Assembly: GCF_002239585.1 (NCBI RefSeq)
Contig: NZ_NDFH01000003.1
Span: forward strand, 62,001-126,000
Direction of reading: 5' to 3'
Length of the DNA stretch: 64,000 nt
Source: Psychromonas sp. CD1
GTDB lineage: Bacteria > Pseudomonadota > Gammaproteobacteria > Enterobacterales > Psychromonadaceae
The notes under the pieces were generated by a model. It saw only the letters and a list, made by a program, of their open reading frames with translations. It searched no databases and had not been told where the DNA came from. How positions within the stretch are numbered: the first letter of the stretch is position 1; every line of letters starts with the position of its first letter. The translations under genes were made by a program, and so were the position numbers. Below, in pieces: positions 1 through 64,000 of this stretch.

Positions 1-1
1 T

Positions 2-382
2 GCATCAACTGCGTTAGTTAAGCTCTCTGAGCGCAAACTAAGTGTTCAATCGATAAATGAGTGCGTATTACAGCAGCAATTGAGGGCTATTTTTAAAGAA
101 TGGTTAATATTGCCTGTACGTCCAGATATTTTAGTGCTCGGTTGTACGCATTTTCCACTTTTAAAACAAGAAATTAAAACGTGTTTTGGCGGAAATATTA
201 AATTAGTGGATTCAGGTGAGGCAATTGCAAAAAGGGTGCAGCAGTTGCTGCCGGTGAGTGGTTTAAAAAAAGAATCTCAACATCATGCTTTTTACACAAA
301 AAAAAACAGGCAACAATGCGCGCTTGAGCATGCTTTTAAAATTAGGAAGTTTATTTCTTTTTCTTTATTTATTGCGTCATAG
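2..382 (+). CDS. murI: Glutamate racemase, 3' part (5' end outside window)
   Basis: Carboxy-terminal part of glutamate racemase, the cytoplasmic enzyme that converts L-glutamate to D-glutamate for peptidoglycan. The frame is open from base 2, so the start and the first catalytic cysteine lie outside the window. The visible signature is LVLGCTHFPLL, whose cysteine is the second catalytic residue of the family, followed by VDSGEAIAKRV. The tail after LLPVS is basic and then hydrophobic (ending SFSLFIAS) and is not conserved as far as I know. In many relatives murI is followed by an rRNA operon; here it is followed by non-coding DNA. Confidence 0.9.
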   Translation, partial: ASTALVKLSERKLSVQSINECVLQQQLRAIFKEWLILPVRPDILVLGCTHFPLLKQEIKTCFGGNIKLVDSGEAIAKRVQQLLPVSGLKKESQHHAFYTKKNRQQCALEHAFKIRKFISFSLFIAS

Positions 383-813
383 AAATTAATGTGTTTTTTT
401 GTATCTTCTCTTTGAATATATTATTTTTTTATTAACAGAAATAGATGACAATTAAAACGATACCTAAGTAAAAGTTAGATACAGTTTAATTATTGGTGGT
501 AGAAAAAGTAAATGCTGTATTTATTGGTAGTGTCATATAGGAAAATTTTATCGAGGCGTGAGCCTTTTCGACGCTAATAAAATACTTTTCTATCTTCCTG
601 AATTTTTTAGCCTTGATAATCCTTTCGGATGTGTATTTGAGTCGCTGTGCTTAATCGGTTAAACTTAATTCACAAGGTCACATTAATATGTGACAGATGA
701 CTGGTGGCATGTAATCTATTGATTTGTAGGGTATTAATTAACGAATCTCATAAAGAAAAATGTAAAACTTATTTATATGTGGTTTATTACAAACTAAAAT
801 AAAGGATCCGTGT
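383..813. other. Intergenic stretch after murI, no gene seen
   Basis: About 430 AT-rich bases with no convincing reading frame, tRNA or rRNA on either strand. It contains a perfect palindrome with 7-base arms (GTCACAT / ATGTGAC, 677-694) and runs into the ribosome binding site of the HD-domain gene (AAAGGA at 801-806). The promoter of the downstream gene presumably lies here, but I could not place one with confidence. Confidence 0.5.
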
Positions 814-1407
814 ATGCAAGATCTCGCTCAGCAATTTGAATTTATTCTTGAAATCGATAAATTAAAGGCAATTTATCGTCAAACTTCCGTACAATGTGAT
901 AATTCTCGTGCTGAAAATAGTGCTGAGCATAGTTGGCATATTGCGCTCGCAGCACAAATATTAGAAGGGTATGCGGTTGAAAAAATCAATATAGATCGCG
1001 TGATCAAAATGTTATTGATCCATGACATTATTGAAATTGATGCCGGAGATCTTTTTGCATTTTCAGTAGCAAACGAGCATAAATTACAAGCTAAAAAAGA
1101 GTTGGCTGCTGCGCATCGATTATTTTCATTATTACCCAATGTACAGTATCAAGAGATGAAAAATTTATGGTTAGAATTTGAAGATGCAATCTCTGCGGAT
1201 GCATGCTTTGCTAAATCAATCGATAGAATCTTACCTGTACTTTTAAACATTGCAGCACAAGGAGGAAGTTGGTTAAAGCATCAAGTTCGTGCAGAGCAAG
1301 TATTAGCGCGGAATATTTTATTACAGAAAAGCGCACCTAAATTATGGGCATACGTCAGTGATCAAGTTGCAATTGCAGTAAAAAATGGTTGGTTAATCAG
1401 ATCTTAA
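814..1407 (+). CDS. HD-domain phosphohydrolase (HD_3 / HDDC2-YfbR-like)
   Basis: Small cytoplasmic HD-superfamily metal-dependent phosphohydrolase, 197 residues. The HD signature is visible: His39 in AEHSWH, His70-Asp71 in LLIHDIIEIDAGD and Asp137 in KSIDRILPVL, the usual metal-binding set. The length and layout resemble the 5'-deoxynucleotidase YfbR and its relative HDDC2, so nucleotide monophosphate hydrolysis is the likely activity, but the substrate is inferred from the family only. The start is supported by AAAGGA seven bases upstream of the ATG. It stands alone, separated from murI by 430 bases and from the convergent ald by a terminator. Confidence 0.85.
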   Translation: MQDLAQQFEFILEIDKLKAIYRQTSVQCDNSRAENSAEHSWHIALAAQILEGYAVEKINIDRVIKMLLIHDIIEIDAGDLFAFSVANEHKLQAKKELAAAHRLFSLLPNVQYQEMKNLWLEFEDAISADACFAKSIDRILPVLLNIAAQGGSWLKHQVRAEQVLARNILLQKSAPKLWAYVSDQVAIAVKNGWLIRS

Positions 1408-1533
1408 TATTTTTTTGTGCTGAGTAGTTATTTTTAGTGGTTATTTTGCATAAAAGTTAGTATTTAAATACATGAAATATTCACGTGTAAGATAGCGTTC
1501 TAAATAATATTTATATTAGTATTGGAATAAAAA

Positions 1534-1572
1534 TGTTGCAATAATATTCATTGGTAAGAATTTATTGCAACA
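1534..1572 (-). terminator. Rho-independent terminator of ald
   Basis: Perfect 11-base inverted repeat (TGTTGCAATAA / TTATTGCAACA) with a 17-base loop, directly after the ald stop on the minus strand and followed there by ATTTTTATT. The stem is AT-rich but complete. Confidence 0.65.
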
Positions 1573-1581
1573 CCTGTTTAT

Positions 1582-2694
1582 TTAGATCACTAAAGCGGGT
1601 TCTTTATGCTCTAATTTATGCGCTTGTGCAACTTCTAAAAGAGTTATTTTACCTTGAAAAACATTAAGACCATTAAGTAAATGTTTATCTTGTCTAAAGG
1701 CTTCCCTATAACCGAGATCAGCAAGCTTTAAAACATAAGGTAAAGTTGCATTATTCAGTGCTTGTGTAGATGTACGAGCAACAGCTCCCGGCATATTTGC
1801 AACACAATAATGTACAATATCATCAACAATATAAATGGGATTTTCATGTGTGGTTGCATGCGAAGTTTCAAAACATCCGCCTTGATCGATTGCAACATCG
1901 ACAAGGGCAGAGCCTTTTTTCATTTCTTTTATCATCGCTTTAGACACTAGTTTTGGTGCGGCTGCCCCATGGACTAATACTGCGCCAATAACAAGATCTG
2001 CGCTAGTGACATGTCTTTTTAGTGCATCTTTAGTTGAATAAATGGTACGAACTCGTCCATTAAAAAGTTCATCTATGTGTTGTAGTGCTGATATTTTTTT
2101 ATCTAAGATAACAACATTAGCGCCCATTCCGATTGCCATTTGAGCCGCATTTTGACCAACAATTCCTGCGCCAATAATAACCACTTTAGCAGGTTCAACG
2201 CCAGGGACGCCTCCAAGTAATAAACCTGAACCACCATTTGATTTTTGTAGTGCAAAAGCTCCAGCTTGAATAGACATTCGACCTGCAACTTCTGACATTG
2301 GTACCAATAATGGTAATTGTCCTGCATCATTAGTGACCGTTTCATAAGCGATACAGATTGCACCACTATTCATTAATGCTTGTGTTTGTTTTAAGTCAGG
2401 AGCTAAATGTAGGTAAGTAAATAATATTTGCCCAGGACGCAACATCGCACATTCATTTTCTTGAGGTTCTTTTACCTTAATTATCATTTCGCTTTTCGCA
2501 AAAACTTCTGATGCGTTATTTAATATTTTAGCGCCGATATCAATATAATCTTGATCGCTAAAGTTGATACCCATCCCTGCATCTTTTTGTACAAAAACAT
2601 GATGTCCGTGGCTAATAAGCTCAGCAACACTAGATGGAGTTAAACCCACACGATATTCATTGTTTTTTATTTCTGTAGGTACACCTATATACAT
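1582..2694 (-). CDS. ald: Alanine dehydrogenase
   Basis: NAD-dependent L-alanine dehydrogenase, converting alanine to pyruvate and ammonia and back. 370 residues with the chosen start, the normal family size. The N-terminus IGVPTEIKNNEYRVGLTP places the conserved substrate arginine at residue 15, as in characterised enzymes. The Rossmann nucleotide-binding loop VVIIGAGIVGQNAAQMA is near the middle and the C-terminal PGAVARTSTQALNNATLPY is typical. The frame is open for 14 codons further upstream, but the ATG at 2694 has AGGAG six bases before it and matches the family N-terminus. Transcribed alone, towards a terminator at 1534-1572. Confidence 0.95.
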   Translation of the reverse strand: MYIGVPTEIKNNEYRVGLTPSSVAELISHGHHVFVQKDAGMGINFSDQDYIDIGAKILNNASEVFAKSEMIIKVKEPQENECAMLRPGQILFTYLHLAPDLKQTQALMNSGAICIAYETVTNDAGQLPLLVPMSEVAGRMSIQAGAFALQKSNGGSGLLLGGVPGVEPAKVVIIGAGIVGQNAAQMAIGMGANVVILDKKISALQHIDELFNGRVRTIYSTKDALKRHVTSADLVIGAVLVHGAAAPKLVSKAMIKEMKKGSALVDVAIDQGGCFETSHATTHENPIYIVDDIVHYCVANMPGAVARTSTQALNNATLPYVLKLADLGYREAFRQDKHLLNGLNVFQGKITLLEVAQAHKLEHKEPALVI

Positions 2695-2964
2695 ATAAAC
2701 TCCTATAAAATCGTAGACTTCTTTTTTGTTTAACAAGTTCGATTAGAATAAGTCCGCGTTTAAACACAGTCAAAAAGATAAAGATAAAAAGCTAATCAAC
2801 CGCACACTTTTTGAGCTTTATTTTATTTAAAAGAGGGTTAAAGCAAAATAGACAATATGCATATTATTGACACCTGAAAAAAGGTGTGATCTATTCGTCT
2901 CTATTATTGGCAAGAGGAAAAAAATGCTACCATGTAATTATTGTTTTTTTAATGAGTTTTAAAT

Positions 2965-5016
2965 ATGGACCCTATTCAAGCACCGAGAGCAAAGAAAAAA
3001 TCTTACCAGCATAAATGCCATGATCATATTCGCGAAGATGATTATTTTTGGTTACGGGATGATAAAAGAGAAAATTCTGAGGTTATTGCGCATCTCAATG
3101 CTGAGAATACTTATACGAACTCGGTAATGGAACCCCTACAAAAATTACAAAGTGAATTATATAATGAAATGGTAGCACGTGAAGAGCCGATGCTTGAATC
3201 TGTTCCATATTATAAAAAAGGATTTTGGTATATTTCACGTTTTGATGAAGGTAATGATCAACGCATCTATTGTCGTCGGAAAGAAACAATGGATGCACCC
3301 GAGGATGTGTATTTAGATTGTAATGAACGTGCGTTAGGGCATGAATTTTATGAACTAGGGGATTTAACCTTGTCACCTAACTCAATGATGATGGCCTATT
3401 CTGAAGATACGCTAAGTCGCCGTCAATATACTTTGCGCTTTAAAAATTTGCAAACCGGTGATGTATTATCGGATGTGATTGAAAATATATCTTCTGTTAT
3501 TTGGGCAAACGATAACGAGACTGTTTTTTATGTGAAAAAACATGCGCAAACATTATTACCTTATCGTGTTTATCGGCACCGATTAGGTGATGAGGTTAAA
3601 AATGATGTACTTGTTTATGAAGAAAAAGATGATACTTTTTATCTCGATATTTATAAAACTCGTTCAGAGAAATATATCGTTATATGCATAGATAGCACGC
3701 AGACTTCAGAATGTTTACTATTAGATGCCAATAATAGTACGGGAGATTTTGAGTCTTTTTTACCAAGACAACGAGATCATGAGTATAGTATCGATCATTT
3801 TCAAAATAAGTTTTATATTCGCACTAATAGTAGCGGGAAAAATTTTGCATTAAAAACAACACAAACCATATGTAATATAAATACATCATCTTGGCAAACG
3901 ATTATCGAATCACGTGTTGATATATTACTTGAGGGTTATGAATTAATGCATGAATGGTTAATAGTAGAAGAGCGTAAAGATGGATTACCATCGCTACGTC
4001 AAATTAATCATCAAAGCGGAGTCTCAATCACTTTGGAGTTTAAAGATCCGACATATACGGTGTTTAGTCATTATAATCCCGATGCAAATAGTACTAAGTT
4101 TCGTTATCAATATACATCGTTTACTACGCCTGCAAGTGTTTATGAATTAGATTTAAATAGCGGGGAAACGATATTATTAAAGCAAAGCAAAGTCATGGGA
4201 GATTATAATGCTGCTGATTTACATAGTGAGCGCGTATGGATAACGGTACGCGATGGGGTTAAAGTGCCTGTTTCTTTAGTGTATCGGAAGTCATTATTTG
4301 ATAATAATAATCCTATTCTTATTTATGCATATGGTTCATACGGTTATAGCTTAGATATTGGCTTTAGTTCTGAAAATTTAAGTTTGTTAGATCGTGGTTT
4401 TGTTTATGCTATCGCGCATGTTAGGGGAGGGGAAGAGTTAGGTCGATATTGGTATGAAGAGGGTAAGTTGCTAAAAAAACAAAATACATTTAATGATTTT
4501 GTCGATGTATCAAAAGGTTTAGTTGAATTAGGTTACGCACATAAAGATCGCGTTTTTGCCATGGGGGGAAGTGCGGGTGGACTATTAATGGGGGCTGTAA
4601 TAAATCAAGCGCCTCAACTTTATAAAGGTGTGGTGGCCGTCGTTCCTTTTGTAGATGTACTTTCAACAATGCTCGATGAATCAATACCTTTAACAACAGG
4701 AGAATATGATGAATGGGGTGATCCGAATGAGAAAAAATATTATGAATATATGTTGCAATATAGTCCTTATGATCAGGTGCAAGCACAAGATTACCCACAT
4801 TTATTAGTGACGACAGGGTTACATGATTCTCAAGTTCAATATTGGGAACCTGCAAAGTGGGTTGCTAAATTGCGAGAATTAAAAACAGATAATCATCAAT
4901 TATTGTTATATACCGATATGGAAGCTGGTCATGGAGGCAAGTCGGGAAGATTTAAACATTTAGAAGATACTGCACGAGAATTTTCTTTTTTAATTAATTT
5001 AGCAAATGATTTTTAA
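2965..5016 (+). CDS. ptrB: Oligopeptidase B (prolyl oligopeptidase family, S9A)
   Basis: Cytoplasmic serine peptidase that cuts short peptides after arginine and lysine. At 683 residues it matches the E. coli enzyme (about 686). An N-terminal beta-propeller is followed by an alpha/beta-hydrolase domain. The catalytic triad can be placed: Ser536 in MGGSAGGLLMG, Asp621 in GLHDSQVQYWEP and His656 in EAGHGGKSGR. The N-terminus shows the family block DDYFWLRDDKRE. The ribosome binding site is weak. A monocistronic unit, followed by a hairpin at 5079-5119. Confidence 0.95.
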   Translation: MDPIQAPRAKKKSYQHKCHDHIREDDYFWLRDDKRENSEVIAHLNAENTYTNSVMEPLQKLQSELYNEMVAREEPMLESVPYYKKGFWYISRFDEGNDQRIYCRRKETMDAPEDVYLDCNERALGHEFYELGDLTLSPNSMMMAYSEDTLSRRQYTLRFKNLQTGDVLSDVIENISSVIWANDNETVFYVKKHAQTLLPYRVYRHRLGDEVKNDVLVYEEKDDTFYLDIYKTRSEKYIVICIDSTQTSECLLLDANNSTGDFESFLPRQRDHEYSIDHFQNKFYIRTNSSGKNFALKTTQTICNINTSSWQTIIESRVDILLEGYELMHEWLIVEERKDGLPSLRQINHQSGVSITLEFKDPTYTVFSHYNPDANSTKFRYQYTSFTTPASVYELDLNSGETILLKQSKVMGDYNAADLHSERVWITVRDGVKVPVSLVYRKSLFDNNNPILIYAYGSYGYSLDIGFSSENLSLLDRGFVYAIAHVRGGEELGRYWYEEGKLLKKQNTFNDFVDVSKGLVELGYAHKDRVFAMGGSAGGLLMGAVINQAPQLYKGVVAVVPFVDVLSTMLDESIPLTTGEYDEWGDPNEKKYYEYMLQYSPYDQVQAQDYPHLLVTTGLHDSQVQYWEPAKWVAKLRELKTDNHQLLLYTDMEAGHGGKSGRFKHLEDTAREFSFLINLANDF

Positions 5017-5078
5017 AGCGTTTCTTGTTATTTAAATAAGACTTAGATTCAAATAATAAGTGCATAACTTGAATAAGT

Positions 5079-5119
5079 AGAAAAAGTGGTCAGCTGAATA
5101 TATGTTAATCACTTTTTCT
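5079..5119 (+). terminator. Terminator-like hairpin after ptrB
   Basis: Perfect 10-base inverted repeat AGAAAAAGTG / CACTTTTTCT, extended inward by a G-T and a T-A pair, 62 bases after the ptrB stop. The T run lies in the 3' arm and not after it, so it is a plausible but not classical terminator. Confidence 0.5.
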
Positions 5120-5409
5120 CCGGCAAGAGATGCAACAATGAAAACATATAAACAACTGACCTATGAATATTTAAAAATCATTGAATATTTAATATTTAAT
5201 ATTTTGATAGAGGCTAAATATTTTTGTAAGGCAATGATTACGTGGTAGGTATTAGGCAATAATGTTCTATTTTACTCCTCATTATCGAGCCAGGTAACAT
5301 CAATATTTGTTGCGGTTTTCTAAAACAAATTAAAATATAGATTTTGGTTTAAATACAAATTTGAAGCCAATTTAACTTAGGCACTTTAACCCTATAAATA
5401 GGACATTAC
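5120..5409. other. Intergenic leader region of tcyP
   Basis: Together with the preceding hairpin this makes a gene gap of about 390 bases (5017-5409). It is very AT-rich, with repeated ATATTTAA-type words around 5165-5205. It contains one 36-codon open frame (separate entry). The tcyP promoter probably lies in the last 150 bases; no clear operator was recognised. Confidence 0.4.
5138..5248 (+). pseudogene. Possible 5' remnant of an IS30-type transposase gene, or chance ORF
   Basis: A 36-residue frame that begins MKTYKQLTYE and then becomes an AT-driven sequence ending in MITW. The first ten residues look like the N-terminus of IS30-family transposases, which typically begin with a short QLT-E block before an HTH. 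Nothing downstream continues the family, no inverted repeats of an element were found, and the ATG has no strong ribosome binding site. The resemblance rests on about ten residues, so it may be chance. Confidence 0.2.
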
Positions 5410-6792
5410 ATGGTATTAATGATTAACTTGGCGATATTTTCAGTGCTTCTTTTAATAACTTATTGGCAACAACGACAAAAAAAAACATTATCAAGATTAG
5501 TTTTAATTGCATTGATTCTAGGTACTTTATTTGGTCTTACTTTACAGTTCGTCTATGCAGATCAAAAAGAGATGATATTTTCAACATTGCTCTGGGTGAA
5601 CGTTGTAGGTATTGGGTACGTTAGTTTTTTGAAAATGATAATCATGCCATTGGTCTTTGTTTCCATGCTTTCAGCGGTTGTTAAACTCGATAAATCGGGG
5701 GAATTAGGTAAAATTAGTTTTTTGACTATTGCCCTATTGCTATTTACTACGATGATTGCTGCTCTGATTGGGATAATGATAACACAAGGTTTTGGCTTGA
5801 CCGCTGCGGGATTAACGGAAGGGTCAAGAGAGACCGCTAAAGCATTTGCTTTATCTGTGCGGATGGAGACGGTCAGCGCATTAACTATTCCGGATATGAT
5901 ACTGAGTTTCATACCCCAAAATCCATTTTTAGATTTAACCGGAGTACGCTCCACATCAATTATTGCGATTGTTATTTTTGCTGTATTATTAGGTATATCA
6001 GCGCGTAAGGTAAGTTTAGAAAATGAAAGATTAGCAACACCTATCATGCTTTTTGTTGATGCAATTCAAAGCGTCGTCATGCGCTTAGTTAAGATGATTA
6101 TGACGTTAACACCTTATGGGATTTTAGCTTTGCTCACAAAAGTGGTCGCGAGCTCTAACGGGGCAGATATTTTAAATCTACTAGGTTTTATTATTGCGTC
6201 ATACGTTGCCATCATATTGATGTTTGTGGTACATGGTGTATTGGTGTCAATATTTGGTATTAATCCCGTGCAATTTTTCAAGAAAATTTGGCCTGTATTA
6301 ACGTTCGCTTTTAGTTCGCGAAGTAGTGTAGCTTCGATCCCGTTAAATGTAGAAACACAAATTAACCAATTAGGTGTCGCACCTATGATAGCTAATTTAT
6401 CTGCAACATTTGGATCAACCATTGGGCAAAATGGTTGTGCGGGTATTTACCCTGCAATGCTTGCCGTTATGGTGGCACCAACGATGGGAATAGCGATTGA
6501 TATCAACTTTATTTTGTCTCTGATTCTTATTGTGATGGTCAGTTCATTTGGCATTGCAGGTATCGGTGGTGGCGCCACGTTTGCAGCTCTAATTGTATTA
6601 CCTGCAATGGGTTTACCAGTGGAAATCGTTGCATTACTTATTTCAATCGAACCCTTAATTGATATGGCCAGAACGGCGCTCAATGTAAGTGGATCAATGA
6701 CGACAGGATTACTTGTTCAGCGGGTCATCGGTTGGGAAATTAAGAAACATCAAAGTATTAGCGAAAAGGCTAAGATTAAATGCCAAATGTAA
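5410..6792 (+). CDS. tcyP: L-cystine transporter, DAACS family (TcyP/YdjN type)
   Basis: Inner-membrane sodium- or proton-coupled symporter of the dicarboxylate/amino acid:cation family, 460 residues, highly similar in recall to E. coli TcyP (463 residues), which imports L-cystine. Shared blocks include LKMIIMPLVFVSMLSAVVKL, GKISFLTIALLLFTTMIAAL, the serine-rich hairpin FAFSSRSSVASIPLN, GSTIGQNGCAGIYPAMLAVM and EPLIDMARTALNVSGSM. The start ATG has AGGA six bases upstream. The gene stands alone between hairpins. Regulation by CysB would be expected from E. coli, but no site was identified. Confidence 0.9.
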   Translation: MVLMINLAIFSVLLLITYWQQRQKKTLSRLVLIALILGTLFGLTLQFVYADQKEMIFSTLLWVNVVGIGYVSFLKMIIMPLVFVSMLSAVVKLDKSGELGKISFLTIALLLFTTMIAALIGIMITQGFGLTAAGLTEGSRETAKAFALSVRMETVSALTIPDMILSFIPQNPFLDLTGVRSTSIIAIVIFAVLLGISARKVSLENERLATPIMLFVDAIQSVVMRLVKMIMTLTPYGILALLTKVVASSNGADILNLLGFIIASYVAIILMFVVHGVLVSIFGINPVQFFKKIWPVLTFAFSSRSSVASIPLNVETQINQLGVAPMIANLSATFGSTIGQNGCAGIYPAMLAVMVAPTMGIAIDINFILSLILIVMVSSFGIAGIGGGATFAALIVLPAMGLPVEIVALLISIEPLIDMARTALNVSGSMTTGLLVQRVIGWEIKKHQSISEKAKIKCQM

Positions 6793-6906
6793 GTCTTGAT
6801 ATATAAATTACTTCTTGAAAACATTAATGAAGGTTAATCAGTGTTTAAAAAACGCTTGTTGGCCTTTTTATTTAGTATTTGTGTGATGGGATAAAAGGCA
6901 TTTAAA

Positions 6907-6942
6907 AAAGAATATAAACGTCAAAATAACGCTTATATTCTT
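6907..6942. terminator. Bidirectional terminator between tcyP and the RRM gene
   Basis: Inverted repeat AAGAATATAA-A-CG / CG-C-TTATATTCTT with one mismatch, with A residues on the left and TTGCATTTTTTTA on the right. It lies between two convergent genes and can serve both. Confidence 0.6.
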
Positions 6943-6954
6943 GCATTTTTTTAC

Positions 6955-7413
6955 TTAAACGTCAGATCTTGGCGTGCGTTCATTTGCTTCTCTAACTTTT
7001 AGTGAGCGCTCTTGAAATTCTTGCTCATTTAACGCGTCGATAGCACTCAGTGCATCTTTCTCTGGCATTTCAACAAAGCCAAAACCACGGCGTTTACCCG
7101 TGTGTTTATCTTTCATTAATCGAACTGAAAGTACTTTTCCGTGTTCAGAGAAAAGTGTTCTGATGGCGAGTTCATTCGCACGATAAGGAAGATTTCCTAC
7201 ATAAAGAGTAATCGTGTCAAAATTTACTTCTGCATTTTCATACTCTGTGTCATTTGTTTGAGTTGAACTCATAAGTTTAATAACTAAACCACTTAGTAGA
7301 GCGCCTATAGCAAACAATACCGCGCCATCAATAGGCGGAGAGAATTGAGAAATAACGATATAACCTAAAATCGCAACGGCGAGAGAGAGCAACACTGATG
7401 TGTTTGATTTCAT
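6955..7413 (-). CDS. Membrane-anchored RNA-binding protein with one RRM domain
   Basis: 152-residue protein with two hydrophobic segments at the N-terminus (about residues 6-25 and 31-48), an acidic linker and one RNA recognition motif (about residues 65-145). Both RNP motifs are intact: LYVGNLPY (RNP2) and KRRGFGFVEM (RNP1), with the aromatic residues that stack on RNA bases. Bacterial single-RRM proteins are mostly soluble and often cold-induced; the membrane hairpin would place this one at the inner membrane. Its RNA targets are unknown. It is monocistronic, and the upstream region carries no obvious cold-shock box that I could identify. Confidence 0.85.
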   Translation of the reverse strand: MKSNTSVLLSLAVAILGYIVISQFSPPIDGAVLFAIGALLSGLVIKLMSSTQTNDTEYENAEVNFDTITLYVGNLPYRANELAIRTLFSEHGKVLSVRLMKDKHTGKRRGFGFVEMPEKDALSAIDALNEQEFQERSLKVREANERTPRSDV

Positions 7414-7812
7414 AATAAAATAACCTCAAAGATAATATAAAATAATGGAAATTTTTTTTGATGCTTTTGACATGTGTCATCAATCATCCTTTAAAAAGTA
7501 AACGTATTGTAAGCTAAATTTTGAAAATTCGTTAACCTCTTTCATAAAAAAAGAATATACAGCATAAAGTATATTTTTATTTGTGAAATAGAGCATGCTC
7601 TATAAATACAATGATAGTCTTTTTTATCAACTTTGTTTTTTTTAGAAGGGATGAAATGGATACGACTTAGTGACTTTAATGATAGCGATCAAGTGTTAAA
7701 TTGGGTAGAATGCATACTAAATAATATACCTAAGCTACTTGCTGGAACTGATCTTTTTAGGTGGTTTGGTTATAATATATCGTTTCCGTATTAATAAGGT
7801 ATCAACCGCTTA
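7414..7812. other. Intergenic region between the RRM gene and lepA
   Basis: About 400 AT-rich bases between divergent genes. It holds a 47-codon frame just before lepA (separate entry) and a TATAAT hexamer at 7771-7776 without a good -35 element. The rseC or sigma-E genes that often precede lepA in relatives are not here. Confidence 0.4.
7651..7794 (+). CDS. Small hypothetical protein or leader peptide upstream of lepA
   Basis: A 47-residue frame with a good ribosome binding site (AGAAGGG just before the ATG) that ends 18 bases before the lepA start. It reads MKWIRLSDFNDSDQVLNWV and continues with three more tryptophan/cysteine-rich turns to FPY. I do not recognise it. Position and binding site suggest a translated leader coupled to lepA; the alternative is a chance frame, since a possible -10 element of lepA (7771-7776) overlaps its end. 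Confidence 0.3.
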   Translation: MKWIRLSDFNDSDQVLNWVECILNNIPKLLAGTDLFRWFGYNISFPY

Positions 7813-9609
7813 ATGAAAAATATTCGTAACTTCTCTATTATTGCTCATATCGACCATGGTAAATCAACTCTTTCAGATCGTTTAATTAGCTCTTGTGGTG
7901 GTTTAAGTGATCGTGAAATGGAATCACAAGTCCTAGATTCTATGGACATAGAACGTGAGCGAGGGATCACTATCAAAGCACAAAGTGTCACCTTAAATTA
8001 TAAAGCAAAAGATGGTGAAACTTATCAACTTAATTTTATCGATACTCCTGGACATGTAGATTTTTCATATGAAGTTTCAAGATCATTAGCCGCTTGTGAG
8101 GGTGCATTGTTGGTTGTTGATGCGGGTCAAGGGGTTGAAGCGCAAACCTTAGCGAATTGCTATACAGCATTAGAAATGGATTTAGAAGTCGTACCTATTT
8201 TAAATAAAATAGATTTACCCGCGGCAGACCCTGAGCGTGTTGCAGAAGAGATCGAAGATATTATTGGCATTGATGCGACAGATGCCGTGCGTTGCTCTGC
8301 TAAGACAGGAGTGGGCATTGATTTGGTTTTAGAGGAAATTGTTCGTTGTATCCCCGCTCCAGAGGGCGATGTAAACGCACCACTACAAGCATTGATCATC
8401 GATTCTTGGTTTGATAGTTATCAAGGTGTAGTCTCCTTAGTGCGGATTAAAAATGGCCAAATAAAAGTTGGCGATAAAATGAAAGTGATGTCGACCTCAG
8501 GTGTACATCAAGTGCATAAAGTTGGCTGTTTTACGCCTAAGCAATTGGAAACGGGTATATTAAAAGCGGGCGAAGTAGGTTATGTGATTGCAGGAATTAA
8601 AGAAATACTTGGTGCGCCAGTGGGGGATACTTTAACGACCGTCAATAATCCTGCATTAAAAGCACTTGCTGGATTCAAACGTGTAAAACCGCAAGTGTAT
8701 GCTGGGCTTTTTCCTGTAAGTTCAGATGATTATGAAAATTTTAGAGATGCATTAACGAAGTTAAGTATTAATGATGCTTCTCTTTTTTATGAGCCAGAAA
8801 ATTCAACGGCTTTAGGTTTTGGTTTCCGTTGTGGTTTTTTAGGCATGTTACATATGGAGATCATTCAAGAGCGTTTAGAGCGTGAATATGATCTCAATTT
8901 AATTACGACTGCTCCGACGGTTGTTTATGAAGTTGAAACTGTCGACGGTAAAATTCACTATGTAGATAGTCCTGCAAAATTACCCGCGGTTAATGATATT
9001 CATGAAATTCGTGAGCCCATTGCAGAATGTAATATTTTAGTACCTCAAGAATACTTGGGTAACGTTATTACTTTGTGTATCGGTAAGCGTGGTGTGCAAA
9101 CGAGTATGATTTACCACGGTAAACAAGTCGCGTTAACCTATCATATTCCGATGGGGGAAGTCGTAATGGACTTTTTTGACCGTTTAAAATCAACTAGTCG
9201 AGGTTATGCATCTTTAGAATATAATTTTGTAAAGTTTCAAATAGCCGATATGGTACGTGTTGATGTTTTAATCAATGGCGATCGTGTTGATGCATTGGCT
9301 TTGATAACGCATAGAGAAAATGCAGAAAATTATGGACGTCAATTAGTTGATAAAATGAAAGAGTTGATCCCAAGACAAATGTTTGACATTGCCATTCAAG
9401 CCGCTATCGGAGTAAAAGTTATTGCGCGAGCAACCGTGAGACAATTACGTAAAAATGTATTGGCAAAATGTTATGGTGGAGATATCTCACGTAAGAAAAA
9501 ACTGCTTAAAAAGCAAAAAGAGGGTAAGAAACGCATGAAATCTATTGGTAATGTTGATGTACCACAAGAAGCATTTTTAGCTGTCTTACATATCGGTAAA
9601 GATAAATAA
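7813..9609 (+). CDS. lepA: Elongation factor 4 (LepA), back-translocating GTPase
   Basis: Ribosome-associated translational GTPase that helps ribosome biogenesis and movement under stress such as cold or high salt. 598 residues, the usual length. G1 is [10 protein letters not shown] (11-20), G3 is DTPGH (77-81) and G4 is NKIDLP. The domain order is EF-G-like, ending in the LepA-specific basic tail with [19 protein letters not shown]. It is the first gene of the conserved run lepA-lepB-rnc-era-recO-pdxJ. A short frame with its own binding site lies directly upstream. Confidence 0.97.
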
Positions 9610-9660
9610 TCATTGTTGTATAGGATGATTTTTAAACGTATAAATGCTTAAGGAATTAAT

Positions 9661-10581
9661 ATGGCTAATACATTTGCATTGCTATTAGTAGTTATCACTC
9701 TGCTTACTGGTATTGTTTGGGTGATAGATAAATTTAAATGGGGACCGGCTCGTAAAGAAGCCAGACACCTTGCACAACAGCAATCGAGTGTTGAACTGGA
9801 TGAGAATACATTAGCAGGTATTCATCCAGAAAATATACTGATTGAGAATGCTCGTTCGCTTTTTCCAGTGATTGCAGTGGTATTTATATTGCGCTCATTT
9901 TTATATGAACCTTTTCAAATCCCATCGGGATCAATGATGCCAACGTTATTAGTCGGTGATTTTATTCTAGTTGAAAAATTTTCATATGGAGTAAAAGAAC
10001 CGCTTTGGCAAAATACATTTATACCTGTTGCAGAGCCACAACGTGGTGATGTAGCTGTTTTTAAATATCCAGAAGATCCACGCGTTGATTTTATTAAACG
10101 AGTTGTAGGATTACCCGGAGATAAAATAGTTTATAAAGATAAGCAACTTTATATTGTTCCTGCTTGCACTAGTGCTGATTGTGGTTCTTATAAAGCACTG
10201 GATATGCAATATATCGGTGATAAAAAATATCATGATGAAGAAATGACGGTGCAAAGATATAATGAAATATTGGGTAGTGTCGCGCATGAGATTTTAATTA
10301 ATCCATATCGTCGTGATCAAGTGGCATATTATTACAAACAAGATGATGTAAAAACATTTTCCTACGAATGGATAGTGCCTGAAGGGCATTATTTTATGAT
10401 GGGGGATAATCGCGATAATAGTAAAGATAGCCGTTATTGGGGATTTGTACCAGAACAAAACTTAGTGGGTAAAGCGGTAGCCATTTGGATAAGTTTTGAA
10501 TTTTATCGTGATCCTAATGACTTATTACCGACATGGATACCAAGTGGTGTTCGTTTTAATCGGATCGGCGGAATTAAATAG
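9661..10581 (+). CDS. lepB: Signal peptidase I
   Basis: Inner-membrane serine protease with a Ser-Lys dyad that removes signal peptides from exported proteins. 306 residues. A first transmembrane helix (about 3-22) is followed by a basic cytoplasmic loop and a second helix (about 66-80). The nucleophile is Ser91 in IPSGSMMPTL and the general base is Lys146 in VDFIKRVVGLPGDKI, both at the E. coli positions. The C-terminal box MGDNRDNSKDSRYWG is complete. It lies 51 bases after lepA, and its stop codon directly abuts the rnc start. Confidence 0.97.
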   Translation: MANTFALLLVVITLLTGIVWVIDKFKWGPARKEARHLAQQQSSVELDENTLAGIHPENILIENARSLFPVIAVVFILRSFLYEPFQIPSGSMMPTLLVGDFILVEKFSYGVKEPLWQNTFIPVAEPQRGDVAVFKYPEDPRVDFIKRVVGLPGDKIVYKDKQLYIVPACTSADCGSYKALDMQYIGDKKYHDEEMTVQRYNEILGSVAHEILINPYRRDQVAYYYKQDDVKTFSYEWIVPEGHYFMMGDNRDNSKDSRYWGFVPEQNLVGKAVAIWISFEFYRDPNDLLPTWIPSGVRFNRIGGIK

Positions 10582-11277
10582 ATGAGTAATAAAATGAAAG
10601 AGGCAGAACTGAGACGTTTAGAAAGACGTATCGGTTATAAATTTAATGATTTTTCGATATTAAAACAGGCGCTTACGCACAGGAGTGCGCTGGGGGCACA
10701 TAACGAACGCTTAGAGTTTTTAGGCGATTCTATTTTAAGTTTTGTTATATCTACAGACTTATATTTACGCTTCCCTAAAGTCAATGAAGGTGATTTAAGT
10801 CGCATGCGTGCGACCTTGGTCTGTGGGAAAATGCTTGCTGAAATAGGACGTGAGTTTGAATTAGGTGATTCACTTATTTTAGGGCCTGGTGAATTAAAAA
10901 GTGGAGGTTTCCGTAGGGACTCTATTATTGCGGATGGTGTTGAATCTATTATTGGAGCCGTTTTTATTGATTCTGATATTGATAGTGTGAATCGTTTAGT
11001 TTTGGCTTGGTTTAATAGTCGTTTAACCACTATTGAGCCGGGAATTGGGCAAAAAGATCCTAAAACACGTTTACAAGAGCATTTACAATCACGTAAACAA
11101 GCTTTGCCTGTATATCAAGTTCTTGAAATTCGTGGTGAAGCGCATAATCAGAGTTTTACTATCAGTTGTATTATTGATGGAATCGAAGCCGTACAAGGGC
11201 AAGGCGCTAGTCGTCGGAAAGCAGAGCAAATTGCAGCACGAAAAATGTTAGTTGCATTATTAGGGGATAAAGCATGA
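10582..11277 (+). CDS. rnc: Ribonuclease III
   Basis: Double-stranded-RNA endonuclease that processes rRNA precursors and many mRNAs. 231 residues: an N-terminal catalytic domain with the signature ERLEFLGDS (42-50) supplying acidic metal ligands, the second acidic site [14 protein letters not shown], and a C-terminal dsRNA-binding domain starting near KTRLQEHLQ and ending [15 protein letters not shown]. The ATG follows the lepB stop with no gap, and the end overlaps era by four bases (ATGA), so translation of lepB, rnc and era is probably coupled. Confidence 0.97.
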
Positions 11278-12176
11278 CTCAAAAATGTGGCTTAGTGGCG
11301 ATTGTTGGTCGTCCAAATGTAGGTAAGTCTACTCTTATCAATGCATTATTAGGGCAAAAAGTTAGTATCACATCACGAAAAGCACAAACAACTCGGCATC
11401 GAATATTAGGTATTGATACGCGAGGCGAATATCAAACTATTTTTGTTGATACGCCGGGATTACATGTTGAGGAAAAACGTGCCATTAACCGCTTAATGAA
11501 TCGGGCAGCATCAAGCTCGATTAATGATGTGGAAATGGTTATTTTTGTCGTAGAAGGCACTCATTGGAATGCTGATGATGAAATGGTATTAGGTAAATTT
11601 AAATATTTAACCTGTCCGGTTATTCTCGCTATTAATAAAATTGATAATGTAGAGGATAAAGAGTTGCTTTTGCCTCATTTAAAGGCACTTGGTGAGCGTT
11701 ATAACTTTAAACATATATTGCCAATGTCTGCAAAAAAAGGCGATAACATCGAAAAGATTAGGGAGTGGGCACAACAAGCATTACCTGAATCTGAGTTTTA
11801 TTTCCCTGAGGATTATATCACTGATCGTTCATCTAGATTTATGGCCTCTGAGATTGTTCGTGAAAAGTTAATGCGTTTTTTAGGCGATGAATTACCTTAT
11901 TCTGTGACGGTTGAAATTGAGCAATTTAAGCAGAAATCGAATGGTATGTTGCATATTAATGCTTTGGTTTTGGTAGAGCGAGAAGGGCAAAAGCGTATGG
12001 TTATAGGTAATAAAGGTGAAAAAATAAAAGCCATCGCTACCCAATCACGACTTGATATGGAAGCATTATTTGATGCCAAGGTATATTTAGAAGTTTGGGT
12101 GAAAGTGAAATCAGGTTGGGCTGATGACTTACGCGCATTGCATAGCTTAGGCTACGGTGATGATTATAAACAGTAA
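11274..12176 (+). CDS. era: GTPase Era
   Basis: Essential GTPase that binds 16S rRNA near its 3' end during 30S assembly. 300 residues. G1 is GRPNVGKST (12-20), G3 is DTPGLH, G4 is NKID, and the C-terminal KH domain carries [17 protein letters not shown]. It overlaps the rnc stop by four bases, the usual rnc-era arrangement. A gap of about 105 bases separates it from recO. Confidence 0.97.
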
Positions 12177-12281
12177 GTTAAATATGCGATATTAATAGGC
12201 CCCTTTTATTTGAAGGGTGGTGCAATAAATTTATAAATGAAACTGATAAACGTTAGTTTGTAATAAGGGAGTAATTCAATT

Positions 12282-13004
12282 ATGTCAATGGAGTGTCATA
12301 ATGCCTTTATTTTGCACCGTAGAGCATATGGTGAAACTAGCCTTTTATTAGATCTTTTTTGTCAAGATATTGGTAAAGTGAGTTTGATTTATAAAGGTGG
12401 GCGCAGTATTTCTCGACTTCGACGAGGATGTGCGCAACCTTTTACGTTATTACAAGCGACCTATTTTGGTCGCTCTAGCCTTAAAACAGTAAAATCAATA
12501 GAAGCGCAAACACAAGTTGTCCCATTAGTTGGAGAACGTTTGTATATGGCGATGTATGTTAACGAATTGTTGTATCGTCTATTACAAGCTGAAACCGCTT
12601 GTGACGGGTTGTTTTCTTGTTATCAAAAAACATTATTATCGCTTGCAGGAGCTAAAAATAATCATAATGCACAAATAGCATTACGTAACTTTGAACTAAC
12701 TCTTCTGGATAGTTTGGGTTATGGTGTTGATTTTACTAAAGACATTTACACTGGCAAGCAAGTAGAGTTAGGTTTTGACTATCAATATCAACAACAAATG
12801 GGTTTTTTTGCCAAACAAGCGATTTATCAAAAACAGCATGTTTACAGTGGAAAGCAAATTCAGGCTCTTGCCCAAAGAAATTTTACCACGACTGAATTAT
12901 TGGTCTCCGCAAAACGATTTTGTCGGCAAGCACTCGCTCAATTGTTGGGCAATAAACCATTACATAGTCGGCGCTTATTTAAAGTGACAGAAGGAATGAA
13001 ATAA
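12282..13004 (+). CDS. recO: DNA repair protein RecO
   Basis: Recombination mediator that with RecR loads RecA on SSB-coated single-stranded DNA. 240 residues: an N-terminal OB fold ([18 protein letters not shown]) followed by the helical domain ([18 protein letters not shown]). The start is supported by AAGGGAG at the right distance. The stop overlaps the pdxJ start by one base (TAATG), so the two are probably translationally coupled. Confidence 0.93.
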
Positions 13005-13744
13005 TGAGTAAATTATTACTTGGCGTCAATATCGATCATGTTGCAACATTACGTAATGTGCGCGGTACATGTTATCCAGAGCCTGCACATTTGGCTGCCA
13101 TCGCTGAAACATCTGGTGCAGATGGTATTACGATTCATTTGCGTGAAGATAGACGGCATATTTTAGATCGAGATGTGGAAATTTTAATACAAACATTACA
13201 AACTCGTATGAATTTAGAAATGGCAATAACAGAAGAAATGATAGCGATTGCCATAAAAACAAAGCCTACATTTGTCTGTCTTGTTCCCGAAAAACGAGCA
13301 GAACTTACGACGGAGGGAGGGCTTGATGTTGCAGGAACGCTAGAAAGTACGCGCGTTGCAGTGCAACGTTTAACCAATGCAGGCATTCAAGTGTCTTTAT
13401 TTATTGATGCTGATAAAAAGCAAATTGACGCAGCACTCGCTAGTGGTGCAACTTATATTGAATTGCATACTGGAAAATATGCAGATGCAGAAAATGATGC
13501 CATACAAGCAATAGAATTGCAGAGAATTGCCTCTATGGCGAGTTATGCGCACAAATTGGGACTTCTCGTGAATGCAGGTCATGGTTTAAATTATCATAAC
13601 GTAAAAGCTATTGCTGCGCTTCCTGAGATAGTCGAACTCAATATTGGCCATGCGATTATTGCACGAGCACTTGCAGATGGACTTTCTCATGCAGTGCAAG
13701 AAATGAAACGATTGATGGTAGAAGGACGTACGGCGCATCGTTAA
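13004..13744 (+). CDS. pdxJ: Pyridoxine 5'-phosphate synthase
   Basis: TIM-barrel enzyme that condenses 3-amino-2-oxopropyl phosphate with deoxyxylulose 5-phosphate to make pyridoxine 5'-phosphate, the last ring-forming step of the DXP-dependent vitamin B6 route. 246 residues. The N-terminal block [18 protein letters not shown] and the C-terminal [11 protein letters not shown] are diagnostic. Overlaps recO by one base. In many relatives acpS follows pdxJ; here a terminator follows and acpS is absent. Confidence 0.96.
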
Positions 13745-13764
13745 CACTTATTTACAGTGTTTTT
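13743..13764 (+). terminator. Terminator of the lepA-pdxJ operon
   Basis: Six-base stem AACACT / AGTGTT with a seven-base loop, beginning inside the pdxJ stop codon and followed by TTTT. Confidence 0.55.
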
Positions 13765-13842
13765 ACGCGGGAAAATTTACATTTTAATTACTCATTTAGT
13801 GTGGCGAATAAGTAATAAGTTATGATTTATAATGAAGGATAT

Positions 13843-15069
13843 ATGCAAAAAAAACTATTTTTAGTTCATGAATTGCGAGAACACTTCCCGATTCTTGCAC
13901 AACAAGTTAATGAGCATGAGTTAATTTATTTTGATAATGCAGCCAGCACACAAAAGCCGCGTTGTGTTATCGATGCTATCAGTTATTTTTATACTCATGA
14001 TAATGCCAATGTGCATCGAGCCGGGCACCAGTTGGCAATGCGTGCGACTCGTTCTTTCGAAAATGCTCGTAGCATTGTACGTGATTTTATTAATGCAAAA
14101 AGTAATGCGGAAATCATTTGGACAAAAGGAACTACCGAAGGTTTTAATTTATTAAGCCACGTTATTGGCACTCAATTACAAGCCGGTGATGAAGTGTTGA
14201 TCTCTGCACTCGAGCATCACGCAAACATAGTGCCGTGGCAAATGCTCGTGGCGGCGAAACAAATAGTATTAAAAATCATCCCATTACAAGATGATTACCA
14301 ATTAGATCTCGAGGCTTATCGATTATTATTAAATAATAAAACTAAAATCGTATCAGTGACTCATATTTCAAATGCGTTAGGTATTATTAATCCTATTGTT
14401 GAGATGATAAAGCTTGCTCATGAAGTGGGAGCGCAAGTTATCGTTGATGGTGCGCAAGCGATTGCACATGTTCCCGTGGATGTACAAGCACTTGATTGTG
14501 ATTATTATCTGTTTTCAGGGCATAAATTATTTGCTCCGACAGGAACGGGAGTTCTGTTTGGTAAAAAACATTTATTAGAAGCGCTTCCTCCGTGGCAAGG
14601 TGGAGGGGAAATGATAAAAAGCGTTTCTTTTTCCACAAGTACTTACAATGAGTTACCCTTTAAATTTGAAGCTGGTACACCTAATATTGCCGGTGTTATA
14701 GGGCTTGGATCCGCTATTGAATTTTTAAATAATTATGAGCGTAGCGCCTTGATAGCACATGAAGAAATATTATTGCTGGAAGCAGAAAAAGCCTTACTTG
14801 TACTACCAAACCTGCATGTATATTGTGCTGGCATTAAAAAGTCCGGACTGCTTAGTTTTACAGTACAAGGTGAACACCATAGTGATATAGCAATGTTATT
14901 GGATGCTCAAGGTATTGCGCTTCGTAGTGGAACTCATTGCGCGATGCCATTAATGTCTTTACTGAATAATAGTGGCACGGTGCGCCTGTCTTTCTCTATT
15001 TATAATACACTCGATGAAGTGAAAACGTTTATTAAAGCTCTTAAAAAAGTATTGTTATTATTAAATTGA
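13843..15069 (+). CDS. csdA: Cysteine desulfurase, CsdA/SufS type (group II)
   Basis: PLP enzyme that takes sulfur from cysteine as a persulfide and hands it to a partner for Fe-S clusters or tRNA modification. The N-terminal FPIL-x-IYFDNAASTQKP block, the PLP lysine (SGHKLFAPTG, codon at 14524) and the catalytic cysteine (RSGTHCAMPLM, codon at 14938) are all present. The frame is open seven codons further upstream (ATG 13822), but the ATG at 13843 has AAGGA and fits the family N-terminus better, giving 408 residues. The next remnant is of tcdA, so the locus descends from a csdA-csdE-tcdA arrangement; that favours CsdA over SufS. csdE is absent here. Confidence 0.85.
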   Translation: MQKKLFLVHELREHFPILAQQVNEHELIYFDNAASTQKPRCVIDAISYFYTHDNANVHRAGHQLAMRATRSFENARSIVRDFINAKSNAEIIWTKGTTEGFNLLSHVIGTQLQAGDEVLISALEHHANIVPWQMLVAAKQIVLKIIPLQDDYQLDLEAYRLLLNNKTKIVSVTHISNALGIINPIVEMIKLAHEVGAQVIVDGAQAIAHVPVDVQALDCDYYLFSGHKLFAPTGTGVLFGKKHLLEALPPWQGGGEMIKSVSFSTSTYNELPFKFEAGTPNIAGVIGLGSAIEFLNNYERSALIAHEEILLLEAEKALLVLPNLHVYCAGIKKSGLLSFTVQGEHHSDIAMLLDAQGIALRSGTHCAMPLMSLLNNSGTVRLSFSIYNTLDEVKTFIKALKKVLLLLN

Positions 15070-15100
15070 GAATGTAAAAATTGATGCCTTAGAATAGAGA

Positions 15101-15172
15101 CTATATAGTGAGTGCTTTTGTACCGTAGAGGCGTTTAATTCCGCCAAAACGTAGTTCGTATTGCTCTGTCAT
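15101..15172 (-). pseudogene. tcdA: 5' remnant of tcdA (csdL), tRNA t6A cyclase
   Basis: Minus-strand frame of 23 codons from ATG at 15172 to TAG at 15101, reading MTEQYELRFGGIKRLYGTKA and then LTI. The core RFGG-x-x-RLYG-x-KAL is the conserved N-terminus of TcdA (E. coli has RFGGTARLYGEKAL), just before the Rossmann fold, which is entirely missing. TcdA dehydrates t6A37 to its cyclic form in tRNAs and is linked to csdA-csdE. The remnant is convergent with csdA, as I recall for the intact E. coli locus. It is read as a deletion scar; the chosen start and end are those of the open frame. Confidence 0.7.
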
Positions 15173-15359
15173 TACTGGCTCTTTAAAGAGGTAAAAACAA
15201 AGATTATACTGATAAATACGATTAATTATCTATGGAATATAAAGATATATTAAATTAAGTGGGTGTCATAGAGATTAATTACGCTCTTATTGATCAAGAG
15301 TAGATCTATTTTGTCATTTTAGGCGGTATAGTTGTTTTTTTATACTCTGAAGTGTGTTT

Positions 15360-16262
15360 ATGCAATTAACGGATTTTGTTAATACAATTGGTCTTGATCT
15401 TAAAAAACGTTATGGTGAAAAAATCCATAAGTTAACTTTACATGGCAATTTTAGTTGTCCGAATCGAGATGGAACGATAGGTAAAGGAGGTTGTACATTT
15501 TGTAATGTGGCAGCATTCTCCGATGAAACACAAGCTCAGCATAGCATAAAAAAACAATTACAATTACGTAGTGCTGAAGTGCAACATAAAGCAAAAAAGT
15601 TTCTTGCTTATTTTCAAGCCTATACCAGTACCTATGCTGAAATAGAACAGTTAGCGAGTCTATATGAGCAAGCTATTGCAGATAGTCGTATTGTGGGGCT
15701 GTGTGTCGGTACGCGACCAGATTGTGTTTCGGATGCTGTTTTAAATCTATTAAGTAGCTATCGTATGCGTGGATATGAGGTTTGGTTAGAATTAGGCCTT
15801 CAAAGTGCCCATGATGAGACATTAAAACGTATCAATAGAGGTCATGATTTTGCCTCTTATGCAAAAGTTTGTAAAAAAGCACGGTTAAGAGGGATAAAAG
15901 TGTGTACGCACCTGATATTGGGATTACCTAAAGAAGGTTGCGCGGAAAACTTAGAGAGCTTGCAGCGCATTATAGGGATAGGTGTGGATGGTCTAAAATT
16001 ACATCCATTACATATCGTACGCGGTGCAACCATGGCAAAAATATGGGAAAGAGGACGTTTAAAAACGTTATCTTTAGAAGAATATAGTCAAATAGCGGTC
16101 AAAATTATTCAACAAACCCCCGCGGAAATAGTTTTCCATCGAATTTCTGCAACCGCTAAAATAAGCGAGTTATTGGCCCCTTTATGGTGTGAGAAACGTT
16201 GGCCGGTACAAAATAGAATCTGTCAAATAATGCAACAATCGGGAGGGCAAAATACTGGATAA
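15360..16262 (+). CDS. yhcC: Radical SAM protein, YhcC family (TIGR01212)
   Basis: Cytoplasmic radical S-adenosylmethionine protein of unknown reaction. 300 residues from the chosen ATG. The block LHGNFSCPNRDGTIGKGG followed by CTFCN holds the three cysteines expected to bind the 4Fe-4S cluster; VGLCVGTRPDCV and WLELGLQSAHDETLKRINRG are typical downstream motifs. The frame can start two codons earlier at a GTG, but the family begins MQL, which fits the ATG at 15360. In E. coli yhcC lies next to gltB; here gltB is far away at the window end. Confidence 0.9.
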   Translation: MQLTDFVNTIGLDLKKRYGEKIHKLTLHGNFSCPNRDGTIGKGGCTFCNVAAFSDETQAQHSIKKQLQLRSAEVQHKAKKFLAYFQAYTSTYAEIEQLASLYEQAIADSRIVGLCVGTRPDCVSDAVLNLLSSYRMRGYEVWLELGLQSAHDETLKRINRGHDFASYAKVCKKARLRGIKVCTHLILGLPKEGCAENLESLQRIIGIGVDGLKLHPLHIVRGATMAKIWERGRLKTLSLEEYSQIAVKIIQQTPAEIVFHRISATAKISELLAPLWCEKRWPVQNRICQIMQQSGGQNTG

Positions 16263-16404
16263 AATTCAATATTTTTTAATTCAGCCTAAAAATAAATTTA
16301 TATCTAATTTTTTAAAATATTTATCCTCGCATATTCATACGATTTTTTTTACAAAAGTTTGTTTCTTCATTATATTTAAAGAAATAGTTAATGTTGGAGT
16401 TGCT

Positions 16405-18033
16405 ATGAAAAATCTTTTTAATTTTAAAAAAATTGATCTCTCACCTTTGCATTGGGGAGCCATTTGCTGTGTTATCTTACTTGTTTTTTCTTTTTATGCT
16501 TCCATTTCAAGTTTAAGTAAACTGCGTTTCACGGAACAGAATCGTCATGTTGTCTATCTTTTTTCAGAACATTTACTTCTTTATAGTGATCAAATGACGA
16601 TGTTAGCGCGTGCTTATGGAGTGAACGCTAAGCCTCGATATTTGTCTCTTTATAAAAAAACGCTATTTCATTTATGTAAAAATAATATTAAGCATAATGG
16701 ATCTCAACAAAGTAAACAAAATAATTATACGGCTCGACTCAAGTGGAATAAAAAAACGTCTATGTCAGAAATGGGACAAAATTCATGTGAGTTTAATTAT
16801 ATTTTAAAAGAAGAGGTAAAAACAGAGCAAGAAAACGGGCTATTGATACAGATACAGCAGAGTTTTAAAATACTTGTTGATTTGGAATTAAGTACTTTTG
16901 AATCGGTATTGGAGAAAAAAACAAGCGGGACGTCATTTTCCCAAACGTTACTTTATGATGAAATATACCTTAAGAAAAAAGCAGAATTGTTTGGGCAGGT
17001 CAATAATCTATTACAATTATCTGAACAACGTAGTGTGGAGCGTCTAAATCTTTTATTAGTGTTGCATAAAAGCAGTAATTATTTAAGTTTGTTTTTATTT
17101 TTATTTTTGTTTTTATTCATACTCTATAACTTATATTTAAGCAAAAAAATGAGTGCATTATTTGTGGCATCATTACGAAAAGAAGTCGCGGATCGTACTT
17201 TTAATTTATTTGAAAATAGAGAAAATTTAAAATGTTTGATGCATGAAATGGAAGCAACGAAAGATCAACTTGTAGAATCTGAAAAAATGGCGTCGTTAGG
17301 TAGTTTAGTGAGTGGTGTCGCCCATGAAGTAAACACACCATTAGGTATAGGGGTTACTATTGCCTCTCATTTACAATGTGAAGCTCAAAAATTATTAGAA
17401 AAGGTAAAAGGTAATAAACTTAAGCGTTCTGAATTAGATAATTATTGTCTTGAAAATAATGAAAGTTGCCAGTTATTATTAGCAAATCTAGAGCGAGCAG
17501 CTAAACTGATTAGTAGCTTTAAATTGATTGCAGTGGATCAAAGTTGTGATGACGTACGCACATTTAAAATGAGTGAATATCTACAAGAAGTGTTTTTAAG
17601 TTTGCGCCACACACTTAAAAATAGTGCTGTCTCGATTGAGATTAAAATTGAAGATCCAGAAAATGAGCCGTTAATTGAAACCATTCCTGGGGCAATTTCA
17701 CAAATTTCTAATAACTTAGTGATGAATGCTTTTATTCACGCGTTTGTTCAAGGTAAAAAAGAGGGGGAAATAACATTTAATTTGGTTTATGAAAAAAATG
17801 TTATTTTACTAACGGTTTCGGATAATGGCCTTGGCATGGAAGAAAAAGTTAGAGCCAAAATATTTGAACCTTTTTATACAACAAAAAGAGGTGAAGGTGG
17901 TAGTGGCTTAGGCTTGAGCATTGTATATAATTTAGTGGTCCATCAACTCAAAGGTAGTATTAAGTGTCAATCAACATTGGGAGAAGGCAGTTCATTTTTA
18001 GTTCGGCTTCCATTAAAAATAAAACTTAATTAA
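16405..18033 (+). CDS. Membrane sensor histidine kinase
   Basis: 542-residue two-transmembrane sensor kinase. The first helix is about residues 15-35 and the second a leucine/phenylalanine-rich helix near 226-248; the 190-residue periplasmic part between them has no recognised domain. A coiled coil follows, then the dimerisation domain with phosphoacceptor His307 in SGVAHEVNTPLG. The ATPase domain shows the N box (ISNNLVMNAFIHAF), G1 (DNGLGM) and G2 (GGSGLGLSIVYNLV). The gene ends 19 bases before a response regulator with an HD-GYP output, so the two form an operon and surely a pair. The stimulus is unknown. Confidence 0.9.
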   Translation: MKNLFNFKKIDLSPLHWGAICCVILLVFSFYASISSLSKLRFTEQNRHVVYLFSEHLLLYSDQMTMLARAYGVNAKPRYLSLYKKTLFHLCKNNIKHNGSQQSKQNNYTARLKWNKKTSMSEMGQNSCEFNYILKEEVKTEQENGLLIQIQQSFKILVDLELSTFESVLEKKTSGTSFSQTLLYDEIYLKKKAELFGQVNNLLQLSEQRSVERLNLLLVLHKSSNYLSLFLFLFLFLFILYNLYLSKKMSALFVASLRKEVADRTFNLFENRENLKCLMHEMEATKDQLVESEKMASLGSLVSGVAHEVNTPLGIGVTIASHLQCEAQKLLEKVKGNKLKRSELDNYCLENNESCQLLLANLERAAKLISSFKLIAVDQSCDDVRTFKMSEYLQEVFLSLRHTLKNSAVSIEIKIEDPENEPLIETIPGAISQISNNLVMNAFIHAFVQGKKEGEITFNLVYEKNVILLTVSDNGLGMEEKVRAKIFEPFYTTKRGEGGSGLGLSIVYNLVVHQLKGSIKCQSTLGEGSSFLVRLPLKIKLN

Positions 18034-18052
18034 GGTCGTAAGTGGGAGGAAT

Positions 18053-19585
18053 ATGGATTGGTTAGCAGATGAAGACTCGGAAGAAAAAGTGTCGGATGAC
18101 TATGAATATTATAATATATTAATTGTCGATGATGAGAAAGATATTCATTTAAGTACGATATTGACGATGAAACGCTTTATGTTTGAAGATAAAAAAATGC
18201 GTTTTTTCCATGCGTATTCAGCGCAACAAGCTCGTCAGTTGCTATTAAATGATGAATATTATGCGCTTGTTCTCTTAGATGTCGTGATGGAAAATGATCA
18301 TGCTGGCTTAGAGCTTGCTCGTTTTATCCGTCAAGATCTAAATAATCGTTTTACGAGGATTATTTTACGTACAGGTCAACCTGGGCTTGCCCCAGAACAA
18401 AAAGTGATCCGTGATTTTGATATTGATGGTTATAAAAGTAAAACTGAATTACGTGTCGCAGATTTAGAGTCCTTTTTCTATACCTCTTTACGTGCTTATC
18501 GTGATATTTGCTTATTACAAAAACATAGGAAAATGTTAGAGCAAGTGATTAATTCTATTGCATATGTATCTGGATTTGATGATTTGTATGACTTTGTGCC
18601 GGCTGTTTTTTCACAAATAAAATTAGTATTAAAAGTCAGTTCCATGAAAGATATTATTGAAACTAAAGATATTTTTGCCATTTCAAAGGTTGAAGGTAAG
18701 CTGAATGTTTTTTCTGCCAATGCGCATGGGATTGAGCTATTTAGGCATGAAAACATGGATGCTTTAAAAGAAAAAGAGCAATTTTTGTTTGATAAAGCGT
18801 TGGCAGTAAAGAAGAGTTTTAATGATGATGATTATTACGTATATTTTCATAAATCGCATAAAAATACAGAAAGTATTTTTTCTTTTGAAGTGAATCATCC
18901 TTTAGAAATTACTGCCGTAAATATGATTGATCTTTTCTTGCGTAATGTATTGCTCTGTTATGAAAATCTATTATTACTGAATAAGTTAAAAGAGACCCAA
19001 GAGTTAGTCTTTACTATATTGGGTGGTACGATGGAGTCGCACTCAAAAGAGACAGGGAAACATGTAGTACGTGTTGGTTTATATTCAAATCTTTTAGCTA
19101 AATTAAATGGCGAAAAAGATAGTTATTGTGAAAACATTCGATTAGCGGCGCAATTACATGATGTCGGTAAAGTAGGTGTTCCGGATAATATATTACATAA
19201 AAAAGGGCCTCTCGATAAAGACGAGTGGGAAGAAATGAAATTACATGTGATCAAAGGTTGGGATATCTTGAATATTGGTGATGATACACTGATAACGATG
19301 GCTTCACATCTCGCAAGAGACCATCATGAAAAATGGGATGGTAGTGGTTATCCTAATGGTAAAAAATATAAAGAAATAAGCTTAGAAGGGCGTATAACTG
19401 CTATCGCAGATGTTTTTGATGCACTTTGTAGTGTTCGTTGCTATAAAAAAGCTTGGACATTATCGGATACAAAAATAGAAATAAAAAAATCTTCAGGTAG
19501 TCATTTTGATCCCAAACTATGTGAATTGTTTATTGAAAATTTCACTTTGTTTGCTGATATTTATCAACAAAACATAGATCCATAA
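18053..19585 (+). CDS. Response regulator with DUF3369 and HD-GYP domain (c-di-GMP phosphodiesterase)
   Basis: 510 residues: a receiver domain with phosphoacceptor Asp76 (LVLLDVVMENDHAG), a middle region matching the DUF3369 linker often found in such proteins, and a C-terminal HD-GYP domain. The metal and substrate motifs are intact: HDVGK (369-373) and HHEKWDGSGYP (424-434), so the domain should hydrolyse cyclic di-GMP. The start has GGGAGGA just upstream. It is the partner of the kinase 19 bases before it. Lowered c-di-GMP usually favours motility, which fits a genome with flagellar genes, but this link is inference. Confidence 0.9.
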   Translation: MDWLADEDSEEKVSDDYEYYNILIVDDEKDIHLSTILTMKRFMFEDKKMRFFHAYSAQQARQLLLNDEYYALVLLDVVMENDHAGLELARFIRQDLNNRFTRIILRTGQPGLAPEQKVIRDFDIDGYKSKTELRVADLESFFYTSLRAYRDICLLQKHRKMLEQVINSIAYVSGFDDLYDFVPAVFSQIKLVLKVSSMKDIIETKDIFAISKVEGKLNVFSANAHGIELFRHENMDALKEKEQFLFDKALAVKKSFNDDDYYVYFHKSHKNTESIFSFEVNHPLEITAVNMIDLFLRNVLLCYENLLLLNKLKETQELVFTILGGTMESHSKETGKHVVRVGLYSNLLAKLNGEKDSYCENIRLAAQLHDVGKVGVPDNILHKKGPLDKDEWEEMKLHVIKGWDILNIGDDTLITMASHLARDHHEKWDGSGYPNGKKYKEISLEGRITAIADVFDALCSVRCYKKAWTLSDTKIEIKKSSGSHFDPKLCELFIENFTLFADIYQQNIDP

Positions 19586-19739
19586 AGTTGTTTGAATATT
19601 TTCAAATAAAAATAGTCTAGATGGCATATTAAGTCGATAAATTAATTGTTCAACTGCGTGTTTTGTTTTATTTGTAGCGAAAAGTAGTTACTTTTTGTGC
19701 GGAAAAAATTACAATAACTTTAAACTTAAGGAGTGATTT

Positions 19740-20003
19740 ATGTTTAACCCGCAAAAGTTAGAAGATGTTGCCAAACAAATTGTAGATGCGATGCCAGCAG
19801 GCGTTAAAACGTTTGGTAATGACGTAGATCGTAAAATAAAACAAATTTTACAATCACAATTGGGTAAATTAGACATGGTAAGCCGTGAAGAATTTGATGT
19901 CCAAACTCAAGTGTTATTACGCACCCGTGAAAAATTTGCGGAGTTAGAAGCTAAAATGGACGATATAGAGAAAAAAGTTGAATTAGTAAAGGTTAATAAA
20001 TAA
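19740..20003 (+). CDS. ubiK: Ubiquinone biosynthesis accessory factor UbiK
   Basis: 87-residue protein of the BMFP/YqiC family, an accessory factor for the aerobic ubiquinone pathway that works with the UbiJ-containing complex and has membrane-fusing activity in vitro. The N-terminal half is an amphipathic helix region (LEDVAKQIVDAMPAG) and the C-terminal half a coiled coil (REEFDVQTQVLLRTREK, then a heptad-rich tail). The start has AAGGAG at the right distance. One base separates its stop from the next gene, so the two are co-transcribed. Confidence 0.92.
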   Translation: MFNPQKLEDVAKQIVDAMPAGVKTFGNDVDRKIKQILQSQLGKLDMVSREEFDVQTQVLLRTREKFAELEAKMDDIEKKVELVKVNK

Positions 20004-20004
20004 T

Positions 20005-20397
20005 ATGAAAGAACAATATTTAAAAAATGCAGAAGCTTTCGTTGATGATGTTTGTGACTCATTGGTGCTATATGGCCTGTTTAATGAAGATAAAGGTTGG
20101 GCAAATTGTCACGCACATGATAACAGTGATGCACAAGCTGTGTATCTATTTTGGTCAAATGAAAAACTTGCTAAAAAGTTACTAAATTCAGAATGGGAAG
20201 ATTATAAGATAACTTCGATTGAACTGAGTGTCTTTTTAGATTCGTGGCTAGATGGGATGCAAAATCAACAAGTATTTGCAGGTCTTAATTGGGATGAAGA
20301 TTTATACGGTTTAGAAGTTGAAGCGCAAGTTATCAAAAATTCTTTACTAGAAAAAATACAAAATATAAGTAAGAACGAAACTGAAAATATACATTAA
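20005..20397 (+). CDS. DUF2750 family protein
   Basis: 130-residue soluble protein resembling the DUF2750 family: a VYGL-like aromatic stretch (LVLYGLFNEDKGWANC), an FWSN-type block (AVYLFWSNEKLAKKLL) and the block SIELSVFLDSWLDGM. No catalytic motif is visible and the function is unknown. It starts two bases after ubiK and shares its transcript. A bidirectional terminator separates it from rraB. Confidence 0.7.
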   Translation: MKEQYLKNAEAFVDDVCDSLVLYGLFNEDKGWANCHAHDNSDAQAVYLFWSNEKLAKKLLNSEWEDYKITSIELSVFLDSWLDGMQNQQVFAGLNWDEDLYGLEVEAQVIKNSLLEKIQNISKNETENIH

Positions 20398-20405
20398 AAA
20401 TAAAA

Positions 20406-20436
20406 TAACGACATAGCTAGAAGGGTTATGTCGTTA
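20406..20436. terminator. Bidirectional terminator between DUF2750 gene and rraB
   Basis: Ten-base inverted repeat TAACGACATA / TATGTCGTTA with an 11-base loop between two convergent genes, A-rich on the left and TTTAAAATT on the right. Confidence 0.65.
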
Positions 20437-20451
20437 GTTTAAAATTGTTAA

Positions 20452-20820
20452 TTATTCTTCTGGGTAAGTGCCCCAACCATCATAATTAATGTTAAAAGAT
20501 TGAGCTAGATTGAATAATTTTTCAACATCTTCAAAGATATCTTGTTCATCAAGGTGCATTTCAATTATCACATCAAAAGCGAGAATAATACTCCCATCTT
20601 CAAGTTCTAATTCGTCCGCATCTGTGACTTCATAGCCCTTTTTAAAGCAGGCTACGGCAGCCTTCTCTAAGTTGTCAAAATCAGCACACGAAAGATGATG
20701 CTCAATCATATAAATAGACTCTGGATTACTACCATCGTCGAGTATAGCCTCTACAATGTCTTCAGTTTCTTCTGCTAGTTTTTGTAATTGCTCTATTGAG
20801 CTTAAATTTTCTGTCGTCAT
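20452..20820 (-). CDS. rraB: Regulator of ribonuclease E activity B
   Basis: 122-residue acidic protein of the RraB (YjgD) family, which binds RNase E and alters the set of mRNAs degraded. Diagnostic blocks are ILDDGSNPESIYMIEHHLS, LEKAAVACFKKGYEVTD and the C-terminal YDGWGTYPEE; the long acidic tail of E. coli RraB is missing. The frame is open two codons further to a TTG, but the ATG at 20820 has AAGGA six bases upstream. It lies just downstream of plsC on the same strand. Confidence 0.93.
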   Translation of the reverse strand: MTTENLSSIEQLQKLAEETEDIVEAILDDGSNPESIYMIEHHLSCADFDNLEKAAVACFKKGYEVTDADELELEDGSIILAFDVIIEMHLDEQDIFEDVEKLFNLAQSFNINYDGWGTYPEE

Positions 20821-20829
20821 CTTCAATCC

Positions 20830-21570
20830 TTAACCGCAACAGTTATTATTGTCTGGGCGTTTTACTTCTTTATTTAATTGCTCATATTTTTTTAACATAA
20901 GAGCATGCGAATCATTCATTAAACGACGAATTTCTCGTTTGTTATATTGTGTGATGTCAATTGGATCTAACATTTCAACAATCACTTCCCCATTATCCCA
21001 ACGATTAAGCTTAACTTGTTGATGGGTACTGGATATTACAGTCGCAATAATATTTACTTTGGCTTGTAATGCAGTGTGAAACGCACCCATTTTAAAGGGT
21101 AATAGACCTTTGCCATTACTGCGAGTACCTTCGGGAAATATCCAAACTGAAATTTGTTCGTCATGCATTTTTTGAATGACGTCTTTAATGGTTTTTTTTG
21201 ATTTTTTTTGATTATCTCTATCAATCAATATATTGCCGGTTAACCAATAAATAAGACCAAACAAAGGGATCCAAACCAGACTTTTTTTGCCAATTGTGAC
21301 CGACTTAGGTTGTACCGCTCCCGTTGTAATGAGCATGTCATAACTATTTTGATGGTTCGCAATATAAACGGCAGGGCCATATTCCTTTGCTTTTTCAGGG
21401 ACTCTATAAGTGACTTTTAAGCCTACCATCCAAGACATTTTGCTAAATAAACGTGCAAAATGATAGGTATTTTTAGGGTTTCTAGGGCTTAATGCACAGT
21501 AAAAAATAGAATAGATACTCAGCACAATCATAGCCAAAGTAAGCATAATAAAACGAATGATAAATAACAT
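20830..21570 (-). CDS. plsC: 1-acyl-sn-glycerol-3-phosphate acyltransferase
   Basis: Inner-membrane enzyme that makes phosphatidic acid from lysophosphatidic acid. 246 residues from the chosen start, like E. coli PlsC (245). An N-terminal membrane helix (FIIRFIMLTLAMIVLSIYSI) is followed by the catalytic NHQNSYDM (HX4D motif) and the glycerol-phosphate-binding block FPEGTRSNGKG. The ATG at 21570 lies one base after the parC stop, with AAGAGAG as binding site inside parC, so plsC is translationally coupled to parC. The C-terminus ends in NNNCCG, an odd cysteine pair I cannot explain. Confidence 0.93.
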   Translation of the reverse strand: MLFIIRFIMLTLAMIVLSIYSIFYCALSPRNPKNTYHFARLFSKMSWMVGLKVTYRVPEKAKEYGPAVYIANHQNSYDMLITTGAVQPKSVTIGKKSLVWIPLFGLIYWLTGNILIDRDNQKKSKKTIKDVIQKMHDEQISVWIFPEGTRSNGKGLLPFKMGAFHTALQAKVNIIATVISSTHQQVKLNRWDNGEVIVEMLDPIDITQYNKREIRRLMNDSHALMLKKYEQLNKEVKRPDNNNCCG

Positions 21571-21571
21571 T

Positions 21572-23845
21572 TTAACTCTCTTCTTTTTCTGGGGTTTTGA
21601 TAACTTCAATATTGTCTACACGTTGTAAACCTCGTGGCAATTTGTTACCTCGACGGCCTCGTTCACCTCGGTAAGCGATTAAATCACTTTCTTTTAGGGT
21701 TAGTTTCCGTTTTCCTGCGTGTAATGTTATTGATCCATGTTTTGGGATGATGCGTAACATAGTAACAAACTCTTCACGTTTAGTCGCTTTTGCACTCATA
21801 ATGTTGATCATTTTATTACCTTTACCTCGGCTTAAGTTGGGTAAACTATTCACCGGGAATATCAGCATGCGACCCTCATTGCTAATGGTTAAGCATAAAT
21901 CATCTTCATTATCACTGAGTTTTTGCACCGGAAGTAAATATGCATTTTTACTTAGATTAATAAGCGCTTTACCATTTTTGTTGCGACTATTTATATCACT
22001 AAATTGTGCGATAAAACCATAGCCATGGTCGCTACTAATAATATATTGATCGTTGTCATCACCGAGTAAAACGCTGACAAATGCACACTGTTCATTTTGA
22101 TTAAAGCGACCAGTTAAGGGCTCGCCTTGAGAGCGTGCCGACAGCAAAGAATGTGCGTCAAGTGAATAAGCTCGTCCGCTTGCATCAATAAATATAGCAC
22201 ATTGATTACTGCGCCCTTGAGCACTGATTAGATACTCATCACCCGTTTTATAATTTAGTGCGTGAGCGTCTACATCATGACCTTTTGCCGAGCGGATCCA
22301 ACCTTGACGCGATAAAATAACACTGATGGGCTCATTAGGCATGAGTTCTCTTTCTGTTAGAGCTTTAGCCTCTAAACGTTCGACTAAAGGCGACCTCCTT
22401 GCATCACCATAAGTAAGTGCATCTGCTTTGATTTCTTTTTTAATTAAGGTATTAAAGCGACGTTCTGAATTTAACAAAAGAAGAAGTTTATCTTTTTCTG
22501 TATTAAGATTTTGCATTTCTGCGCGTATTTGAATCTCTTCAAGTTTTGCTAGCTGACGTAATTTTATTTCTAAAATCGCATGAGCTTGACGTTCAGAAAG
22601 ATTGAACCGTATGATTAGCTCCGCTTTTGCATCGTCAAAGTTACGAATTATTTCAATCACTTCATCAATATTTAAATAGGCAATCAATAAGCCTTCTAAA
22701 AGGTGCAAGCGTGTATCAATTTTATCTAATCTAAATTGTAAGCGGCGTCTAACCGTGTTTTTTCGATAGCGGAGCCATTCGTTTAAAATTTTAAGCAAGC
22801 CTTTAACTTGAGGCCGTTGATCTAAACCGATCATATTTAAATTAACTTTGTGATTGGTTTCTAAATCAGTAGATGCGAATAAATGATGCATTAATGCTTC
22901 GGTGTCGACGCGGTTAGAGCGTGGAATAATCACTAATCGTGTTGGGTTATTACGATCGGATTCATCACGTAAGTCTGTAACCATTGGTAATTTTTTATCC
23001 ATCATTTGTTTGGCGATATCTTTTAATATCTTACCGCCAGAAACTCGATGTGGTAACGCACTGATCACGATGTCGCCATCTTCAATGTGATAAACAGCGC
23101 GACTTTTAAAGCTACCTCTTCCTGATGTGTAGATTTTTTTTATCTCATGCAGAGGGGTGATTATTTCTGCCTCTGTAGGGTAATCAGGTCCTTGTATAAA
23201 TTTTAAAATGTCGTCAAGTGTCGCATTAGGGTTGTCGAGTAAATGTAAACATGCTTCGGCAACTTCACGTAAATTATGCGGTGGTACATCCGTTGCCATA
23301 CCAACGGCAATACCTGTGATACCATTTAATAAAATATGTGGTAAACGGGCTGGTAATAATTTTGGCTCTTGTAATGTGCCATCAAAGTTAGGTTTCCAAT
23401 CTGTTGTACCTTGTGCTATTTCAGACAGAAGTAACTCTGAGAATTTAGACAAACGAGATTCAGTGTAACGCATGGCTGCGAATGATTTAGGCTCGTCAGG
23501 AGCCCCCCAGTTACCTTGTCCATCAATCAAAGGATATCTGTATGAGAAAGGTTGCGCCATTAATACCATTGCTTCATAACAAGCGCTATCGCCATGAGGG
23601 TGATATTTACCTAAAACATCGCCAACAGTACGTGCCGATTTCTTGTGTTTTGACAGTGCGGATAAGCCTAATTCAGACATGGCGAAAATAATACGGCGCT
23701 GCACGGGTTTCAAGCCATCACCAATATGGGGTAATGCTCTGTCCATGATCACATACATCGAATAGTTTAGGTAAGCTTCCTCGGTAAATTTAGCTAAAGA
23801 AAGTTGTTCAATTCCTTGTAAGCTTAAACTTTGATTGTCACTCAT
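21572..23845 (-). CDS. parC: DNA topoisomerase IV subunit A
   Basis: ATP-dependent type II topoisomerase subunit that, with ParE, separates replicated chromosomes. 757 residues. The active-site tyrosine is Tyr127 in [10 protein letters not shown]. The quinolone-determining region reads [10 protein letters not shown] with Ser87 and Glu91, the susceptible forms at the E. coli 80 and 84 positions. The C-terminal beta-pinwheel is recognisable by repeated SDHGYGF-type blades. parE is not adjacent. Followed closely by plsC and rraB on the same strand. Confidence 0.96.
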
Positions 23846-23943
23846 GCTTAATGACCTTGTTTTACGGAGATAAGAGATGCAGTATACTTAATAAATATTT
23901 TATTTTGCGATGTTTTAATGAGATATATCCCTAAAGTAAGGTG

Positions 23944-23975
23944 AAAAAGGCAGTTGTTATTGAAACCACCTTTTT
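23944..23975 (-). terminator. Terminator after hemL
   Basis: Imperfect stem AAAAAGG / CCTTTTT plus an inner GTT / AAC helix, 17 bases after the hemL stop. On the minus strand the 3' arm ends in CCTTTTT; on the plus strand T residues also follow, so it may act both ways. Confidence 0.5.
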
Positions 23976-23991
23976 TTAATAAAGCTGTTAA

Positions 23992-25269
23992 TTATAATTG
24001 TGCGAAGGCTTTTTTCGCGGCATGTAATGTATTTTCGATATCTTGTTCGGTATGCGCTAAGGATAAAAATCCAGCTTCAAATGCTGAGGGTGCTAAGTAT
24101 ATCCCTGCTTCGAGCATTAAGTGGAAGAATTTCTTGAAGCGCTCAACATCGCATCGACACACTTGCTCAAAGTTACTGACAGTTTCTTGCTCTGTGAAAA
24201 AGAAGCCAAACATCCCACCCACATAATTGACGCACAAAGCTATATTTTCTTCTTTTGCGACGCGTTGTAATCCGAGAGCTAGTTTTTTGGTTTTTTGTGC
24301 CAATTGTTTGTAATTGGGTGTGTCTAGCGCCGTTAATGCGGCTAAACCTGCGGCCATGGCAATTGGGTTGCCAGAAAGCGTTCCTGCTTGGTAGACTGGC
24401 CCAGTAGGAGCAATATGTTGCATGATCTCTTTTTTGCCCCCAAAAGCGCCTACAGGCATTCCTCCACCAATAACTTTACCTAGAGTAGTTATGTCAGGGA
24501 TCACATCATAATAGGCTTGTGCTCCACCTAAAGAGACTCTAAAACCTGTCATCACTTCATCGAGAATTAATAGTGCACCATATTTATCGCAAATAAGGCG
24601 TAAACCTTGTAAAAAATCGGGGTGTGGTAAAATACAGTTCATATTTCCAGCTACAGGCTCAACAATAATGCACGCAATATCATTTGGATATTCATTAAAA
24701 AGAGCCTCGACAGATGCTAAATCATTGTAATTGGCAACTAATGTATGTTTGGCAAAATCTGCCGGTATGCCTGGGGAACTCGGTTGTCCTAATGTTAAGG
24801 CGCCAGATCCGGCTTTAACTAACAGAGAATCAGCATGTCCATGATAACACCCTTCGAATTTTAGAATTTTATCTCGTGTAGTATAGCCACGAGCTAAACG
24901 AATAGCACTCATGGTAGCTTCAGTACCAGAGCTTACCATGCGCAGCTGTTGCATTGATGGTACTAAGCTTCTGACTTTTTCCGCCATAATAATTTCAAGT
25001 TCAGTCGGAGCACCAAAGCTTAAACCATTTTCAACCGCATCTAATACGGCTTGCTTAATGGCGGGGTGATTATGTCCTAGGATCATAGGACCCCAAGATC
25101 CAACATAATCAATATATTGTTTTTGGTCGGCATCAAAGACATAAGCGCCATCTGCTCGCTTAATAAAAATAGGGTCTCCTCCGACACCATTAAATGCTCG
25201 GACAGGTGAATTAACGCCTCCAGGAATAATATCTTGGGCGCGTATAAAGAGTGTTTGGGAGTTACTCAT
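23992..25269 (-). CDS. hemL: Glutamate-1-semialdehyde 2,1-aminomutase
   Basis: PLP enzyme that converts glutamate-1-semialdehyde to 5-aminolevulinate in the C5 route to haem. 425 residues, the E. coli size. PLP lysine is Lys265 in [18 protein letters not shown], the same number as in E. coli. Other class III aminotransferase blocks: [27 protein letters not shown] and [13 protein letters not shown]. The start has AAGGATC upstream. Monocistronic. Confidence 0.97.
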
Positions 25270-25449
25270 GGAAGATCCTTGTTATCTGACATTAAAAACG
25301 TCAATATAACAGATATATTAAGAACATAAAAATCGGAAAACACCACATTTAATGCCCTACATCATATTATTTTTACTTATTTGTTTTATATAATTACCAT
25401 TTTTTTGTTGCTTCACCTTTTACTTTTTTAAATAAGCTGTCTATCTCCT

Positions 25450-26862
25450 ATGAAACGAAATATTATTCAAATTCTTGTCGACCATTTTAAATTTTTTATC
25501 AATCATTTTTTTACCAATAAAAAAAGTGCATTACTACTTTGGCTCTCTGTTTTTATTGGTGTTTTAGCAGGGGCTATTTCTGCTTTTTTCGATAGGTGTA
25601 TTAATTGGATTGGTATTTTGCGATTCGAATTAATTGAGCAGTATAGTTCATCTGATTTACCTCTTTGGCTTGTGGCTATTCCAATTTCATCCGTGATGGT
25701 TGGTTTTGCCTTTTATATTACACATCGGTTTGCACCCGAGGCCGGAGGGAGCGGTATACCTGAAATAGAAGGTGCAATGGAGGGTATGCGTCCCGTACGT
25801 TGGAAACGAGTGCTTCCCGTTAAGTTTGTGGGAGGTTTATTTGCCTTAGGCAGTGGCATGGCTTTGGGTAGAGAAGGGCCATCGGTACAGTTAGGTGCAA
25901 ATATTGGGCGTATGATATCAGATACGTTTAAAATGGATAAATTGGACGCTCAAGCTTTATTAGCTGCTGGGGCTGCTGCGGGTTTGGCGGCTGCTTTTAA
26001 CGCACCACTTGCGGGTATTATGTTTGTTATTGAAGAGATGCGTTCACAATTTAATTATAGTTTAACATCGACTAAAAGTGTTTTTATTAGTGCCGTAATG
26101 GCAACGATAGTGATGCGCTCGATGACCGACCAGCAAGCGGTAGTGACGGTTACTCAATATACTCATCCAGATTTAATGTCATTATGGTTATATCTAGTAC
26201 TGGGTTTTTGTTTTGGTGCTCTAGGTGTTTTATTTAATAAAATGATTTTGGCAACGCAAGATATGTACCTTTTTATTCATCAGAATCAGCGGTGGCGTTT
26301 TGTTCTCATTGGTATGTTTCTCGGTGGTGCATTCGGTGCATTATCGGTGTTGTCGCCGAACATCGCTTTTAGTGGATTGGAGCTTATTCCTAAAGTTGAA
26401 GGTGGTGAGTTTTTAGCGGGTGCTTTACTCATTATATTTTTATTCCGAATTCTGGGTACATTACTCAGTTTCGGATCCGGTGCACCAGGTGGTGTTTTTG
26501 CTCCAACATTAGCGTTAGGTACCTTATTTGGTATGTTGTTTGGTTTAGGGGCGCATGCATTATTTCCAGAGCTTGTAAGTATGCCTGGAACCTTTGCTAT
26601 AGCAGGTATGGGTGGTTTATTTGCGGCCACCGTACGGGCGCCGATTACAGGTATATTGTTGGTGATAGAAATGACCAGTAACTATCAAATGATATTACCA
26701 TTAATTGTGACGTGTTTAGGTGCGACAATGGTCGCTCATACTTTAGGCGGACGACCTATTTATACGCAATTATTAGAGCGGACGATGCGTTTATCTATGC
26801 GTCAAAAACGAGCCGTTAAAACGCGTAAAGCAATGTTTCGCTTTAAATCAAAAAACAAATAA
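25450..26862 (+). CDS. clcA: H+/Cl- exchange transporter ClcA (EriC)
   Basis: Inner-membrane CLC-family two-chloride/one-proton exchanger that helps acid resistance. 470 residues. The ion-path motifs are GGSGIPEIE, GREGPSVQ with gating Glu142, and GGVFAPTLALG. A proton-path glutamate (Glu196) is present in MFVIEEMRSQF, as is the tyrosine block GGRPIYTQLLERTM, so it should be an exchanger and not a channel. No strong ribosome binding site precedes the ATG. A clear terminator follows at 26878. Confidence 0.95.
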   Translation: MKRNIIQILVDHFKFFINHFFTNKKSALLLWLSVFIGVLAGAISAFFDRCINWIGILRFELIEQYSSSDLPLWLVAIPISSVMVGFAFYITHRFAPEAGGSGIPEIEGAMEGMRPVRWKRVLPVKFVGGLFALGSGMALGREGPSVQLGANIGRMISDTFKMDKLDAQALLAAGAAAGLAAAFNAPLAGIMFVIEEMRSQFNYSLTSTKSVFISAVMATIVMRSMTDQQAVVTVTQYTHPDLMSLWLYLVLGFCFGALGVLFNKMILATQDMYLFIHQNQRWRFVLIGMFLGGAFGALSVLSPNIAFSGLELIPKVEGGEFLAGALLIIFLFRILGTLLSFGSGAPGGVFAPTLALGTLFGMLFGLGAHALFPELVSMPGTFAIAGMGGLFAATVRAPITGILLVIEMTSNYQMILPLIVTCLGATMVAHTLGGRPIYTQLLERTMRLSMRQKRAVKTRKAMFRFKSKNK

Positions 26863-26877
26863 TAGGTACAAAGAAAG

Positions 26878-26904
26878 CGCTCAATATACATTGAGCGTTT
26901 TTTG
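26878..26904 (+). terminator. Rho-independent terminator of clcA
   Basis: Eight-base stem CGCTCAAT / ATTGAGCG with a four-base ATAC loop followed by TTTTTTT, 15 bases after the clcA stop. A textbook intrinsic terminator. Confidence 0.9.
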
Positions 26905-27108
26905 ATTTTTTCATTCCAATTATGCAATCCATAAAATTTAAATAAATTCTTAGTCTTTTTCAATCTCTATGCGTGTGTAAAAATCATTTAAAATCAGGTG
27001 CAATGCTATGTTTATCTTTTTTGCTTTTAATTGATAAAATATGTTTGTTGAATATTCAATGGAGTGCACACTAAATAGCATGGCTATCAGTTAGTATGCA
27101 GAAACTAT

Positions 27109-27137
27109 CAAAAAGATCCTTTTATAGGATGTTTTTG
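27109..27137. terminator. Isolated terminator-like hairpin
   Basis: Stem CAAAAA-g-ATCCT / AGGAT-g-TTTTTG with one G-G mismatch and a five-base loop. The 3' arm has a T run. No protein gene lies just upstream on either strand, so it could end an unannotated small RNA or a leader; it could also be chance in AT-rich DNA. Confidence 0.35.
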
Positions 27138-27370
27138 TAGGGTAAATTTTAATCAAAATTAGTTAAAGTATCAGCATGTTTTGAGGCGTTTTGTTATTAT
27201 TTAAATTATTATTAAGTTTGTTTTTTGTGGGCGTATAGACGTTGTCCACTGTTTTATGCGCAGTGAGTGCAATAGATTTCGTAAAGGTGCGGTTAAATAA
27301 CAAGCTCTAATGTTTAATGTGTGTGAATGAGTAAAAAAAGTCTGTGTATTAGTAAATTTAATTCATTGTG

Positions 27371-27412
27371 AGTGCAGTGTCGAAGTTCAATAGTGCAGTG
27401 TCGAAGTTCAAT
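27371..27412. repeat. Two exact 21-bp tandem repeats upstream of erpA
   Basis: The unit AGTGCAGTGTCGAAGTTCAA plus T occurs twice in direct succession (27371-27391 and 27392-27412) with no mismatch, ending 64 bases before the erpA start. The exact identity implies a recent duplication; it sits where a promoter or regulator site is expected. Confidence 0.85.
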
Positions 27413-27476
27413 AGTAGTTGAACTAATTAGTCAGGTATTAGATAATGTGCTCAATTAAACATGTTTAGAGGTTTCC

Positions 27477-27824
27477 ATGAGTTCTGATGTAGAAATGGCA
27501 TTGCCCATTTATTTTAGTGATAGTGCAGCGAATCAAGTCAAAGGATTAATGATTGATGAAGATCCTTCTATGAAGTTACGCGTATATGTAACAGGAGGGG
27601 GATGCTCAGGCTTTCAATATGGCTTTACGTTTGATGATAAAATCAACGAAGGCGATACATTAATTGAAAAAAAAGGTGTGACATTAGTGGTTGATTCCAT
27701 GAGTCTACAATATCTTGTCGGTGGTACGGTTGATTATACAAGTGGTTTAGACGGCTCACGTTTCTTTGTTGATAACCCCAATGCAACGGCAACATGTGGT
27801 TGCGGATCTTCTTTTTCTATCTAA
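27477..27824 (+). CDS. erpA: Iron-sulfur cluster insertion protein ErpA
   Basis: A-type carrier that delivers Fe-S clusters to enzymes such as the isoprenoid enzymes IspG and IspH. 115 residues. The three cluster cysteines are present: Cys43 in [11 protein letters not shown], and Cys107 and Cys109 in [11 protein letters not shown]. The start is supported by GAGG upstream of the ATG. A single gene after a long regulatory-looking intergenic region with a 21-bp duplication. Confidence 0.95.
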
Positions 27825-28053
27825 ATTCATCAGTGCCATACTTTTGCAGAATAGGTTATTAGACATGCTCAGTTTTAAGTTATAACTGGTTGATATACAA
27901 CTGCTTTTATTTTCATTATGACCAGAAAAAGGCTTTTATTATCCATTAAACGAAGCCTCTTATTAAAAGATTAAATTTACAGGGTATTACTGTTATTCAT
28001 GGCGAAAGTCAGTGACGTTATATTGGTTTTTTTATCTAAAGATAGGTTTTGAA

Positions 28054-28671
28054 ATGTTGCAGAATTATATTTATATGTTTGATCTGCTCGGTACTATGAG
28101 TTGTGCTGTATCAGGGGTGATAATTGCAACTCGGTTGCGTATGGACCCTTTTGGGATATTAGTGATAGCCGCCGTTACAGCTGTGGGTGGGGGCTCGATG
28201 CGTGATATTATGATGGGAGCAACTCCCGTATTTTGGATCCATGATAACAATTATATTTACACTATTTTTCTTAGTGTAGTCGTATCTGTTTTTTTGTTAC
28301 GTCGCCTGCATAAAGTACCGTCTTATTTATTATTAATGTGGGACGCTTTAGGTTTATCAACGTTTACAATAGTAGGGGCGCAAAAAGCAATGTTGTTAGG
28401 TTTTTCTCCGCTTATTGTCATTGCAATGGGGTGTGTAACGGGGGTTGTCGGGGGTATGATTCGAGATATATTAACTGGGCAGGTACCTTTTGTATTACAA
28501 AAAGAAATTTATGCGACTGCATCTTTATTTGGTGGGTTACTCTTTGTGAGCTGTACTTATATTGGTTTTGAACCCTTTATTGTTATGATAGTGGCTATGT
28601 CAGGTGCATTATCATTGCGTCTAGGTGCTCTGTATTGGCACCTTTCCCTGCCTATTTTTCGCACTAAATAA
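28054..28671 (+). CDS. Membrane protein of the UPF0126 / YicG (TRIC channel-like) family
   Basis: 205-residue inner-membrane protein with about seven helices, made of two repeated UPF0126 units. The two family signatures are visible: VTAVGGGSMRDIMMG and its repeat VTGVVGGMIRDILTG, whose glycines and Arg-Asp pairs line the pore in related TRIC proteins. E. coli YicG is a homologue and has been linked to glycine uptake; the substrate here is unknown. The frame is open 14 codons upstream, but the ATG at 28054 fits the usual N-terminus. Confidence 0.85.
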   Translation: MLQNYIYMFDLLGTMSCAVSGVIIATRLRMDPFGILVIAAVTAVGGGSMRDIMMGATPVFWIHDNNYIYTIFLSVVVSVFLLRRLHKVPSYLLLMWDALGLSTFTIVGAQKAMLLGFSPLIVIAMGCVTGVVGGMIRDILTGQVPFVLQKEIYATASLFGGLLFVSCTYIGFEPFIVMIVAMSGALSLRLGALYWHLSLPIFRTK

Positions 28672-28807
28672 AGGTAATACTCGCTTTTTTAATTATAGAT
28701 GCTTCTTATTTAAAGACTAAATGTAGATAGGTTTGTGCATAAAAATCGATATTAGGTTAACATTTTTTGATTGCTTTAGGTAAGAATAAGAATCGCAGAG
28801 AGAGTAG

Positions 28808-28839
28808 AAAAGCCCAAGTAATATATTATTTGGGCTTTT
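28808..28839. terminator. Bidirectional terminator between yicG-like gene and fur
   Basis: Long stem AAAAGCCCAA / TTGGGCTTTT extended inward by four more pairs, with a TATA loop. It carries A residues on one side and T residues on the other, as expected for a terminator serving both fur (minus) and the upstream plus-strand gene. Confidence 0.85.
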
Positions 28840-28845
28840 GATTGA

Positions 28846-29271
28846 TTATTTATGGTCACACTTACCATTTAAAGGCTCGCCATAAAGGTAGAGGCTATGA
28901 TGGGTTAGTTTAATGCCATATTTATCAGCAATGAGTTGTTGTTGCTGCTCTATAATCGGATCGTTGAACTCTATAACATGACCACACTTTAGACATACAA
29001 GATGATCATGATGTTCTTGATTTGCTAGCTCAAAAACAGATTTAACACCTTCAAAATGATGACGAGTCACAATACCAGCATCATCAAATTGATTTAATAC
29101 ACGGTAAACAGTTGCGACACCGACTTCATCGCCTTGCTCAAGTAGTTTTTGATATAATTCTTCTGCGCTGAGATGTTGATTTTCAGGTTTTTTTAATAAC
29201 TTTAAAATTTTCAAGCGAGGAGAAGTTACTTTTAATCCAGCTTCTTTTAATGCTTTATTTTCTAAAGACAT
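28846..29271 (-). CDS. fur: Ferric uptake regulator
   Basis: Iron-responsive repressor of iron uptake genes. 141 residues: a winged-helix N-terminal domain (GLKVTSPRLKILKLL, then VGVATVYRVLNQFDDAGIV) and a C-terminal metal/dimer domain with HHDHLVCLKCG, which holds the conserved histidines and the cysteine pair. It ends in CDHK and lacks the long histidine tail of some Fur proteins. It follows fldA after 21 bases on the same strand, the conserved fldA-fur order. Confidence 0.96.
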   Translation of the reverse strand: MSLENKALKEAGLKVTSPRLKILKLLKKPENQHLSAEELYQKLLEQGDEVGVATVYRVLNQFDDAGIVTRHHFEGVKSVFELANQEHHDHLVCLKCGHVIEFNDPIIEQQQQLIADKYGIKLTHHSLYLYGEPLNGKCDHK

Positions 29272-29292
29272 AATGTTCCCTTCTTTATTTAA

Positions 29293-29820
29293 TCAATCTG
29301 CAAGCTCTGCTAAACACATCTCATCAAAAACCTGTTTTGACCATGCTGTTACACGAGATGCGGTAAGCTCTGGTTGGCGATCTTCATCAATGCCAAGGCC
29401 GATAAAGTGCTTATCGTCAATCGAAGCCTTTGATGCATCAAAATTGTAACTTTCTGATGGCCAATGACCAATAATTATAGCACCTTTACTTTCTACTATT
29501 TCACCGATTTGTCCCATTGCATCAAGAAAGTATTCTGCGTAATCTTCTTGATCTCCACAGCCAAAAATAGCGACTAATTTATTTGTAAAATCGATTTCAG
29601 CAAGATCTGGGAAAAAGTCATCCCAATCACATTGGGCTTCACCGTAGTACCAAGTTGGAATGCCAAAAAGTAATAAACTAAATTCTGAAATTTCTTCTTT
29701 GCTACTTTTAGCGATATCTTTAACTTCAACCAAATTTTTACCTAACTCTTTTTGGATCATTTTTGCAACAGCTTCGGTATTACCGGTGTCACTACCAAAA
29801 AAAATGCCCACACTAGCCAT
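29293..29820 (-). CDS. fldA: Flavodoxin
   Basis: FMN electron carrier that donates to enzymes such as pyruvate formate-lyase activase and methionine synthase, replacing ferredoxin under low iron. 175 residues. The phosphate-binding loop is GSDTGNTEAVAK, the isoalloxazine-flanking loop IPTWYYGEAQCDW, and the second flavin loop FGCGDQEDYAEYF. Upstream of fur and downstream of ybfE on the same strand, probably one operon. Confidence 0.96.
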   Translation of the reverse strand: MASVGIFFGSDTGNTEAVAKMIQKELGKNLVEVKDIAKSSKEEISEFSLLLFGIPTWYYGEAQCDWDDFFPDLAEIDFTNKLVAIFGCGDQEDYAEYFLDAMGQIGEIVESKGAIIIGHWPSESYNFDASKASIDDKHFIGLGIDEDRQPELTASRVTAWSKQVFDEMCLAELAD

Positions 29821-29838
29821 TTGTGTCTACCTTTTATA

Positions 29839-30108
29839 TTAATTTAATTGTGCGTGTAGCAATTGATTAATCAATTCACCACGGCTGATTTCTTGCTCTC
29901 TTGATAGTTGATTAAGAACATCAAATAGTGTGCTATCAACTTTTAACTCAATACGTTTTAAACCTTTTTCTCTATCGCGTAAAATTTGCTGTTGTTTGTT
30001 CATTTTAAGCTGAACTTTACGTGAATGAGGGTTGCTTTTAGGTCTACCTGGACGTACCTCATCAGCAAAGAGATCGTGAGTAATACGATCTGATGATTCT
30101 TTTGCCAT
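29839..30108 (-). CDS. ybfE: YbfE family protein
   Basis: 89-residue basic protein of the YbfE family (called LexA-regulated in E. coli). A conserved central part (RPGRPKSNPHSRKVQLK) is followed by a ribbon-helix-helix-like segment (KRIELKVDSTLFDVLNQL and SRGELINQLL), so it probably binds DNA. Function unknown. Located 18 bases upstream of fldA. No CTGT-N8-ACAG LexA box is visible in the 80 bases before its start. Confidence 0.85.
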   Translation of the reverse strand: MAKESSDRITHDLFADEVRPGRPKSNPHSRKVQLKMNKQQQILRDREKGLKRIELKVDSTLFDVLNQLSREQEISRGELINQLLHAQLN

Positions 30109-30187
30109 TTTTCTACCTAAAAGTAATTGTGCGATAGCGATTAAGTTATCGTAGGTTACGTTAATTTAATCACTATTTAATTATTAT

Positions 30188-30400
30188 TTATGCGTTGTTC
30201 CAAAGGATAGTGATGACTACTTTGAAAATAAAGCCAACACAACCAAAAAGCAATACTGCCCAAACAATATTACGTCCAAATTGAGGTACGTTACTACGTT
30301 TTAACACATCTTGAATAGAAAGCCCCATTAATAGAAACAACAGTAGGTAAAACGCATATAAACCAATAGTCTCAATTTGTTCTGTATACTGTTGCAACAT
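30188..30400 (-). CDS. DUF2788 family small membrane protein
   Basis: 70-residue protein with two transmembrane helices (about IETIGLYAFYLLLFLLMGLS and IVWAVLLFGCVGFIFKVVI) separated by a basic loop with the block DVLKRSNVPQFGRN. I place it in DUF2788, a family commonly found beside ybfE and ybfF in marine relatives. Function unknown. The frame can begin six codons earlier at TTG; the ATG at 30400 is preferred. Confidence 0.75.
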   Translation of the reverse strand: MLQQYTEQIETIGLYAFYLLLFLLMGLSIQDVLKRSNVPQFGRNIVWAVLLFGCVGFIFKVVITILWNNA

Positions 30401-30444
30401 AATGTATGCTTCATTCAAAGAGAGGAATATAACATATATGTTTT

Positions 30445-31242
30445 TTAATTGCCGTGGGTTTTATCGAAAAATTGTCCCACTAAGCGATTAAATGTTTTTG
30501 CTTTTTGTATATGTAACCAATGATCACATTGTTGAATAATTTTAACTTGTGCTTGTGGGAATTGTTTTAAAATAGAGGTTCGGTAACTTGCTTTAATATA
30601 ATCTGAATCGGCACCTTTAATAAAGAGTGTTTTTTTATTAAAAACTTTGTCATGGAAAGGCCAATCTCGGATATTATCATATTGTTGATGTAGCGTTTTC
30701 AAATTAAATCGCAAGGTGAAACCTTGCTCATTTTTATGCAGAGATTTGAGTAAAAATCGTCTTATATCGGCGTTGTCAATAAATTGAGAAAGTGCCTTGT
30801 CTGCTTCTTGTCGAGTATTATATTTTTGAAAGTCAAACGTGTTTAAAGCGTTAAAAATAGATTGGTGTTTGTCGTCATAGGCAATGGGTGCAATATCTGC
30901 AATAACAATACTATCAATACGCTCTGGATTTTTAAAGGCGCAAGCCATTGCAACTTTACCCCCCATAGAGTGACCGACTATTGAAAATGTCATTATTTGT
31001 AAGTGATCTGCTAATGCAAAGATATCATCAGCCATTAATGGGTAGCTCATTGTTTCACTTTGTGGGCTTTGCCCATGATTACGTAAATCAATAAGAACAA
31101 TATTGTGTGTGGTATTGAGATGTTTAGCGAGCAACGTTAAGTTACTTAAGCTGCCAAATAAACCATGTAAGATAAAAATTGTGTCGCTTTTATCGTCTGT
31201 ATCGTGTTTAAGTGCTGTTTTTATTTGGTAATTTAGTAGCAT
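30445..31242 (-). CDS. ybfF: Alpha/beta-fold hydrolase, esterase YbfF
   Basis: 265-residue soluble esterase. Oxyanion region FILHGLFGSLSN, nucleophile elbow VGHSMGGK and catalytic histidine block CDHWLHIQ are present. E. coli YbfF hydrolyses acyl-CoA-like and p-nitrophenyl esters; the natural substrate is uncertain. The frame extends 11 codons upstream to a TTG, but the ATG at 31242 matches the family start (LLNYQ). It is divergent from seqA with a 133-base spacer, the conserved ybfF/seqA arrangement. Confidence 0.92.
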   Translation of the reverse strand: MLLNYQIKTALKHDTDDKSDTIFILHGLFGSLSNLTLLAKHLNTTHNIVLIDLRNHGQSPQSETMSYPLMADDIFALADHLQIMTFSIVGHSMGGKVAMACAFKNPERIDSIVIADIAPIAYDDKHQSIFNALNTFDFQKYNTRQEADKALSQFIDNADIRRFLLKSLHKNEQGFTLRFNLKTLHQQYDNIRDWPFHDKVFNKKTLFIKGADSDYIKASYRTSILKQFPQAQVKIIQQCDHWLHIQKAKTFNRLVGQFFDKTHGN

Positions 31243-31375
31243 ATGATCTAATTTTAAGTGAAAATAAAAAGACAAGTATTGAAGTTAGGCTCGTAAAGTT
31301 TAACATGTTTGTAATGTTTGTATGTTTTTTAATTGTTTTGAAAGTCGAACAAGTACTCTGTAAGATGGTGATAGT

Positions 31376-32005
31376 ATGAAAAAAATTGAAATAGAAGACG
31401 ACCTATATAAATATATATTGGCGAATATACAGGCATTTGGTGAAACGCCATCCGAAATATTGCGTCGTTTACTCTCTTTACCTGAAATAACGGTGCAAGA
31501 TGAAAATGTAGTTGTTATAGAAGAAAATTCTCTGCGTGATTTAAAAATTAAAAATACACCTGTAGACCCATCAGATATAAAAGATCCTCGCCAATTAGTT
31601 TCCTCTTCACCATCTTCGACGTCTCTTCCCAACGCTTTATCTTTTGGTATTCAAATGTTATTTGAGAATGATGTTTTTAAAAAAGAAACGGTGATAACTA
31701 ATAAGTTTAAAATGATGTTGACGGCGATGTATTACGAAGATAAAGACTCTTTTATGCAGGCGTCAAAAGAAGCAAAAGGGCGCTCGCGCGATTATTTGGG
31801 TCTACATTTAGATCGATTGCTAGCTTCCGAAAATACAGAAGAATTAGCGCAGTTTATTGCGAGTAAACCTCGCCAAATACCTTATACGCCTTTTTGGGTA
31901 GTCACAAATGCGAACACAGGACGAAAGCGTATAATATTAACGAAAATGATGGTGTCTATGGGTTACAACAAAAAATTAGTTGAACAGATTCAGTCTGTTA
32001 TTTAA
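31376..32005 (+). CDS. seqA: Replication initiation regulator SeqA
   Basis: Binds hemimethylated GATC sites and blocks re-initiation at oriC. 209 residues. The N-terminal oligomerisation domain begins KKIEIEDDLYKYI and includes GETPSEILRRLL; the C-terminal DNA-binding domain shows RSRDYLGLH, FWVVTNANTGRK and the terminal MVSMGYNKKLVEQI. The linker is longer than in E. coli SeqA (181 residues). Followed 51 bases later by pgm, the conserved seqA-pgm operon. Confidence 0.95.
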   Translation: MKKIEIEDDLYKYILANIQAFGETPSEILRRLLSLPEITVQDENVVVIEENSLRDLKIKNTPVDPSDIKDPRQLVSSSPSSTSLPNALSFGIQMLFENDVFKKETVITNKFKMMLTAMYYEDKDSFMQASKEAKGRSRDYLGLHLDRLLASENTEELAQFIASKPRQIPYTPFWVVTNANTGRKRIILTKMMVSMGYNKKLVEQIQSVI

Positions 32006-32056
32006 CAAATGTTGTTTTTTGAATATATTACATTGTATATTTAGGGTTAAAATATT

Positions 32057-33718
32057 ATGGCAATACATGCACGAGCAGGGCTTCATGCGACGGTAAAAGA
32101 TTTAGTGGATATACCAAAGTTAGTGGCTGCATATTATCTCAATTTACCCGATGTTAGTTTAGATTCTGAGCAAGTGAATTTTGGCACCTCAGGGCATCGA
32201 GGTTGTGCATTTAATAACTCGTTTACTGAGTTACATATTTTAGCCATTACACAGGCTTTAGCTGAATATCGGCAGGATCAAGGTTATACTGGGCCGATGT
32301 TTATCGGTAAAGATACACATGCTTTATCTGAGCCTGCTTTTGCATCTGCAGTGCAAGTCTTAGTTGCAAATGGTATTAAAGTCGTTGTGCAACAGGGGGG
32401 AGGTTATACGCCTACACCTGTTATTTCTCATGCTATTTTACAGTATAACGAAACGCACCCTGAAAGCTTAGCGGATGGAATCGTTATCACCCCATCGCAT
32501 AATCCACCTGAAGATGGGGGGTTTAAATATAATCCTCCTCACGGTGGGCCAGCGGATAGTGACGTTACTCAAATTATTCAAGATCGTGCAAATGCAATTT
32601 TAGACGGCAATTATGATGATATTTTACAAAATGATTTTGCGGAAGCAATGAGTTCTGATTTGGTTGAACATTATGATTATATTCAACCTTATGTCGATGA
32701 TCTTAAAAATGTACTTGATTTAGACGCAATTTCTAAAGCGGGTGTAAAAATAGGTGTGGACGCTTTAGGTGGAGCTGGGCTAGATTATTGGTCGGTTATT
32801 GCTAAAACATATAATTTAGATATTAGTGTAATTAATGATCATGTTGATCCTACCTTTTCGTTTATGACACTCGATAAAGATGGACGTATCCGTATGGACT
32901 GTTCATCCCCTTATGCGATGGCCGGCTTAATAAAATTAAAAGACAATTTTGATATCGCCATTACTAATGATCCCGATTATGATCGTCATGGAATAGTGAC
33001 TAAAAGTGCTGGATTATTAGATCCTAATCATTATCTTGTCGTCGCCATCCATTATCTTTTTACGCATCGCAAAGAATGGCCTAAAGATGTCATGGTTGGT
33101 AAAACGCTCGTATCAAGTTCAATGATTGATCGCGTGGTAGGCGACCTAGGTATTGAGCTTGCCGAAATGCCAGTAGGGTTCAAATGGTTTGTTGACGGAC
33201 TACATAGCGGTAAATTTGGTTTTGCGGGTGAAGAAAGTGCGGGCGCCTCATTTTTACGTAAAAATGGTCGCGTTTGGAGTACGGATAAAGACGGTATTAT
33301 TTTAGCTTTACTTGCTGCCGAAATAGTGGCTGTAACCGGTAGTGATCCCGCTCAATATTATAAGCAATTTACTCAGAAATTTGCATCGCCTCGTTATCAA
33401 CGTATTGATACGCCTGCGAGTGTCGAACAAAAAGAAGTATTAAAACATTTAAGCGCAGAGCAAGTTGAGGCGAAAACATTAGCCGGAGAAGTGATTCTTT
33501 CTAAAATCACGCATGCTTCAGGAAATGGTGCTGCTATTGGTGGGTTAAAAGTAACCACAAAAAATGGTTGGTTTGCTGCGCGTCCTTCTGGTACTGAAAA
33601 TGTTTATAAACTTTATGCTGAATCTTTTTTAGATGAAGCGCATTTGCATGAAATTCAACAAGAAGCAAGAGAAATAGTGGCACAGGCATTTAGTCATGCA
33701 GGGGTGTCATCTATTTAG
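32057..33718 (+). CDS. pgm: Phosphoglucomutase
   Basis: Interconverts glucose 1-phosphate and glucose 6-phosphate for glycogen, UDP-glucose and envelope sugars. 553 residues, close to E. coli Pgm (546). The phosphoserine loop is TPSHNPPEDGG, the metal loop TNDPDYDRHG, the sugar loop GEESAGASF and the phosphate-binding loop ARPSGTENVYKLYAES. Second gene of the seqA-pgm operon. Confidence 0.96.
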   Translation: MAIHARAGLHATVKDLVDIPKLVAAYYLNLPDVSLDSEQVNFGTSGHRGCAFNNSFTELHILAITQALAEYRQDQGYTGPMFIGKDTHALSEPAFASAVQVLVANGIKVVVQQGGGYTPTPVISHAILQYNETHPESLADGIVITPSHNPPEDGGFKYNPPHGGPADSDVTQIIQDRANAILDGNYDDILQNDFAEAMSSDLVEHYDYIQPYVDDLKNVLDLDAISKAGVKIGVDALGGAGLDYWSVIAKTYNLDISVINDHVDPTFSFMTLDKDGRIRMDCSSPYAMAGLIKLKDNFDIAITNDPDYDRHGIVTKSAGLLDPNHYLVVAIHYLFTHRKEWPKDVMVGKTLVSSSMIDRVVGDLGIELAEMPVGFKWFVDGLHSGKFGFAGEESAGASFLRKNGRVWSTDKDGIILALLAAEIVAVTGSDPAQYYKQFTQKFASPRYQRIDTPASVEQKEVLKHLSAEQVEAKTLAGEVILSKITHASGNGAAIGGLKVTTKNGWFAARPSGTENVYKLYAESFLDEAHLHEIQQEAREIVAQAFSHAGVSSI

Positions 33719-33943
33719 GTTTTTTAAAGATGATAAAAGATAACCATTTTGCGTATTAAATGTGTTTTTATTGCCTAGGTCAAAGGTGTTAATATTTGAT
33801 GCATCGCTTAATCTAATACGTTAAGACACATGTGTAAAATTGAAGTTTTGACCCTAGGTGATAAACTGCAAAATTAATTTAATGGTCGCCTTTTGTTTTG
33901 GTCACGTTACAATCAATGCATATAATAGATATTAGGAGCCATA

Positions 33944-34246
33944 ATGAGCGAAAATAAAAGTACAGAAACGAATGATGTTTGTGAAGCCTGTGGGAGTTTT
34001 GTTGAACTAGGTAGTGTTATTACTGAAGATGATACTATTTTTGTTTTACCGCTTGAGGGTAGTGACCCCGCAGGAGTTAAAAAAATGGCGTTAAAGTATG
34101 TTGATGCTGCTAAAAAACGCTTTGCAAGTGTGGTTATCTCTCAAAAAGAGGTGCTTAAAGGTGACATTTTTCATGTTGAGATAACTTTTACATTTGAATG
34201 TACGGCTGAAAAGTTAATTTTTGAAATGGGTCTTAGTGCAATTTAA
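33944..34246 (+). CDS. YfcZ/YiiS family protein (DUF406)
   Basis: 100-residue acidic protein of the YfcZ/YiiS family. The family blocks are ETNDVCEACGSFVELGSVI, with a conserved cysteine pair, and the C-terminal FTFECTAEKLIFEMGL. Function unknown; E. coli homologues are expressed from small stand-alone genes. AGGAG lies six bases before the ATG. Monocistronic. Confidence 0.85.
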   Translation: MSENKSTETNDVCEACGSFVELGSVITEDDTIFVLPLEGSDPAGVKKMALKYVDAAKKRFASVVISQKEVLKGDIFHVEITFTFECTAEKLIFEMGLSAI

Positions 34247-34306
34247 CTTTATGTTGTAAAAAGAGTTTATTGTTTAATCCTTTTTTGTGCTCTTTTGTTT
34301 TATGTG

Positions 34307-34312
34307 TATAAT
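34307..34312 (+). promoter_or_regulatory. Possible -10 element of the helicase gene
   Basis: A perfect TATAAT with a weak -35-like TTGTGC 16 bases upstream (34285-34290). If used, the mRNA would have a leader of roughly 125 bases before the TTG start of the DEAD-box helicase. Confidence 0.35.
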
Positions 34313-34444
34313 TTTCATGCATACGAAGATAAAGAGCACTATTTTTACTGTTTACTTTTAATTATTTACAATCTTCATTTCTTCTTTTATCGCTTAATCG
34401 TTATACTACCCCATACTTTATATATTGCTCATTTGGAGAGTCCT

Positions 34445-35770
34445 TTGCTCATTGCAGATTTACCCGTTGATAATCGTTTAATTATTTCTCTTTCTCACTT
34501 AGGATTTACACAAGCAACTCAAATTCAAGCGGAAGCGATACCTCTTGCTGTTGCAGGAAAAGACTTATTAGCATCATCAAAAACAGGATCGGGTAAAACA
34601 CTGGCTTTTTTATTGCCCGCAATGCAACGTGTATTAAAAACACGTGCGTTAACTAAGCGCGATCCGCGTGTATTGATTTTAACGCCGACTCGTGAACTCG
34701 CGAAACAAGTTTATTCTCAATTACGCTTATTAGTTGCTAATACTAAGCTAAAGTCAACATTGGTTTTGGGTGGCGAAAATTTTAATGATCAGGTTAAGCA
34801 ACTAGACAGGGATCCGCATTTTGTAGTGGGAACCCCTGGACGTATTGTGGATCATCTTAAAAAAGGGTTATTGCATTTACATGGATTAGAATTACTTATT
34901 CTAGATGAAGCCGATCGAATGTTAGATTTAGGTTTTGCAGAGCAGTTAAAAGCAATTAATGAAGAAGCTAAGCATCGCTTACGTCAAACATTACTTTTTT
35001 CTGCCACATTAGGCCATGCTGAAGTTAATGATTTTGCGGCACAGTTGCTAAAATCACCTGTGCGTATTGCAATTGGTGAAGAAAATCAGCAACACAGTGA
35101 AATCACCCAAAGGTTTTATCTCGCGGATAATTTAAAACAAAAAGAAAAATTATTATTTCATTTTGTTAAAACAGAAACGATTAAGCAGCTAATTATTTTT
35201 ACGGCAACACGTAAAGATACCGAACGTTTAAGTGCATTATTAAATGAGCAAGAAAATAACTCTATCGCTTTGCATGGTAATTTAACGCAAAGTGAGCGTA
35301 ATAAAATTATGGATACGTTTTCTAAAGGAAGAGTTAAAATATTGGTGACTACCGATATTGCATCAAGAGGTCTTGATTTATTAAATGTTAGTCATGTTAT
35401 TAATTTTGATATCCCTAAACATGCAGAAGAGTATATACATCGTATAGGACGGACAGGACGCGCGGGAGATACGGGAGATGCCATTTCAATTATTGGCCCC
35501 AAAGATTGGCTTAATTTTAAAAAAGTAGAATCTTTTGTGCAGCAAAATGTTTTCTTTTCAACCGTTGCGGGGATAAAGTCAACATTTAAAGGTATCGCGC
35601 CGAAGAAGCCTTTGGTGTCTAAACATAAGTTTGTAAAAAAAGCTCAGAAAAATAAAGTGCTTAAAAAAGTTAAAAAACAAAAAGCGAAGCCGGAGAAAAT
35701 ATTTTTTGAGGCAAAAGAAGTTGGTTTTGCACCTATGTTACGCAAGAAAAAAACGGATGAATCATTTTAG
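34445..35770 (+). CDS. DEAD-box ATP-dependent RNA helicase, SrmB-like
   Basis: 441-residue RNA helicase. The motifs are in order: Q motif (FTQATQIQAEAIPLA), I (SSKTGSGKT), Ia (PTRELAKQV), II (DEAD), III (SAT) and VI (HRIGRTGRAG). A lysine-rich tail follows (KKAQKNKVLKKVKKQK). Among E. coli helicases it most resembles SrmB, which acts in 50S assembly. No ATG lies near the family N-terminus; the best start is the TTG at 34445, preceded by GGAGAG with six-base spacing. The frame remains open 50 codons further upstream, but that part is AT-driven and unlike any helicase. Confidence 0.88.
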   Translation: MLIADLPVDNRLIISLSHLGFTQATQIQAEAIPLAVAGKDLLASSKTGSGKTLAFLLPAMQRVLKTRALTKRDPRVLILTPTRELAKQVYSQLRLLVANTKLKSTLVLGGENFNDQVKQLDRDPHFVVGTPGRIVDHLKKGLLHLHGLELLILDEADRMLDLGFAEQLKAINEEAKHRLRQTLLFSATLGHAEVNDFAAQLLKSPVRIAIGEENQQHSEITQRFYLADNLKQKEKLLFHFVKTETIKQLIIFTATRKDTERLSALLNEQENNSIALHGNLTQSERNKIMDTFSKGRVKILVTTDIASRGLDLLNVSHVINFDIPKHAEEYIHRIGRTGRAGDTGDAISIIGPKDWLNFKKVESFVQQNVFFSTVAGIKSTFKGIAPKKPLVSKHKFVKKAQKNKVLKKVKKQKAKPEKIFFEAKEVGFAPMLRKKKTDESF

Positions 35771-35787
35771 TCATACTTTAAAAATGG

Positions 35788-35814
35788 GATATAATGCCGA
35801 TTTTGCATTATATC
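35788..35814 (+). terminator. Hairpin after the helicase gene
   Basis: Perfect ten-base stem GATATAATGC / GCATTATATC with a seven-base loop, 17 bases after the helicase stop. No T run follows, so termination is uncertain. Confidence 0.4.
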
Positions 35815-36040
35815 TTGAATTCTAATTATCGGCTAGGTGGTGGCGCGACTGACGAAAGACGCAATCGTAACAATGACGTAGTATTGTGTGTTATATATCC
35901 TACTGCGTTTATGGCAATCGTGCATCGTGCATCGTTTATTAATTATTGAGTTTTTTGAATGGGTTTTAAATGGCATCTAAATTGGGTGTGTACACAAAAT
36001 TAGTGACAGGCTCAAGAGTTAGGGCTTGAGACCATAGTCA

Positions 36041-36062
36041 TTTGTAATTTTTGTTTTACAAA
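36041..36062 (-). terminator. Weak hairpin after the small lipoprotein gene
   Basis: Seven-base stem TTTGTAA / TTACAAA with an eight-base loop directly after the stop of the lipoprotein gene at 36063. There is no T run on the minus strand. A second small hairpin (CTCAAG / CTTGAG) lies at 36011-36030. Confidence 0.3.
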
Positions 36063-36326
36063 TTACAGCATAGGTTTTTCAAAACACATTATTGCTGCTG
36101 TATTTGTTTTATTTGAAGTGGTGTACTCAGATACATAAATCATTTTCCAACCATCATACTTCTCTAAAAGGTTATTAGTATCTTCATCATCTCCTGTTGT
36201 GTAACTTACGCAACGAGTCATTAAGTTAGACCCCTCAGATCCAGATGCTCGAACTTGAGAGCTAATATTCGCAGCTGCACAACCTGTTAAGAGAAGAACA
36301 ACCCCCATACTTAATATTAATTTCAT
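36063..36326 (-). CDS. Small predicted lipoprotein
   Basis: 87-residue protein with a lipoprotein signal peptide; the lipobox LLTGC puts the modified cysteine at residue 16. The mature part is about 70 residues with one pair of cysteines (TRCVSY and IMCFEK) that could form a disulfide in the periplasm. It ends IMCFEKPML. I do not recognise a family. AAGGAAACC precedes the ATG. It occupies the place where flgO and flgT lie next to flgP in Vibrio, but resembles neither. Confidence 0.7.
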   Translation of the reverse strand: MKLILSMGVVLLLTGCAAANISSQVRASGSEGSNLMTRCVSYTTGDDEDTNNLLEKYDGWKMIYVSEYTTSNKTNTAAIMCFEKPML

Positions 36327-36525
36327 TTGGTTTCCTTATTGATATACTTTATAAATTAAACGCTTTTAATCTCGAATTATAGAAGCTTAAAAGAGATATA
36401 TAACTGGCTATTAGAGCGTATGCTTATTAATATCCATTCAATAATTATTTTATAACACAAGACTACCCTCGCAAACAGTAGGTTAATGTTTATTGTCATT
36501 ATCGTTTTTAAGCAAGGATTTAATC

Positions 36526-37011
36526 ATGATCATTAGTCGATACTATCCGTCGTTGTTAGTACTGCTTTGTAGTAGTACCTTATTAATATCAGCATGTACC
36601 CCGATATCACATACTCTGTCTTTACCAACGCAAGAAGAGTTAAAAGAGCAAACAAACACACATACTTTTACTGCGCTAGGTTATGCGCCAGTTGCGACTC
36701 AAAATGGAAAAACATTAGAAGAAAAAATATTAAATGCAATTAAAGCCTCTAAATTAGACGCTTATAAAGAAATGGCAGAGCAAGTTTATGGGGTGTTATT
36801 AAGTTCGGAGACCCAACTGTCAGGAGTTCATATACAGAGCTATCGGGTAAAAAGTCAAGTTAAAGGATTAGTTAGAGGGGCGCGTGTGCTAAAGAGTTAT
36901 CATAAAGGTAAGCTATATATTACGGAGTTGGTGCTAGATATGCAAGGATCACCCTATTCAAATATGTCCAGTGGAAAAACCCCTCAGTATGAAAAACCAA
37001 TCTATTATTGA
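36526..37011 (+). CDS. flgP: Flagellar outer-membrane lipoprotein FlgP
   Basis: 161-residue lipoprotein needed in Vibrio for stable flagellar rotation; part of the outer-membrane disk (H-ring region) around the basal body. The signal peptide ends in LLISAC and the LPP20-type domain shows ALGYAPVATQNG, KASKLDAYKEMAEQVYG and VKGLVRGARVLKSY. The frame is open 11 codons upstream, but the ATG at 36526 has AAGGA seven bases before it and begins a proper signal peptide. Its usual partner flgO is absent. Its stop abuts the convergent flgN stop with no gap. Confidence 0.88.
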   Translation: MIISRYYPSLLVLLCSSTLLISACTPISHTLSLPTQEELKEQTNTHTFTALGYAPVATQNGKTLEEKILNAIKASKLDAYKEMAEQVYGVLLSSETQLSGVHIQSYRVKSQVKGLVRGARVLKSYHKGKLYITELVLDMQGSPYSNMSSGKTPQYEKPIYY

Positions 37012-37431
37012 TTAAGCTTGAATGTTTTTTCCTAAAAGAAGGCCGCCGTGTAACATCCCTTTTTGATCGTAAGTAATACTGTTTTTTCCCGTTGCTTGTT
37101 TGATAAGTTGGGTTAAATGTTTATTACTACGCATACCTACCTCAACAAGTTTACCGTTAATGTTATTAATGTATTGGCATTTTTCAAGGATAATTAAAAT
37201 TTCTTTTTTTATTTTTTTGGCTTCTTCGGAAGTTTCTATTTGTTGCAAAGAAGTTGAATTTGATAAAGCACTGTCTAATTCTGAAATTAAAGTTAATTTT
37301 TGTTTTTTTTGTTTTAAAATTTCATTAAGATTAGAAAAGCTTTTTTCTTTGAGGCATGTTGTTTCTTGTTTTAATGTACAGTGTAATTCATTTATTAAAA
37401 TTAACTGCTGATTTAGCTTTCCGATAGGCAT
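37012..37431 (-). CDS. flgN: Flagellar export chaperone FlgN
   Basis: 139-residue helical chaperone that keeps the hook-filament junction proteins FlgK and FlgL soluble before export. It is predicted to be almost all coiled helix (LNQQLILINELHCTLKQE at the start) with the family C-terminal block NSITYDQKG. It lies 24 bases after flgM on the same strand and is co-transcribed from the sigma-28 promoter upstream of flgM. Its client FlgL is truncated in this window. Confidence 0.87.
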   Translation of the reverse strand: MPIGKLNQQLILINELHCTLKQETTCLKEKSFSNLNEILKQKKQKLTLISELDSALSNSTSLQQIETSEEAKKIKKEILIILEKCQYINNINGKLVEVGMRSNKHLTQLIKQATGKNSITYDQKGMLHGGLLLGKNIQA

Positions 37432-37455
37432 AATTTAAATATCTCTGCTTATAAT

Positions 37456-37773
37456 TTATTTAAGTATGCGACTAAAATCACCTTCAAATTGGCTGATTCG
37501 TTGTGCGAGTCGTTGTGTATTTATTTTATATTCACCGTTTGTAATCGCTTTTTTTAACGATTCAAGACGTTGTTTATTCATTTGAGGTTCAATGGAGCTT
37601 TGTTGTTGCATTTTATTTATATTCTTGGCCTGTGCGGTTAACTGAACAGAGTCTTTATGCTGTTCATTGTTAATTTGACTTGATTTTTTTAAAGATGATT
37701 GTTGTGCCGGAGCTTTATGTTGCTCAACAACAATCTTCTTGGGTGCTGCTTGGCGGTTAATGTTGATGCTCAT
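37456..37773 (-). CDS. flgM: Anti-sigma-28 factor FlgM
   Basis: 105-residue inhibitor of the flagellar sigma factor FliA, exported through the finished hook. The N-terminal half is low-complexity and polar, as usual for this intrinsically disordered protein. The C-terminal half carries the FliA-binding part (MNKQRLESLKKAITNGEYKI, then RLAQRISQFE). It is preceded by a strong sigma-28 promoter (37805-37831) and followed by flgN. Confidence 0.9.
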   Translation of the reverse strand: MSININRQAAPKKIVVEQHKAPAQQSSLKKSSQINNEQHKDSVQLTAQAKNINKMQQQSSIEPQMNKQRLESLKKAITNGEYKINTQRLAQRISQFEGDFSRILK

Positions 37774-37804
37774 AATTATATTCCAAAAGTGCCTTGTTTA
37801 TATT

Positions 37805-37831
37805 ATATCGGCAACGGGACAGATTTCTTTA
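37805..37831 (-). promoter_or_regulatory. Sigma-28 (FliA) promoter of flgM-flgN
   Basis: On the minus strand TAAAGAAA, 11 bases, GCCGATAT. This matches the sigma-28 consensus TAAAGTTT-N11-GCCGATAA in 13 of 16 positions with exact spacing, 32 bases before the flgM ATG. Confidence 0.85.
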
Positions 37832-37863
37832 GATAAAACTAAAAAAACAATTATAATCGATTA

Positions 37864-38019
37864 CTAATATAATTATTTAAATAACAGGTTTTATATAAAA
37901 GTAAATTTCATTTTAAAATGCAACTCGCACCTCTTTTTGTGCTAATATAATTATTTAAATAACAGGCTTTATATAAAAGTAAATTTCATTTTAAAATGCA
38001 ACTCGCACCTCTTTTTGTG
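37864..38019. repeat. 78-bp tandem duplication of the flgA 3' end
   Basis: Two adjacent 78-base copies (37864-37941 and 37942-38019) differ at only one visible position (T or C at 37890/37968). The right copy contains the last nine codons and the stop of flgA plus downstream DNA; the left copy is a non-coding duplicate. The near identity points to a recent event. Confidence 0.92.
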
Positions 38020-38683
38020 CTGAAACTATTCCGACAATAATACGTTGAGAGTGTGAGTTTTTCACTCTAACAGATTCTCCAATGTTAGCATCATTTAAGG
38101 CTATTCCTGAAGTTTTAATTACTAATCCTGTTTTTATTGCGCTAATGATCACCTGGTCGTGTTTACACACAAAGCATACATCTCTATTTTTAATTATTTT
38201 TTGGGTGCTGATATTGCGCTTTAAGCGGCTACCGAGAAGTTCTGTTTTTTTTGAAAAACTACCCCCACGCAATTGAGATTTATTTAAATAAGCTATTTTT
38301 GTATTATTATTATTTAAGGTTTCACCTTTGCGTAGGGCATGTGCACTGATAACACTTGCGAAAAGTCGTTGTGAACGAACGCGTACATACGTTGACCATT
38401 CTTCGGTGTCAGGGCAAGTTACTTTAACCGAAACATTATTTTTTAATTTTCCTGAAACAATTTCCCCTAAAAAAGGTGATAAACATTTTTTATATTTTAG
38501 TCGTTTATTAAGAGGAACCACGTGAATTGATATTTGTTGTTTATTGTTTTCTGGATATGTTGCCGTATACTTATTTAAAATAAGTGTTGCAGTAAAGTCC
38601 TCAATACTTTTACTATAATTAGTTTCAGCAAAAGAAGCAGAACAGCCTAAGCTAAGAATAAGAATAAAAAAACGAATGAACAT
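37991..38683 (-). CDS. flgA: Flagellar P-ring assembly chaperone FlgA
   Basis: Periplasmic chaperone that helps FlgI form the P ring. 230 residues from the chosen start, with a signal peptide (FIRFFILILSLGCSASFA), a SAF-type domain and typical blocks VSVKVTCPDTEEWSTYV, ISAHALRKGETL and LKRNISTQKIIKNRDV. The frame is open 12 codons upstream, but the ATG at 38683 has AGGA five bases before it and starts the signal peptide. Its last codons and downstream DNA are tandemly duplicated. Divergent from cheV. Confidence 0.9.
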   Translation of the reverse strand: MFIRFFILILSLGCSASFAETNYSKSIEDFTATLILNKYTATYPENNKQQISIHVVPLNKRLKYKKCLSPFLGEIVSGKLKNNVSVKVTCPDTEEWSTYVRVRSQRLFASVISAHALRKGETLNNNNTKIAYLNKSQLRGGSFSKKTELLGSRLKRNISTQKIIKNRDVCFVCKHDQVIISAIKTGLVIKTSGIALNDANIGESVRVKNSHSQRIIVGIVSAQKEVRVAF

Positions 38684-38789
38684 AAAGATCCTGTTTGCGG
38701 ATGAATGAGGGCTTAACAAAGTCCCATTAGTTATTAAGCATCATTATAGAATGATTTTTTGATAAATTATAATTGAAAAGGAATATTAT

Positions 38790-39713
38790 ATGGCCGGCGT
38801 GTTAGATTCAGTGAATCCACGAACTCAACTAGTTGGACAAAATCGCTTAGAATTATTACTTTTTAAATTAGACGGTAAACAGCGTTACGGGATTAATGTA
38901 TTTAAAGTCAAAGAAGTACTTCAATGTCCACCTTTAACTAGCTTACCAAAATTACATCCCAGCATATGTGGTGTTGCGCATATTCGAGGGAAAACTATTT
39001 CTGTTATTGATATGAATATTGCTACGGGTGGGTGTGCTATTGATAATGTACAAAAACGTTTTATTATCATTACAGAATACAACCGTTCAACCCAAGGGTT
39101 TCTTGTCGGAGCCGTCGAGCGTATTATTAATATTAATTGGGAAAATATATTACCCCCCCCGAATGGCATTGGGCGTTCCAACTATATGACTGCTGTAACC
39201 GAAATTGATGGTGATTTGGTTGAAATATTGGATGTTGAAAAAATATTAGATGAAATTTCACCGTTTAATACTCATGTGAGCGATAGTGTGATTGATAAAA
39301 CAGTGAAAGATAAAGTGAAGAACAAAAAAATATTGGTTGTGGACGACTCATCCGTTGCTCGAAGACAAATAGATAGAGCAATTTCAGCATTGGGCTTAGA
39401 ATGTGAAATGGTAAAAGATGGTAAAGAAGCATTAGATTTGCTCAAAGAAAGATCAAAAACCGGATCTATTTTAGATCGTTATGCATTGATGATTTCTGAT
39501 GTTGAAATGCCAGAAATGGATGGTTACACTCTTACATCTGCCGTTAAATCAGATCCTGCATTAGCGGGCTTGCATATTATTTTACATACATCTTTGAGTG
39601 GAATATTTAATGAATCAATGGTCAAAAAAGTGGGCGCTGATGATTTTATAGCGAAGTTTGATCCGGATGAATTGGCAATAGCGGTACAAAAAGTGATTAA
39701 TTTGGATAGTTAA
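38790..39713 (+). CDS. cheV: Chemotaxis protein CheV (CheW-REC)
   Basis: Coupling protein that links chemoreceptors to CheA and can be phosphorylated for adaptation. 307 residues: a CheW-like domain (about 17-160, with YGINVFKVKEVLQCPPLTSL and GVAHIRGKTISVIDM) and a receiver domain (about 182-305) with phosphoacceptor Asp237 in LMISDVEMPEMDGY. AAAAGGAA precedes the ATG. It starts the cheV-cheR pair that adjoins flgB in Vibrio-type polar flagellar clusters. Confidence 0.95.
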   Translation: MAGVLDSVNPRTQLVGQNRLELLLFKLDGKQRYGINVFKVKEVLQCPPLTSLPKLHPSICGVAHIRGKTISVIDMNIATGGCAIDNVQKRFIIITEYNRSTQGFLVGAVERIININWENILPPPNGIGRSNYMTAVTEIDGDLVEILDVEKILDEISPFNTHVSDSVIDKTVKDKVKNKKILVVDDSSVARRQIDRAISALGLECEMVKDGKEALDLLKERSKTGSILDRYALMISDVEMPEMDGYTLTSAVKSDPALAGLHIILHTSLSGIFNESMVKKVGADDFIAKFDPDELAIAVQKVINLDS

Positions 39714-39742
39714 TATAATTAGCATTAAAGGGAGGAGCATCT

Positions 39743-40576
39743 GTGAGAATGATTTCCGATGATATTTACAAAAAGTTTTCAAGTTTTTTAGAAGTGCAGT
39801 GTGGCATTGTATTAGGCAGTAATAAGCAATATTTGGTAAAAAGTCGATTAATCCCTTTGATGGATGTTTTTTCTATTAACACACTTTCAAACTTAATTCA
39901 TGAAGCGATGAGTTATAAGAATCGTGCTCTAAGAACGGCTGTTATTGACGCGATGACAACCAATGAAACTTTATGGTTTCGAGATGTTTATCCTTTTGAG
40001 TTACTTGCAAAAAAAATATTCCCTGAAATATTAAAGTACAAAAAAAACATTAAATTATGGTCGGCCGCCAGTTCTTCAGGACAAGAAGCTTATTCTATTG
40101 CTATGGTTGCTTCTGAGTATCAAAAACAAAATGCAGTATTAGGTATGAATGTACAGATTATAGGTACGGATATCTCGAATACAATGCTCGAACAATGTAA
40201 AATGGGCGTTTATGATACGCTGGCTTTATCGCGTGGTTTATCAGAAACACGCAAGATACAATTTTTTGATTCGCTCTCTGATGGCTCTAATAAATTAGCA
40301 ATTAAAGGTGAAGTCAAAAAAATGACGAGTTTCAGAAGTTATAATTTGTTAGATAGTTATGCTCTGTTAGGTAAGTTTGATGTTGTTTTTTGTCGTAATG
40401 TTCTTATTTATTTTTCTGCAGATGTTAAATCTAAAATATTAAATCAGTTTGCAGGAGCTTTAAATCCTGGTGGTTATTTGATTTTAGGTGCGTCGGAATC
40501 TATCACCGGCTTAACGGACAAATATAATATGGTTCGTTGTAATCCTGGTATTATTTATCAATTAAAAGATAAGTAA
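39743..40576 (+). CDS. cheR: Chemotaxis protein methyltransferase CheR
   Basis: S-adenosylmethionine-dependent methyltransferase that methylates glutamates of chemoreceptors. 277 residues. Family blocks: NETLWFRDVYPFELL, the SAM-binding WSAASSSGQEAYSIAM, IIGTDIS and FDVVFCRNVLIYF. The start is a GTG at 39743 with GGGAGGAG seven bases upstream; the next ATG, two codons in, is too far from this site. It has no C-terminal receptor-tethering extension. It follows cheV after 29 bases, and an unusual double hairpin follows it. Confidence 0.95.
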   Translation: MRMISDDIYKKFSSFLEVQCGIVLGSNKQYLVKSRLIPLMDVFSINTLSNLIHEAMSYKNRALRTAVIDAMTTNETLWFRDVYPFELLAKKIFPEILKYKKNIKLWSAASSSGQEAYSIAMVASEYQKQNAVLGMNVQIIGTDISNTMLEQCKMGVYDTLALSRGLSETRKIQFFDSLSDGSNKLAIKGEVKKMTSFRSYNLLDSYALLGKFDVVFCRNVLIYFSADVKSKILNQFAGALNPGGYLILGASESITGLTDKYNMVRCNPGIIYQLKDK

Positions 40577-40583
40577 TGTCGTT

Positions 40584-40630
40584 GTTGCCTCTTTTGTAAA
40601 AAAAAGGGGCAACATTTGCCTCTTTTTTTT
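40584..40630 (+). terminator. Double-hairpin terminator/attenuator between cheR and flgB
   Basis: Segment A (GTTGCCTCTTTT, 40584-40595) can pair with B (AAAAGGGGCAAC, 40602-40613) in a 12-pair stem. The GGGGCAA part of B (40606-40612) can instead pair with A' (TTGCCTC, 40616-40622), which is followed by eight T residues. A and A' are near-identical. The second fold is a classical terminator; the first would prevent it. Confidence 0.75.
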
Positions 40631-40727
40631 GTTTAAACTCTTTCCTTCTTGTTTTTCTTCAATAACTTCTTTTATTTTACTTATATATATAAAAACATTC
40701 CCCTTTATCTTTTATCTTTTGTCTTTT

Positions 40728-40743
40728 TGGCATAGTGGTTGCA
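40728..40743 (+). promoter_or_regulatory. Sigma-54 promoter of the flgBCDE operon
   Basis: TGGCAT, AGTGG, TTGCA: the -24 GG and -12 GC are ten bases apart, exactly as in the sigma-54 consensus. It lies 25 bases upstream of the flgB ATG. FlrC-type control would be expected from Vibrio. Confidence 0.88.
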
Positions 40744-40767
40744 TAGAATCCTGTATAGGAGAAAATT

Positions 40768-41169
40768 ATGGCGATTAACTTTGATAAAGCACTGGGAATT
40801 CATCAATACACGTTAGGTGTACGTTCTCGTCGTGCTGAAATTTTAGCAAGTAATTTAGCAAATGCAGATACGCCAGGTTATAAAGCTAGAGATCTTAATT
40901 TTAAAGAAGCACTGTTAAGCGCTAGAACAGGATCCGGTCTTTCCTTAAGCCGTACTGATACGACCCATCGCGTAGGTCATACATTTTCAATGGCTCAATC
41001 TAATGAATATTATCGTGTAGCAAATCAGCCAGATACCGGTGATGGGAATAATGTTGATGCAGAAGTTGAACGTAATTTATTTATGAAAAACAGTATTGAG
41101 TATCAAGCAAGTCTAGATTTTTTAAATAGTAAAATATCAAGTCTACGTACCGCGATTAAAGGGCAGTAA
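40768..41169 (+). CDS. flgB: Flagellar proximal rod protein FlgB
   Basis: 133-residue rod subunit exported by the flagellar type III system. The N-terminal rod signature is [15 protein letters not shown] and the C-terminal helix [20 protein letters not shown] is the usual coiled partner. AGGAG precedes the ATG. First gene of the sigma-54 driven flgBCDE run; 21 bases separate it from flgC. Confidence 0.96.
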
Positions 41170-41190
41170 ATACGTTTTTGGAGAGTTATT

Positions 41191-41610
41191 ATGAGTTTAT
41201 TTCGTATTTTAGATATTTCAGCGACAGGCATGAGCGCGCAATCGGTACGCTTAAATACTACCGCAAGTAATTTGGCGAATGCTAATAGTGTAAGTAGTAG
41301 TAGTGGAAAATCGTATCGTGCTCGTCAACCTGTTTTTGCTGCTGAATTAAATAGAGCACAAGGCGCTTTAAGTGGCAGTGTTGGAGTAAGAGTTTTAGGC
41401 ATAGTGGAGAGCAATGCTCCTTTAACAAAGGAATATGCACCTAATAATCCAAGTTCAGATAAAGATGGTTTTGTTTATCATTCTAATGTGAATGTGATGG
41501 AAGAAATGGCAAATATGATAAGTGCTTCTCGTTCGTATCAAACAAATGTACAAATCGCCGATGCAGCGAAACAAATGCTAAGTCGTACATTACAAATGGG
41601 CAAAGGTTAG
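41191..41610 (+). CDS. flgC: Flagellar proximal rod protein FlgC
   Basis: 139-residue rod subunit. Signature ASNLANANSVSS near the N-terminus, and the C-terminal block SNVNVMEEMANMISASRSYQ with the terminal helix. GGAGAG precedes the ATG. Second gene of flgBCDE. Confidence 0.96.
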   Translation: MSLFRILDISATGMSAQSVRLNTTASNLANANSVSSSSGKSYRARQPVFAAELNRAQGALSGSVGVRVLGIVESNAPLTKEYAPNNPSSDKDGFVYHSNVNVMEEMANMISASRSYQTNVQIADAAKQMLSRTLQMGKG

Positions 41611-41617
41611 GGAATAA

Positions 41618-42319
41618 ATGATGAGTACAATTAATACTAATAGTTTATTAAAGTTGAATAAACCTTTAACTGCAGAGCAAGTGGCCGCAAATAAAGAGGT
41701 GGATAAAAAGCAAGTGCTCGAGCAAGAAGATTTTTTTGCTCTATTGTCCCAACAACTTGCTTACCAAGACCCCTTTAAACCGGTAGATAACTCTGAAATG
41801 ATTTCGCAAATGGCATCTTTTACGACAGCTGAAGGCATCACTAAAATGGGTAATGAATTTGCGGGTATAAAAAATGTACTGAGTTCAAGCCAAGCATTAG
41901 AAGCTTCTTCTTTAGTGGGTAAAAAAGTATTGATTCATAGTAATACTGGATATTTAATGGAAAACAAAGAATTATCGGGCTCATTAAATATTAAATCTGG
42001 TGCCTACGCTGTAATGGTCGACGTTGTCGATAAAAGTGGAGCTGTTATGAAAACCCTTAACTTAGGTGATGTAGAGACTGGAAATCAGCGTTTTACTTGG
42101 GATGGTTTAAACAGTCAAGGCAAACGTGTTGTACAGGGGAAATATACCTTTAAAGCGCATGGAATGGTTAATGGTAAAGGTGAGGACTTAGTTTCTACGG
42201 TGTATGCTCATGTAGAGAGTGTAAGCCTTGGAGGGGGTAAAGCAGGTATTAGTTTAAATTTAAAAGGATTGTCTGGAATTAAACTTGTAGATGCAATTGA
42301 AGTTGCAGAAAATAAATAA
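41618..42319 (+). CDS. flgD: Flagellar hook capping protein FlgD
   Basis: 233-residue scaffold that caps the growing hook. The N-terminal export and capping block is EDFFALLSQQLAYQDPFKP with EMISQMASFTTAEGI; the C-terminal half has the Ig-like and Tudor-like part with NQRFTWDGLNSQGKRV. Two in-frame ATGs follow each other; AGGGA is better spaced for the second (41621). Seven bases after flgC, twelve before flgE. Confidence 0.95.
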   Translation: MMSTINTNSLLKLNKPLTAEQVAANKEVDKKQVLEQEDFFALLSQQLAYQDPFKPVDNSEMISQMASFTTAEGITKMGNEFAGIKNVLSSSQALEASSLVGKKVLIHSNTGYLMENKELSGSLNIKSGAYAVMVDVVDKSGAVMKTLNLGDVETGNQRFTWDGLNSQGKRVVQGKYTFKAHGMVNGKGEDLVSTVYAHVESVSLGGGKAGISLNLKGLSGIKLVDAIEVAENK

Positions 42320-42331
42320 GAGGAAAATATT

Positions 42332-43753
42332 ATGTCTTTTAATATTGCATTAAGTGGAATAGCCGCTGCACAAACGGACTTAGATTCAACGGCGAATAAT
42401 ATTGCCAACGTGAATACTGTGGGGTTTAAAGAATCTCGAGCTGAATTTGAAAGTGTTTACGCTAGTTCCTTATTTACCAATAGTAAAACCAAAGTGGGTG
42501 ATGGTGTTTCTACGGCGGCTGTCGCGCAACAGTTTCATCAAGGAAGTTTAAAGTTTACGCAAAATCCACTTGATTTGGCTATTACAGGTAGTGGTTTCTT
42601 TGCGACAGCAAGTAACCTTGAAGAGCGAGAATTAAGCTATACACGTTCAGGTACTTTTAAATTAAATAGTGATAATTTTGTTGTCGATAATAGTGGGAAT
42701 TATTTACAGGCTTTTCCTGTTAATGAAGATGGTACATCTTCATCGGTAAGTTTAAGCACAACAAAGCCGATACAAATTCCAGAAACGGCGGGTACGCCAA
42801 TATCGACATCAGAAATAAATATTACGTTAAATTTACCTGCGGGAGATAAAGCGATGGATCCTACAAAATTTGATCCTGATGATCCCGACACGTATAACAA
42901 TGCGACTTCAGTTACTATTTATGATTCTTTAGGTGAGTCGCATATTACGACCACCTATTATGTTAAACCTGAAAATGCATCTTATACAGGAGAGAATCAA
43001 TGGGTAACATTTGTTACCGTTGATGGTAAAGCGGTCGATGTATGGGATGAAGCGGGTGGTACAGGGCAGGTTGCCGGAACTTATGATATCGATGCAGATA
43101 ACGATGGTGTTGCAGATGGTACGCCACAAGCCGCCTCTTATGTCGATAAAGATGGTAACACTCATACAGGTGCCGTTTTGAAATTTGATTCGGTGGGCGC
43201 ATATAAAGGTAGTTCGCCGGTTGTCTTAACGTTCCAATCATTAGGTGTCGATGACCCTAGCTCTGCAGCTGGTGGTGATGGTGCTGGTGTTTTGTCACCT
43301 GGTGCGGATGGTGCACAACGTTTCACGTTAACGTATATGGAGCCCACACAGTTCTCTTCTGCATTTGAGGTTACCTCATTAGAACAAAATGGATTAACGG
43401 TAGGTCGCTTAACCGGTGTTGAAATAGGTAAAGATGGGCTGGTGAAGGCGACATATAGTAATGGTACTTCGCAACCATTATCTAGAGTGGCTATTGTTCG
43501 ATTTCGTAATGAGCAAGGTTTGACTCAAACTGGCTCATCATGGATAGCGACACAAAATTCAGGTGAACCGCTTGCAGGAGAAGCTAATTCAGGCTCTTTT
43601 GGTGCGGTTAATTCTGCTGCTTTAGAACAATCTAATGTAAATTTAACCACGGAGTTGGTAGATTTGATCACAGCACAACGTAACTTCCAAGCAAACTCAC
43701 GAGCATTAGAAGTTAATAATACATTGCAACAAACAATACTGCAGATTCGTTAA
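42332..43753 (+). CDS. flgE: Flagellar hook protein FlgE
   Basis: 473-residue hook subunit. N-terminal block ALSGIAAAQTDLDSTANNIA with NTVGFKESRAEF; the C-terminal signature LEQSNVNLTTELVDLITAQR is conserved. The middle domain (about 150-370) is acidic and variable and carries a DADNDGVADGTP stretch that resembles a calcium-binding loop. AGAGGAAAA precedes the ATG. Last gene of flgBCDE, followed by a strong terminator. Confidence 0.96.
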   Translation: MSFNIALSGIAAAQTDLDSTANNIANVNTVGFKESRAEFESVYASSLFTNSKTKVGDGVSTAAVAQQFHQGSLKFTQNPLDLAITGSGFFATASNLEERELSYTRSGTFKLNSDNFVVDNSGNYLQAFPVNEDGTSSSVSLSTTKPIQIPETAGTPISTSEINITLNLPAGDKAMDPTKFDPDDPDTYNNATSVTIYDSLGESHITTTYYVKPENASYTGENQWVTFVTVDGKAVDVWDEAGGTGQVAGTYDIDADNDGVADGTPQAASYVDKDGNTHTGAVLKFDSVGAYKGSSPVVLTFQSLGVDDPSSAAGGDGAGVLSPGADGAQRFTLTYMEPTQFSSAFEVTSLEQNGLTVGRLTGVEIGKDGLVKATYSNGTSQPLSRVAIVRFRNEQGLTQTGSSWIATQNSGEPLAGEANSGSFGAVNSAALEQSNVNLTTELVDLITAQRNFQANSRALEVNNTLQQTILQIR

Positions 43754-43777
43754 TTTATTGTGATGTTTTTATTTTAG

Positions 43778-43805
43778 ACGCACCTTTTTTTAGGTGCGTT
43801 TTTTT
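43778..43805 (+). terminator. Rho-independent terminator of flgBCDE
   Basis: Perfect eight-base stem ACGCACCT / AGGTGCGT with a six-T loop followed by a run of T, 25 bases after flgE. It makes flgF onwards depend on its own promoter or on read-through. Confidence 0.92.
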
Positions 43806-43889
43806 GATTGTTATATTTATTACTTAATTAATGAAGAATTTATTTTAAACGAATATTATATTTCGATTTTAATCGATTAAGGAATCAAT

Positions 43890-44636
43890 ATGGATCGCCT
43901 GCTTTATATCTCCATGTCTGGTGCGAAAGAGAATATGAATGCCTTAGCTATTCATGCGAATAACATGGCAAATGCAAACAAGACTGGATTTAAATCTAGC
44001 TTTGAGCAAGCGCGTAGTATGCAAGCTTATGGAGAGGGATTGCCAACGCGTGTTTTTTCGTTAGCAGAAGAGCCCGGGCAAAACTTTGAAAGTGGGATAT
44101 TACAAATGACTCAGAGAGATTTGGATATTTCAATTAAAGGCTCAGGTTGGTTTGTAGTGGACTCTAAACTCGGTGGTCAAGCTATGACGCGTGCGGGAGG
44201 ATTAAATATTAATCAACAGGGATTTCTTATTGATACGGTAGGTAATCAGGTGTTAAACCAAAAGGGTGCACCTATTTTTATACCGCTACCTGTTGAAAAA
44301 TTTAATATTCGTCAAGATGGCGTAGTCGAAATTCGGCCGGCAGGGGCACCAGCCGATGCAATGGAAGAAATAGCACAAATAAAATTAGTAAACCCTAACA
44401 TTAGAGATATTTTACGTGGAGAAGATGGCCTATATCGGCGTATTGATGGTGTAGATCCGAAAACAGATGCCACTGTTTTAATACAAAGTGGAGCGCTAGA
44501 GGCTTCAAATGTGAATATGAGCAGTGAATTAACCAGTTTAATTAGTTTACAAAGACAATTCGAGATGCAAATTAAAATGATGAAAAAAGCAGAAGAGATG
44601 GATAAAGCTTCAGAGTCATTATTACGTATTGTATAA
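43890..44636 (+). CDS. flgF: Flagellar rod protein FlgF
   Basis: 248-residue proximal rod subunit. Family blocks: ANNMANANKTGFKSSFEQAR at the N-terminus, SGWFVVDSKLGGQAMTRAG in the middle and SGALEASNVNMSSELTSLI at the C-terminus. AAGGAATC precedes the ATG. It begins a second transcription unit after the flgE terminator, but no sigma-54 site was seen in the 84 bases between. flgG follows after 33 bases. Confidence 0.95.
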   Translation: MDRLLYISMSGAKENMNALAIHANNMANANKTGFKSSFEQARSMQAYGEGLPTRVFSLAEEPGQNFESGILQMTQRDLDISIKGSGWFVVDSKLGGQAMTRAGGLNINQQGFLIDTVGNQVLNQKGAPIFIPLPVEKFNIRQDGVVEIRPAGAPADAMEEIAQIKLVNPNIRDILRGEDGLYRRIDGVDPKTDATVLIQSGALEASNVNMSSELTSLISLQRQFEMQIKMMKKAEEMDKASESLLRIV

Positions 44637-44669
44637 CTTGATTATTTTAATGTATTAAGGAGTGAGTAT

Positions 44670-45458
44670 ATGCATCCTGCATTATGGATAAGTAAAACTG
44701 GGCTTGATGCTCAGCAAACAAATGTTGCGACTATTTCAAATAACCTTGCTAATGCAAGTACTATTGGCTTTAAAAAAAGCCGAGCTATTTTTGAAGATTT
44801 GCTTTATCAAAATATTAATCAACCAGGAGCAAATGCAACTCAAAACACGAAATTACCGTCGGGGTTAATGATTGGAGCTGGAGCTAAAGTCGCGGCGATA
44901 CAAAAAAACTTTTCACAAGGTAATGTACTAACGACTAAAAACTCTTTAGATATTATGATTGATGGTAATGGTTTTTTTGAAATAGAAATGCCAGATGGCA
45001 GCTCAGGTTATACGCGGAATGGGCAATTTCAGTTGAATGAAGACGGTATTATAGTAACGCCAGGCTCTGGTTATGCTTTAATGCCACAAATTCAAATTCC
45101 GAATGATGCGCTGTCTATTAGTGTAGGCTCTGAAGGGGAAGTGTCTGTTCGTCTAGCTGGGCAAATTGAAAATCAGGTGGTTGGACAAATTAATGTCAAT
45201 GGTTTTGTTAATCCCTCTGGGCTTGAGCCTATGGGTGAAAATTTATACACTGAAACGGGATCAAGTGGTGCTCCGCTACAGGGAGTTCCTGGTGGGGATG
45301 GGTTAGGTTTTTTACGGCAAGGGATGTTGGAAACATCGAATGTAAATGTTACCGAAGAGCTAGTTAATTTAATTGAAAGTCAGCGTATTTATGAAATGAA
45401 CTCAAAAGTTATCTCTGCAGTTGACGAAATGCTCTCTTATGTTAGTCAGCAATTATAA
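44670..45458 (+). CDS. flgG: Flagellar distal rod protein FlgG
   Basis: 262-residue distal rod subunit. N-terminal NNLANASTIGFKKSRAIFED, middle NGFFEIEMPDGSSGYTRNG, C-terminal LETSNVNVTEELVNLIESQR. AAGGAG precedes the ATG. In the usual order flgH follows within a few bases; here 341 bases without a gene separate flgG from flgI. Confidence 0.96.
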   Translation: MHPALWISKTGLDAQQTNVATISNNLANASTIGFKKSRAIFEDLLYQNINQPGANATQNTKLPSGLMIGAGAKVAAIQKNFSQGNVLTTKNSLDIMIDGNGFFEIEMPDGSSGYTRNGQFQLNEDGIIVTPGSGYALMPQIQIPNDALSISVGSEGEVSVRLAGQIENQVVGQINVNGFVNPSGLEPMGENLYTETGSSGAPLQGVPGGDGLGFLRQGMLETSNVNVTEELVNLIESQRIYEMNSKVISAVDEMLSYVSQQL

Positions 45459-45799
45459 ATGTAATGTCGCGTTCGGTTTTCAGGGTAATGCGCTTATGAT
45501 GTTTTATTTCATACTCGCGTTCAAGTTTCAAATGTTATTGTATTCGTAAAATGAATGATAAAAATAGCTTATACAAAGAGATAAATAGTGTTGTTGCGCA
45601 TCAATATCTAGAGTTTTAGTGTAAACAAGATATCAATAATAAAGTTATTATCTATAAAATGTGTGCTTGGCTAATGATAAACAATGTAAAGAGATCCTGC
45701 ATAGACATGTTTAAGGGGGATTTTAAAACATATCGAAATAATGATAGATAAGTCGATGAAAGCCTCTATTGACTGTTGTAACAAATTTAAGGAAATCAT
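45459..45799. other. Gap where flgH would be expected
   Basis: 341 AT-rich bases between flgG and flgI, with stops in all three plus-strand frames. No lipoprotein signal, no L-ring protein motif and no intact remnant of flgH was found. The longest frames are below 35 codons. AAGGAA before 45800 is the flgI binding site. Confidence 0.7.
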
Positions 45800-46900
45800 A
45801 TGAAATTTTTGACGCATACGAGTATTGCATTCATATTACTGCTATTTGCAAGTACAAGTTACAGTGCCCGCATTAAAGATATTGCGAGTATACAAGGCGT
45901 TCGTAGTAACCAATTAGTGGGTTACGGCTTAGTTGTGGGGTTACCTGGTACTGGAGAAAAAAGTAGTAAGTTTACCGAACAAGCCTTTTCGACGATGTTG
46001 CGTAATTTCGGCGTTAATATTCCCATCGGAGAAAAGTTAAAAATAAAAAATGTTGCTCCTGTGGCTGTCACCGCAGAATTAAAAGCCTTTGCTAAACGAG
46101 GTCAAAAAATTGACATTACTGTTTCTGCCATTGGTGAGGCTAAAAGCCTGCGAGGTGGAGAGCTATTACAAACCTTTTTAAAAGGGGTTGATGGAAAGAT
46201 TTATGCGATTGCACAAGGTAGTGTGGTCGTTGGTGGCCTAGGTGCAGAGGGCGCAGATGGTTCAAAAGTAATGATTAACACACCGACGGTGGGTCGTATT
46301 GCCAATGGCGCGATGGTAGAAAAAGAAGTTATATCGCCTTTTTCTCAAGGTGACACCATTACCTTTAATTTATATGAGTCTGATTTTACGACTGCTAAAA
46401 GAATGGCGGATACGATTAATAACTTAGTCGGCGCCAATACTGCAACCATGTTGGACGCAACTTCTGTGCAAGTACTCGCTCCGCGTAATATATCACAACG
46501 TGTTTCTTATTTATCAACGTTAGAGAATCTTGAGTTTGAACCGGCAAGAGGAGCTGCAAAAGTGATTGTTAATTCACGTACCGGTACCATTGTTATTGGT
46601 CAAGATGTCAAATTATTGCCGACGGCTATTACGCATGGTGGAATAAGTGTCACCATCAGTGAAAATAAAACGGTGGATCAGCCAAATGCCTTTGCAGGAG
46701 GGAAAACTCAAGTTACAAATAATAGTACAATCACTATTACTAATGAAGATAGTCGCATGTTCACTTTTGATACGGGGGTTAGTTTGAATGATTTAGTTCG
46801 CGCCGTAAATGAAGTGGGGCTCGCACCTGGCGATTTGATGGCAATCTTAGAGGCATTAAAACAAGCGGGAGCTTTACAAGGTGAGTTGATTATTATTTAA
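45800..46900 (+). CDS. flgI: Flagellar P-ring protein FlgI
   Basis: 366-residue periplasmic ring protein around the rod. Signal peptide of about 22 residues ([13 protein letters not shown]), then the highly conserved [37 protein letters not shown] and the C-terminal [20 protein letters not shown]. Full length. Its assembly chaperone FlgA is present, but the L-ring partner FlgH is not in the neighbourhood. A strong terminator follows, and the next flagellar gene (flgJ) is 1.5 kb away. Confidence 0.97.
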
Positions 46901-46926
46901 CATCATTACGTGTGAAGGTCATATTA

Positions 46927-46955
46927 AAGGCAAGTCATCGAGACTTGCCTTTTTT
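46927..46955. terminator. Bidirectional terminator after flgI
   Basis: Perfect ten-base stem AAGGCAAGTC / GACTTGCCTT with a five-base loop and a T run, between flgI (plus) and the convergent transporter gene (minus). Confidence 0.9.
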
Positions 46956-46959
46956 GGTT

Positions 46960-48294
46960 TTATAGGGTCATTGCGGCTATCCAGCCAAAGACAATCAGAG
47001 GTAAATTATAATGTAGGAAAGTGGGCACTACGGAGTCCCAAATATGGTCATGCTGTCCATCAATATTTAATCCAGATGTAGGGCCTAAAGTTGAGTCTGA
47101 GGCGGGGGAGCCAGCATCGCCAAGAGCTGCTGCTGTACCTACTAATGCAATCGTTGCCATGGGAGAGAATCCAAAAGCAAGAGCCAAAGGTACATAAATA
47201 GTGGCCAGAATAGGTATTGTTGAAAAAGAAGAGCCAATACCCATCGTCACTAATAGTCCAATCACTAGCATTAATAAAGCGGCCACCGCTTTATTGTCTC
47301 CAATAGTAGTTGAAAGAACTTGCACGAGACTCTCTACCCCTCCGGTTGCTTTCATTACGGCGGCGAAACCTGCAGCTGCAATCATAATAAAGCCTATCAT
47401 CGCCATCATATGTACACCTTGGGTGAATACGTCATTGGTTTCTTTCCAAGCAATTACACCTCCGAATGTAAAAACGATAAAACCGGCTAATGCGCCAATA
47501 ATCATCGATCCCGAATAAATCTGTGTGCTCAAAGTTGCTAAAATTGCAACGCAAGCAACAATGAGATGGCGTTTGTTGACCGGTTTTGATTTTGCATCAT
47601 TTTGATTACTTTGGAGAATAACATCGGTCGAATAGTCTCTGGGCTTTCTGTAGCTAAAAAAAACGGCAATAAGTAGGCCTGTTACCATACCTAACGCGGG
47701 TAAAATCATTGCTTGAGGAACTTGGCTTGCAGTGACGTGTAAGCCGTTTTCCGCTAAGTTCTTAAGTAAAATGTTATGTAAAAAAATACCACCAAAACCG
47801 ATAGGTAACACCATATAAGGCGTGATTAAACCGAAGGTTAAAATACAGGCGACTAAACGTCTATCTATACGGAATTTACTAAAAACAGAAAGTAGAGGCG
47901 GAATTAAAATAGGAATAAAAGCAATATGTACAGGAATAACATTTTGAGATGCAATCGCCATAAGCATTATGAGTATTAGCACTGAATATTTAATTGTATT
48001 CGAAAGCTTTTTAGAGTCTTGACCGTGAATACGTTTTATCAGTGACTGCGCTAATAAATCGGTTATACCAGATTTTGAGATGGCAACTGCAAATGCACCG
48101 AGCATTGCATAACTTAGAGCGATGGTTGCCCCGCCTCCTAAACCACCTTCAAAAGCGGTCACGGTATCGTTGAGAGAAAGACCTGAACTTAAACCACCAA
48201 TGAGAGCACTTAAGGTTAATGATACGACAACATTAACACGCATTAATGACAGTCCCAGCATTATACATACTGCGAGGACGATGGGATTTAGCAT
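46960..48294 (-). CDS. NhaC/YuiF-type Na+/H+ antiporter family transporter
   Basis: 444-residue inner-membrane protein with about 11-12 helices. It belongs to the ion-transporter group that includes NhaC and YuiF: an N-terminal Na_H_antiport_2-like block ([20 protein letters not shown]), and the two conserved half-site motifs [18 protein letters not shown] and [20 protein letters not shown]. The substrate could be sodium/proton or an amino acid; the family assignment alone does not decide. AAGGA lies six bases before the ATG. It is transcribed against the flagellar genes, between flgI and flgJ, where relatives have no gene. Confidence 0.82.
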
Positions 48295-48372
48295 AAAAAT
48301 TCCTTAATTGTGATGTAAGGGTGCATATTACGTGAGTTATTTTATTAATAAAGAAAATTATAAAATCAATTG

Positions 48373-48388
48373 TGGCATTATTTTTGCT
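48373..48388 (+). promoter_or_regulatory. Sigma-54 promoter of flgJKL
   Basis: TGGCAT, TATTT, TTGCT with exactly ten bases between the -24 GG and the -12 GC, 52 bases before the flgJ ATG. It gives flgJKL a start independent of flgFGI. Confidence 0.82.
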
Positions 48389-48439
48389 TAACTACTTAAT
48401 ATATTCGGGGACGTTTTAAAGGTAATAACAGGGCGAATT

Positions 48440-49423
48440 ATGTCGGATAATAGGATAACACCAGCAAGTAATTATTTTGATTTACAAGGACTGGATCAAT
48501 TACGTAAGAAGGCGCTGAATAATGATAAAGGTGCTATCCGTGATGTTGCGAATCAATTTGAAGCGATGTTTGCTTCGATGCTAATAAAATCAATGCGTAA
48601 AGCCAATGAGGCTTTTGAATCGGACAGTCCATTTAATAGTCAACAAACCAAGTTCTATACAGATATGCAAGATAAACAATTGGCGCTTAATATTAGTCGC
48701 CATGGTGCTCTTGGCCTTGCTGACTCACTTGTTCGTCAGTTAGATTCGACTTCATCTGTTTCATCTAAACAATCCGTTCCCCTTGATGAATTACAAATGC
48801 CTAATCAGCATGAACAACGTTCATATTCTTTGCATAATAAAGCTGTCTTTTTAAATATCAATAATAAAAATACGAATATGAAGTTAAATATAGCAGATAG
48901 AACGCCACAATTAGATGCGAAAATGACGGTATTCGAGTTTAAAGATAAGAAATCATTTATTAGTACCTTATTACCTTATGCAAAAAAAGCAGCAAAAGTA
49001 TTAGGTATTGCGCCAGAGGTTTTAATTGCTCAGTCTGCGTTAGAAACAGGGTGGGGAAAAAAAATTATTAATGGTAAGCATAATAAAAGTAGTTTTAATT
49101 TATTTAATATAAAAGCAAGTGCAAATTGGTCAGGTGACCGAGTGGCGAAAGAAAGTATAGAAATAGAAAATGGTATTGCGGTAAAACGAAGTTATAACTT
49201 TCGAAGTTATGACAATATTGCACAAAGTTTTAATGATTATGCGCAGTTTATTGGACAGAGTAAGCGTTACCAAGGTGCATTAGCACAAGGGACGAATGCC
49301 AATTCATATATTGAACAATTACAACAAGCAGGGTACGCAACAGATCCCTCTTATGCACAAAAAGTGAAAGATATTATGCAAAGTGAGTCCTTTAAAGAGA
49401 TCTTAAAAGGAGATAAAAACTAA
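48440..49423 (+). CDS. flgJ: Peptidoglycan hydrolase and rod-cap protein FlgJ
   Basis: 327-residue dual-domain FlgJ. The N-terminal rod-scaffold domain shows VANQFEAMFASMLIKSMRKA and the C-terminal glucosaminidase (GH73) domain shows IAPEVLIAQSALETGWGKK with catalytic Glu202 and the block SFNLFNIKASANW. It opens the periplasmic wall for the rod. It has its own sigma-54 promoter upstream. The last base of its stop is the first base of the flgK ATG. Confidence 0.95.
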   Translation: MSDNRITPASNYFDLQGLDQLRKKALNNDKGAIRDVANQFEAMFASMLIKSMRKANEAFESDSPFNSQQTKFYTDMQDKQLALNISRHGALGLADSLVRQLDSTSSVSSKQSVPLDELQMPNQHEQRSYSLHNKAVFLNINNKNTNMKLNIADRTPQLDAKMTVFEFKDKKSFISTLLPYAKKAAKVLGIAPEVLIAQSALETGWGKKIINGKHNKSSFNLFNIKASANWSGDRVAKESIEIENGIAVKRSYNFRSYDNIAQSFNDYAQFIGQSKRYQGALAQGTNANSYIEQLQQAGYATDPSYAQKVKDIMQSESFKEILKGDKN

Positions 49424-51504
49424 TGGCAGATTTACTACAAATTGGCTTGTCGGGGATCACTGCGTCGCAAGCAAGTATTGCGACGACAGGGCATAATATT
49501 GCCAATATCAATACTAAAGGTTATTCACGCCAAAGTGTTGAAGTAGTCACTGGAGGAGCTGATCGTTACGGTACAAATTTTATAGGGCGTGGCGCGGTAG
49601 TAAGTAGTATTGAACGCGCTTATGATCGTTTTGCTTTTACTGAAAATATAATGAACACATCACAACTTGCGTATAGTAAAGAGGTTTTTACGAAAATGAG
49701 TCAAATGGATGCGTTACTTTCAGATAGTAGCACTTCAGTAACAAAGCCAGTTTTAAATGTTTTTAACTCCTTAAATGGCGTTGCTGATCATCCAAACATG
49801 TTAGAATCTCGTCAAGTTTTTTTAGAATCTTCCGGTAATATGATTAATCAGTATCATAGATTGTATGACAATCTTGAAATTCAATATACAAATGTCAACA
49901 ATGAAATCACGAATTCAGCCAAAACATTAACGACCTTAGCTACCAACGTTGCACAATTAAATTCACAAATTTCTGATGTATTAGGCAGCAGTACAGATAG
50001 TCGGGCGAATGATTTATTAGATCAGCGTAACCAAGCGATTGCTAAGTTAAGTGAAGTAGTGGATATCTCTGTCGTGCCAGTAAAAAATGGTATGGTCAAC
50101 GTTTATGTTGGAAGTGGACAAGCTATCGTAATGGGTAGCACTTCATTAGATATTATTTCGGTTAATGGCGACCCTGACCCCTCTCGGCAAGAATTGGCCA
50201 TGAATGTACGTGGTCATTTAGTGACCTTAGACGGGGAGCGTATGGGTGGGAAAGTATCTGCTTTATTTGAGGTTAGAAATAATGAGATAGAAAAAGCCTT
50301 TGATCAATTAGGACAAAATGTCATCGGGTTAACTCATTCCATTAATGAACAGCAAAAAGAAGGTCAAACATTAGAAGGGAAAATTGGCGCCGACATCTTT
50401 AATAATATTAATTCTGCGCAGAGTATGAAAAACAGAGTGCTGGCACACAATGATGATTTAGGCTCAGCTCAATTAAGTTTACGTATTGATGATTTAAGCC
50501 TGTTATCGCCAGATGAATATACTTTAGTCGTTGATAATTACCAAGTAGCAAGTGCGACGTCAACAGAAACAATATCCTTTACATTGACTAATAATAGAAC
50601 GGGCGATTCACAGGTTGTCTCAATTGCTGATTTATCTAAAACGCATCGTGTGGACTTGCCTAATACAGGGCTTAGTTTAGGTATTGATGCCATTATTGCA
50701 AATGATCCTCCACAAGTCGGCAAAAAGTTTAGTCTGCGTCCCACGCGGTTAGGCGCTCAAGAAGCAACATTACTACATAAAGATCCTAAAAAAATAGCAG
50801 CCGCAAGTGCGGAAATAAAAGCACAAGAAAAGAAAGGTAATCAAGGCGATGCACGTTTACGAGTGAGTGTGTTGAACGATCCTTTAGATCCACTTTATAT
50901 GAAAAAAGATAGTCCTCTTTCTATTGTTATCACTGCAAATACCGGTGGAGTTTTGACTTATGACATTGTCAATAAAGATGGCAATGTAGTTAGTTTACCT
51001 TCAGGCTCTGCGAATAATTATGTGCCCCCTAAAGTTGCGGGGGATTTATTAACGGGGTTAACGGTGACACCTGACTTATTAAGTGGAAAAGTAATTTTTG
51101 ATGTCGCAGGTATTGAAGTTGAAATGTATCAAGGCGCGCCTATTGTGGGAGATCAATTCACCTTAAATTATAATGAAACGGGTGATGGTGATAATAGTAA
51201 TGTAATGAAAATGGCTGCATTGCAGAGTCAAAAAATCATGAATAACAATAAAGCGACGTTTCAAGATGTTTATAGTGGCATGATATCTGAGATTGGAGCT
51301 AAAACTTCAAATGCAGACGTATCAATGCAAGCTGCAACTATTTTACAGCAACAATCTTTCGAGCGAGTTGAAAATGTGAGTGGGGTAAATATGGATGAAG
51401 AAGCTGCAAATTTATTGAAGTTTCAGCAACATTACAGCGCGGCTGCGCGTGTTATATCTGTAGCAGGTGAGCTTTTCGATACGATCTTACGAGCCGTTAG
51501 ATAA
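49423..51504 (+). CDS. flgK: Flagellar hook-filament junction protein FlgK (HAP1)
   Basis: 693-residue junction protein, longer than E. coli FlgK (547) because of a large variable middle. The N-terminal block is GLSGITASQASIATTGHNIA followed by NTKGYSRQSVEV; the C-terminal one is NMDEEAANLLKFQQHYSAA. The core D0/D1 parts appear intact. Overlaps flgJ by one base. It is a client of FlgN. The next gene flgL begins 74 bases later behind a possible sigma-28 promoter. Confidence 0.95.
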   Translation: MADLLQIGLSGITASQASIATTGHNIANINTKGYSRQSVEVVTGGADRYGTNFIGRGAVVSSIERAYDRFAFTENIMNTSQLAYSKEVFTKMSQMDALLSDSSTSVTKPVLNVFNSLNGVADHPNMLESRQVFLESSGNMINQYHRLYDNLEIQYTNVNNEITNSAKTLTTLATNVAQLNSQISDVLGSSTDSRANDLLDQRNQAIAKLSEVVDISVVPVKNGMVNVYVGSGQAIVMGSTSLDIISVNGDPDPSRQELAMNVRGHLVTLDGERMGGKVSALFEVRNNEIEKAFDQLGQNVIGLTHSINEQQKEGQTLEGKIGADIFNNINSAQSMKNRVLAHNDDLGSAQLSLRIDDLSLLSPDEYTLVVDNYQVASATSTETISFTLTNNRTGDSQVVSIADLSKTHRVDLPNTGLSLGIDAIIANDPPQVGKKFSLRPTRLGAQEATLLHKDPKKIAAASAEIKAQEKKGNQGDARLRVSVLNDPLDPLYMKKDSPLSIVITANTGGVLTYDIVNKDGNVVSLPSGSANNYVPPKVAGDLLTGLTVTPDLLSGKVIFDVAGIEVEMYQGAPIVGDQFTLNYNETGDGDNSNVMKMAALQSQKIMNNNKATFQDVYSGMISEIGAKTSNADVSMQAATILQQQSFERVENVSGVNMDEEAANLLKFQQHYSAAARVISVAGELFDTILRAVR

Positions 51505-51513
51505 ATATTGGTG

Positions 51514-51540
51514 TAAAGTTGGTCTAAATATTGCTTAATG
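51514..51540 (+). promoter_or_regulatory. Possible sigma-28 promoter of flgL
   Basis: TAAAGTTG, 11 bases, GCTTAATG. The -35 half and the spacing match sigma-28; the -10 half matches only the leading GC and a few further positions. It lies 38 bases before the flgL ATG. Confidence 0.4.
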
Positions 51541-51578
51541 GTAGGTAGGTAATATGTTCATTTTCAAGAGAGGTAAGT

Positions 51579-53072
51579 ATGCGTATTTCTAGCCAAGTTT
51601 TTTTCCAGCGTAATACAAAAAACATGCTTACCCATCAAACTCAATTGAGTGAAAAAAATATTCATTTAGCCACTCAAAAAAGAGTTATCAATGCATCGGA
51701 TGATGCGGTTGCGATTGCGACTATTCAGCGTTTAAAGCAAGATGTGTCGGTTGCAGATCAGTATGTAAAAAATGGAGGAATGGCAGAAACTGCTAATGCA
51801 TTAGAATCTATTTCATTAGCACAAACCACTAATATTTTACAACGTACCCGCGAATTAATGGTGACATCGGGTAACGAAACTTACAATGAAGAGGGGCGTG
51901 AAGCGATAGCTACAGAGCTAGAACATTTACGTGAAGAGCTAGTTGGGGTTGCAAATACTAAAGATGGCAATAGTCAGTATATATTCTCTGGTTTTGAAGT
52001 GGATATTGAACCGTTTCAAAAAAATGAATTTGGCACGGTTGAATATCATGGTGATGATGGTAATCGCTCTTATCAAATCGGCTCTGGGGTTGCTATTCAG
52101 GGTGGGGATCCGGGCTCTGCCATTTTTATGCAAATACCAGAAGGTAATGGTAGTTTTGTGGCCGAAGCCAATAATCATAATTCAGGATCGGGAGTCTTAG
52201 ATGTTGCATCTATTATTGATACAAAAGTTGCAGATAAATTTCAAGGCCTAGATTATACGATTTCAATTAGTGATTCAATCCCGAAGGGTACTGAAAAATA
52301 CTCGGTTTACAGCACAGCTAAAGAAAATGTAACGGGTGATGCTTCAATCAAAATATCTAAAGTAGATCTGACCGATGTAAATATTGCGAGTGTTAACCCT
52401 AATAGCGTTTATCCTGATGCGGGGAGTGATGTAGACATTGATTTTGTGGCAACATTAGTACCTGGTGAATTTGAAGTTCGCATCAATAACCAATCATCTT
52501 TGCCTAATATATATAATGCTAACAATAATGCACATCAAGAAATAACCATTAATGGAATTTCAATAGAAATATCTGGTATGCCAAACAATGGAGATCAATA
52601 TAAGATCACAAAATATATTGAGCCGACAACTTATAAAGAAGGGCAATCCATTGAATTCAACGGTATAAAAACAAAATTAAAAGGTGAGGTGAATGAGTTC
52701 GATTCCTTTTCACTAAGACAAAGTGGCACTAAAGATATTTTTTCTACAATACAAGATGCCATTGATACATTACGTATTCCTGGAGATGCTGATGGGCCAA
52801 CAGCGCAACGAGAAATGCGTTTAGATACGGTGCGTCATCAAATTGACAATGCAATGGGAAATATTTCTACCGTGGTGACTTCAGTTGGTGCGAGACGAAG
52901 AACAATTGAAAATCAACACGAATCGACAGTAGATTTTCAATTGAGTAATAAAAAAACATTATCTAATTTAGAAGATTTAGATATGGCTTCAGCGATCAGT
53001 GAATTCAAACTCCAGATGACAAGCTATCAATATTCAAACCGCAGTAACCGGAGTTACCGCAAAAGGTTATAA
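51579..53072 (+). pseudogene. flgL: flgL with lost 3' end, joined out of frame to a flagellin gene
   Basis: Hook-filament junction protein FlgL (HAP3). The N-terminus is normal (MRISSQVFFQRNTKNML, TQKRVINASDDAVAIAT) and so is the conserved C-terminal stretch NLEDLDMASAISEFKLQMTS. After Gln484 (codon 53028-53030) the homology stops: instead of the usual 20-odd residues ending near SLFNYI, 13 unrelated residues follow (YSNRSNRSYRKRL). From about 53020 the DNA reads as flagellin in the next frame. The missing helix belongs to the D0 domain that FlgL needs for assembly, so the product is probably non-functional. The open frame could still be translated as 497 residues. Confidence 0.8.
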
Positions 53073-54069
53073 TGTGGTTGAAGGCAAAGCCTTTGATGGT
53101 ATAACGGTAACGGGTATTACAAATGGGTTAAGTATTCAAGTAGGTGATGGTGCAAATATTATGTTGGGTGCCACATCTTCAATGGATAATTTAGCAGAAA
53201 CTATCAATCGTGATGTCAAAGGCGTGACGGCAAGTGTCGGGAAAGATGGGCGCTTAATTTTAAATAATGATACTGGATTTGCTATCACTGTGGGCGGTAA
53301 TGTTGCAAATTCTGGTTTAGAGGCTGCGACTTTTGAAGGTTACTTAGGTTTAACCAGCCAAGATGGCGGTCCTATTGAAATTGGAGTTGGTAGTAAGGGC
53401 ACAATCGGAGATAATACTGACACTAAAAAGTTTGGCTTTATGATCACAAATGGAAGCTCAGTATTAACCGATGCACCTAGTACCGGCGCACTGTTAGAGA
53501 CGGACCGGATCAGTATTAATGGTGTTGAATTAATAGATTCAAGTGCGAGTACTATTGAAGATAAAATGGCTGCAATTAATAAATTAACCGATAAAACCGG
53601 TGTAACAGCGAGTGCGAGTCAACCTGTTGGAAAATTAATATTAACGGCTAAAGATGGTAGTGATATTGTTATTTCTAGTAGTGCTGGAACGGAAGCGGAT
53701 AAAACGTTAGCACTTGCAAAATTAGGCATAAATGATGTTGGAGGCACCGCAGTTACAGAGTTGGGGTTAAGTGTGACAACGTCTAAAAAAGCGTCACAGA
53801 GTCTGGGTCGTATCGATATTGCATTGTCAAAAATATCTGAATCTCGTGCGGGATTAGGAGCAATTCAAAATCGATTAGGTTCCACTATTTCTAATTTAGA
53901 AAATGTATCGCAAAATTTATCTGCATCAAACTCTCGTATTCAAGATGCTGATTTTGCTGCGGAAACATCGAAATTGAGTAAATCTCAAATTTTGCAACAA
54001 GCAGGTACTGCTATGCTTGCTCAAGCAAATGCGAGCACTAAAAGTGTATTACAGCTTTTACAAGGTTAA
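53020..54069 (+). pseudogene. Flagellin gene lacking its 5' half
   Basis: C-terminal part of a flagellin. In this frame homology begins near 53020 (QAINIQTAVTGVTAKGYN), inside the flgL frame and with no start codon. It continues through a variable middle domain and ends with the flagellin C-terminal helix region (ESRAGLGAIQNRLGSTISNL, SRIQDADFAAETSKLSKSQI, LQQAGTAMLAQANAS, VLQLLQG). The N-terminal D0/D1 domain, normally the first 150-200 residues with the export signal, is absent. A GTG at 53074 has AAAAGG seven bases upstream and could give a 331-residue fragment, but that fragment could not form a filament. No promoter of its own is left. Confidence 0.82.
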
Positions 54070-54166
54070 TTATGCAAATTAATTTATAATCGCTAATTTA
54101 GGCTTGTAAAATGGGTGAAACTTTCTTTGGTTTTTTAGGGAGTTGTTAATTTACCCGTTACAAGTA

Positions 54167-54183
54167 AATTGGTCCGACCATTT
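54167..54183 (+). promoter_or_regulatory. PdhR operator
   Basis: AATTGGTCCGACCATTT matches the known PdhR palindrome ATTGGT-N3-ACCAAT with one mismatch. It lies 23 bases before the chosen pdhR start, consistent with pyruvate-relieved autorepression of pdhR-aceEF. Its position also argues for the downstream ATG as the true start. Confidence 0.82.
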
Positions 54184-54205
54184 TGCAAAGAGTAAAAAGG
54201 TTGTT

Positions 54206-54958
54206 ATGGCTTATCCAAAAATTAAGAAGCCTAAATTAGCTGATGTTATAGAAGATCGCATCGAAACTATGATTTTAGATGGTACGTTAGTTTTGGGTGA
54301 AAAGTTGCTTCCTGAGCGTGAACTCGCTAAACAGTTTTCTGTTTCTCGCCCTTCTTTGCGCGAAGCAATTCAACGACTGGAATGCAAAGGGCTTCTTATG
54401 CGTCGGCAAGGTGGTGGCACCTATGTGCAAATGCATTTACATGAGAAATTAGCAGATCCTTTGTTTGAATTGTTGAATTCAAATCCTAGGTCGCAATATG
54501 ATTTACTGGAGTTTCGTTATGCATTGGAAGGCATCTCCGCTTATTTTGCTGCGCTACGTGGTAGTAGTGAAGATTTAAGTAAAATTAAAGATTGCTTTGA
54601 TGCGATTGAATCTGCGCAAAAGAACAATGTTCTAGAATTAGAAATTCGTCAGGTTATTCGTTTTCATATCTCGGTTATTGAGGCTTCGCATAATGTTGTT
54701 TTTTTACATTTAGCGAGAGGGATTAAACCCTTATTGGAAAAAAACATTTCAGATAATATCAAACAGTTATATCGATTTCCTGAAGTGGCCAATAAAATTC
54801 ATCATCATAGAGTACAATTATTAGATGCTATATTATCTAAGCGCCCATTGGATGCGCAAAATGCATCAGCACAACATTTAATATACATAGAAAAAACACG
54901 TTCGCTTATGTTAGAAGAGAAGGGCGAGTTAGGGTTATTACATTTAGATAAAAAGTAG
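54206..54958 (+). CDS. pdhR: Pyruvate dehydrogenase complex repressor PdhR
   Basis: GntR/FadR-family repressor that senses pyruvate and controls the pyruvate dehydrogenase operon. 250 residues: a winged-helix N-terminal domain (PKLADVIEDRIETMILDG, LPERELAKQFSVSRPSLREA, KGLLMRRQGGGTYV) and an FCD ligand domain (DLLEFRYALEG, FHISVIEASHN with metal-binding histidines). The frame is open 21 codons upstream, but the ATG at 54206 has AAAAGG five bases before it, and the operator lies just upstream. Followed by aceE after 113 bases. Confidence 0.93.
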   Translation: MAYPKIKKPKLADVIEDRIETMILDGTLVLGEKLLPERELAKQFSVSRPSLREAIQRLECKGLLMRRQGGGTYVQMHLHEKLADPLFELLNSNPRSQYDLLEFRYALEGISAYFAALRGSSEDLSKIKDCFDAIESAQKNNVLELEIRQVIRFHISVIEASHNVVFLHLARGIKPLLEKNISDNIKQLYRFPEVANKIHHHRVQLLDAILSKRPLDAQNASAQHLIYIEKTRSLMLEEKGELGLLHLDKK

Positions 54959-55071
54959 TCATTTCGATTACTTATTACATGTTAATGCGTGTAGTGAATA
55001 ATCGAAATAATTACTAAACCACCCACTTAGTCTTCGGATTAAGATTTTCAGTAATAGAGAAGGAATGTGTC

Positions 55072-57735
55072 ATGAGTGACATTTTAAACAGTGATATTGA
55101 CGCCCAAGAAACTTCAGAATGGCTTGACGCATTAGCGACGATCCTTGAAGATGAAGGCTCTGAGCGTGCACAATTTATACTTGAAAAAGTAATTGAAAAA
55201 GCACGTTCAGAAGGTGTTAATTTATCAAAGGGTATTAATACTAATTATATCAATACTATCGCCCTTAGTCAGGAACCTATGTATCCTGGCGACATTAAAC
55301 TTGAGCAACGCATCCGCGCGATTATTCGTTGGAATGCTATCATGATTGTGATGCGCGCCTCAAAAAAAGAGCTTGATTTAGGTGGGCATATGGCCTCTTA
55401 TCAATCAGCAGCTGCTTTTTATGAAGTATGTTTTAATCATTTTTTCCGAGCATCAAATGCCATTGATGGTGGTGATTTAGTTTATTATCAAGGGCATATT
55501 TCTCCCGGAATTTATGCTCGAGCATTTGTTGAAGGCCGTTTAAGTGCATCCCAATTAGATAATTTTCGTCAGGAGGTTGGTGGTGAGGGTTTGCCATCTT
55601 ACCCACACCCTAAATTATTGCCTGAATTTTGGCAGTTTCCTACGGTATCGATGGGCCTAGGTCCTATTTCTGCTATCTATCAAGCACGTTTCTTAAAATA
55701 CTTAGACGGGCGAGGTCTAAAAAAAACCAGTGCGCAGCGTGTTTATGCTTTCTTGGGTGATGGTGAAATGGATGAACCTGAATCAAGAGGTTCATTATCG
55801 TTTGCATCACGTGAAAAACTAGATAACTTATGTTTTCTTATTAATTGTAACTTGCAACGTTTAGATGGGCCGGTTATTGGTAACGGGAGTATTATCCAAG
55901 AATTAGAGGGTTTATTCACCGGCGCGGGTTGGAATGTTGTTAAAGTGATATGGGGCAGTAATTGGGATGCTCTATTGGCGAAAGATACCTCGGGTAAATT
56001 ATTACAATTAATGAATGAAACGATTGATGGAGATTATCAAACGTTTAAATCAAAAGATGGTGCGTATGTACGCGAGCATTTCTTTGGTAAATATCCTGAG
56101 ACAGCAGCCCTTGTTGCGCATATGAGTGATGATGAAGTTTTTTCTCTTAAGCGTGGTGGACATGATGTCTCCAAATTATATGCGGCGTTTAAAAATGCAC
56201 AAGACACCAAAGGAAAACCTACAGTTATTCTTGCTAAAACAGTTAAAGGTTATGGCATGGGAGAAGCAGCTGAGGGGAAAAACATTGCTCATGGTGTGAA
56301 AAAAATGAAGCATGAGACGCTACTAAGCTTGCGCGATCGTTTAGGTTTACAAGATATTTTGAACGATGAAAAGGTTGCGACACTTCCTTATTTAACATTA
56401 GAAGAAGGTAGCGCTGAGCATACTTATCTACATGCACGGCGTGCGGAGCTTGAAGGTTATACACCTAAACGGTTAAAGAATTTCACTGAAAAATTAGTGG
56501 TGCCAGAATTAGATAAATTTGCACCTCTACTCGGTGAACAAAAACGTGAAATTTCAACCACAATGGCTTATGTTCGTATATTAAATACGCTACTTAAAGA
56601 TAAAAACATTGGTAAAAACATCGTGCCAATTATTGCGGATGAAGCACGTACTTTTGGCATGGAAGGCCTCTTTCGCCAAGTGGGTATTTATAACCCTCAT
56701 GGGCAAAAATATACTCCAGAGGATCGTGGTGTTGTTTCATATTATAAAGAAACCACATCAGGACAAGTCTTACAAGAAGGTATTAATGAACTCGGTTCAA
56801 TGTCGTCATGGGTAGCTGCTGCGACATCATACAGTACCAATGATTTGCCGATGATCCCCTTTTATATTTATTATTCAATGTTTGGTTTTCAACGTATTGG
56901 CGATATGGCTTGGCTTGCTGGCGATCAGCAAGCGCGTGGCTTCTTATTAGGCGCAACTGCGGGTCGTACAACACTAAATGGTGAAGGGTTACAACACGAA
57001 GATGGACACAGCCATATTCAGGCAAATACTATTCCTAACTGTATTAGTTATGATCCTACTTTTGCTTATGAGTTAGCGGTTATCGTACAAGATGGTATTG
57101 CAAGAATGTACGGTGAAAAGCAAGAAAATGTATTTTATTATATCACTGTAATGAATGAAAACTATGCGATGCCAGCGATGCCAGAAGGTGTAGAGGAAGG
57201 TATTCGGAAAGGTATTTATAAATTAGAGTCTCATGCTGGAACGGTTAAAGTACAGTTATTAAGCTCCGGCTCTATTATGAATGAAGTGCGTACTGCGGCG
57301 AAAATACTAAGTAAAGAATATAATATTGCTTCGGATATTTTCTCTGTCACCTCTTTTAATGAGTTGACTCGTGAAGGGCAAGACATTGAACGTAAGAATA
57401 TGTTGCATCCTGAAGAAAATGCACTAATACCTTATATCACGCAAGTACTCGGTAACGAAGCAACAATTGCGACTACCGATTATATGAAAAATTATGCAGA
57501 GCAAGTGCGTGCATACATTCCGTCAAGTACTTATAAAGTGTTGGGTACCGATGGATTTGGACGTTCTGATAGCCGTGCTAATTTACGTATGCATTTTGAA
57601 GTTAATGCCAGCTACGTTGTGGTTGCTGCACTTTCAGAACTTGCTAAACGAGGTGAAATCAAAGCATCTGTTGTAACAGAAGCGATTGCTAAGTTTAATA
57701 TTGATACAAATAAAATTAATCCTTTATTTGCATAA
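55072..57735 (+). CDS. aceE: Pyruvate dehydrogenase E1 component
   Basis: Thiamine-diphosphate enzyme that decarboxylates pyruvate and passes the acetyl group to AceF. 887 residues, the size of E. coli AceE (homodimeric type). Start region EWLDALATILEDEGSERAQF; the ThDP block is FLGDGEMDEPESRGSL to NCNLQRLDGPV; later blocks are EARTFGMEGLFRQVGIY and GRTTLNGEGLQHEDGHSH. AAGGA precedes the ATG. In the pdhR operon under a PdhR operator. Confidence 0.97.
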   Translation: MSDILNSDIDAQETSEWLDALATILEDEGSERAQFILEKVIEKARSEGVNLSKGINTNYINTIALSQEPMYPGDIKLEQRIRAIIRWNAIMIVMRASKKELDLGGHMASYQSAAAFYEVCFNHFFRASNAIDGGDLVYYQGHISPGIYARAFVEGRLSASQLDNFRQEVGGEGLPSYPHPKLLPEFWQFPTVSMGLGPISAIYQARFLKYLDGRGLKKTSAQRVYAFLGDGEMDEPESRGSLSFASREKLDNLCFLINCNLQRLDGPVIGNGSIIQELEGLFTGAGWNVVKVIWGSNWDALLAKDTSGKLLQLMNETIDGDYQTFKSKDGAYVREHFFGKYPETAALVAHMSDDEVFSLKRGGHDVSKLYAAFKNAQDTKGKPTVILAKTVKGYGMGEAAEGKNIAHGVKKMKHETLLSLRDRLGLQDILNDEKVATLPYLTLEEGSAEHTYLHARRAELEGYTPKRLKNFTEKLVVPELDKFAPLLGEQKREISTTMAYVRILNTLLKDKNIGKNIVPIIADEARTFGMEGLFRQVGIYNPHGQKYTPEDRGVVSYYKETTSGQVLQEGINELGSMSSWVAAATSYSTNDLPMIPFYIYYSMFGFQRIGDMAWLAGDQQARGFLLGATAGRTTLNGEGLQHEDGHSHIQANTIPNCISYDPTFAYELAVIVQDGIARMYGEKQENVFYYITVMNENYAMPAMPEGVEEGIRKGIYKLESHAGTVKVQLLSSGSIMNEVRTAAKILSKEYNIASDIFSVTSFNELTREGQDIERKNMLHPEENALIPYITQVLGNEATIATTDYMKNYAEQVRAYIPSSTYKVLGTDGFGRSDSRANLRMHFEVNASYVVVAALSELAKRGEIKASVVTEAIAKFNIDTNKINPLFA

Positions 57736-57869
57736 CCATCTTGAAAATACTTAAAGTTAAGTTTGTCGTTAATATGATTAATGTAAATGTAAATGTAAAA
57801 AATTGCGGATATTAATACATATTCGACTAACCTTAACTTGAGTATTAGCGTGTTTTTAGGAAAACTATT

Positions 57870-59417
57870 ATGTCTGAATTAAAAGAATTTTTACTCCCTG
57901 ATATTGGCTCTGATGCTGCTGATGTTACTGAAATATTAGTGTCGGTTGGCGATATGGTCGAAGAAGATCAAGATGTTATATCTCTAGAAGGTGATAAAGC
58001 GTCAATGGATGTCCCTGCTGCATTTGCGGGTAAAGTTGTTGAAATTAAAATGAGTGTAGGTGATAGTGTTTCAGAAGGTCAATTAGTGCTTATTATTGAC
58101 GTTGCAAGCGAAAATACATTAACTGACACCAGTGTTTCCGAGGAAACTAAAATTGATACAACCGTATCAAGTGTAGAAATAGTTGAAATTTGTTTGCCGG
58201 ATATTGGTGGGGATGAAGTTGAAGTCACTGAAATATTAGTTTCTGTTGGTGATAGTATTGAAGCCGAACAAGATATTTTATCGGTTGAAGGTGATAAAGC
58301 GTCAATGGATGTGCCAGCACCTTTTGCAGGTATAGTAAAAGAAATTAAAATTGTGTTGGGAGATAAAGTCTCTGAAGGCACTTTATTATTCATGCTTGAA
58401 GTACAAGCAAGTGGTAAGTCGGTTGTCTCTGAGTCTCCGGTTAAAGAGGCGTCTGTTGTTGCGCCTAACGTTGAAGTTGTTGTGCCAGTTGAAGAAAAAA
58501 TAGGGGGCGAAATTAAAGCGTCTCCATCAGTTCGTCGTCTTGCTCGTGAGTTGGATTTAGAACTTTCGGGTATTGGTGCGACGGGCCGTAAAGGTCGTAT
58601 CACTAAAGAAGACGTTCAAAATTATGTCAAGCGTCAGCTACAAATTGCTAAGAGTGGTGGAACGGGTAACGGTCTACAAGTATTAGCGTATGCTAATGTT
58701 GATTATTCTAAATTTGGCGAAGTGGAAATAATACCACTATCTCGTATCCAGAAAATCTCGGGTCCAACACTACATCGTAATTGGGTTACTATTCCACATG
58801 TAACGCAATTTGATGAAGCGGATATCACAGAGTTAGAAGTATTTCGTAAAGAGCAAAATGCGATTGCAGTAAAGCAAGATCTTGGGCTTAAAATTAGTCC
58901 GCTTGTCTTTATGATGAAGGCTGTGGCTAAAGCATTACAACAATATCCTAATTTTAATTCAACACTCTCTACCGATGGCGAAAATATTATATTAAAAAAA
59001 TATTTCAATATTGGTATTGCGGTAGATACACCAAAAGGCTTAGTGGTTCCTGTTGTGCAAGATGTTCTTAATAAAGGTATCTATGAGATTTCTCGTGAAT
59101 TAGGCGAAATCTCTAAAAAAGCAAGAGCGGGTAAGTTAACGGTTAAAGATATGCAGGGTGGTAGTATGACTATCTCCAGTTTAGGCGGTATTGGTGGTAC
59201 ACAATTTACACCGATCGTCAATGCACCTGAAGTCGCTATTTTAGGTGTTTCTAAATCAGCCATTAAACCTGTTTGGAATGGTAATGAATTTAAACCGCGT
59301 TTGATGGTGCCATTAGCATTATCTTATGATCACCGTGTTATAGATGGGGCCGATGGTGCTCGTTTTATTACCGCCATTAATAATTATTTAGCAGATCTAC
59401 GGACTTTGATCTTATAA
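57870..59417 (+). CDS. aceF: Dihydrolipoyl acetyltransferase, E2 of pyruvate dehydrogenase
   Basis: Core of the pyruvate dehydrogenase complex. 515 residues: two lipoyl domains with swinging-arm lysines Lys43 and Lys143, each in EGDKASMDVP; a peripheral-subunit-binding domain (SPSVRRLARELDLELSGIGA, GRKGRITKEDVQNYV); and the acyltransferase domain ending with the catalytic DHRVIDGADGARF. E. coli AceF has three lipoyl domains, this one two, a common variation. It follows aceE after 134 bases. lpd, which encodes E3 and usually comes next, is not in the window. Confidence 0.96.
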   Translation: MSELKEFLLPDIGSDAADVTEILVSVGDMVEEDQDVISLEGDKASMDVPAAFAGKVVEIKMSVGDSVSEGQLVLIIDVASENTLTDTSVSEETKIDTTVSSVEIVEICLPDIGGDEVEVTEILVSVGDSIEAEQDILSVEGDKASMDVPAPFAGIVKEIKIVLGDKVSEGTLLFMLEVQASGKSVVSESPVKEASVVAPNVEVVVPVEEKIGGEIKASPSVRRLARELDLELSGIGATGRKGRITKEDVQNYVKRQLQIAKSGGTGNGLQVLAYANVDYSKFGEVEIIPLSRIQKISGPTLHRNWVTIPHVTQFDEADITELEVFRKEQNAIAVKQDLGLKISPLVFMMKAVAKALQQYPNFNSTLSTDGENIILKKYFNIGIAVDTPKGLVVPVVQDVLNKGIYEISRELGEISKKARAGKLTVKDMQGGSMTISSLGGIGGTQFTPIVNAPEVAILGVSKSAIKPVWNGNEFKPRLMVPLALSYDHRVIDGADGARFITAINNYLADLRTLIL

Positions 59418-59745
59418 ACGAATGCTGAGTTTCAATATGTATGTAAGAAGATACATATAGAATACGGGTAATATTTTATAAAGAATGTCATATGATGAAA
59501 CGGTAGGATGTAGTAATCGTCTCATCTATAAAATTACCGAATAACACATTATTTTGTATCGGTTTGTGGTATTGCGCGCTTTATTTATATAAAAGATCAC
59601 CTTTTTATTCTGCTAGAAAATAGTCTTACGGACAAAATTCAATGTTGTGTGTCTTTTGTTGTAATCAATAAAAGACACACAACAGAGCGCAAAACATCAA
59701 CGATTGATATTAAACGTATTTTTTTGTTTTATGAAGGATGTATAT
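59418..59745. other. Intergenic region between aceF and gltB
   Basis: 328 bases without a gene. The main feature is a perfect 15-base inverted repeat at 59643-59684 (separate entry). The gltB promoter should be here. No sign of lpd or its remnant was seen. Confidence 0.5.
59643..59684. other. Perfect 15-bp inverted repeat upstream of gltB
   Basis: TGTTGTGTGTCTTTT / AAAAGACACACAACA with a 12-base spacer, no mismatch, 61 bases before the gltB ATG. The T run lies inside the 5' arm and none follows the 3' arm, so it is not a classical plus-strand terminator. It could be an operator for a dimeric regulator or an mRNA leader hairpin. Confidence 0.7.
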
Positions 59746-62700
59746 ATGACTAAAAAAGAGCAGAATGCTCAAGGCCTCTATGTGCCAGAAATGGAACATG
59801 ATGCCTGTGGTATTGGCTTTATTGCCCATTTAAAAAACAAGAAATCACATGTAATTGTGACGCAAGCATTGGATATGCTTGCCCGTATGGAACATCGAGG
59901 GGGTCAAGGTTGTGACCCTTGTAGTGGAGATGGCGCTGGCATTTTATTACAAAAACCCCATGAGTTTTTAGTTAATGAAGCTTTAAAAGTCGGTCTTAAA
60001 TTACCGAAAACGGATCAATATGGAGTTGGCTCCATTCTTTTTCCTAAAGATATAAATCAACGCTCTCAATGTCGAGACATTTTAGATCGTAGTGCCGCGT
60101 ATATAGGATTAGAAGTGATTGGCTACCGTGTGTTACCTACCGATAACAGCATGATAGGTGCAGATCCCTTAAGTAGTGAACCTCAATTTGAGCATCTGTT
60201 TGTGACCGGTGGCGCGCAAATGTTACCAGCAGAATTAGAGCGTAAGCTATTTGTTTTACGTAATTACTCTACCCGCATTTGTTTAGAGTCTGTTTCAGGT
60301 ATTGAAGATAATTTTTATATTAATACCTTCTCATATAAAACATTAGTATATAAAGGCCAGCTAACTACAGAGCAAGTTCCGTTGTATTTTTTGGATTTAA
60401 AAAATCCAAGTATGGTGACAGCACTCGCTTTAGTTCACTCTCGCTTTTCAACGAATACATTCCCACGTTGGCGTTTAGCCCAGCCCTTTCGTTATATTGC
60501 GCATAATGGCGAAATTAATACCGTACGAGGTAATATTAATTGGATGAAAGCCAGAGAGGCTCTTTTAGAGGCTGAGTTTTTTAGCGAATCTGAGCTTGAG
60601 ATGTTAATGCCCATTTGTACCGAAGGAATGTCTGATTCTGCAAGTTTTGATATGGCGCTTGAATTATTAGTCTTATCGGGGCGCAGTTTGCCACATGCGT
60701 TGATGATGATGATCCCCGAAGCATGGCAAGAAAATAAGGACATGGAGGAAAAGCGTCGCGCTTTTTATCAATATCATGCCAATATAATGGAGCCTTGGGA
60801 TGGGCCTGCGTCGATTTGTTTTACGGATGGGGTGCAAGTTGGGGCTACACTCGACAGAAATGGATTACGTCCGTCGAGATATTGTGTGACTAAAGATGAC
60901 ATTTTGATAATGGCATCTGAAACGGGTGTCGTTGATGTCCCCCCTGAAAATATTAAATTACTGGGCAGGTTACAGCCGGGTCGTATTTTTGTTGCTGATT
61001 TAGAGCAAGGTCGGATAATTTCTGATGATGAAATAAAATCTGGCGTAGCAGGGCAACAACCATATGCTAAGTGGTTAACGGACAATTTAGTAAGATTAGA
61101 GACACAACCTATACCTATAGAAAAACACCTGCAACCAAATGATGCTCAACTACTGCATCGATTACAAGCCTTTGGAGTAAGCTCTGAAGAGGTTATTGAT
61201 ATCATTTTGCCGATGCTTAGCGATGGAAAAGAGCCCTTAGGTTCAATGGGCGCTGATTGGCCGTTGGCTGTCTTTTCACATCAATCCCAGCATCTTTCTC
61301 ATTATTTTAAGCAACTTTTTGCACAGGTAACCAACCCGCCCATCGACTCTATTCGTGAGCGAATGGTTATGTCTTTAACAACTTATTTAGGAAAAGATCA
61401 AAATTTATTAGCGGAAACGCCTCTGCATTGCCATAAAGTCGAATTGAGCTCTCCGCTTTTAAGTAATGTTGAATTACAAAAAATAAGTGCATTAGATCAT
61501 AAACATTTACAAGCTAAAACCCTCGACACGCTTTTTTTAGCAACGGGAAAAATAGGCAATTTGAAAAAATCATTAGCGCGTATTTGCCGTTATGCCGAAG
61601 ATGCAGTGCATGATGGTTATTCTATTATTATTTTATCAGATCGTAATGCAAACTCGGATCATGCCGCGATTCCTGCGATGTTAGTGACGGGGGCTGTGCA
61701 TCATTATTTAATCCAACGCGGGCTGCGTGCACTCTGTGATTTAGTTGTTGAAACGGGCGATGTTCGTGAAACACATCATTTTGCCACCGTAATTGGCTAC
61801 GGGGCATCTGCGATTAATCCTTATTTAATAGAAGAGATAATTGTTGATTTACAATCTAAAAATCGATTAGAAAAAGATAAAACAGTAGCAGATATTTTTG
61901 TTTCTTATCAGCAAGCGATCGATGCTGGTCTATTAAAAATATTTTCTAAAATGGGCATTTCAACGATTCAATCTTACCAAGGCGCGCAAATATTTGAAGC
62001 TTTAGGTATTAGTAAAAGTGTGGTGGATGCTTACTTTAAAGGCACAGTTACGCGCATTGAAGGCTTAAGTATTGACGATATTGCAACGGAAATATTAGTG
62101 CGACATCGTTTTGCTTATCCGCTTCGTGAAATACCGTTGCAACGTTTAGATGTGGGGGGAGTTTATCAGTGGAAGCAACACGGCGAAAAGCATTTATTTA
62201 ACCCAGAGACTATTTCTTTACTACAGCAATCAACACGTAATAAAAACTATGCTCAATTTAAGCAATATGCAGCAGCGGTTGATGCTCAAAGCGAAAATGC
62301 AACAACCTTACGCAGTCAATTTGAATTTGTTGTTAACAAAAATGGCCCTATAGACATAGATAAAGTGGAATCTGCACAAAAAATTCTACAGCGGTTTGCA
62401 ACGGGTGCAATGAGTTTTGGCTCTATTTCTCATGAAGCACATTCGACTCTTGCTATTGCGATGAATCGTATTGGTGCAAAATCTAATTCGGGAGAAGGCG
62501 GTGAAGATCCGCAACGTTTTTTTGTAAAAGAAAATGGCGATTGGGAGCGCTCTGCTATTAAGCAAGTGGCATCAGGACGTTTTGGTGTAACCTCTTATTA
62601 TTTAACTAATGCTGCTGAAATTCAAATTAAAATGGCCCAAGGTGCTAAACCGGGTGAAGGAGGACAGCTTCCCGGACACAAGGTGGATGATTGGATAGGG

Positions 62701-64000
62701 CGTACGCGTCATTCGACTCCCGGTGTGGGTTTAATCTCTCCGCCTCCACATCATGATATTTACTCAATAGAAGATCTTGCTCAATTGATATTTGATTTAA
62801 AAAATGCCAATAGAAAATGTCGAATAAATGTGAAACTAGTTTCAGAAACGGGTGTTGGCACTATTGCTGCGGGTGTTTGTAAAGCAAAAGCAGATGTTGT
62901 GTTGATTGCTGGTTTTGATGGTGGTACGGGTGCATCGCCTTTATCCTCGATTCGGCATGCAGGTCTGCCTTGGGAATTGGGCCTAGCGGAAACACATCAG
63001 ACATTAATGAAAAATGGTTTGCGAAATCGCATTGTGGTACAAGCAGATGGACAGATGAAAACACCTCGGGATTTAACCATTGCCACATTACTCGGTGCGG
63101 AAGAGTGGGGGGTGGCAACCGCAGCTTTGATTGTTGAAGGTTGTATAATGATGCGAAAATGTCATTTAAATACTTGCCCGGTAGGTATTGCGACACAAAA
63201 TAAAACATTACGTGAACGTTTTGATGGACGTGTTGAAGATGTTGTTACTTTATTTCAATATTTAGTGCAGGGTATGCGTGAAAATATGGCAATGTTAGGT
63301 TATGCCACGATCAACGAGATGATTGGACAAACACAAAGTTTAAAAGTCCGTGACAATATTAAACATTGGAAATATAAAAATTTAAATTTAAATACCTTAC
63401 TTTTTAAAGAAAAAGTGCAAGATAATGATGGTTGTTTTAATCAAAAACAACAAGAGCATTATTTAAAAAATGTATTAGATCGGAAATTAATCAAACTCGC
63501 CAAATCAGCACTTGAAAAAGGTGACGCTGTAAGGGGTGAGTTCGTCATTACAAATACAGATCGTAGTTGTGGTTCAATGCTCTCAAATGAAATTTGTAAA
63601 GTGTACCGAGATAAAGGCTTGCCATTAGCCATGCAAGTTAAATTTATTGGCTCTGCAGGGCAATCTTTTGGTTGTTTTCTGACTAAAGGTGTCGAATTTA
63701 CGGTGGAAGGCGATGCTAATGATTATTGGGGTAAAGGTCTTTCTGGTGGGCAACTTGTTGTTTATCCGCATCGTAAAGTGAATATTATTGCTCACGATAA
63801 TATTATTGTAGGCAATGTTTGTTTCTATGGTGCCACCTCTGGTGAATCATATATTAATGGTATGGCTGGAGAACGTTTTTGTGTTCGAAATTCGGGTGCG
63901 GAAGTGGTTGTCGAAGGCATTGGCGACCATGGTTGTGAGTATATGACCGGTGGAATAATGATAAATTTAGGTTGTACAGGACGTAATTTTGCCGCAGGAA
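59746..64000 (+). CDS. gltB: Glutamate synthase large subunit (3' end outside window)
   Basis: Makes two glutamates from glutamine and 2-oxoglutarate. The frame is open for 1418 codons to the window end; the full family length is about 1500. Domains: class II glutaminase with nucleophile Cys21 after a short propeptide (HDACGIGFIAHL), the block ALVHSRFSTNTFPRW, the FMN/synthase domain with AKSNSGEGGEDPQRF and GAKPGEGGQLPGH, the Fe-S cysteines in MRKCHLNTCPVGIATQ, and the start of the beta-helix (GSAGQSFGCFLTKG). The N-terminus and the CHLNTCPVG block resemble Bacillus/cyanobacterial enzymes more than E. coli GltB. AAGGA lies eight bases before the ATG. Confidence 0.95.
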   Translation, partial: MTKKEQNAQGLYVPEMEHDACGIGFIAHLKNKKSHVIVTQALDMLARMEHRGGQGCDPCSGDGAGILLQKPHEFLVNEALKVGLKLPKTDQYGVGSILFPKDINQRSQCRDILDRSAAYIGLEVIGYRVLPTDNSMIGADPLSSEPQFEHLFVTGGAQMLPAELERKLFVLRNYSTRICLESVSGIEDNFYINTFSYKTLVYKGQLTTEQVPLYFLDLKNPSMVTALALVHSRFSTNTFPRWRLAQPFRYIAHNGEINTVRGNINWMKAREALLEAEFFSESELEMLMPICTEGMSDSASFDMALELLVLSGRSLPHALMMMIPEAWQENKDMEEKRRAFYQYHANIMEPWDGPASICFTDGVQVGATLDRNGLRPSRYCVTKDDILIMASETGVVDVPPENIKLLGRLQPGRIFVADLEQGRIISDDEIKSGVAGQQPYAKWLTDNLVRLETQPIPIEKHLQPNDAQLLHRLQAFGVSSEEVIDIILPMLSDGKEPLGSMGADWPLAVFSHQSQHLSHYFKQLFAQVTNPPIDSIRERMVMSLTTYLGKDQNLLAETPLHCHKVELSSPLLSNVELQKISALDHKHLQAKTLDTLFLATGKIGNLKKSLARICRYAEDAVHDGYSIIILSDRNANSDHAAIPAMLVTGAVHHYLIQRGLRALCDLVVETGDVRETHHFATVIGYGASAINPYLIEEIIVDLQSKNRLEKDKTVADIFVSYQQAIDAGLLKIFSKMGISTIQSYQGAQIFEALGISKSVVDAYFKGTVTRIEGLSIDDIATEILVRHRFAYPLREIPLQRLDVGGVYQWKQHGEKHLFNPETISLLQQSTRNKNYAQFKQYAAAVDAQSENATTLRSQFEFVVNKNGPIDIDKVESAQKILQRFATGAMSFGSISHEAHSTLAIAMNRIGAKSNSGEGGEDPQRFFVKENGDWERSAIKQVASGRFGVTSYYLTNAAEIQIKMAQGAKPGEGGQLPGHKVDDWIGRTRHSTPGVGLISPPPHHDIYSIEDLAQLIFDLKNANRKCRINVKLVSETGVGTIAAGVCKAKADVVLIAGFDGGTGASPLSSIRHAGLPWELGLAETHQTLMKNGLRNRIVVQADGQMKTPRDLTIATLLGAEEWGVATAALIVEGCIMMRKCHLNTCPVGIATQNKTLRERFDGRVEDVVTLFQYLVQGMRENMAMLGYATINEMIGQTQSLKVRDNIKHWKYKNLNLNTLLFKEKVQDNDGCFNQKQQEHYLKNVLDRKLIKLAKSALEKGDAVRGEFVITNTDRSCGSMLSNEICKVYRDKGLPLAMQVKFIGSAGQSFGCFLTKGVEFTVEGDANDYWGKGLSGGQLVVYPHRKVNIIAHDNIIVGNVCFYGATSGESYINGMAGERFCVRNSGAEVVVEGIGDHGCEYMTGGIMINLGCTGRNFAAG

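Follow-up and report, generated by a model that had tools for sequence, protein, structure and literature searches.

Flagellar gene loss is already known in host-associated Pseudomonadota. According to the excerpted portions of one survey (PMC13063649), host association goes together with a lower prevalence of flgL, flhA, fliQ, fliR, fliK and other flagellar genes, and genome size explains more of the variation than lifestyle does. Buchnera aphidicola, too, is a reduced symbiont in which part of the flagellar gene set survives; in the passages of PMC8109811 considered here, it keeps the export machinery and the basal body. Psychromonas CDP1 is likewise a reduced symbiont with a partial set, yet the parts differ: CDP1 has lost the export gate and keeps rod, hook, cap and one flagellin gene. 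In addition, the survey treats prevalence and divergence across genomes, with Psychromonas unmentioned in its excerpted portions, whereas CDP1 shows individual deletions and offers a view of their recency.

The passages of PMC5893861 considered here describe CDP1 as a genome-reduced gut bacterium of Hirondellea gigas, a hadal amphipod, with three contigs of 1,688,241 bp, deleted genes (torCAD, carbohydrate genes) and shortened intergenic regions. Its genome was assembled from pooled Illumina reads of six metagenomes, the contigs were ordered against other Psychromonas genomes and the gaps were closed by PCR (PMC5893861, same passages). The genome analysed here has 1,688,234 bases in three contigs and is almost certainly CDP1. 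Genome reduction is common to both accounts, as far as those passages go, and the flagellar losses belong to the present analysis only; flagella, motility, chemotaxis and pseudogenes have 0 occurrences in the main text of PMC5893861. The deletion at flgL and a neighbouring flagellin gene, and those at the main flagellar locus, are not described in PMC3668011 (the genome paper of Psychromonas CNPT3, our main comparison, with a published size of 3,052,410 bases), in the excerpted passages of PMC8216301 and PMC7542103 (both on Psychromonas and Hirondellea), or in the portions of PMC5893861, PMC6155364 and PMC13063649 considered. In these sources the specific CDP1 losses thus appear unreported. 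They are a case of symbiont gene erosion caught early.

The window, that is, the whole stretch of DNA that was analysed (64,000 nucleotides), holds flgL directly behind flgK, with a flagellin remnant fused to its end (Table 1). In a base-by-base map against CNPT3, the nearest of the relatives found, 989 bp net are absent at window 53019/53021. Two collinear, same-strand blastn blocks, window 51549-53019 (80.6% identity) and 53021-54135 (81.0%), stand about 0.99 kb apart in CNPT3; since the blocks (about 1.5 and 1.1 kb) break inside genes that are adjacent in CNPT3, a chance match is excluded. The missing 989 bp consist of 68 nt of flgL, a spacer of 264 bp and 657 nt of flagellin (219 codons). 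An earlier note on this DNA had proposed a single deletion reaching from the end of flgL across the spacer into the front of flagellin, and the collinear blocks bear this out. Its figures fared unevenly: the loss of the spacer held, the roughly 20 flgL codons it supposed compare with 22 found, and its 150-200 flagellin codons fell short of the actual number. FlgL homology, which it followed to Gln484, ends at Met480 (53016-53018). Judged on the sequence, the deletion and its size are confirmed; the deletion itself is an ordinary event.

Table 1. Features of the flgL-flagellin region and its surroundings (positions count from the first letter of the window)
Feature	Position	Strand	Description
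Unaligned 0.7 kb	35761..36491	.	In place of about 4.5 kb of CNPT3, including flgO
flgN, flgM, flgA, cheV, cheR, flgB, flgC, flgD, flgE, flgF, flgG, flgI	37012..46900	.	Full length vs CNPT3
flgJ	48440..49423	+	Full length vs CNPT3
flgK	49423..51504	+	Full length, 693 codons, 83% identity to CNPT3
flgL remnant	51579..53018	+	Codons 1-480, 83% identity to CNPT3 FlgL
Deletion junction	53019..53021	.	989 bp net missing; CNPT3 (G010) C1 about 744745-745734
Out-of-frame flgL tail	53019..53072	+	17 foreign residues and TAA, replacing 22 native C-terminal residues
Flagellin remnant	53020..54069	+	Matches codons 220-568 of the flagellin next to flgL in CNPT3, 87% identity; native upstream region and Flagellin_N gone
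Candidate GTG start	53074..53076	+	Could begin a 331-residue flagellin fragment; direct reading
Second deletion junction	54135..54143	.	Directly follows the flagellin remnant; lacks about 5.2 kb of CNPT3 DNA with four predicted genes

The FlgL frame (51579-53072, 497 codons) matches Pfam Flagellin_N with 61.9 bits, and its Flagellin_C match is weak, truncated and under the cut-off. The C-terminal D0 helix of FlgL is incomplete: 17 unrelated residues, TSYQYSNRSNRSYRKRL, stand where its last 22 should be. The open flagellin frame (53020-54069, 349 codons) carries Flagellin_IN and a full Flagellin_C (90.4 bits); a Pfam search of this frame found no Flagellin_N. Neither broken frame has an internal stop. 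The flagellin frame had been taken to be without a start codon, and its head indeed has no ATG, but the GTG at 53074, preceded at seven bases by AAAAGG, lies just past the FlgL stop and could start the shortened fragment listed in Table 1.

The ancestral state was judged from the 19 relatives of the same genus in which FlgL gave a long match. Excluded were G012, whose gene runs off a contig, G005, with a weak match, and G002 and G021, with none. FlgL is full length in all 19. That flgL and a flagellin gene were ancestral neighbours, as the earlier note assumed, agrees with 13 of the 19: in 12 the flagellin match begins 264-315 bp downstream of flgL, and the thirteenth (L045) has a full flagellin frame downstream, though its flagellin match was only partial in one comparison. 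No flagellin was found downstream of flgL in the stretch fetched from the other six. CNPT3 shares the gene order flgK-flgL-flagellin at about 80% DNA identity, with a flgL of 501 codons (from the second possible start), the 264-bp spacer and a flagellin of 568 codons. Unlike CDP1, it has both genes at full length, the whole cheW-fliE cluster and a genome of 3.05 Mb. Alignment with such loci, the check suggested at the outset, shows intact relatives and a sharp break in the window; because all 19 relatives have a complete FlgL and 13 of them a flagellin neighbour, the arrangement in the window is most simply derived by deletion.

How the ends were joined can be read less fully, as the ancestral bases at the junction are inferred only via relatives at about 80% identity or less. 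A microhomology-mediated deletion at AAGCTATCAA had been suggested, but this idea is not supported. The sequence fits the flagellin side only: the TSYQ presumed for the FlgL context occurs in 0 of the 19 relatives, all of which read [S/G]-x-L-E at the break point. Base 53020 is an exact match to neither side in the CNPT3 map, and at most about one junction base is common to both CNPT3 sides, so that a plain illegitimate join is the better reading. A phage or plasmid origin was also considered and set aside; the flagellin-like matches in plasmid-listed records (two) and the FlgL-like match in a phage record of 2.1 kb (one) are all weak and uninformative. No Rfam match reached gathering scores in the window, and promoter and terminator scans stayed at chance level.

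The remaining flagellar genes of the window, from flgN to flgK, are whole. Pfam was run on flgN to flgE; flgF, flgG and flgI are names we presume from gene order and CNPT3 homology, and what we take to be flgJ is so called from its position and homology. flgO is missing from its place in the window. Two further stretches of the window are shorter than in CNPT3. At 59440-59728 about 5.2 kb is absent, including lpdA (pyruvate dehydrogenase E3) and monomeric isocitrate dehydrogenase, with aceE and aceF staying in place. At 15033-15172 about 3.6 kb is absent in a two-sided truncation, which leaves a 22-residue stump of a 266-residue gene and cuts the end of its neighbour.

Elsewhere in the genome the flagellar system is far from complete. 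The search for rescuing copies that the earlier note had envisaged found no second flgL in the genome and one other intact flagellin (566 codons, next to fliD); genome-wide, Flagellin_N has two matches, the truncated FlgL and this flagellin. Profile searches of the whole genome found neither FlhA nor FliP. The same FlhA search succeeded in 20 of 25 genomes (14 of 15 other same-genus genomes), and FliP is present in CNPT3. DNA of the main CNPT3 flagellar cluster finds only parts in CDP1, with two losses at the main locus, both in the interior of contig C3, away from its ends. The first spans 12.95 kb (CNPT3 2474593-2487543), from just before cheZ to the end of fliJ, and takes away cheY, fliA, flhG, flhF, flhA, flhB, fliR, fliQ, fliP, fliO, fliN, fliM, fliL and fliK. 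The second, of about 12.5 kb (CNPT3 2492900-2505380), removes the front of fliF (30 codons) and fliE; as its far end aligns at only 73%, the extent of this loss is less certain. Main-cluster genes are named by order and presumed homology unless a profile supports the name. DNA searches found no cheY-fliK genes and no fliE elsewhere in the genome. As for the export system (FlhA, FlhB, FliP, FliQ and FliR), the block holding all five genes is missing at the locus, and FlhB, FliQ and FliR were not found elsewhere by DNA search; all absences other than those of FlhA and FliP rest on DNA searches. Completeness is estimated at 79.9% here and 99.3% in the cited passages of PMC5893861, and because the two disagree, genome-wide absences carry some risk, although the losses sit inside a contig.

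The opposite end of the cluster carries an inversion relative to CNPT3, about 12.7 kb long (C3:1019168-1031926). Its breakpoints truncate a CheW-like gene and what we presume to be ccmB, which serves cytochrome c maturation (103 of 227 residues matched); the presumed ccmA, the neighbour of ccmB, is missing at the site.

In sum, several losses (flgL-flagellin, cheY-fliK, fliE and the front of fliF, the CheW-like gene, flgO) hit one pathway in a reduced genome, with intact relatives. The earlier note had foreseen a cell without a working HAP3 and this flagellin, which is incomplete, since far more is missing (FlhA, FliP, cheY-fliK, fliE). We propose that an illegitimate deletion (989 bp net) joined flgL codon 480, out of frame, to flagellin codon 220, and that it is one of several deletions eroding the CDP1 flagellar system. 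A FlgL whose last 22 residues are replaced should fail at assembly, perhaps at chaperone binding. FlhA is a core part of the flagellar export gate, and axial (rod, hook) proteins leave the cell by flagellar type III export. Any assembly defect would thus be secondary: without FlhA and FliP the axial proteins have no known exit, which breaks the flagellum well upstream of FlgL and would leave an intact FlgL, too, without a known way out. FlgL would presumably be neither exported nor assembled, and the two remnants would be passive pseudogenes in cells that probably make no flagellum, a non-flagellated cell being the most likely state. We hold with high confidence to this reading as a whole, that is, to a 989-bp illegitimate deletion within the recent flagellar erosion of the genome-reduced gut symbiont CDP1.

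The age of the loss can be approached through selection and divergence. Against CNPT3, flgL has a dN/dS of 0.087 and the flagellin remnant one of 0.076, with medians of 0.069 for 17 flagellar or chemotaxis genes and 0.065 for 35 others; only matches of at least 90 aligned residues were used, and the aligned part of one of the 35 contains a stop. Amino-acid changes were then polarized with outgroups, two for fliG, fliF and fliD and three for the rest; fliC, flgJ, the flagellin remnant and flgI lacked two outgroups at 80% coverage and were skipped. Across 14 flagellar or chemotaxis genes, CDP1-only changes outnumber CNPT3-only changes by 207:130 (p 3e-5). The same holds for 11 control genes of the window (6955-15069 and 54143-59417; genes with two or more outgroups in the fetched stretches), at 109:54 (p 2e-5). 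The two ratios do not differ (Fisher p 0.28). Relaxed selection on the flagellar genes was thus rejected as the explanation of their excess; the controls are raised alike, which makes a lineage-wide acceleration in CDP1 likely. For flgK and flgL together the count is 32:31, below the controls (p 0.03); flgL has 8:9 with four outgroups and 11:9 with three. The flagellin remnant offers 96 columns, with 4:1 (p 0.38), and on their own these counts are too small for a verdict. In fliI alone CDP1 shows an excess (13:1; p 0.0018 before any correction for the 14 genes), which leans towards relaxed selection on this gene; among the controls aceE shows no CDP1 excess (7:9).

These counts can be set against a simple neutral model, with the CDP1 branch assumed to hold about half of the pairwise dS. 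The flgL count is already unlikely (P = 0.02) if 2% of the branch was unconstrained, and the flagellin count reaches P = 0.01 only when 10% of the branch is taken as unconstrained. Were all 207 changes neutral, they would fill a neutral period of about 4% of the branch, or 3.6-5.3% depending on the rate used. The surviving flagellar genes that were compared change no more than the controls, and the loss of function therefore probably dates to the final 5% or so of the branch. The signs of an old pseudogene (raised dN/dS, internal stops, a lineage-specific excess) were not found. With both broken frames open and no extra CDP1-specific change, the loss looks recent relative to the CDP1-CNPT3 split. 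That selection has relaxed so little is unexpected if the flagellum is dead, and fits only if the loss was recent; the alternative is that the remnants retain function. It is quite possible, and we put it forward tentatively, that swimming was under selection for some 95% of the history since the CNPT3 split and that the flagellum was lost very recently, in several steps that might still be segregating among amphipods or trenches.

Function could be retained if the leftover flagellar parts serve a role other than motility, one in which flgL and a second flagellin are dispensable. This would agree with the lack of excess change over controls in the 14 flagellar or chemotaxis genes and with the full length of the window flg genes other than flgL, and a parallel exists in Buchnera, which keeps flagellar basal bodies (PMC8109811, as excerpted). 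The parallel breaks down at export, however: Buchnera retains type III export according to the same excerpts, whereas CDP1 lacks FlhA and FliP by profile search and FlhB, FliQ and FliR by locus and DNA search. Rod and hook proteins would then have no known export route. Recent loss explains the constraint equally well, and we consider the non-motility role very unlikely. Less likely still is a functional chimera, in which ribosomal frameshifting in the overlap at 53020-53072 would yield a single protein with the N-terminal D0 helix of FlgL and the C-terminal one of flagellin. The frames do overlap by about 50 bases, both are open, and their ends are complementary D0 halves. On direct reading, however, a slippery heptamer is not evident, the single-strand fold at the junction is ordinary (DNA parameters only, z = -1.09) and, with FlhA and FliP not found, such a protein would have no export by a known route. 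We rejected the fusion, to which we give next to no credence.

A different kind of alternative is that the junction is an assembly artefact or a minority variant: a pooled, reference-assisted assembly could have skipped 1 kb in a population that has an intact flgL-flagellin pair. The way in which the genome was built (six pooled metagenomes, ordering on other Psychromonas, PCR-closed gaps; PMC5893861, in the passages cited) leaves room for this, and the area is somewhat repetitive, with a 210-bp flagellin C-terminal coding stretch about 82% identical to the other flagellin. Yet the break lies outside the stretches shared by the paralogues, and its left side is flgL, which was found once. Other flagellar losses lie about 0.9 Mb away from the flgL junction, and the window itself has further losses of 3.6 to 5.2 kb. 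Since one pathway has been hit at several separate places, a misjoin or minority variant is unlikely, though we rate it as less improbable than the non-motility role.

Recent erosion by deletion, then, shows how recent the loss of the flagellum is in a hadal gut symbiont. It also carries a warning about gene counts: CDP1 has many motility genes and lacks the export gate. If the recent loss is true, motility loss would be a late event in the symbiosis. The excerpted passages of PMC8216301 state that 'Cell Motility' genes in H. gigas are contributed mainly by Psychromonas, which is compatible with many leftover motility genes in the absence of the organelle, although the strain there may differ. 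If the loss is as recent as it looks, read-based claims that Psychromonas drives motility among the gut bacteria would be built on the genes of an organelle that is dead or dying. Should other Psychromonas bins from H. gigas differ at these deletions, they would provide a datable series of motility-loss steps.

One further flagellar gene has an unusual placement. In neither CDP1 nor CNPT3 does flgH lie between flgG and flgI; both genomes have a lower-scoring flgH sequence at a distant locus (CDP1 C3:329824-330360; CNPT3 C1:1067392-1067928), and the relative G009 has a second flgH match with a similar score.
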